This document shows positions 1-27,042 of a DNA stretch of 27,042 nt, piece after piece. The DNA is taken from IMG/VR virus record IMGVR_UViG_3300030102_002077, positions 6,644 to 33,685 of that record, one strand, 5' to 3'. The stretch is from a virus. The translations under genes were made by a program, and so were the position numbers. A model generated the notes under the pieces. It saw only the letters and a list, made by a program, of their open reading frames with translations. It was not told the origin of the DNA and made no database searches. The first letter of the stretch is position 1, and each line of letters starts with the position of its first letter.

Positions 1-1440
1 AAGTTGGAAAATAATGAACAGCTCACAGAACTAGAAGGGCTTGATACAACTATTGACTGGAAAAATACAGGTGATAACTCTTATGATGGTGAAAAACTAA
101 AACTATTAGCTCATGATGAAAGTGGCAAATGGGAAAGACCTGACAATATATTAAATAATTGGAGAGTTACAAAGACTACGTTAAGGCTAGGATCTAGGAT
201 TGTAGGTAAATGTATGATGGGCTCAACATCAAATGCGTTAGACAAAGGTGGAGACAATTTTAAACACTTATACTACAATTCAGACGTTACAAAGAGAAAT
301 AAAAACGGACAAACAACTTCTGGACTCTATAGCTTGTTCATACCTATGGAGTGGAACTACGAAGGATTCATCGATACTTATGGATCACCTGTCTTCGTTA
401 CTAGCGAAGATAGAGTCGAAGGAGCTGACGGTTACGAAATTACAACAGGAGTTATTGAACATTGGAAAAATGAAGTTGAAGGACTAAAGCATGATCAAGA
501 TAGTTTAAATGAATATTATAGACAATTTCCAAGATCAGAAGCTCATGCGTTTAGAGATGAAAGTAAACAAGCTCTTTTTAATATAACAAAAATATATCAA
601 CAAATAGATTATAACGAAGAGTTAAACAATATAGCAAACATAACTCAAGGTAATTTTTCTTGGAATAATGGGATAAAAGATACTACAGTAAGTTTTATAC
701 CAAGTAATAATGGTAGATTTTTTGTTAGTTGGGTACCTCCTCATAATTTACAAAATAAAGTAATAATTAAAAATGGAACAAAATATCCCGCTAACGAACA
801 CATTGGAGCTTTTGGCTGTGACAGTTACGACATTAGCGGTACTGTGGATGGTAAAGGTTCTAAAGGAGCTTTACACGGATTAACAAAGTTTTCAATGGAA
901 GACGCTCCATTTAATCAGTTTTTCTTAGAATATATAGCTCGACCTCAAACAGCTGAAATATTTTTTGAAGATGTTTTAATGGCTTTACATTTTTACGGCA
1001 TGCCTATACTTGCTGAAAATAATAAACCAAGATTATTATACTATTTAAAGCGAAGAGGTTATAGAGGTTTTAGTATGAATCGTCCTGATAAATTAGCTAA
1101 TAAATTATCTACCACTGAAAGAGAAATAGGTGGCATACCTAATTCCAGCGAAGATATTAAACAAGCACATGCTGCCGCTATAGAAACTTACATAAATGAT
1201 AATGTAGGCAGAATAAAAGAAGGTTATGGTTCAATGTATTTTCAAAGAACTTTAGAAGACTGGGCTAAATTTAATATTAATAACAGGACTAAATACGATG
1301 CTACTATAAGTTCTGGTTTAGCTATAATGGCTTGTAATAAAAATAAATATAGACCTGCACCACAAAATACTATTAAATCTTTTAATTTAGGTTTTAAAAG
1401 ATATAACAATGATGGCAATATTTCTAAAATAATAAAATAA
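1..1440 (+). CDS. terL: Terminase large subunit, 5' partial (ATPase end plus nuclease domain)
   Basis: DNA-packaging motor subunit that hydrolyses ATP to fill the prohead and cuts the concatemer. The frame is open from the window edge, so the N-terminus with the Walker A loop lies upstream. The TTG at base 4 is only the first start-like codon and probably not the true start. Counting from it, a Walker B-like LLAHDES (acidic pair D38/E39) is followed by a coupling-type MMGSTSN segment. The C-terminal RNase H-like nuclease shows FGCDSYD (D273), an acidic patch ending LAENN (E338) and KYDATISSGLA (D432), which fit the metal-binding acids of the fold. The pattern matches terminases of crAss-like and related marine phages, from memory. 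Portal starts 4 bases after its TAA, as expected for a packaging cassette. Function is confident; the catalytic residue assignment is inferred. Confidence 0.93.
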   Translation, partial: KLENNEQLTELEGLDTTIDWKNTGDNSYDGEKLKLLAHDESGKWERPDNILNNWRVTKTTLRLGSRIVGKCMMGSTSNALDKGGDNFKHLYYNSDVTKRNKNGQTTSGLYSLFIPMEWNYEGFIDTYGSPVFVTSEDRVEGADGYEITTGVIEHWKNEVEGLKHDQDSLNEYYRQFPRSEAHAFRDESKQALFNITKIYQQIDYNEELNNIANITQGNFSWNNGIKDTTVSFIPSNNGRFFVSWVPPHNLQNKVIIKNGTKYPANEHIGAFGCDSYDISGTVDGKGSKGALHGLTKFSMEDAPFNQFFLEYIARPQTAEIFFEDVLMALHFYGMPILAENNKPRLLYYLKRRGYRGFSMNRPDKLANKLSTTEREIGGIPNSSEDIKQAHAAAIETYINDNVGRIKEGYGSMYFQRTLEDWAKFNINNRTKYDATISSGLAIMACNKNKYRPAPQNTIKSFNLGFKRYNNDGNISKIIK

Positions 1441-1444
1441 ATAA

Positions 1445-3859
1445 ATGCAAATTTCTTACACAAGTAATAGTTCTTTTCCAGATCAGGTTGTACCAGCTGC
1501 AGAAAAAGCTACTTTAGAGTATGGGCTTGCCGTAGGCAGAGCTATAGAGAGTGAATGGTTTAAAAATTATAGAGGTGGAGTAAACGCTCCTGGTTATGCT
1601 GTTAACTTTAATGAGTTTCATAATTTAAGATTATACGCTAGAGGTGAACAGCCAGTACAAAAGTACAAAGATGAGCTAGCTATAAATGGTGACTTAAGCT
1701 ACTTAAATCTAGACTGGAAGCCAGTTCCTGTTATTGCTAAATTTGTAGATATTGTTGTTAATGGCATATCTGGTAGAACTTATGAAATAAACGCTTTTGC
1801 TCAAGATCCTGTTTGTTCAAGACAAAGAACAGATTATGCTACTGGATTAATGACAGATATTGTAGCTAAAGATTATTTAACTGAAGCTAAACAAATACTA
1901 GGTGTAAATGCTTTTAATGCTGAAGATCCTGACGCAGCACCACAAGATAAAGAAGAATTAGCTATACATTTGCAAATGGATTTTAAACAGTCTGTTGAAG
2001 TTGCAGAAGAAGAAGCTATAAATTATATATTAGAAAATAATAAATATGATTTAACTAGAAGAAGATTAGCTTATGATTTAACTGTATTAGGTATTGCAGC
2101 TGTAAAAACTAGATTTAATGAAGCTGAAGGTGTTACTGTAGATTACGTAGACCCAGCAGCTATGGTTTATTCTTATACAGATGATCCTAACTTTGAAAAC
2201 TTGTATTACGTAGGAGAAGTTAAATCTGTTTCTATACCAGATATTAAAAAACAGTTTCCACAATTAACTGATGAAGAGTTAGAAACAATACAAAAATATC
2301 CAGGTAATCCAGAATATTTAAGAAACTGGAACGGTAGATATGATGATTTAACGGTACAGGTTATGTATTTTGAATACAAAACTTATCATGATCAAGTATT
2401 TAAAATTAAGAAAAACGCTTTTGGATTAGAAAAAGTATTAGAAAAACCTGATACTTTTAATCCACCTGAAACTGAAAACTTTGAAGTAATTACTAGATCA
2501 ATAGAAGTGTTATACAGCGGAGCAAAAATACTAGGACATCCTATGATGTTAGAGTGGAAGCTAGCTAAAAATATGACTAGACCTACTGGTGATACTGTTA
2601 AAGTTAATATGAATTATAATATATGTGCGCCAAGATTATATAAAGGTAGAATTAATTCACTAGTAAAGAGAATAACAGGTTTTGCTGATATGATTCAACT
2701 TACGCATCTTAAAATACAACAGGTTTTAGCTAGGACAGTTCCTGATGGTGTATTTTTAGACATGGATGGTTTAGCAGAAGTTGACTTAGGTAACGGTACA
2801 AAGTATAATCCAGCTGAAGCATTAAACATGTACTTTCAAACTGGTAGTATTGTAGGTAGAAGTTTAACACAAGAAGGTGATCCTAATAGAGGTAAAGTGC
2901 CAATACAAGAGTTACAAACTGGAAGTGGTGGTGGAAAAATAGGAACTTTAATACAGACTTATCAATACTATTTACAAATGATAAGAGATGTAACCGGATT
3001 AAACGAAGCAAGAGATGGTAGTACACCAGATAAAAACTCATTAGTAGGTTTACAAAAACTAGCAGCAGCTAATAGTAATACAGCCACTAGACATATATTA
3101 CAAGCTCAATTATTTTTAACATTAAGAACTTGTGAAAACATATCATTAAGAGTTGCTGATGCATTGCAATATCCATTAACTAGACAAGCGTTAGAAAATA
3201 GTATATCAGAGTATAACGTAGGTACTTTAGATCAATTATCTAAAATAAACATACATGATTTTGGTATATTTTTACAGCTAGAACCAGACGAAGAAGAAAA
3301 AGAACAACTTGAGCAAAATATACAAATAGCATTAAAAACTAATTCTATAACTTTAGAAGATGCTATAGATATAAGAAATGTAAAAAATTTAGCTTTAGCA
3401 AATCAAATGCTAAAGTATAGAAGAAAGAAAAAAGCTCAAGCAGATCAACAAGCTGCACAAGCTAATATACAAGCACAAGCTCAAGCTAATGCTCAAACAG
3501 CTGAAAAAGCTGCATTAGCTGAGATGCAAAAACAACAAGCCTTAGCAGAGACTCAAATACAAATAGAAAAAGCTAAATCTCAATTTAACATAAATAAAAT
3601 AGAAAGAGAGTCTCAAATGAGAAAGCAAGAAATGGAACTTAAGTTTGGTTATGATATGCAGCTTGCACAAATAGATGTTAAAGCTAGAAAAGAAAAAGAG
3701 CAAATGATCGAAGATCGTAAAGATAAAAGAACAAGAATATCTGGCACGCAGCAAAGCCAAATGATAGATCAAAGAAAAAATAATTTATTACCAACAGATT
3801 TTGAAACCAATGCTGGTGATGAACTAGGTAACTTAGGTGTTGAACCTTTAGTACCGTAA
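1445..3859 (+). CDS. Portal protein with long C-terminal coiled coil
   Basis: Twelve-fold vertex protein through which DNA enters and leaves the head. It has 804 residues. A conserved N-terminal block LDWKPVPVIAKFVD at about 89-102, a central portion with GKIGTLIQTYQYYLQMIRDVTG-type sequence, and the segment EARDGSTPDKNSLVGLQKLA resemble crAss-like portals (recalled, not searched). Residues about 655-765 are rich in Gln, Ala, Lys and Glu with heptad-like spacing and probably form a long helical barrel or coiled coil projecting into the head. The protein is long for a portal, and this tail accounts for much of the excess. The ATG at 1445 has no Shine-Dalgarno sequence, only an A/T-rich leader overlapping the terminase end. 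Position between terminase and scaffold supports the call. Confidence 0.92.
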   Translation: MQISYTSNSSFPDQVVPAAEKATLEYGLAVGRAIESEWFKNYRGGVNAPGYAVNFNEFHNLRLYARGEQPVQKYKDELAINGDLSYLNLDWKPVPVIAKFVDIVVNGISGRTYEINAFAQDPVCSRQRTDYATGLMTDIVAKDYLTEAKQILGVNAFNAEDPDAAPQDKEELAIHLQMDFKQSVEVAEEEAINYILENNKYDLTRRRLAYDLTVLGIAAVKTRFNEAEGVTVDYVDPAAMVYSYTDDPNFENLYYVGEVKSVSIPDIKKQFPQLTDEELETIQKYPGNPEYLRNWNGRYDDLTVQVMYFEYKTYHDQVFKIKKNAFGLEKVLEKPDTFNPPETENFEVITRSIEVLYSGAKILGHPMMLEWKLAKNMTRPTGDTVKVNMNYNICAPRLYKGRINSLVKRITGFADMIQLTHLKIQQVLARTVPDGVFLDMDGLAEVDLGNGTKYNPAEALNMYFQTGSIVGRSLTQEGDPNRGKVPIQELQTGSGGGKIGTLIQTYQYYLQMIRDVTGLNEARDGSTPDKNSLVGLQKLAAANSNTATRHILQAQLFLTLRTCENISLRVADALQYPLTRQALENSISEYNVGTLDQLSKINIHDFGIFLQLEPDEEEKEQLEQNIQIALKTNSITLEDAIDIRNVKNLALANQMLKYRRKKKAQADQQAAQANIQAQAQANAQTAEKAALAEMQKQQALAETQIQIEKAKSQFNINKIERESQMRKQEMELKFGYDMQLAQIDVKARKEKEQMIEDRKDKRTRISGTQQSQMIDQRKNNLLPTDFETNAGDELGNLGVEPLVP

Positions 3860-3865
3860 ACAATT

Positions 3866-3885
3866 ATTAATTATTATATTATATT
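3866..3885 (+). promoter_or_regulatory. A/T-only leader element, copy 1, abutting the scaffold start codon
   Basis: The 20 bases attaattattatattatatt sit immediately before the ATG at 3886. The identical 20-mer recurs at 6950-6969 before another gene, with five more bases (atatt) before that ATG. Shorter related leaders precede 14886 and 16170. The position suggests an unstructured translation-initiation leader in a host that does not use Shine-Dalgarno pairing. A TATA-like promoter driving leaderless transcripts is possible but less likely. Function is inferred. Confidence 0.4.
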
Positions 3886-5046
3886 ATGTCAACAACAAAA
3901 CAAGAGCAAGAGGCTTTGCCTTTAAAAATAAAAAAGCCTTCATTAAAAAGGGATAACGATCAAGTTTATAAACTTGATATGAATAAAAAACCAGAAGAAA
4001 AACAAAAAGAAGATGCCATTCCAGAGCAAAGCGCAGGAAGTTTGGATGAGGATAAACAAACCACAGATGTGGAAAAAGTGGAGGAAAGAGCACCCGAACC
4101 AAGTATTGAGCCGGTTGCCGAAGAAAAAGAAGAAGAAGTAAATCCTTTAGAAGAAATTACTCCTGAAGAAAATAAAGAAGTTGTACAAGAATCTGTACAA
4201 GAGCATAGAGAAGAAACACCAACTAGAAAGCTACCAGAAAATATAGAAGCTCTAGTAAGTTTTATGGAAGAAACAGGTGGTACTATTGAAGATTATGCTA
4301 GATTAAATAAAGATTATTCGCAGTATAATGAAAATGCTATACTAAGCGAATATTACAAAAGAACTAAACCACATTTAAATCAAGAAGAAATTAACTTTAT
4401 AATGGAAGATAATTTTAAAATTGATGAAGATGTGGATGATGAGCGAGAAATAAAGAAAAAGAAACTTGCTTTCAAAGAAGAAATTGCTAAAGCCAAAGGT
4501 TTTTTAGAAGAAACAAAGAGTAAATACTATAAAGAAATCAAGTTGAGATCTAATGGTTTGACTCCGGAACAACAAAAAGCTATGGACTTTTTCAATAGAC
4601 ACAACAAAGAACAAGAAAAAGGAGCAAAGAATAGGGAGATATTTCTTACTAATTCTAATAAGTTATTTAACGAAGATTTCAAAGGTTTTGAATATTCAGT
4701 TGGAGAAAAAACTTTTAGATACAATGTAAATAATCCTAGTGATATTGCTAAAAAACAATCAAATTTAAATAGTTTGTTTCAGAAGTTCTTGAACAAAGAT
4801 GGTGCGATTGGTGATGCTAAAGGTTATCACAAAGCTTTATATACAGCACAAAATCCAGATAGAATTGCATCTCATTTTTACGAACAAGGTAAAGCTGACG
4901 CTATAAGGAATATGACATCTAAATCAAAAAATATTGGTGAAGATATTAGGCCTCAAGCAAACGGTGACGTGTTTATAAATGGGTTGCGAGTAAAAGCGAT
5001 TAGTGGTGTAGATAGTTCTAAGTTGAAATTTAAAATAAAAAAATAA
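3886..5046 (+). CDS. Capsid scaffolding protein (probable)
   Basis: 386 residues between portal and major capsid protein, the standard place for a scaffold. Residues about 8-115 are very rich in Glu, Lys, Pro and Gln with little hydrophobic content, so probably disordered. Residues about 115-215 form a helical core with LPENIEALVSFMEETGG and DYARLNKDYS followed by a charged helix through DDEREIKKKKLAFKEEIAKA. The short C-terminus ends in the basic SSKLKFKIKK, suited to docking on the capsid protein. This acidic-helical-basic layout fits scaffolds, and the core resembles proteins next to the capsid gene in marine phages (from memory). No protease motif is visible, so release by proteolysis is not implied. 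ATG at 3886 follows an A/T-only leader. An alternative is a minor head protein. Confidence 0.75.
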   Translation: MSTTKQEQEALPLKIKKPSLKRDNDQVYKLDMNKKPEEKQKEDAIPEQSAGSLDEDKQTTDVEKVEERAPEPSIEPVAEEKEEEVNPLEEITPEENKEVVQESVQEHREETPTRKLPENIEALVSFMEETGGTIEDYARLNKDYSQYNENAILSEYYKRTKPHLNQEEINFIMEDNFKIDEDVDDEREIKKKKLAFKEEIAKAKGFLEETKSKYYKEIKLRSNGLTPEQQKAMDFFNRHNKEQEKGAKNREIFLTNSNKLFNEDFKGFEYSVGEKTFRYNVNNPSDIAKKQSNLNSLFQKFLNKDGAIGDAKGYHKALYTAQNPDRIASHFYEQGKADAIRNMTSKSKNIGEDIRPQANGDVFINGLRVKAISGVDSSKLKFKIKK

Positions 5047-5064
5047 CAACTAAAAACAAAAATT

Positions 5065-6579
5065 ATGAGTTTTGTAAACGGTGGGAGTTTTCCCGCAAGT
5101 TTAGTTCCAGCTCAAACTAGATTAGCTCTACATACAAACTATTTAACGTTTGATGGAAGTACAGGTAGTTTTGCTCAGCAATACTTACCAGAGCTTTATG
5201 AAGCTGAGGTGGAACGTTATGGAAACAGAACAATTGGTGGTTTCCTAAGAATGGTCGGTGCAGAGATGCCGATGACATCGGATCAAGTAATTTGGTCTGA
5301 ACAAAATAGATTACATATTGCATATAAGTCTTGTACTGTTGCTGCTCCAGGTGGGTTAGCTGATGCTGATATTACTCTTACTATTGATTTAGCTGTTGCG
5401 CAACCAGATATTGCTGCTGCTGACAGAAGAGGTGCTATCAGACAAGGACAAACAGTATTAATTTCTGATAATGCAACTGGATTAATCGTACAAAAAGGTT
5501 TAGTACAAGCTGTTTCTGGTGCTACTCTTAATGTGTTAAACGTTAAGTTTTATGGTACTGCTACTAATTCTTTACCTGTAACTGCTGGTGGTTGTAACGT
5601 ATTTGTTTACGGATCAGAGTTTGGTAAAGGTTCAATTGGTATGCAAGGATCTATTCAGCCTACTTTCACTCAATTTGCTAACAGGCCAATGATACTTAAA
5701 GATAACTTTGAGATTAATGGTTCTGATACTGCTCAAATTGGTTGGGTTGAAGTTGCTACAGAAGATGGTCAATCAGGTTATTTATGGTATTTAAAGTCTG
5801 AGTCTGAAACAAGACTAAGATTTGAAGATCAGTTAGAAATGGCTATGGTTGAAGCTGAAAACATGTATAATTCTACTTATACTGAAGCTGGTAATGCTGT
5901 ACAATACCAATATGGTGGAGCTAACAATGCTGCATTAACTACTAACATTCAAGGTTCTGAAGGTTTATTTGCTGCTATCGAAGCAAGAGGTAACGTATAC
6001 TCTGGTTTTGCTGGCGCTGCTGCTCCTGGTTCAGGTGCTTTAGGTGATTTTGATGAAATACTCAAAAACTTAGATAAGCAAGGTGCTATTGAAGAAAACA
6101 TGTTATTCTTATCAAGATCTACTGCTCTTGACTTTGACGATATGATTGCATCTGTAAATGGAGCTTACGCTTCTACACAAGCTGCTTCTTTCGGATTATT
6201 TGAGAATGATGGTGATATGGCATTAAACTTTGGATTTTCAGGATTTAGAAGAGGTTCTTATGACTTCTATAAAACTGACTGGAAATACTTAAATGATGCT
6301 TCATTAAGAGGACTTGACAAAGAAATCGATGGTGTATTAATACCAGCTGGTACTACTACAGTATACGATCAAATGTTAGGATCTAATATCAGACGTCCTT
6401 TCTTACATGTGAGATATAGAGCTTCTGAAACTGAAGATCGAAGAATGAAGTCTTGGATTACTGGTTCAGTTGGTGGTGCATACACTGACACTCTAGATGC
6501 TATGACTGTAAGTTTCTTATCTGAAAGATGTTTAGTAACTCAAGCTGCTAATAACTTCGTGTTATTTAAAGGAGCTTAA
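5065..6579 (+). CDS. Major capsid protein
   Basis: Main shell protein of the icosahedral head, 504 residues, presumably HK97 fold. The N-terminal region contains LPELYEAEVERYGNR at 41-55 followed by RMVGAEMPMTSDQVIWSEQ (about 62-80), a block I recall from crAss-like and related marine capsid proteins. The composition is balanced, rich in Ala and Gly, with a long E-rich helix-like segment RFEDQLEMAMVEAENMYNS in the middle, consistent with a spine helix; the exact fold is inferred. The gene appears less extreme in A/T than its neighbours and uses many GCT, GGT and GTA codons, fitting very high expression. The start at 5065 follows an A-rich leader without Shine-Dalgarno sequence. A terminator lies after the next small gene, giving a short high-output unit. 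Confidence 0.93.
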   Translation: MSFVNGGSFPASLVPAQTRLALHTNYLTFDGSTGSFAQQYLPELYEAEVERYGNRTIGGFLRMVGAEMPMTSDQVIWSEQNRLHIAYKSCTVAAPGGLADADITLTIDLAVAQPDIAAADRRGAIRQGQTVLISDNATGLIVQKGLVQAVSGATLNVLNVKFYGTATNSLPVTAGGCNVFVYGSEFGKGSIGMQGSIQPTFTQFANRPMILKDNFEINGSDTAQIGWVEVATEDGQSGYLWYLKSESETRLRFEDQLEMAMVEAENMYNSTYTEAGNAVQYQYGGANNAALTTNIQGSEGLFAAIEARGNVYSGFAGAAAPGSGALGDFDEILKNLDKQGAIEENMLFLSRSTALDFDDMIASVNGAYASTQAASFGLFENDGDMALNFGFSGFRRGSYDFYKTDWKYLNDASLRGLDKEIDGVLIPAGTTTVYDQMLGSNIRRPFLHVRYRASETEDRRMKSWITGSVGGAYTDTLDAMTVSFLSERCLVTQAANNFVLFKGA

Positions 6580-6609
6580 TTATTGTTTAACATTTAAAAG
6601 ATAGAAATT

Positions 6610-6915
6610 ATGGGATATATATCATTTTCAAAAGGTGGAGGTGAAGTAGATTTACTTCCAGCTGAAAATATCATACACGTTACTAGTAGTGGTACTACTG
6701 ATTGTAAAATCGTTTATGGCGTATTTGCTAAAGACGATATTCCTTTGGAAGCCACTGTTGTTATTTCTTCAGCAGAAGCAAGTACAACTTCAATTAGAAA
6801 CGCTGTAAATGCCGCTATTGAAAAAGCTAATGGTGCTTCGGGACCAGCTATTCCAGTAGCATTTGCTAATACTGTTACATCTGTAACTCCTACATTAGGA
6901 CCTACATTAACGTAA
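6610..6915 (+). CDS. Small conserved protein downstream of the capsid gene; possible capsid accessory or decoration protein
   Basis: 101 residues, 30 bases after the capsid gene and before a strong terminator, so probably made at similar levels. The N-terminal part (ISFSKGGGEVDLLPAENIIHV) and the alternating polar and apolar residues to about 55 suggest beta strands. Residues about 58-74 (STTSIRNAVNAAIEKANG) look like one amphipathic helix. The C-terminus is rich in Thr, Ala and Pro. Similar short proteins occur near capsid genes of marine phages, from memory, but I know no proven function. The location favours a capsid decoration or cementing role; this is inference. No signal peptide or membrane segment is seen. 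Confidence 0.7.
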   Translation: MGYISFSKGGGEVDLLPAENIIHVTSSGTTDCKIVYGVFAKDDIPLEATVVISSAEASTTSIRNAVNAAIEKANGASGPAIPVAFANTVTSVTPTLGPTLT

Positions 6916-6924
6916 CAACAATAT

Positions 6925-6951
6925 AAGATCCCGCTTCGGCGGGGTCTTTAT
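6925..6951 (+). terminator. Rho-independent terminator with UUCG loop after the capsid unit
   Basis: A 10 bp stem, 6925-6934 paired with 6939-6948 and containing one G-U pair, closes on a TTCG loop flanked by C and G, the extra-stable cUUCGg tetraloop. A T-rich run follows. It lies 10 bases after the 101-residue gene and ends the capsid transcription unit. Confidence 0.9.
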
Positions 6952-6974
6952 TAATTATTATATTATATTATATT
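6950..6974 (+). promoter_or_regulatory. A/T-only leader element, copy 2, between terminator and start codon
   Basis: This run contains only A and T and joins the terminator tail directly to the ATG at 6975. Its first 20 bases are identical to 3866-3885; the remaining five repeat the atatt unit. Because a terminator precedes it, this gene needs read-through or a promoter close by, so the element could serve transcription, translation or both. No host-type -7/-33 promoter is recognisable. Confidence 0.4.
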
Positions 6975-7745
6975 ATGGAAACAAAAGTAAAAAAGACTCC
7001 AGAGAAAAAAGATAATTGGGAGTATAAAGATAGAAATTATTATCTATTAAAAAACAAAATGCCTTTAACTCATACTATACCTAGTAGACATTCTGCTAGA
7101 TACCCTTTAGTGTGGTTTGATAAAGAAAAAGGTTACGAAAGAGAAATGAGATATGCTAGTAATCATAAAAGCATATTTGTTGATGAACAAAAAGGTAACG
7201 TAACTTTAGCACATATTGTTTTTGAAAAAGGACATTTACAAGTTCCTAAAGAAAAAAGAAATTTACAAGAGTTCTTAGCTAAACATCCACATAATGGTAT
7301 TATATTTACAGAGTTTGATGCTGTAGTAGAAGCAGAAGATCATTTTGATTGGTTAGAACTAGAACTTGCAGCTTCTAATATGGCTTATGAGATGGATATT
7401 GATAAAGCCGAAGCTATATTAAGAGTTGAAAAAGGATCAAGCGTTAATGCATTATCTTCTAAAGAATTAAAAAGAGATTTATTAATCTTTGCTAAACAGC
7501 AACCTAAGTTGTTTTTAAATCTTGCTGAAGATGAAAACGTTGAATTAAGAAACTTTGCTATCAAAGCGGTTGAAGCTAAGATTATTACTTTAGCTGATGA
7601 TAATAGAGTATTTAAATGGACTAGTAATGGTAGAAAATTAATGACAGTACCATTTGAAGAAAACCCATATTCAGCAATGGCAGCTTGGTTAAAAACAGAT
7701 GAAGGTATTGAAGTTTATAAATCAATACAGAAAAAACTAAAATAA
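6975..7745 (+). CDS. Conserved phage protein of unknown function, probably head or neck associated
   Basis: 256 residues. The basic N-terminus (METKVKKTPEKK) is followed by RNYYLLKNKMPLTHTIPSRH at about 20-39 and by strand-like segments up to about residue 110. Then come an acidic helix (AVVEAEDHFDWLELELAAS, about 115-135) and a mainly helical C-terminal half with ELRNFAIKAVEAKIITL. I recall similar proteins in marine phage structural clusters but none with an experimentally known role. It stands alone between two strong terminators, so its dosage is likely set apart from the capsid and tail units. No catalytic motif, signal peptide or membrane segment is seen. A regulator of late genes or a head-completion factor are both possible. 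Confidence 0.75.
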   Translation: METKVKKTPEKKDNWEYKDRNYYLLKNKMPLTHTIPSRHSARYPLVWFDKEKGYEREMRYASNHKSIFVDEQKGNVTLAHIVFEKGHLQVPKEKRNLQEFLAKHPHNGIIFTEFDAVVEAEDHFDWLELELAASNMAYEMDIDKAEAILRVEKGSSVNALSSKELKRDLLIFAKQQPKLFLNLAEDENVELRNFAIKAVEAKIITLADDNRVFKWTSNGRKLMTVPFEENPYSAMAAWLKTDEGIEVYKSIQKKLK

Positions 7746-7760
7746 CAAGTGATTATAATT

Positions 7761-7784
7761 AAGGCGGCCACGCGCCGCCTTTTT
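7761..7784 (+). terminator. Rho-independent terminator
   Basis: An 8 bp perfect GC-rich stem, 7761-7768 paired with 7774-7781, with a 5-base loop and a run of T. It lies 15 bases after the 256-residue gene and 14 bases before the next start codon. Confidence 0.88.
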
Positions 7785-7797
7785 AATATATATAAAT

Positions 7798-8871
7798 ATG
7801 GGAATTAATGTAAATACTGTTTACACTACAGTTTTAAGTATCTTGAATAAAGAACAAAGAGGTTATTTAACGCCGTACGAATATAACCTTTTAGCTAGTC
7901 AAGTTCAATTAGAAGTTTTTGAAACTTTCTTTGAAGACTACAATCAGTATTTACGTATGCCTAAAACAGATGAAGAATATGCTAGTAGGATAGAGCATAT
8001 AAGAGATGAATATCAATTATTTGAAAAATTTGAGTCTGCATCAGCTAATACTAACCCTTCTAATGTATACACTTATCCAACTGATTTACATAGATTAGGA
8101 AGTGTATTTTATAATGGCGTTAAAGGTTCGCCAAGAATACAATTAGTTAGTCAAAGAGAATTTAGACAACTAAACATGTCACCTTTAACTCAACCGAGTG
8201 AAACATTTCCAATAGCAACATTTAAAGATAATAAATTAACTGTATATCCGCAGATAACTAACGGTAATCCAGCTGTTACTTCTGTTAATGATGTTAAGTT
8301 TAGTTATATGCGTAAACCTACAGATCCACGTTGGGGATTTTATGTAGGTGACTTAGGACAATATATATATGACTCTAGAACTTTTTCTACTTCTAAACTG
8401 ATTATAGGACAAACTTTTACCGTTGCTCCATCTTTTCCAATTGGAACTACGGCAGTTGCTGGAACTTACACTGGAGTAGTTACGTCAACTAATGGAGCTG
8501 GAACTGGTTGTTTATTAGATATAACTGTAGCAGGATCAGGTACAATAGTTTTATCTAACGCTAATACTACTATAAAAATTTCTACTTTAGACAATAGCTC
8601 AGGATATGCTGTTAATAACGCGTTGTCTGTTGCTGCTGGCGCATTTGGATCGTTGAACAATGGTTTTTCATTAAGACTTATAGAAGCAAAAGATTTAATG
8701 ACTAAAACTAATACAACTCAAGGAAGTATTGACTATGAAATAGATGATTCGCAGAGAAACACTGTTACTATGGAAATATTAAAATACACAGGTGTTATAA
8801 TAAAAGATCCACAAATATTTCAAGTAGCTGCTAAAGAGTTAGCTGAAGATGAAGCAAACGAAAAAAGATAA
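7798..8871 (+). CDS. Portal-adjacent ring or tail connector protein, crAss-like family (tentative)
   Basis: 357 residues. The helical N-terminus contains LNKEQRGYLTPYEYNLLA at 16-33, followed by an acidic helix LEVFETFFEDYNQYLR. This opening is, from memory, a hallmark of a neck or tail-ring protein in crAss-like and other marine phages. The central part (YTYPTDLHRLGSVFYNG, FSYMRKPTDPRWGF) and the end (VTMEILKYTGVIIKDPQIFQVA) also fit. Between them, residues about 203-301 form a Gly, Thr, Val and Ser-rich beta-type module (AGTYTGVVTSTNGAGTG and following) that looks like an insertion into the usual fold. The next gene starts 3 bases after the stop, so the two are probably co-translated. Ring number and exact position in the neck cannot be assigned from sequence alone. 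Confidence 0.72.
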   Translation: MGINVNTVYTTVLSILNKEQRGYLTPYEYNLLASQVQLEVFETFFEDYNQYLRMPKTDEEYASRIEHIRDEYQLFEKFESASANTNPSNVYTYPTDLHRLGSVFYNGVKGSPRIQLVSQREFRQLNMSPLTQPSETFPIATFKDNKLTVYPQITNGNPAVTSVNDVKFSYMRKPTDPRWGFYVGDLGQYIYDSRTFSTSKLIIGQTFTVAPSFPIGTTAVAGTYTGVVTSTNGAGTGCLLDITVAGSGTIVLSNANTTIKISTLDNSSGYAVNNALSVAAGAFGSLNNGFSLRLIEAKDLMTKTNTTQGSIDYEIDDSQRNTVTMEILKYTGVIIKDPQIFQVAAKELAEDEANEKR

Positions 8872-8874
8872 AAC

Positions 8875-10077
8875 ATGCATACATTAGGAAATCAAAAACA
8901 ACAAACTAACTCAGAATATTATTCAGGTGAAGTAGCTCAATTAGGCGATGGTACTAATAGTAATTCAGTAACTTGGCCACAAACTTTACCACCGTTAATT
9001 TTTAACGATGGAGCAACTCAAACTTCTGTTGATAATTTTGACGTTTTTATTGACAATGTAAAGCAATTTGGTCAAGCTCCTTATAACTTTACTACTTCTT
9101 TAAGTACTACCATAACTAATGGTGTAGCTGTTCAAATATTAACTATAGGCACTGCTGTAGTTGTTCCAGCTACATCTGTAATTAAAGTAGCTTTTATAGA
9201 TCAAAGTAGATGGAGTAACTATGGAGGTTATCAATATACTCCGTTAAGTGAAGTAGTTAATAACTTTATGATAAATTACGTAGGTACAGATAAAGTTATA
9301 CCAAGAGTTAAAAGAACTGATTTAATATACCACGCTAAAAGAGGTATACAAGAGTTTAGCTATGATACATTAAGAAGTATAAAAGCTCAAGAGCTAACTA
9401 TACCTAATAATTTGTCTATAGTAGCTCCACAAGATATGGTTAACTATGTTCAGTTATCTTGGGTAGATCAAGCTGGTGTTAAACATATAATATACAACAC
9501 TAGATTAACAAGTAATCCTACAGCACCAGTAATACAAGACGATCAAGGTGTTCCTACTCAAGATCAATATGGAAATAACCTAGAGTCTAAACAAGCTTTA
9601 ATAAATGATAGGTGGAGATCAGCTAATCAAAATAATATAGCAGGTTCAGCTGGTAGTGAAAATTTTACAGAAGCAGACGTATATGCTAATGCTTGGTATA
9701 AAAATGTTTATGGTCAAAGATATGGAGCTGAGCCAGAAGTTAGTCAAAAAAACGGATGGTTTACTTATGATCCTAGAAGAAATGTATTTGCTTTTAGCAG
9801 TAACTTAGCACAAAGATTAATTATTTTAGAATATATATCAGACGGTCTTTATAATGATGAAAATACTAAAATACCTAAATTAGCAGAAGATGCTTTATAT
9901 GCATATATGTTATATGCTGTAACTTCAGTTAAACCTAAAGTACCTGAATATATTGTTCAAAGATATAAAAAAGAAAAAGTTGCTAAATTAAGAAACGCTA
10001 AAATAAGATTAAGCAATATTAAATTGGAAGAGTTTACTCAAGTAATGAGAGGTAAATCTAAATGGATTAAACACTAA
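8875..10077 (+). CDS. Tail ring / tail tubular protein (P22 gp4-like connector family, tentative)
   Basis: 400 residues. Residues about 122-165 hold YTPLSEVVNNFM and PRVKRTDLIYHAKRGIQEFSY, then IPNNLSIVAPQDMVNYVQLSW. This block is what I recall for a highly conserved tail ring protein of crAss-like phages, often annotated as tail tubular or gp4-like. The C-terminal part is helical and basic (PEYIVQRYKKEKVAKLRNAKIRL). The first about 118 residues form a separate beta-rich, Thr and Val-rich domain (DNFDVFIDNVKQFGQAPYNF), which may be an exposed appended domain. It sits between the other ring protein and the large tail protein, consistent with building the tail barrel under the portal. Start ATG at 8875 is preceded only by gataaaac. 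Confidence 0.75.
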   Translation: MHTLGNQKQQTNSEYYSGEVAQLGDGTNSNSVTWPQTLPPLIFNDGATQTSVDNFDVFIDNVKQFGQAPYNFTTSLSTTITNGVAVQILTIGTAVVVPATSVIKVAFIDQSRWSNYGGYQYTPLSEVVNNFMINYVGTDKVIPRVKRTDLIYHAKRGIQEFSYDTLRSIKAQELTIPNNLSIVAPQDMVNYVQLSWVDQAGVKHIIYNTRLTSNPTAPVIQDDQGVPTQDQYGNNLESKQALINDRWRSANQNNIAGSAGSENFTEADVYANAWYKNVYGQRYGAEPEVSQKNGWFTYDPRRNVFAFSSNLAQRLIILEYISDGLYNDENTKIPKLAEDALYAYMLYAVTSVKPKVPEYIVQRYKKEKVAKLRNAKIRLSNIKLEEFTQVMRGKSKWIKH

Positions 10078-10081
10078 TTAA

Positions 10082-13000
10082 ATGGCATTAGCGAAAAATA
10101 TATTTATCAAGTCTAAGATGAATAAAGACTTAGACGAAAGACTAATAGGTAAAGGTGAATACAGAGATGCTCAGAATATTAATGTAAGTAGATCTGAAGG
10201 TGATGATGTAGGCTCTGTTGAAAATGTACTAGGAAATGAATTAGTAACTGATCTAACTGCTACTACAATATATGATAATAGACAAGTTATAGGCCAATAT
10301 ATTGATCAAAGCAAAGAAAGAGGATTTTTTTATATAACTGATCATTACGATAGTTCAAGTACTAGACTAGATAATTTTGCAGGTAAAGGATCTACTCACT
10401 TAATAATAATGAGAGATTTTATAAATAATACCACTCATACATTAGTGTCAGGTAGGTTTTTAAATTTTTCTATTACTCACCCTATACTTAATATAGATTT
10501 AATTGAAGATTTATTATTTTGGACTGATGATAGAAATCAACCAAGAAGAATAAATGTAGATAAAGCTTTAGCTAGTTCTACTCATTACACTACAGAAGAT
10601 AATATATCTGTAGCTAAATATAATCCATACAATGCCATAAGTTTAGTTAATGAATTTACTGTTACTGTAACTGGAGGTACACTAACTGGACCTGGTCCTT
10701 TTACTTTAAGCAATGCAGATTACGCTAAAATAAGACAAGGACAGTTTGTAAAAATGCCTAATACAAACGTTCAATCTACACCTTGTATTATTCAAAGTAC
10801 GTCAAATTCAGCTAAAAGTTTTACATTAAATCAAGATTACGATCAAACAGATCCTTCAGCTACCACTATTACTATATTAGAAACAGGTTCAAAAAATGTT
10901 TCAGACAAATTTACAGAAGCAACAGTGTTTGGAAATGCTAGTGCACCCGCAGTTGTAAGCAGTCAGATAGAATTTACAGTTAACAATTTATCTGGAAACT
11001 TATACCCAAGTATGCGAGTGTTTAATAGTAGAACACAGTCTGTTATAACAATACTTTCATTACCTGGTTATACATTAGGAAATAATACTGCTACTGTTAG
11101 ATGTAATGTAGGTAGTGCAGCTTTAACCGAACTTGAAGAAGCTTTTCAACTAAAACCACCTTCTACTTCTTTTTATGGAGCTTTAGTTTACTTTGCAGAT
11201 TTTAACTCTCAATATTTATCTAACTTTTCAGGTGATACAGAATATTTAAGAGATAAGTTTGTTAGGTTTAGTTATAGATTTAAATTTGAAGATGGCGAAT
11301 ATTCTTTGATAGCTCCGTTTACTAGTCCTGCTTTTGTTCCAAAACAAAATGGTCATATTGTAGATATTAATCAACTATATGATGACAGCAATGTCATTAC
11401 CAGTCAAGAAAACGTTGAAAGAGGTTATGAAAATATAGCTAGAAGTACTGTTGTAGATTTTTTTGAAAACAGTGTTAATGTAGTTGACCTAAATATACAA
11501 ACTCCTTTTGCTGTAAATACTCTATACGATAATTTAAAAATAGAAGAAATAGACATACTTTATAAAGAGTCAGATACTTTAGTTGTAAGAATATTAGAAA
11601 CTATACCTAGAACTGATACTAGAATTACTTCTAATTCAACTAATACATTTACATATAACTATAACTCTAATGAACCAAAACTGCCAGTTAGAGAAGAACA
11701 AGTAGTTAGAGTATTTGATAGAGTACCTATTAGAGCTAAAACTCAATCTGTTACTGGTAATAGAGTTGTTTACGGTAATTTTTTAAATAAGCATACTCCA
11801 CCTGAAGCTTTGAGTTACAATGTAGAAATTAGTGCTAAATTAAATTCAAGAGAAGATGTTTCAGGTGTTCCTAAAAATACTGCTAATTTATTAGTTAAAC
11901 ATCCTACAGCTAGTGTAAAGCAAAATAGAACTTATCAAGTAGGTATAATACTAGCAGATCGATATGGAAGACAAACAGATGTAATTTTATCAGATGCAGA
12001 TGCAAACTCTTTTAGTTATGCTGGTGGTAGTTTTGGTGGTGATACAGTTTTTCATAAATATTTTTCAAAAGGGAGAGCGCAAGTTAATCGTATAAACAGA
12101 TGGTTTGGTGATTCAATTAAAGTTTTATTTAGATCTGTAATACCTAATAGTGTGTCTTATGCAGATGGTTATCCAGGTTTATATAAGACAGGTAGTTACA
12201 CTGCAACTGTAAACTCTTCACTTATTGGAAGTAGTTTTGGTATAACAAACTTTGGTGAAAACCCTGAAGTTGGAGACATTATTACTATAGGAGGTGTTGA
12301 TTATGCAATATCAGCTGTTTCTATATCTTATCCTACTTATCCTGCATCTCCAACAGCTAACATAACTTTAAGCCCAACGCCACCAAGTATAGGTTCTATT
12401 GGTACAGTTTATAATGTAGTTGGTAAAGCTAATCCGTTAGGCTTTTATAGTTATAAAGTTGTAATTAAACAACTAGAAGAAGAGTATTACAATGCTTATT
12501 TAGGTAATGTTATACAAGGAGGTTTTAAAGATCAAAAAGATAGTACAGGAACTTTGCAAGAACAAGGTTTATTTAGGACTTCATTATCTTACGCTAGTTT
12601 ATTTGGTAGTAATATAAATAAAGTACCAGCAGATTTATCTGAAACAGAACCTAACCAACAATTGTTTGCACCTAATACTACTAAGTTGTTTCCAAGAGTA
12701 CAATCTACTATGGCTATTGGCTCGGGTAATCCAGTAGTAACTAACAATATTTATGTATCTAATAATGCAGCTGATAAAAGTAATCCATTTGTAACAGGTG
12801 TTTTTTCTGCTAAACTAACAGATTTAAAAGCTGTAGATACTGTCGCATCAGTAACTGGTGTTGGTTTTGTAAACGCTCAGCAAGATCCTATAGGTTTTAA
12901 AATAAACACTAATGGAAAAGTTTTAGGTGTTCCAGTTGTAAATCCAGCTTACCCTACTAGTCCGTCGTTTATTAGCTCTGATTTTAGATTAAACGTAATG

Positions 13001-13153
13001 GAGGTAGATCCACCTAAATCTGATATACAAATATATTACGAAACTGCGTGCTCAGGATTAATAAGCGATTTAAATGTTCAAATAGAAACAGGAACAGGAG
13101 CTAGTGGTACAGCTCCAGATCCTCCACAAAGTGACGATGCAGTCGCTTCATAA
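10082..13153 (+). CDS. Large tail barrel / nozzle (muzzle-type) structural protein, N-terminal part
   Basis: 1,023 residues. The N-terminus KSKMNKDLDERL (10-21) and GEYRDAQN (25-32), with VGSVENVLGN at 43-52, is a pattern I recall from a large tail protein of crAss-like and many marine phages. It is thought to form the distal tail nozzle. Further marks are DLLFWTDDRNQPRRINVDKA, TQSVTGNRVVYGNFL and TYQVGIILADRYGRQ at about 617-631. The end contains DIQIYYETACSGLISDLN followed by a Gly, Thr and Pro-rich tail. Related proteins, as I remember them, continue in the same chain with the sequence found in the next gene, so this appears to be one half of a split protein. The TAA stop is followed 13 bases later by the next ATG in a different frame. 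Confidence 0.8.
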   Translation: MALAKNIFIKSKMNKDLDERLIGKGEYRDAQNINVSRSEGDDVGSVENVLGNELVTDLTATTIYDNRQVIGQYIDQSKERGFFYITDHYDSSSTRLDNFAGKGSTHLIIMRDFINNTTHTLVSGRFLNFSITHPILNIDLIEDLLFWTDDRNQPRRINVDKALASSTHYTTEDNISVAKYNPYNAISLVNEFTVTVTGGTLTGPGPFTLSNADYAKIRQGQFVKMPNTNVQSTPCIIQSTSNSAKSFTLNQDYDQTDPSATTITILETGSKNVSDKFTEATVFGNASAPAVVSSQIEFTVNNLSGNLYPSMRVFNSRTQSVITILSLPGYTLGNNTATVRCNVGSAALTELEEAFQLKPPSTSFYGALVYFADFNSQYLSNFSGDTEYLRDKFVRFSYRFKFEDGEYSLIAPFTSPAFVPKQNGHIVDINQLYDDSNVITSQENVERGYENIARSTVVDFFENSVNVVDLNIQTPFAVNTLYDNLKIEEIDILYKESDTLVVRILETIPRTDTRITSNSTNTFTYNYNSNEPKLPVREEQVVRVFDRVPIRAKTQSVTGNRVVYGNFLNKHTPPEALSYNVEISAKLNSREDVSGVPKNTANLLVKHPTASVKQNRTYQVGIILADRYGRQTDVILSDADANSFSYAGGSFGGDTVFHKYFSKGRAQVNRINRWFGDSIKVLFRSVIPNSVSYADGYPGLYKTGSYTATVNSSLIGSSFGITNFGENPEVGDIITIGGVDYAISAVSISYPTYPASPTANITLSPTPPSIGSIGTVYNVVGKANPLGFYSYKVVIKQLEEEYYNAYLGNVIQGGFKDQKDSTGTLQEQGLFRTSLSYASLFGSNINKVPADLSETEPNQQLFAPNTTKLFPRVQSTMAIGSGNPVVTNNIYVSNNAADKSNPFVTGVFSAKLTDLKAVDTVASVTGVGFVNAQQDPIGFKINTNGKVLGVPVVNPAYPTSPSFISSDFRLNVMEVDPPKSDIQIYYETACSGLISDLNVQIETGTGASGTAPDPPQSDDAVAS

Positions 13154-13166
13154 AATTTAAAAAATT

Positions 13167-14876
13167 ATGTCAGCAGTAATAGAAGTAGATTTTAATAACA
13201 CTTATTTAATTAAGCAGACTTATAGTCAATCATTGAATGGTAGGACAAACTCTAACCCTAATAGGCATAATGCGCTAGGCCCTGGAATATGTTGGCCTGG
13301 TGGTATTGATCTTACTATTGGATCGCCTGGTACAAATCAAGATAGAATAGAAGGATTTTATTCTAATTTTTACATAGAAGAGTCTAGAATAAGAGGTGAT
13401 TTTAATGCTGTTAGTATAGATAAAGGTGTTAGAGCTTTTTTAGATGATCCTTTTCCACTGCAACAACATAGATTTAATACATTAATTTATTCTGGCATAT
13501 ATAACTCTAGAACAGGTATTAACAATACAAATGTATTTTCTACTGGTACAGACATTACTAAGTCCTTAGACCCTGAGAATGGAACTATACAGCGCACTTT
13601 AGCTGAAGATACTAATATGATTGTGTTTCAAGAGAACAAAATTAGTAGAGCGTTAATAGACAAAGATACTATATACACTACAGAAAGCGGTACTCAAACT
13701 CAGGCGGGTACTGCGGTTATAGGTCAGTTTGTACCTTATAAAGGTGTTTATGGTATTAGTAAAAACCCAGAGTCTTTAGCTAATTATGGTTTTAGAAAAT
13801 ATTTTGCTGATAGAAACAGAAATGCTATATTAAGATTATCTAACGATGGTCTTACTGAAATTAGCGCTTATGGTATGGAAGATTATTTTAGAGATGAACT
13901 AGCTAAAGTAAAAGATACTAATACTACATATAGCATTCCAGCTACATCTACTTTTCAAGTAATTGATGGTGGTGCTGTTGGAAGCATGACTCTAACTATG
14001 GACCTTACTGGAGTAACGCCAATACCCTCAACAGGTATGACAATTCCAAATAACCCAGGTTATATAACTCAAGTCGATGCTTCTAATCCAGCTTCTGTAA
14101 AAGTATTTTATTCAGTGCCTTTTGTTACAGATCTTAGTGCTAAAGTTAAGTTTGAATATTTAGAAAATAGCAAAGTAAAAGGAGCTTGGGACGTACATAA
14201 TAGAAATTATATTGTGTCTTTACAAGAGACTCCGATATTAAGTTCTAAAACAGAAAATTTTCAAACATTAGCATTTGATGACAAAGTAAATGGGTGGGTA
14301 AGTTTTTACACTTACAAACCTGAAACAATGTTTTCTGTAAAAAATAATTACTTTACTACTCGAGAAGTAGGTTTATTTAAACATTATTCAGAAGTAGCTA
14401 ATACTAGAAACACATTTTATGGGACATCTAGTCCTTCTACAATAACTTGCGTGTTTAATGTACAGCCAAGTTTAGTAAAAAACTTTAAAACTGTGGGATA
14501 TGAAGGTAGTAGTGGTTGGGAAGTAGAGTCTTTTGTTTCTGACTTTACAGGAGCTAACCAATTGCCAGCTGGTACATATGTTGAAAATCAAGATCAAACT
14601 CTTTCTGTTAAGAGTTATGAAGAAGGAAAATATGTAGATCCTATTACGGGTCAAACTTTAAACGCTGGCTTTAATAGAAAAGAAAATATCTACGTAGCTA
14701 ATATAGTTTCTAACTCTATAGCTATGCCAAACGAAGTATCATTTGGTAATCAAATAACAGGTATAAGAGGCTTTGTAGCTACTGTTAAGTTAAAAACAGA
14801 TGACACTACACAATTAGGTGGAACTAAACAACTTTGGTCTACAAGATCAGAGTATGTTAATTCTACTGGATTTTAA
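13167..14876 (+). CDS. Large tail structural protein, C-terminal part (propeller-like), separate gene
   Basis: 569 residues. Sequence such as GFRKYFADRNRNAILRLS (about 208-225), DVHNRNYIVSLQET (about 342-355), GWVSFYTYKPETMFSVKN (about 376) and NTFYGT (about 415) looks like successive beta blades. It corresponds to the C-terminal half of the same large tail protein family as the preceding gene. In the homologues I recall these are usually one polypeptide. Here it has its own ATG and an A/T-rich leader, and a TAA three codons upstream in this frame excludes simple extension. Frames differ between the halves, so the split is not a single stop change. The two products probably assemble together in the tail nozzle. 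No fibre or depolymerase motif is seen. Confidence 0.75.
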   Translation: MSAVIEVDFNNTYLIKQTYSQSLNGRTNSNPNRHNALGPGICWPGGIDLTIGSPGTNQDRIEGFYSNFYIEESRIRGDFNAVSIDKGVRAFLDDPFPLQQHRFNTLIYSGIYNSRTGINNTNVFSTGTDITKSLDPENGTIQRTLAEDTNMIVFQENKISRALIDKDTIYTTESGTQTQAGTAVIGQFVPYKGVYGISKNPESLANYGFRKYFADRNRNAILRLSNDGLTEISAYGMEDYFRDELAKVKDTNTTYSIPATSTFQVIDGGAVGSMTLTMDLTGVTPIPSTGMTIPNNPGYITQVDASNPASVKVFYSVPFVTDLSAKVKFEYLENSKVKGAWDVHNRNYIVSLQETPILSSKTENFQTLAFDDKVNGWVSFYTYKPETMFSVKNNYFTTREVGLFKHYSEVANTRNTFYGTSSPSTITCVFNVQPSLVKNFKTVGYEGSSGWEVESFVSDFTGANQLPAGTYVENQDQTLSVKSYEEGKYVDPITGQTLNAGFNRKENIYVANIVSNSIAMPNEVSFGNQITGIRGFVATVKLKTDDTTQLGGTKQLWSTRSEYVNSTGF

Positions 14877-14885
14877 TTATATTAT

Positions 14886-15497
14886 ATGGATAAAGAAATA
14901 GAAGAAATAAAACAACAAGTTTTATTAGAGCCTTTAGAAAAAGCAGAGTCTAAAAAACAGTTTGTAGAATTAACTAAAAAGTTAGGACTAAAACATAGTT
15001 TTGATTTTGATGAAGCTTGGGAAATAGGTCAACAAATAAGAGCTAAAAAACAATTTAGAGAAAAAATTAAAGAACTAGAGGAAGTATTAAAAAATAATCC
15101 TGACTCTATAAAAGGCCAAGAAGTACAAGAAGCTAATCCGGTTAAACACTCTTTTGCTGAAAACATTTGTGTTAGAGAAATATATAATCCAGCTAATGAG
15201 TTTATTATAACAGCTATACATGCTCAGTCTCACCCTTTCTTTTTATTAAAAGGTAGTATGTCTATAATAACACATGAAGGCATAGAAACAATTGACGCAC
15301 CTCATTATGGTATAACAAAACCCGGAATAAAAAGAATAATATATACTCATACTCCTTGTAACTTTGTGACAGTACACGCTACTGAATTAAAAGACCCTGA
15401 CAAAATAGTAGAGTCTGTAACAGCAAAAACATTTGAAGATCCTAGAATAACAAAAGAAGATATGAAATTAATTAACAAATTAAAACTAACGATATGA
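14886..15497 (+). CDS. Cupin-fold protein with N-terminal helical region, tail operon
   Basis: 203 residues. Residues 1-85 are highly charged and helical (EEIKQQVLLEPLEKAESKK, REKIKELEEVLKN), likely a coiled coil. Residues about 94-170 fit a small beta-barrel of the cupin type: IHAQSHPFFLLKGSMSI, then GIETIDAPHYGITKPGIKR and NFVTVHATEL. H112, H116 and H164 could form a metal site, but the set is incomplete compared with a full cupin motif, so enzymatic activity is uncertain. Similar cupin-like genes are often found among tail and ejection genes of marine podoviruses (from memory), which suggests an assembly or structural role. The TGA stop overlaps the next gene's ATG by ATGA, so translation of the two is probably coupled. 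Confidence 0.72.
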   Translation: MDKEIEEIKQQVLLEPLEKAESKKQFVELTKKLGLKHSFDFDEAWEIGQQIRAKKQFREKIKELEEVLKNNPDSIKGQEVQEANPVKHSFAENICVREIYNPANEFIITAIHAQSHPFFLLKGSMSIITHEGIETIDAPHYGITKPGIKRIIYTHTPCNFVTVHATELKDPDKIVESVTAKTFEDPRITKEDMKLINKLKLTI

Positions 15498-16159
15498 GCA
15501 TGGTAACTGTTGCTATTATCGCGGGTGGTACTGCTCTTATTGCTGGCGGTATAGACTTTGGTATTAGCAAAAATAAAGAAAAAAAAGCTGCAGAAAAAGC
15601 TGCGCAAAAAGAAGCTGAATTAAAAGCATTTCAAGATAATAGACAAGAGATTATTGATAACTCAGATGATATTAGAGCATTAGCAGCTCAAGTAAATAAT
15701 CCATTTGCTAATTTAAGTGTAGCTACAGGTGCCGCAGAGTTTGAGGCTGAACAAGCAGATTTAGCTTTAGCTCAAGCGTTAGACACTATGGCTGCTACTG
15801 GAGCTAGTGCTGGTGGTGCTACTGCTTTAGCTAGAGCAGCATTAGCTAGTAAAAAAGGTATATCTAATAGTATACAACAACAAGAGGTTGCTAATCAAAA
15901 ACTAGCTGCTCAAGGAGCTCAACAAGCACAACAACAAAGACTTAACTTGCAACTTCAAGCTGAAGCTGAAGAAGCTGCTGCTTTTGATAGACAAGAAAGA
16001 AGAGATATGGTTGACATGGGTATTATAAGAGAAGATCAACAGTTCCAGCAAAACTTAGAATTACAATACGGATTAGCTGCTCAAGAAGCTTTAGTAGGAA
16101 CTGTAGAAAATGTAGGCAGCGCAGCTGGAGATGCGTATTTAGCCGGAGTAACACCTTAA
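15494..16159 (+). CDS. Internal virion (ejection) protein, T7 gp14-like
   Basis: 221 residues. Residues 3-21 form one glycine-zipper hydrophobic segment (VTVAIIAGGTALIAGGI), suited to membrane insertion. The core has NPFANLSVATGAAEFEAEQA, then ALDTMAATGASAGGATALA, and a long Gln and Ala-rich helical tail. This NPFA...ATGASAGG pattern is familiar from gp14-like internal virion proteins of podoviruses, which exit the head first and form a pore through the outer membrane. It starts within the stop of the cupin gene (ATGA), the only overlapping gene pair here. The ATG at 15494 is preferred over the one at 15500 because of that overlap. The two large genes that follow would supply the other ejected proteins. 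Confidence 0.8.
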   Translation: MSMVTVAIIAGGTALIAGGIDFGISKNKEKKAAEKAAQKEAELKAFQDNRQEIIDNSDDIRALAAQVNNPFANLSVATGAAEFEAEQADLALAQALDTMAATGASAGGATALARAALASKKGISNSIQQQEVANQKLAAQGAQQAQQQRLNLQLQAEAEEAAAFDRQERRDMVDMGIIREDQQFQQNLELQYGLAAQEALVGTVENVGSAAGDAYLAGVTP

Positions 16160-16169
16160 TAATTATAAT

Positions 16170-17882
16170 ATGGCGTATCAAATACCAAACATAGCAGGTC
16201 TAGCTTCGGCTAGAAATTCTAGAAGAGCTCAAGCTGTAAAAGATTTAGGAACTAAACTAGCGCTTAGACAAAAAGAAAAAAACAAAAGAGAAGCTCAAAT
16301 AGTTAAAGATGCTAATGCTCGTAATGTAGATTTTTTAAACTACTTTGAGCAACAGCCTAAATCTAGTAATCAAGCTTTTAACTCTGCAGCAGAAGAATAT
16401 GTAAGAAAAGCATCTATGAAACAAGAAGAAATGTATAGAAATGCTTTTGGTGCTGAAGGAAGTCCTCAAGCTAGAGCTGCGTATAATGCTCAAGTTATGA
16501 AAGATAAAAGAAATTTAAAATCTATAGGCGCTTGGATGACGTTAGGTAATGCCGCTAGCGTAGCTATAACAGAAAACCAGTCTGCAGCAGATCAAGATAC
16601 ATCGTTAGGTGCTTTTACTAGAGGTAATGATATAAATAAATTAGGTTTTCAAAGTGATTTAGCTAATTCAAAGTTTACTAATTTTTTACTAGAAGACGAT
16701 GCTAATGGTAATATAAATTTAAAGGGATTTTATAAAGATCAAGATTACCAAGGTTATTTATCTGGAGCTGAAAATGCAACCTTTAGTGAAAGAAACTTAA
16801 CTGGAGATGTGCAAGCACATGAAGCTGGTCAAGCTTGGTTTACTCAGATAAAACAAGAAGATTTATTGCAAAACAAATTAGGTAAAATATGGAACGATAC
16901 AAACCCAGCTATTGGTTTAAATAATTTATTTCAACCTGAAGTTAGATCTAAAAAATATTTATCAAATGGTAAGTGGGTTTATACTGAAGAAAAAGTATAT
17001 AATCCAGTTAAAATAAAAAATGATTTACTAACTACATACTCTAAAAGACTTGATACTCAAATAAATGGAGAAGGTTTTGATAAAACATGGGATCAACTAT
17101 ACAAAGGAGGTTATATAAGAAATGCTAAAGGAGAGTTTCTTGAAGAAGGAGACATTGCTTGGAACACAGTTAAACAGATTAAAAATATATCTGACGAAAT
17201 GTTTATGAAGCAATATGGTGATTTAACAGGTGATAATAAGATTACTCAAGAAGATAGAGATTTGTTTGTTGACAACATGAAAGACGCAGCTAGACAAGGA
17301 CTAGCTAATTACTTTTCTGAAACTATGAGTCCACAAAATAATCAAGTATTAAAAACTCAAACCACACAACAAAAGAAAAGTGAAGCAAATAAAAAAGGTG
17401 GTTATAGTCCTGAAGAGATAGCTGAATTTAGAATACACGAACAAGCTTATTTGGCAAATAAAGAAGCTTCTATAGCTGACGCTGAATTAACAAATGCTGC
17501 TAGTTTAAGATCCGCTATGGTAAAACAATTAAATGATAATTCTCATTTAGAACGTTTAGGTGGAGTTATTTTTGCTGACTATGAAACTGCTATGGGTATT
17601 TTTGAAAATACAGGACAATTAGATTATTATAGAAACGCAATGGATAAAGGATCTATATATGCTTTAAGCCCAACAGCAACAGTAACAGAAGGCACTAAAA
17701 AGCTACAATATGTAATAGATGCAGATAAAGAAATTAAAGCTTCTTCTATTGAAAATGCAGTTGGAAACCAAGAGCAAATACAATTGTTATTAAATAATGG
17801 TATTGACGTAGATGAATTATCAGTAGATTATTTTACACAGCTAGATAAAAGCAAAGAGAAAAAATCATTACCTACTAATTAA
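16170..17882 (+). CDS. Putative internal virion protein with an EF-hand/dockerin-like calcium loop
   Basis: 570 residues, mostly helical and hydrophilic. The N-terminal 60 residues are basic (RNSRRAQAVKDLGTKLALRQKEKNKR). Residues about 70-115 hold a helical pair (SAAEEYVRKASMKQEEMYRNAF). Residues 351-362 read DLTGDNKITQED, with Asp, Thr, Asp, Lys, Thr and Asp at loop positions 1, 3, 5, 7, 9 and 12, matching a calcium-binding EF-hand or dockerin loop; the flanking residues are helix-like. The family is not recognised. Position between the gp14-like protein and the giant ejection protein suggests a gp15-like partner in the head or ejection channel; this is inferred from order alone. The 3' neighbour starts 7 bases after the stop. 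Confidence 0.72.
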   Translation: MAYQIPNIAGLASARNSRRAQAVKDLGTKLALRQKEKNKREAQIVKDANARNVDFLNYFEQQPKSSNQAFNSAAEEYVRKASMKQEEMYRNAFGAEGSPQARAAYNAQVMKDKRNLKSIGAWMTLGNAASVAITENQSAADQDTSLGAFTRGNDINKLGFQSDLANSKFTNFLLEDDANGNINLKGFYKDQDYQGYLSGAENATFSERNLTGDVQAHEAGQAWFTQIKQEDLLQNKLGKIWNDTNPAIGLNNLFQPEVRSKKYLSNGKWVYTEEKVYNPVKIKNDLLTTYSKRLDTQINGEGFDKTWDQLYKGGYIRNAKGEFLEEGDIAWNTVKQIKNISDEMFMKQYGDLTGDNKITQEDRDLFVDNMKDAARQGLANYFSETMSPQNNQVLKTQTTQQKKSEANKKGGYSPEEIAEFRIHEQAYLANKEASIADAELTNAASLRSAMVKQLNDNSHLERLGGVIFADYETAMGIFENTGQLDYYRNAMDKGSIYALSPTATVTEGTKKLQYVIDADKEIKASSIENAVGNQEQIQLLLNNGIDVDELSVDYFTQLDKSKEKKSLPTN

Positions 17883-17889
17883 ATAAAGT

Positions 17890-20800
17890 ATGAGTAAATA
17901 CATTTGGGATAACTCAGAATATTCTTTAGACGAAATTACTGAAGCAGCTGGCACTGCTAATTTAGGAATAGATGAATACATTTCTAAATATAACATTGAA
18001 GTCGTAGATGAAGAAGAAGATAAAACTGAGGAAATAATAACTGATCCACCTAAAGCTAAAGCAGTTGAAAAAGCTGAAGTAGTAGAAGAGATTAAAACAC
18101 CTTCATTTGTGCCACATCCTGATGGTGATGCTTATTATGAAAAGCTACCTATGATGGATAGAGAAAAGGTAGCTTATATGGATTGGAAAGCTAAAAATAA
18201 ACCTGAAGAAATTAAACCCGCTTTTAAAGGTGCTCCACTTGTAGACGTTAGCGAAGGTATAGCTACTAAAATAAATATTAATGGTAAAATAGAAGAGTTT
18301 GAAGATGAGGTTACTGATGACTTTGAATATACAAGTTCTAATCCTGATGTATACAAACTAATAACTACTGCTGAAGAAAAAGAAGCTAAAGGTGAAGGTG
18401 AAGATGATAGTAAGTTTCAAACTATTTCTATAAGTGAAGATGTTAATTTTTTAGAAAAATATTATCCTGGTAGATTTTATAGTGGTCCACTAGTAATGGA
18501 CGGGGGAGATCCTAAATTATACGATAGAGAACAAAAAGATATATTTGGTAAAGATAAATCAATAGACGCTTCTGAATTTATAAAACCTATAAAAGATGAG
18601 TTACTTAAACGTGAAGCGGCAAAACTTCGTAATAAGTTAAAAGGTGATGAAAGCAGCTATGTCGAAACAAATATAGCAGCATTAGATAATTATGGACAAG
18701 ATGACATAAATGGAACTAATTTAAAAGAGTGGTATAAAACTGGTACATTAACTAAAGATGCTTATGATCAAGTAGAAAATAAGAAAAAATCATTTGATAA
18801 AGGTGTTTTCAAATCATCTGAAAAAGAACTATTTGAAAAATATAAAACAACAGGTGAGTTTGATACAGAGTCTTTTTTAAGATTAAAAGCTAACGCAGGT
18901 GATTATGCTTATGATGCTCAAGGTAATTTAATAGGTGTTAGTGTAACCGAAGGTGAACCTATCGCGCCTATGAAAGAGGGTGATTTAGGTTTTGAACAAG
19001 GAGATATAGATTTAATAAATCAAAAAACACAAGAGTATCAACAAAAAGCAGCAACAGTAGATGTATTAATAGAAGCTAGAAACAATGCTTATTTTGAATT
19101 ACTAGCTACTGACAAGCAAATAGCTGATGCTGTAAAGCAGGGTAAAGGACCTGAAGCGCAAGGCGTTGTTGAAAATATATTAAACTTTTTAAGTGGTGAT
19201 GCGCTTGTTGGTGATCAGGTTCAAGCGGCAGCTAGAGCTGCTGAAGAAGGAAGTTATGTAGGTAAAAACATACTTAAAATTGCATCTAAAGATCCTTTAG
19301 CACAACAGCATAATAATAAACTTATAGAAGTATTAGCACTAGATAGAGCTATTAAACTTAACTCTAATTTAATGACTATTGAAGAAGAGGGTAATATTAG
19401 TAAGTTTACTAGAGAGTTTCAAGAAGTAATGACAGGAACTTCAGCTGCTCCGTATGGTGAACTTGGCAATATAAAAAGCGCTCCATCAGTTGCTGCTAGC
19501 TATTATTCTGATGTAATGAGTGAAGCTGGACTACAAGTAGATAAAGACATCGTAGAAAAAGATATTAATAACTCAGGTATAGACGAACTAATAGTAACAG
19601 GTGGTGCTAATATAGCACCTTTACTTATGGCTATAAGAGGAGCTAAAGGTGTAAATGTTAAGTTTAATAATAAAGTTTATGGAGTTAAACCAGCTTTAAA
19701 AGCAATAGATAAAGTATTTACAGGTTTTACAAAAGGAAAAGGTACTTCTACAACAAAAGTAATGAATTTAGTTAAAGGAATAACTAAAGAAGTTGTTACA
19801 ATAGGAGCTGCAAACGAGTTTCAAGAAACTGTTTTTAATACTCAAAAGCTTCCATTAACCGATGCTGTTATATTCGGAGCTGGTAATAGTTTTGTAGCTG
19901 GAGCTTCTAAATATGTAGCTACTAAATATATACCTTATTTTTCAGAGTTTGCTAGAACAAGGATGGGCGTAGCTGTTAACGGCGCTGGTAAGCTAGTAGC
20001 AGGTGGTGTTTCAGCTACTGCTATTGGTAAAAGTGCAGAACTTATTAATGCTTCTGCTAATTATTGGTCTACTGGAGACGAAGAAGCTTTTGATCAAGCT
20101 ATGGAGCATTTAACTAGTATAGATCAATTAACAGCTGATGTAGTATTATTTACTGCTTTAGGTATGCGTGGTGAAGCAGTAACAGAGGTTAAAAATAGAA
20201 TATTAGCTATAGATGGTAGATCACCATTAACTGTTAACGCTTCTAAAACTTTAGGTGTTAAAGAATTTAGTTCACCTAAAGAAGTTGCTGAAGCTTTAGA
20301 TACTAAGATGAAAGAACTTGGTGTAGATAAAATGAACTCTGCACAAATGAATAGTCCAGAAGTTAAATCTCAAATAGAAAAATTAAAGCTAGCTGCGGAA
20401 ACTTTAAATACTCAAGTAAATGTAAGAGATGCTAAACAAGCTATAGAACAACAAACTAACAATGCTAAAACTACAGAAGCTAAACTAGATATTATAGCTA
20501 AAAAACTAGCAACTGGACAAGAGTTAACTGTAGCAGAAGTTAAAGAGATAGGTAAGTTTTCTGATACGCCTATTGTAGATGGATCTCAAGGTTTTAATTT
20601 TAGGTCACCTGTAGAAGCTATGAACGTAGTTATGGCTAACAAACTAGGTATAACTAGAGGATCAGAAAAATTCAATATATTACAAGGAGAATTAGCTAAA
20701 TATGGAGAGTTTGTAAATGTATCTAACCAACAATTTAAAGGTGAATCAAAACAGACTCAAGCTAAAAAAGAATTATATATAGGTAAAATATTAGATGCTA

Positions 20801-23800
20801 GAAAAATACAGCAAGAAACTAATTCACTTACTGAACTCATAGAATCAAATCCAGAGTTATCTATAGTACATAAACCTGTTATAGCAGAGAATAACAAAAG
20901 GTTAAAAGAAGTTCAACAAGAAATGGTTGACTTAGTAGTAGAAAATAGAGAAGTAGAAAAAACAGATTATGAGTCTGATATAAAGTTTGCTAGTGAAACA
21001 GCTAAAGATTTAGGTATAAGATTTGAAGAACTGACTGCATCTAAGTTTAATGAACTAGCAAATACTAAAGGGTTTAATAATACTTCTGACGGTGTATACT
21101 TACCTGAAGAAAATGCTATATATATTAATAGAGACGTAGCTTTACAAAATGGAGCTATAAGTGTAGGTTCTCATGAATTAGCTCATGCATTATTAAGAAG
21201 ATCTTTTAAAAATAACAAAGGTATATTTACAGCAGAAGGTATAGATGCTATAAACGACTTTGTTAACAACACAATGAGCAATGAACAGCGTGCTAAAGTT
21301 CAGCAAAGAATAAATCAAAAATACGATCCTAATAGTAAAGACTTTCAACAAAAACAATACGAAGAATATTTAAATATATTTTTAGACGGTGTAAAGCGAG
21401 GCGAATATAAATTAAATGATACATTTAGTTCTAAGCTTAAATCTATTGTAGAGGGCAACCGAGGTGTTGATTTAACAACCGGTAAGGGCATTAAAAACTT
21501 TGTAGATCTATTAGCTAGGTCTGGAAGAAACGGTGTCTTAGATGTAAGATTAAAAGATTTTTATAAAGAAGGTGAAGCAACTGGAGAAACTATAGAAGGT
21601 GAAGCTAAACTTTCAGGATCTGAAAAAAGATTGTCTGAAACTGTAGATGAGTTGATAGGTATAGAGCGTAATGAGTTAGGTGATATAACGCTAACTAAAG
21701 AACAATGGGATGCTGGGTATAATAAATTAGGCACTGATCTTGTTGAGCAAGGAACATTTGACGGTTTAATTGTAGAGGGAACAGGTAAAGACAAGTTAAA
21801 AATAGGTAGTGGTGATATTGTTATTGAAGGCAAAGGTTTTAGTAGAGATCAATATATAAAAGATGTAAGAGATAAGCTTAAAGATGTTGTGATGAGGTGG
21901 AACCCCGAGTCTATTAAAGGTGAAAAAGGTGGGCTTGTAGGTTGGATAACTAATCCACTTAACTTAAATAAAAAGAAGTTAGACGTTTTTGAAGATTATA
22001 AAAAAATAGCTAGAGCAGAGAAAGCAGCAAGAGGTGAAGTAATAGAAGGTGCAGGTGTTAAAGGAACTGAAATAGAAATACCAGCAGAACCTTTCCAAGC
22101 TGGAAGAACTAATCCATTAGATCTACTACCTAGTGAACTTAGAGCTGAAGCTATAGAAGAAGTAAGAAGTAAACTGCCAAAAACAGTAGAAGGTTTAAGA
22201 GAATTTTTAAAAGGACAAAATTATAAAACTTTAAAAGGTTTAGCTACTGAAACTACATCTAAGTTTTTTGGTATACCTGCAAAGAAAATAAGAGATCCTA
22301 AAGCAAATTTAGCTGGTAGAGAACCTCAACAAGCTCAAATGAAAATAGCTCAATTAAAAGGGAAGTTTATAGATATTATACCTAAAAACAATATAGACAT
22401 ATATAAAGAGTTTGAAACAATAGATGGCAAAAGAACTGGTAAGTTTAAGTACATAAGTTTAGGTGATGTAGGTACTGGCAAAGCTACAGGATTACCTGCT
22501 AATATAAGAAAAAAATTATATACTAGTTTAGGCAGACCTAAAGGTGTTAACAATGAAGTGTTTGAGCTAAAAAGAGATTTAACAGAGGCTGATATACTTA
22601 GAATATTCGGAATAGAAGGTGGTAGAAAAGCTGAAGATTTTGCTTTAAGAACACCTGATGCACAGACTATTAAAGGTGGTGTTGAACTATTTGATAGAGG
22701 TTTGGGTAATAAAATAGTTAGAGATATAGCTATAGATCTTGGACTTGCTAACGAAGCATTAAACTTAGCACAAGGTAAAAATGTTTATATGGCTAGTCTC
22801 ACTGAGATGAGAGACAAGCCTAACTTTGTTGAAAGAGATTTTACATTAAATCATGTTGGGCCTATAGCTGAAAGATTTGCTAACTTACCTTACGGTATTA
22901 AAACAGAAGAAGCAGTAAAGCAATTACTTAATGAAGAGTTTAAAACAGGACCTCGTAAGTATAAAACTTTTACTGATCCTAACACTGGTGAGTCATATAC
23001 TTTTACTGCTCAAGATATTAACGGCTTAGCAAAGTCTTTTATTACAGCTATAAATAGAGCTAAAGAAGTTCCTTTTTTAAACGAGGCTAACGTAAAAAAT
23101 AGAAGCGAAGTAAACAAAAGAGATATAAAGAAGTTTATTGAAGACGTGGTAATGTCTGAAGGATCTGAAAGAGCTACTCAAAAGTTCTTTGGAGATTTAC
23201 TACCTAAAAACAATAAAGGTAAAACAATATCGCTAAAAGAATTAGCTGACATCGAAGCTAATCAAGTTAAACGTAGACAGCTTGCTACAGAGATGTGGAA
23301 AACACAAGTTAAAGAAGCTGAAAACACTGTTGACTGGATAAACGATAACTTTGGTTTGAGCGAACAGTTTAACTCTGCTTCTAAAATTGGTGATGGTAGG
23401 TTTCAATACTATAAAGGTATAGCAGATTTTACGCCTCAATTTAATGAAGCAATAAAAGAATCAGGATATAAAGTTGTAAACGAAGGTAGAAAATATTTTA
23501 TAGAAACGCTTGATGGTAAAAGAGTAAAAGAGATAGATAGATTTGGTAAGACACAAAGTAATTCTGAGTATGCTATAAAACAATTAGAAAAAGCATTTGA
23601 TAAAGATGGTATAATAGATGTTAATTCACCTGATGTAAAAGAAGTAGTAGATGTATATCAAGAAGTAGCTAATAGATCTAGAAAAATATTAGATAAGCAG
23701 TTTGAATTTATGATGAATAAATATAAAACTGGTGAAGCTAGCGCTACTGATATGGCTTTATTTACTATGGAACTTAAATCTGGTATGGGTACTGTGCTAC

Positions 23801-26800
23801 GTATGGCAGCTCCACTTAGAGAAATGTATGAGCCCTTACCTGGTGAAAAACTTATTAAGCAGCAATCAAGAATTAAAACAGATGCTGAAGGTAAACCAGT
23901 ATTAAATGCAAAAGGTAAACCAGTAAGGGAGAAGCTATTGATATGGGAACATAGTAAACCAGCTGAGTCAATGATTTTTGAAATGTTAGATATTTATTTA
24001 AAAGATGCTAACATAAAAGAAGTTAAACTAGAAAATGATATAATCAGGTACGAGTTAAATGAAACTGGTAAAAAAGCACTAGAAGAAGCTTACAATGGTT
24101 ACGAAGTAGCTATTATACCTAAAGCAATGGACAATGTAATTACTGCTATAGGTAGAGCTGAAGGAGTTGAAGTTGGTAAAGATAGATATTATGATGAGCT
24201 AACTTATGGTAGACCTGAAATGAGAGCTGTTAGAAATTTAGTTACTGGTGAACTAAAAGGTTACGAGTGGGCTATAGCAGCAGAGTATGCTAGAGATACT
24301 AAGTTGGCTAAAATAAATGATGAGCAAGGTGTACCTGCTTTTGCTTCTAAGTCACAGCAAAGAAACAACTTTGACTATTTAAAAGAAGCTAAAAATCAAG
24401 ACAATGCTCTTGATCAAGCTCGTATACCAAATAAAAAACCTAAAAAAATTAGAGTATTTGATTTTGATGATACATTAGCGCGTAGTAATAACATTGTTAT
24501 AGCTACTAAAGATGGTAAAACAATTAGGTTAAATGCGGAAGATTTTGCTAAACGTGGATTACAGTTGAAAGAAGAAGGTTGGAATTTAGATTTTAGTGAT
24601 TTTAATAGAGTAACTGACGGATCAAGAGGACCTTTATTTGAGGTAGCTAAAACAATAAAAGAAGCTAGAGGTAATGAAGATCTTTTTGTGTTGACAGCTA
24701 GAGCACCTGAATCGAGAGATGCTATATATGATTTTCTAAAAGCAGAAGGATTAGAGTTTAAACGTGATAACATTGTAGGTTTAGGTAACTCAACTGGTGA
24801 AGCTAAAGCTCAATGGTTGGTAAGTAAAGCGGCAGAAGGTTATAATGATTTTTATTTTGCTGACGACGCAGTACAAAATGTTAAAGCAGTTAAAGACGCA
24901 TTGAGTGTTTTAGATATTAAATCAAAAGTACAAAGAGCATTAGCTAGTGAAAGTGAAAACAGAAGCATAGAGTTTAATAAAATATTAGAAGCTAAAACAG
25001 GTATTGAATATTATAAAGAGTATTCAGCTGCTAAAGCTAAAACAGTTGGAGCTAACAAAGGTAAGTTTAAATTTTTTATACCTTATTCTGCAGAAGATTT
25101 TGTAGGTTTACTTTACCCTACACTTAGTAAGGGAAGATTAGGTGATAAACAAATGGCTTGGTATAAAGAAAATTTATTAAATCCTTATGCTAGAGCAATG
25201 GATAACTTAACTAAAGACAGAGTACAGTTAATGGCGGATTTTAAAGCTTTAAAGAAAGAACTAGATGTACCTGCTGATTTACGTAAAACAAATTCAAGTG
25301 GTTTTACAAATGAACAAGCTGTAAGAGTTTATTTATTTGAAAAGTCAGGATTTGACATGACCGCTAATGGATTATCTAAAAGAGACTTAGCAGAATTAAC
25401 AGATATAGTTAATAAAGATCCTAAATTAAAAGCATTTGCTGAACAATTAATGACTATAACTAAAGGTGAAAACTACGCAGAGCCAGGTGAAAACTGGTTA
25501 GTTGGTACTATAACGACTGATCTTATAAGCATAATTAATACAACTAAACGTAAAAAGTATTTAGAAGAGTGGCAAAGAAATGTAGACGAAATATTTACTA
25601 CAGAAAACTTAAATAAACTAGAAGCTATATATGGAAGTAGATATAGAGAGTCTATGGAAAACATTTTAAGTAGAATGAAAGCAGGTAAAAACAGACTGTT
25701 TAGCGGAAGTAGATTAGGAAATAAAGTGTTAGATTACATTAACGGTTCTAACGCTGCTATCATGTTCTTTAATACTAGATCAGCTATACTTCAAACTATA
25801 TCTTCAGCTAACTACCTTAACTGGAGTTTTAATAATCCTGCTAAAGCTGGTATAGCTTTTGCTAATCAACCTCAGTATTGGAAAGATTTTACTAAGTTAA
25901 TGAACTCTGATTATTTAAGAGACAGGCGTAATGGTTTAAGAATTAACATAGCTGAAAGTGAAGTAGCAGATGCTGCAGCAACTAGTAAAAATAAAGCTAA
26001 AGCAGTTATAAACTATATACTTCAAAAAGGTTATTTACCAACTCAATATGCTGATAGTTTTGCTATTGCTTCTGGAGGTGCTACTTTTTATCGTAATAGA
26101 ATAAATGATTTAGTTAAAAGAGAAGGTATGACTGAAGCTCAAGCGGAAAATCAAGCTTTAAGAGAGTGGAGAGAACTAGCTGAAGAGTCTCAACAGTCAA
26201 GTAGACCGGATAAAATATCACAGCAACAAGCTAGTGATGCTGGTCGTTTAATACTTATGTTTGCTAATACACCAATGCAGTATGCTAGATTACAAAAAAG
26301 AGCTATACAAGATCTTGCTAATGGACGTGGAGATGCTAAAACAAATGTTAGTAAAATAGCTTATTACGGAGTCGTACAAAACTTAATATTTAATGCTATG
26401 CAACAAGCAATGTTTAAGTTAGGTTTTGATGATGATGATGAAGAAAAAGTAAAGACCTACTCGCGAGTAGCTAATAGTATGGTAGATAATACATTAAAAG
26501 GATTAGGCATAAGTGGAGCTGCTGTTTCTGTAGGTAAAAACTTTTTAATGGATATTTACGAAAGATCAAATAGAAAAAGACCTGAATATGTAGACGCAGC
26601 TTGGAAGTTAACACAGTTCTCACCACCTATTAGTTCTAAAATATCTCGTATTAAATCTGCAGCTTATCCTTTTGATAATAAAAAGATGAGAAAAGAAATA
26701 TATGACAAAGGCTTTAGTATAAATAATCCAGCTTTAATGTCTGGTGCTAAAGTTATATCAGCAACAACTAACATACCTTTAGATAGAGTATTACAGAAAT

Positions 26801-26964
26801 TTAATAATATACAAGGAGCAATGTCTGAAGAAGCTGAATGGTGGCAAACGTTAGCTATGTTAGGTGGTTGGCCATCATGGTCTATAATGCCTAAGAAAAA
26901 ATCAACTAGCAAAAAACCTACTTCTACTAAAAAGAAAAGAGAATTTGCTAATCCATTTGAATAA
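17890..26964 (+). CDS. Giant polyvalent virion protein: zincin-like, HAD-like and LPD-type C-terminal regions
   Basis: 3,024 residues in one open frame. From the N-terminus: an opening of the YIWDNSEYSLDEITEAAG type and an acidic linker (about 38-60). Then long helical, Glu/Lys-rich stretches, and apolar glycine-rich segments about 570-590 and 656-760 (VIFGAGNSFVAGASKYVA; GKLVAGGVSATAIGK) that could enter a membrane. A zincin-type HELAH lies at 1095-1099, with E1158 or E1159 as possible third ligand. A poorly recognised middle region covers about 1200-2170. A HAD-like domain about 2187-2365 has DFDDT (2191-2195), VLTAR (2267-2271) and FADD (2323-2326). The C-terminal region from about 2395 contains ANTPMQ (2792-2797) and a lysine-rich tail. 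HAD and C-terminal blocks recur in marine phage giant proteins, from memory. Probably packaged and ejected like T7 gp16, but no lysozyme or RNA polymerase motif is seen. Confidence 0.88.
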   Translation: MSKYIWDNSEYSLDEITEAAGTANLGIDEYISKYNIEVVDEEEDKTEEIITDPPKAKAVEKAEVVEEIKTPSFVPHPDGDAYYEKLPMMDREKVAYMDWKAKNKPEEIKPAFKGAPLVDVSEGIATKININGKIEEFEDEVTDDFEYTSSNPDVYKLITTAEEKEAKGEGEDDSKFQTISISEDVNFLEKYYPGRFYSGPLVMDGGDPKLYDREQKDIFGKDKSIDASEFIKPIKDELLKREAAKLRNKLKGDESSYVETNIAALDNYGQDDINGTNLKEWYKTGTLTKDAYDQVENKKKSFDKGVFKSSEKELFEKYKTTGEFDTESFLRLKANAGDYAYDAQGNLIGVSVTEGEPIAPMKEGDLGFEQGDIDLINQKTQEYQQKAATVDVLIEARNNAYFELLATDKQIADAVKQGKGPEAQGVVENILNFLSGDALVGDQVQAAARAAEEGSYVGKNILKIASKDPLAQQHNNKLIEVLALDRAIKLNSNLMTIEEEGNISKFTREFQEVMTGTSAAPYGELGNIKSAPSVAASYYSDVMSEAGLQVDKDIVEKDINNSGIDELIVTGGANIAPLLMAIRGAKGVNVKFNNKVYGVKPALKAIDKVFTGFTKGKGTSTTKVMNLVKGITKEVVTIGAANEFQETVFNTQKLPLTDAVIFGAGNSFVAGASKYVATKYIPYFSEFARTRMGVAVNGAGKLVAGGVSATAIGKSAELINASANYWSTGDEEAFDQAMEHLTSIDQLTADVVLFTALGMRGEAVTEVKNRILAIDGRSPLTVNASKTLGVKEFSSPKEVAEALDTKMKELGVDKMNSAQMNSPEVKSQIEKLKLAAETLNTQVNVRDAKQAIEQQTNNAKTTEAKLDIIAKKLATGQELTVAEVKEIGKFSDTPIVDGSQGFNFRSPVEAMNVVMANKLGITRGSEKFNILQGELAKYGEFVNVSNQQFKGESKQTQAKKELYIGKILDARKIQQETNSLTELIESNPELSIVHKPVIAENNKRLKEVQQEMVDLVVENREVEKTDYESDIKFASETAKDLGIRFEELTASKFNELANTKGFNNTSDGVYLPEENAIYINRDVALQNGAISVGSHELAHALLRRSFKNNKGIFTAEGIDAINDFVNNTMSNEQRAKVQQRINQKYDPNSKDFQQKQYEEYLNIFLDGVKRGEYKLNDTFSSKLKSIVEGNRGVDLTTGKGIKNFVDLLARSGRNGVLDVRLKDFYKEGEATGETIEGEAKLSGSEKRLSETVDELIGIERNELGDITLTKEQWDAGYNKLGTDLVEQGTFDGLIVEGTGKDKLKIGSGDIVIEGKGFSRDQYIKDVRDKLKDVVMRWNPESIKGEKGGLVGWITNPLNLNKKKLDVFEDYKKIARAEKAARGEVIEGAGVKGTEIEIPAEPFQAGRTNPLDLLPSELRAEAIEEVRSKLPKTVEGLREFLKGQNYKTLKGLATETTSKFFGIPAKKIRDPKANLAGREPQQAQMKIAQLKGKFIDIIPKNNIDIYKEFETIDGKRTGKFKYISLGDVGTGKATGLPANIRKKLYTSLGRPKGVNNEVFELKRDLTEADILRIFGIEGGRKAEDFALRTPDAQTIKGGVELFDRGLGNKIVRDIAIDLGLANEALNLAQGKNVYMASLTEMRDKPNFVERDFTLNHVGPIAERFANLPYGIKTEEAVKQLLNEEFKTGPRKYKTFTDPNTGESYTFTAQDINGLAKSFITAINRAKEVPFLNEANVKNRSEVNKRDIKKFIEDVVMSEGSERATQKFFGDLLPKNNKGKTISLKELADIEANQVKRRQLATEMWKTQVKEAENTVDWINDNFGLSEQFNSASKIGDGRFQYYKGIADFTPQFNEAIKESGYKVVNEGRKYFIETLDGKRVKEIDRFGKTQSNSEYAIKQLEKAFDKDGIIDVNSPDVKEVVDVYQEVANRSRKILDKQFEFMMNKYKTGEASATDMALFTMELKSGMGTVLRMAAPLREMYEPLPGEKLIKQQSRIKTDAEGKPVLNAKGKPVREKLLIWEHSKPAESMIFEMLDIYLKDANIKEVKLENDIIRYELNETGKKALEEAYNGYEVAIIPKAMDNVITAIGRAEGVEVGKDRYYDELTYGRPEMRAVRNLVTGELKGYEWAIAAEYARDTKLAKINDEQGVPAFASKSQQRNNFDYLKEAKNQDNALDQARIPNKKPKKIRVFDFDDTLARSNNIVIATKDGKTIRLNAEDFAKRGLQLKEEGWNLDFSDFNRVTDGSRGPLFEVAKTIKEARGNEDLFVLTARAPESRDAIYDFLKAEGLEFKRDNIVGLGNSTGEAKAQWLVSKAAEGYNDFYFADDAVQNVKAVKDALSVLDIKSKVQRALASESENRSIEFNKILEAKTGIEYYKEYSAAKAKTVGANKGKFKFFIPYSAEDFVGLLYPTLSKGRLGDKQMAWYKENLLNPYARAMDNLTKDRVQLMADFKALKKELDVPADLRKTNSSGFTNEQAVRVYLFEKSGFDMTANGLSKRDLAELTDIVNKDPKLKAFAEQLMTITKGENYAEPGENWLVGTITTDLISIINTTKRKKYLEEWQRNVDEIFTTENLNKLEAIYGSRYRESMENILSRMKAGKNRLFSGSRLGNKVLDYINGSNAAIMFFNTRSAILQTISSANYLNWSFNNPAKAGIAFANQPQYWKDFTKLMNSDYLRDRRNGLRINIAESEVADAAATSKNKAKAVINYILQKGYLPTQYADSFAIASGGATFYRNRINDLVKREGMTEAQAENQALREWRELAEESQQSSRPDKISQQQASDAGRLILMFANTPMQYARLQKRAIQDLANGRGDAKTNVSKIAYYGVVQNLIFNAMQQAMFKLGFDDDDEEKVKTYSRVANSMVDNTLKGLGISGAAVSVGKNFLMDIYERSNRKRPEYVDAAWKLTQFSPPISSKISRIKSAAYPFDNKKMRKEIYDKGFSINNPALMSGAKVISATTNIPLDRVLQKFNNIQGAMSEEAEWWQTLAMLGGWPSWSIMPKKKSTSKKPTSTKKKREFANPFE

Positions 26965-27013
26965 CTGGAACAAGAAAAAACTGGGCACCATACCCAAAAG
27001 TTCCTGTAACCAA

Positions 27014-27042
27014 AAAAGGGGATCATTACGATCCCCTTTTAT
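27014..27042 (+). terminator. Strong rho-independent terminator closing the structural module
   Basis: An 11 bp stem, 27014-27024 paired with 27030-27040, containing ggggatc and gatcccc, with a 5-base loop (attac). The stem ends in A/T pairs so that the transcript finishes in U. It lies about 50 bases after the giant gene's stop; the window ends here. It would also act on the opposite strand because the A run precedes the stem. Confidence 0.9.

Follow-up and report, generated by a model that had tools for sequence, protein, structure and literature searches.

Most of what is known of giant ejected proteins comes from the phages N4 and T7. The T7 gp14-gp15-gp16 operon follows a size rule of small (~180–240 aa), medium (430–980 aa) and large, and gp16-like proteins measure 609–1,337 aa (PMC8954989). 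Coliphage N4 encodes gp52-gp51-gp50 (150, 644 and 3,500 aa); in gp50, the virion RNA polymerase (vRNAP), a very large helical C-terminus comes after an HExxH domain (PMC12633501). The polyvalent proteins of phages and conjugative elements, catalogued by Iyer et al., 2017 (PMC5512222), are also very large chains encoded beside late virion genes, and they combine several unrelated catalytic domains.

Here we describe a giant ORF of 3,024 aa (17890–26964, +) in a viral window, by which we mean the whole stretch of 27,042 nucleotides that was analysed (positions 6644–33685 of one fragmentary 33.7-kb virus record, IMGVR_UViG_3300030102_002077). The giant shares the gene order and approximate sizes of N4 gp52-gp51-gp50; it ends a small/medium/large operon in which, as in the T7 ejectosome, the small protein has a hydrophobic N-terminus; and, like the polyvalent proteins, it is a very large chain beside late virion genes with unrelated predicted catalytic domains (a zincin and a Pnkp-type HAD). 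We consider it probable that, of three ejection proteins in a short-tailed marine Bacteroidota phage, the giant is the last and largest (gp16/gp50 position), polyvalent in type and enzyme-carrying.

Results

The giant closes a virion block

The ORF begins with ATG and runs through 3,024 codons without an internal stop, the single uninterrupted frame of more than 9 kb that the initial annotation had reported, and it closes the TerL-portal-MCP-tail block. The predicted virion genes (terminase, portal, capsid, head/tail, tail-fibre-like, 221-aa and 570-aa) all lie upstream of it on the same (+) strand. The portal protein (1445–3859, +; PHROG 6547, E 1.5e-144), our reference for divergence, shares 50% identity with its Manatee Spring phage counterpart, 42% with those of Flavobacterium elemo phages and 34% with those of Cellulophaga phi38:1/phi40:1. 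The major capsid protein (5065–6579, +) is homologous to phi40:1 gp093 and Calle_1 gene 9, and a tail-fibre/adhesin-like gene (14886–15497, +) matches PHROG 12032 (E 2.4e-26). By homology, the gene order of the block follows phi40:1 gp092–gp097, and the phi38:1, elemo and Manatee Spring phages are colinear with it as well. Electron microscopy shows Calle_1, which is closely related to phi38:1/phi40:1, to be a podovirus (PMC8776804). Within the block (10082–14876), two genes of 1,023 and 569 aa match one large virion protein in relatives (phi40:1 gp097; elemo gp22; Manatee 16998–21653), and the gene thus appears split.

Two genes separate the tail-fibre-like gene from the giant. The first (15494–16159, +) encodes a gp14-like protein of 221 aa with an N-terminal hydrophobic segment; its family comprises 83 members, located upstream of giants, and phi40:1 gp099, which was detected by MS/MS, matches it at E 8e-8. 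The second (16170–17882, +) encodes a hypervariable protein of 570 aa with 10 detectable family members; it has no sequence match to phi40:1 gp100 or N4 gp51 and is their counterpart by position alone. The order 221, 570 and 3,024 aa fits the T7 operon rule, and portal-MCP-...-221-570-3024 parallels N4 portal...gp52-gp51-gp50, so that the giant, as the last virion-block gene after gp14-like and gp15-like genes, does stand in the ejection position that had been assigned to it. Unlike T7 gp16, the giant far exceeds 609–1,337 aa, and we do not class it as gp16, since no peptidoglycan hydrolase (lysozyme/transglycosylase) was matched in the window protein or in 42 N-termini. The PF00940 profile of T7-type RNA polymerase found no match in the giant or in the control, and hhalign scored the giant C-terminus against N4 C2 no better than shuffled sequence. 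By analogy, the giant may work like N4 gp50 and T7 gp16 while having no sequence kinship to N4 gp50.

A search of IMG/VR with a C-terminal alignment turned up relatives encoded in at least 594 stretches, of which 80 loci were kept; two scans together gave 78 non-redundant complete giants of 1,564–3,697 aa, the window's included, so that the intact full-length homologues for which a search had been proposed are numerous. A scan for closer relatives of the zincin and middle region returned loci already known and one distant match. No PDB chain matched the giant by sequence, and UniProt entries of the family bear either no functional name or a doubtful one (‘UDP-N-acetylglucosamine kinase’). The Manatee Spring giant (L014, MW202828.1, 741–12320; 3,859 aa) contains HExxH twice and bears the misleading annotation ‘reticulocyte binding/rhoptry protein’, and Maribacter phage Panino (L018, PP540027.1, 13229–18718) has a 1,829-aa gene in the giant position annotated ‘tRNA methyltransferase’. 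The fold readings that follow are based on two structure predictions.

Two predicted enzymes precede a helical C-terminus

The first recognised enzyme is a zincin-type metallopeptidase domain of lethal-factor-like predicted fold (~residues 1040–1215; 21007–21534, +). Its zinc-binding motif, HELAH (HExxH; residues 1095–1099; 21172–21186, +), is invariant in an alignment of 31 sequences covering the zincin and middle regions (mean identity 16%), in which no column other than H1095, E1096, H1099 and E1159 is invariant. E1159 (21364–21366, +), the putative third zinc ligand, is kept in 97% of 69 relatives and played no part in choosing the sequences in which conservation was scored. With a chance expectation of 0.004 per 3,000 aa at the protein's His/Glu content, HExxH occurs exactly once in 75 of the 78 full-length giants (three relatives have none) and lies 812–1,399 residues upstream of the HAD motif in 69 giants. 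Profile matches were to PHROG 4415 (peptidase; E 0.004) and PHROG 87 (E 0.008). The best PDB neighbours of the model are lethal factor peptidase structures, with 4dv8 first at a modest Z of 6.5; 4dv8 was also used by Iyer et al. to unify the polyvalent MPTases, a domain of their inventory (PMC5512222). With HExxH and a downstream Glu ligand, the domain is a predicted metallopeptidase.

The second is a HAD phosphatase domain (residues 2182–2341; 24433–24912, +) resembling the T4 Pnkp 3'-phosphatase in sequence (PHROG 415, polynucleotide kinase; E 2.2e-6) and in modelled fold (best PDB entry 5uj0, Z 11.2, 2.5 Å over 120 residues; next entry 10.1). Motifs I (D2191xD2193xT2195), II (T2269/R2271), III (K2306) and IV (D2325 D2326) are invariant in 47/47 sequences, and the HAD motif is present in all but one of the 78 full-length giants. 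The domain is closest to Pnkp by both profile and fold, and we predict a 3'-phosphatase. The initial annotation had recognised a zincin motif and HAD motifs, and had named degenerate enzyme sites as evidence against its reading: both sets of motifs are there, conserved across relatives and, for HAD, complete, and this invariance, together with the conservation of HExxH and E1159, means that the sites are not degenerate.

In four of the 78 giants (L006, L057, L086 and L096) a P-loop domain of ~200 aa is nested within the HAD domain, 35–38 residues after motif I. Alignment A1 shows the L006 insertion, and one A1 member matches the Zeta_toxin/AAA_33 and PHROG 505 (polynucleotide kinase) profiles. 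It is possible, judging from sequence, that kinase and phosphatase here form a one-chain polynucleotide kinase-phosphatase. The HAD 3'-phosphatase fold and motifs, and in these four relatives the P-loop kinase too, are as in T4 Pnkp, whereas the placing of the HAD within a giant virion-type protein, and of the kinase after motif I instead of at the N-terminus, is not. We found no RNA ligase partner in 13 relatives; an ATP-dependent DNA ligase is encoded in nine of the 13, all of at least 61.8 kb. The L006 genome also has a further PHROG 415 domain outside the giant (G005:C1:56344-56793, E 6.4e-23), with one TAA within the match.

The chain ends in a C-terminal domain (~residues 2345–3002; 24922–26895, +) that is all-helical in the AlphaFold2 model (mean pLDDT 78) and conserved in sequence among relatives, as had been anticipated. 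In 190 pairs of 20 genomes, median identity is 60% for the HAD and helical parts together and 64% for the portal; because it evolves at a portal-like rate, the C-terminus fits the shared packaging/ejection machinery, which suggests that it contacts conserved virion/ejectosome parts. In a Foldseek comparison with BFVD, its fold bears a moderate resemblance to annotated polyvalent proteins of the ART-PolyVal, MuF, LPD and nuclease kinds (E 1e-4 to 6e-10; TMq ~0.3–0.5). The likeness to polyvalent proteins that the initial annotation had drawn is seen in the zincin, nearest lethal factor, and more tentatively in this C-terminal fold. Unlike the members of the polyvalent catalogue, the giant has no catalogued LPD domain detectable by sequence (Pfam searches) and shares a ~600-residue virion-core region with phi40:1 gp101, and the main text of that catalogue makes no mention of a Pnkp-type HAD domain (PMC5512222). 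LPD38 was rejected as a name for the C-terminal domain, having no match in any family member; against the Panino giant it scored E 1.8e-5 for one genome, below the curated cut-off, and it was absent at E 0.1 in a whole-Pfam scan. When the HAD/helical module was compared with the N4 gp50, elemo, Manatee, phi38:1, phi19:3 and Panino proteins, none scored clearly above shuffled controls.

These features bear on whether the giant could be a purely structural component of the ejectosome, its zincin serving self-maturation and its HAD a virion-internal or scaffold role, with no host action. Phage P1 DdrB, which contains a zincin, is cleaved before packaging according to the polyvalent catalogue (PMC5512222), and a single zincin per protein, strict catalytic conservation and a C-terminal part evolving at the rate of virion genes all suit such a role. 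Assembly alone would hardly account for a conserved predicted nucleic-acid end phosphatase, joined in four relatives by a nested kinase, and the N4 vRNAP, with an HExxH domain before its helical C-terminus, is described as packaged uncleaved (PMC5512222, PMC12633501). We regard the structural role as unlikely and favour an enzyme-carrying ejection protein.

The N-terminal two thirds change rapidly

In the same 190 pairs, the N-terminal, zincin and middle parts have median identities of 24–25%, equal to shuffled controls (25%). The protein is thus divided between a conserved block of HAD and helical C-terminus (60–65% identity, like the portal) and ~2,160 N-terminal residues at shuffled background. 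The division also holds against the nearest relative (G006/L007), in which most virion genes are 89–98% identical to the window's (portal, 95%) and the N-terminal, zincin and middle parts are at background. DNA similarity to this relative ends at 17558 and resumes where the HAD domain starts, at 24441 (residue 2184), and the 570-aa protein loses similarity from about residue 400. Identity in the C-terminal part, at 67%, is no higher than usual between lineages, so that replacement has probably taken in the giant gene as a whole and the end of the neighbouring 570-aa gene. The tail-fibre-like gene (14886–15497) is 30% identical in G006, against 92–94% for both flanking genes, and is probably a second exchanged gene, with a role in receptor binding.

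Region M (residues 1216–2164; 21535–24381, +) is the fast-evolving stretch between the zincin and HAD domains, and all 69 middle regions join into one BLAST-linked component. The initial annotation had found no nameable domain in residues 1200–2170. This holds for Pfam, in which no family matched, and for solved structures, among which no PDB fold was found in a search with the whole 1,191-residue model (a query that leaves room for a known fold); yet the region contains a near-invariant pair, E2020-H2021, in an EHxxPA context (23947–23952, +), kept in 99% of the 69 sequences and a candidate active site. The other columns above 70% are R1971, R2099 and G2120 (74–80%), and the pair and both arginines fall in the last 330 residues of the region. 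The model shows mixed strands and helices, with pLDDT of 85–95 over much of residues 1785–2090. From conservation and model, the last part of region M is probably an unnamed catalytic domain. Reading the EHxxP motif as an HNH nuclease agrees poorly with the predicted strand/helix order and was unsupported by any search; a likeness to sigma-70 region 2 (motif FDP...YI), seen in 2 of 31 members with a best E of 0.004, is not claimed here.

Could the hypervariable two thirds be loosely constrained linkers and coiled coils in fast drift, and not exchanged effectors? Mean alignment identity is 10–16% outside active-site residues, and few domains are recognised by Pfam or PHROGs, as drift would predict. 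Against it stand the confident mixed alpha/beta parts modelled in region M, the 99% retention of E2020-H2021, and the close pair L001/L002, in which all parts are under purifying selection (dN/dS 0.04–0.13). Within-gene breaks are also sharp (dS of 0.11 in the C-terminal part vs. 1.0 in the N-terminal part of L080/L081; 0.12 in the zincin vs. 0.47 in the N-terminal part of L070/L071) and indicate recombination, not drift. We judge loose drift improbable and prefer to read these parts as exchanged modules.

The N-terminal core links the giant to a virion protein

The giant opens with a variable acidic leader (residues 1–370; 17890–18999, +), whose first ~45 residues hold the motif MYxYxGxxYTxDQixxAAxxxNMxxDEYlxk (17890–18024). 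The motif is found in 36 giant ORFs and at no other ORF start in the fetched loci, and the regions after it cannot be aligned between giants that have it in common; it is possibly a targeting or packaging signal. Of the glycine-rich apolar segments noted initially, the apolar character stands, residues 371–900 being the most apolar, but the stretch is Ala-rich (Ala 12%, Gly 8%). No segment of the window protein reaches transmembrane-like hydropathy (19-residue mean ≥1.6); such a segment occurs, in the N-terminal part, in 16% of relatives.

Residues 376–881 form an N-terminal core (19015–20532, +) with transitive homology to phi38:1/phi40:1 gp101. A profile built from family N-termini alone, and thus non-circular (outsiders left out), matched phi38:1 gp101 (E 1.7e-39), elemo gp18 (E 2.3e-37) and phi19:3 gp129 (E 2.3e-20), with no shuffled or reversed sequence among the matches listed. 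The phi38:1 protein is 99.9% identical to phi40:1 gp101, and the three genes that close the phi40:1 block, gp099, gp100 and gp101, are annotated ‘experimental MS/MS proteomics analysis’. The window's own core is a divergent member: it matches L099 weakly (E 6e-6), and a two-sequence profile matches L052 (E 5.5e-7; best decoy 0.06). It reaches gp101 solely via L099 and L052, neither of which is left outside the component that holds gp101. Both gp101 and elemo gp18 have the family's N-core, and elemo gp18 has the zincin too (hhalign, E 6.6e-5). The HAD and helical C-terminal module, by contrast, was detected in the window family and not in the phi40:1/phi38:1, elemo or Manatee giants. Since phi40:1 gp101 has neither a zincin nor a HAD domain, nor any HExxH, its detection by MS/MS shows that the N-core type is packaged, but not that the enzymes are. 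With gp101 and gp099 both MS/MS-detected and homologous to parts of the window operon, presence of the giant in the virion, whose absence had been named as grounds for refutation, is likely.

The same comparison speaks to whether the giant is not ejected at all, being a late tail or lysis protein, or a cytoplasmic infection protein, that merely ends the virion block. The window protein is tied to the MS-detected protein through intermediates (L099 and L052), which leaves such a reading some room. Against this, gp099, gp100 and gp101 were detected in the same places, sequence homologues of two of them are encoded in the window, and the Gundel_1 and elemo relatives (by fold or position) are annotated as structural; we consider a non-ejected protein very improbable. 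Gene order and domain content speak against reading the giant as a virion RNA polymerase, a tape measure or a receptor-binding protein, and we reject these.

Discussion

We propose that the giant is packaged in the virion with the gp14-like 221-aa and gp15-like 570-aa proteins, a step strongly supported by homology, and we infer that the full-length chain is packaged with its enzymes. On infection all three proteins would exit via the tail, the 221-aa protein going to the outer membrane and the 570-aa protein helping to build a periplasmic tunnel, through which the giant would thread as a chain of domains once the two smaller proteins had been ejected. The giant's ancient N-terminal core would be the portion in common with the MS-detected gp101, and its helical C-terminus the portion fitting the shared packaging/ejection machinery. 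Inside the cell, the zincin could cleave either the giant itself, freeing parts, or host proteins, and the Pnkp-type HAD could strip phosphates from nucleic-acid ends, alone or with the nested kinase (in four of the 78 relatives); phosphatase, with or without kinase, would then, upon entry, repair the ends of broken DNA or RNA. In the N-terminal two thirds, fast divergence appears to combine with recombination inside the gene, as would be expected of parts facing varying hosts or defences. The initial annotation had envisaged a bundle of enzymes delivered with the DNA. Position, likely virion presence and intact sites support part of that reading, in which ejection, activity and targets are predicted, and the bundle consists of two recognised sites (zincin and HAD) and a candidate third (E2020-H2021).

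More tentatively, and as the less likely case, we put forward that this widespread marine lineage may ship a pre-made end-healing enzyme for nucleic acids in the virion, a phosphatase to which a kinase is sometimes added; it would sit on a conserved ejection module, behind rapidly exchanged N-terminal modules with at least one enzyme of a new kind (E2020-H2021) among them. If the end-healing reading were true, host nuclease damage to DNA or tRNA could be undone before any phage gene is expressed; an active Pnkp-type domain would be a virion-delivered repair enzyme that counters nucleases at the first step of infection. Relative to the portions of the literature compared, the Pnkp-type phosphatase, the nested kinase, the E-H domain and the quantified split between conserved and hypervariable parts are new; in N4 gp50, unlike the window giant, no HAD domain stands between the HExxH domain and the helical part. 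In a lineage with hundreds of environmental members, HAD and helical C-terminus stay constant while the remainder turns over, so that one can test which part is required for packaging and for passage, and which ones encounter the host. The cultured colinear relatives (Cellulophaga phi38:1/phi40:1 and Flavobacterium elemo) make the virion block and N-core accessible in the laboratory, the HAD/C-terminal module not having been detected in them.

The host of the window phage is likely a member of the Bacteroidota, since the C-terminal module is also present in Bacteroidota metagenome bins (Flavobacteriaceae, Cryomorphaceae, Crocinitomicaceae and Saprospiraceae). The module occurs as well in GTDB bins assigned to Woesearchaeota, Aliivibrio, Ilumatobacteraceae and Alphaproteobacteria (L102–L104, L107, L109 and L115), which are likely mis-binned phage contigs. 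Lastly, at the start of the record (L016, 147–983), upstream of the virion block, lies a tandem trio of genes for small, very basic proteins.
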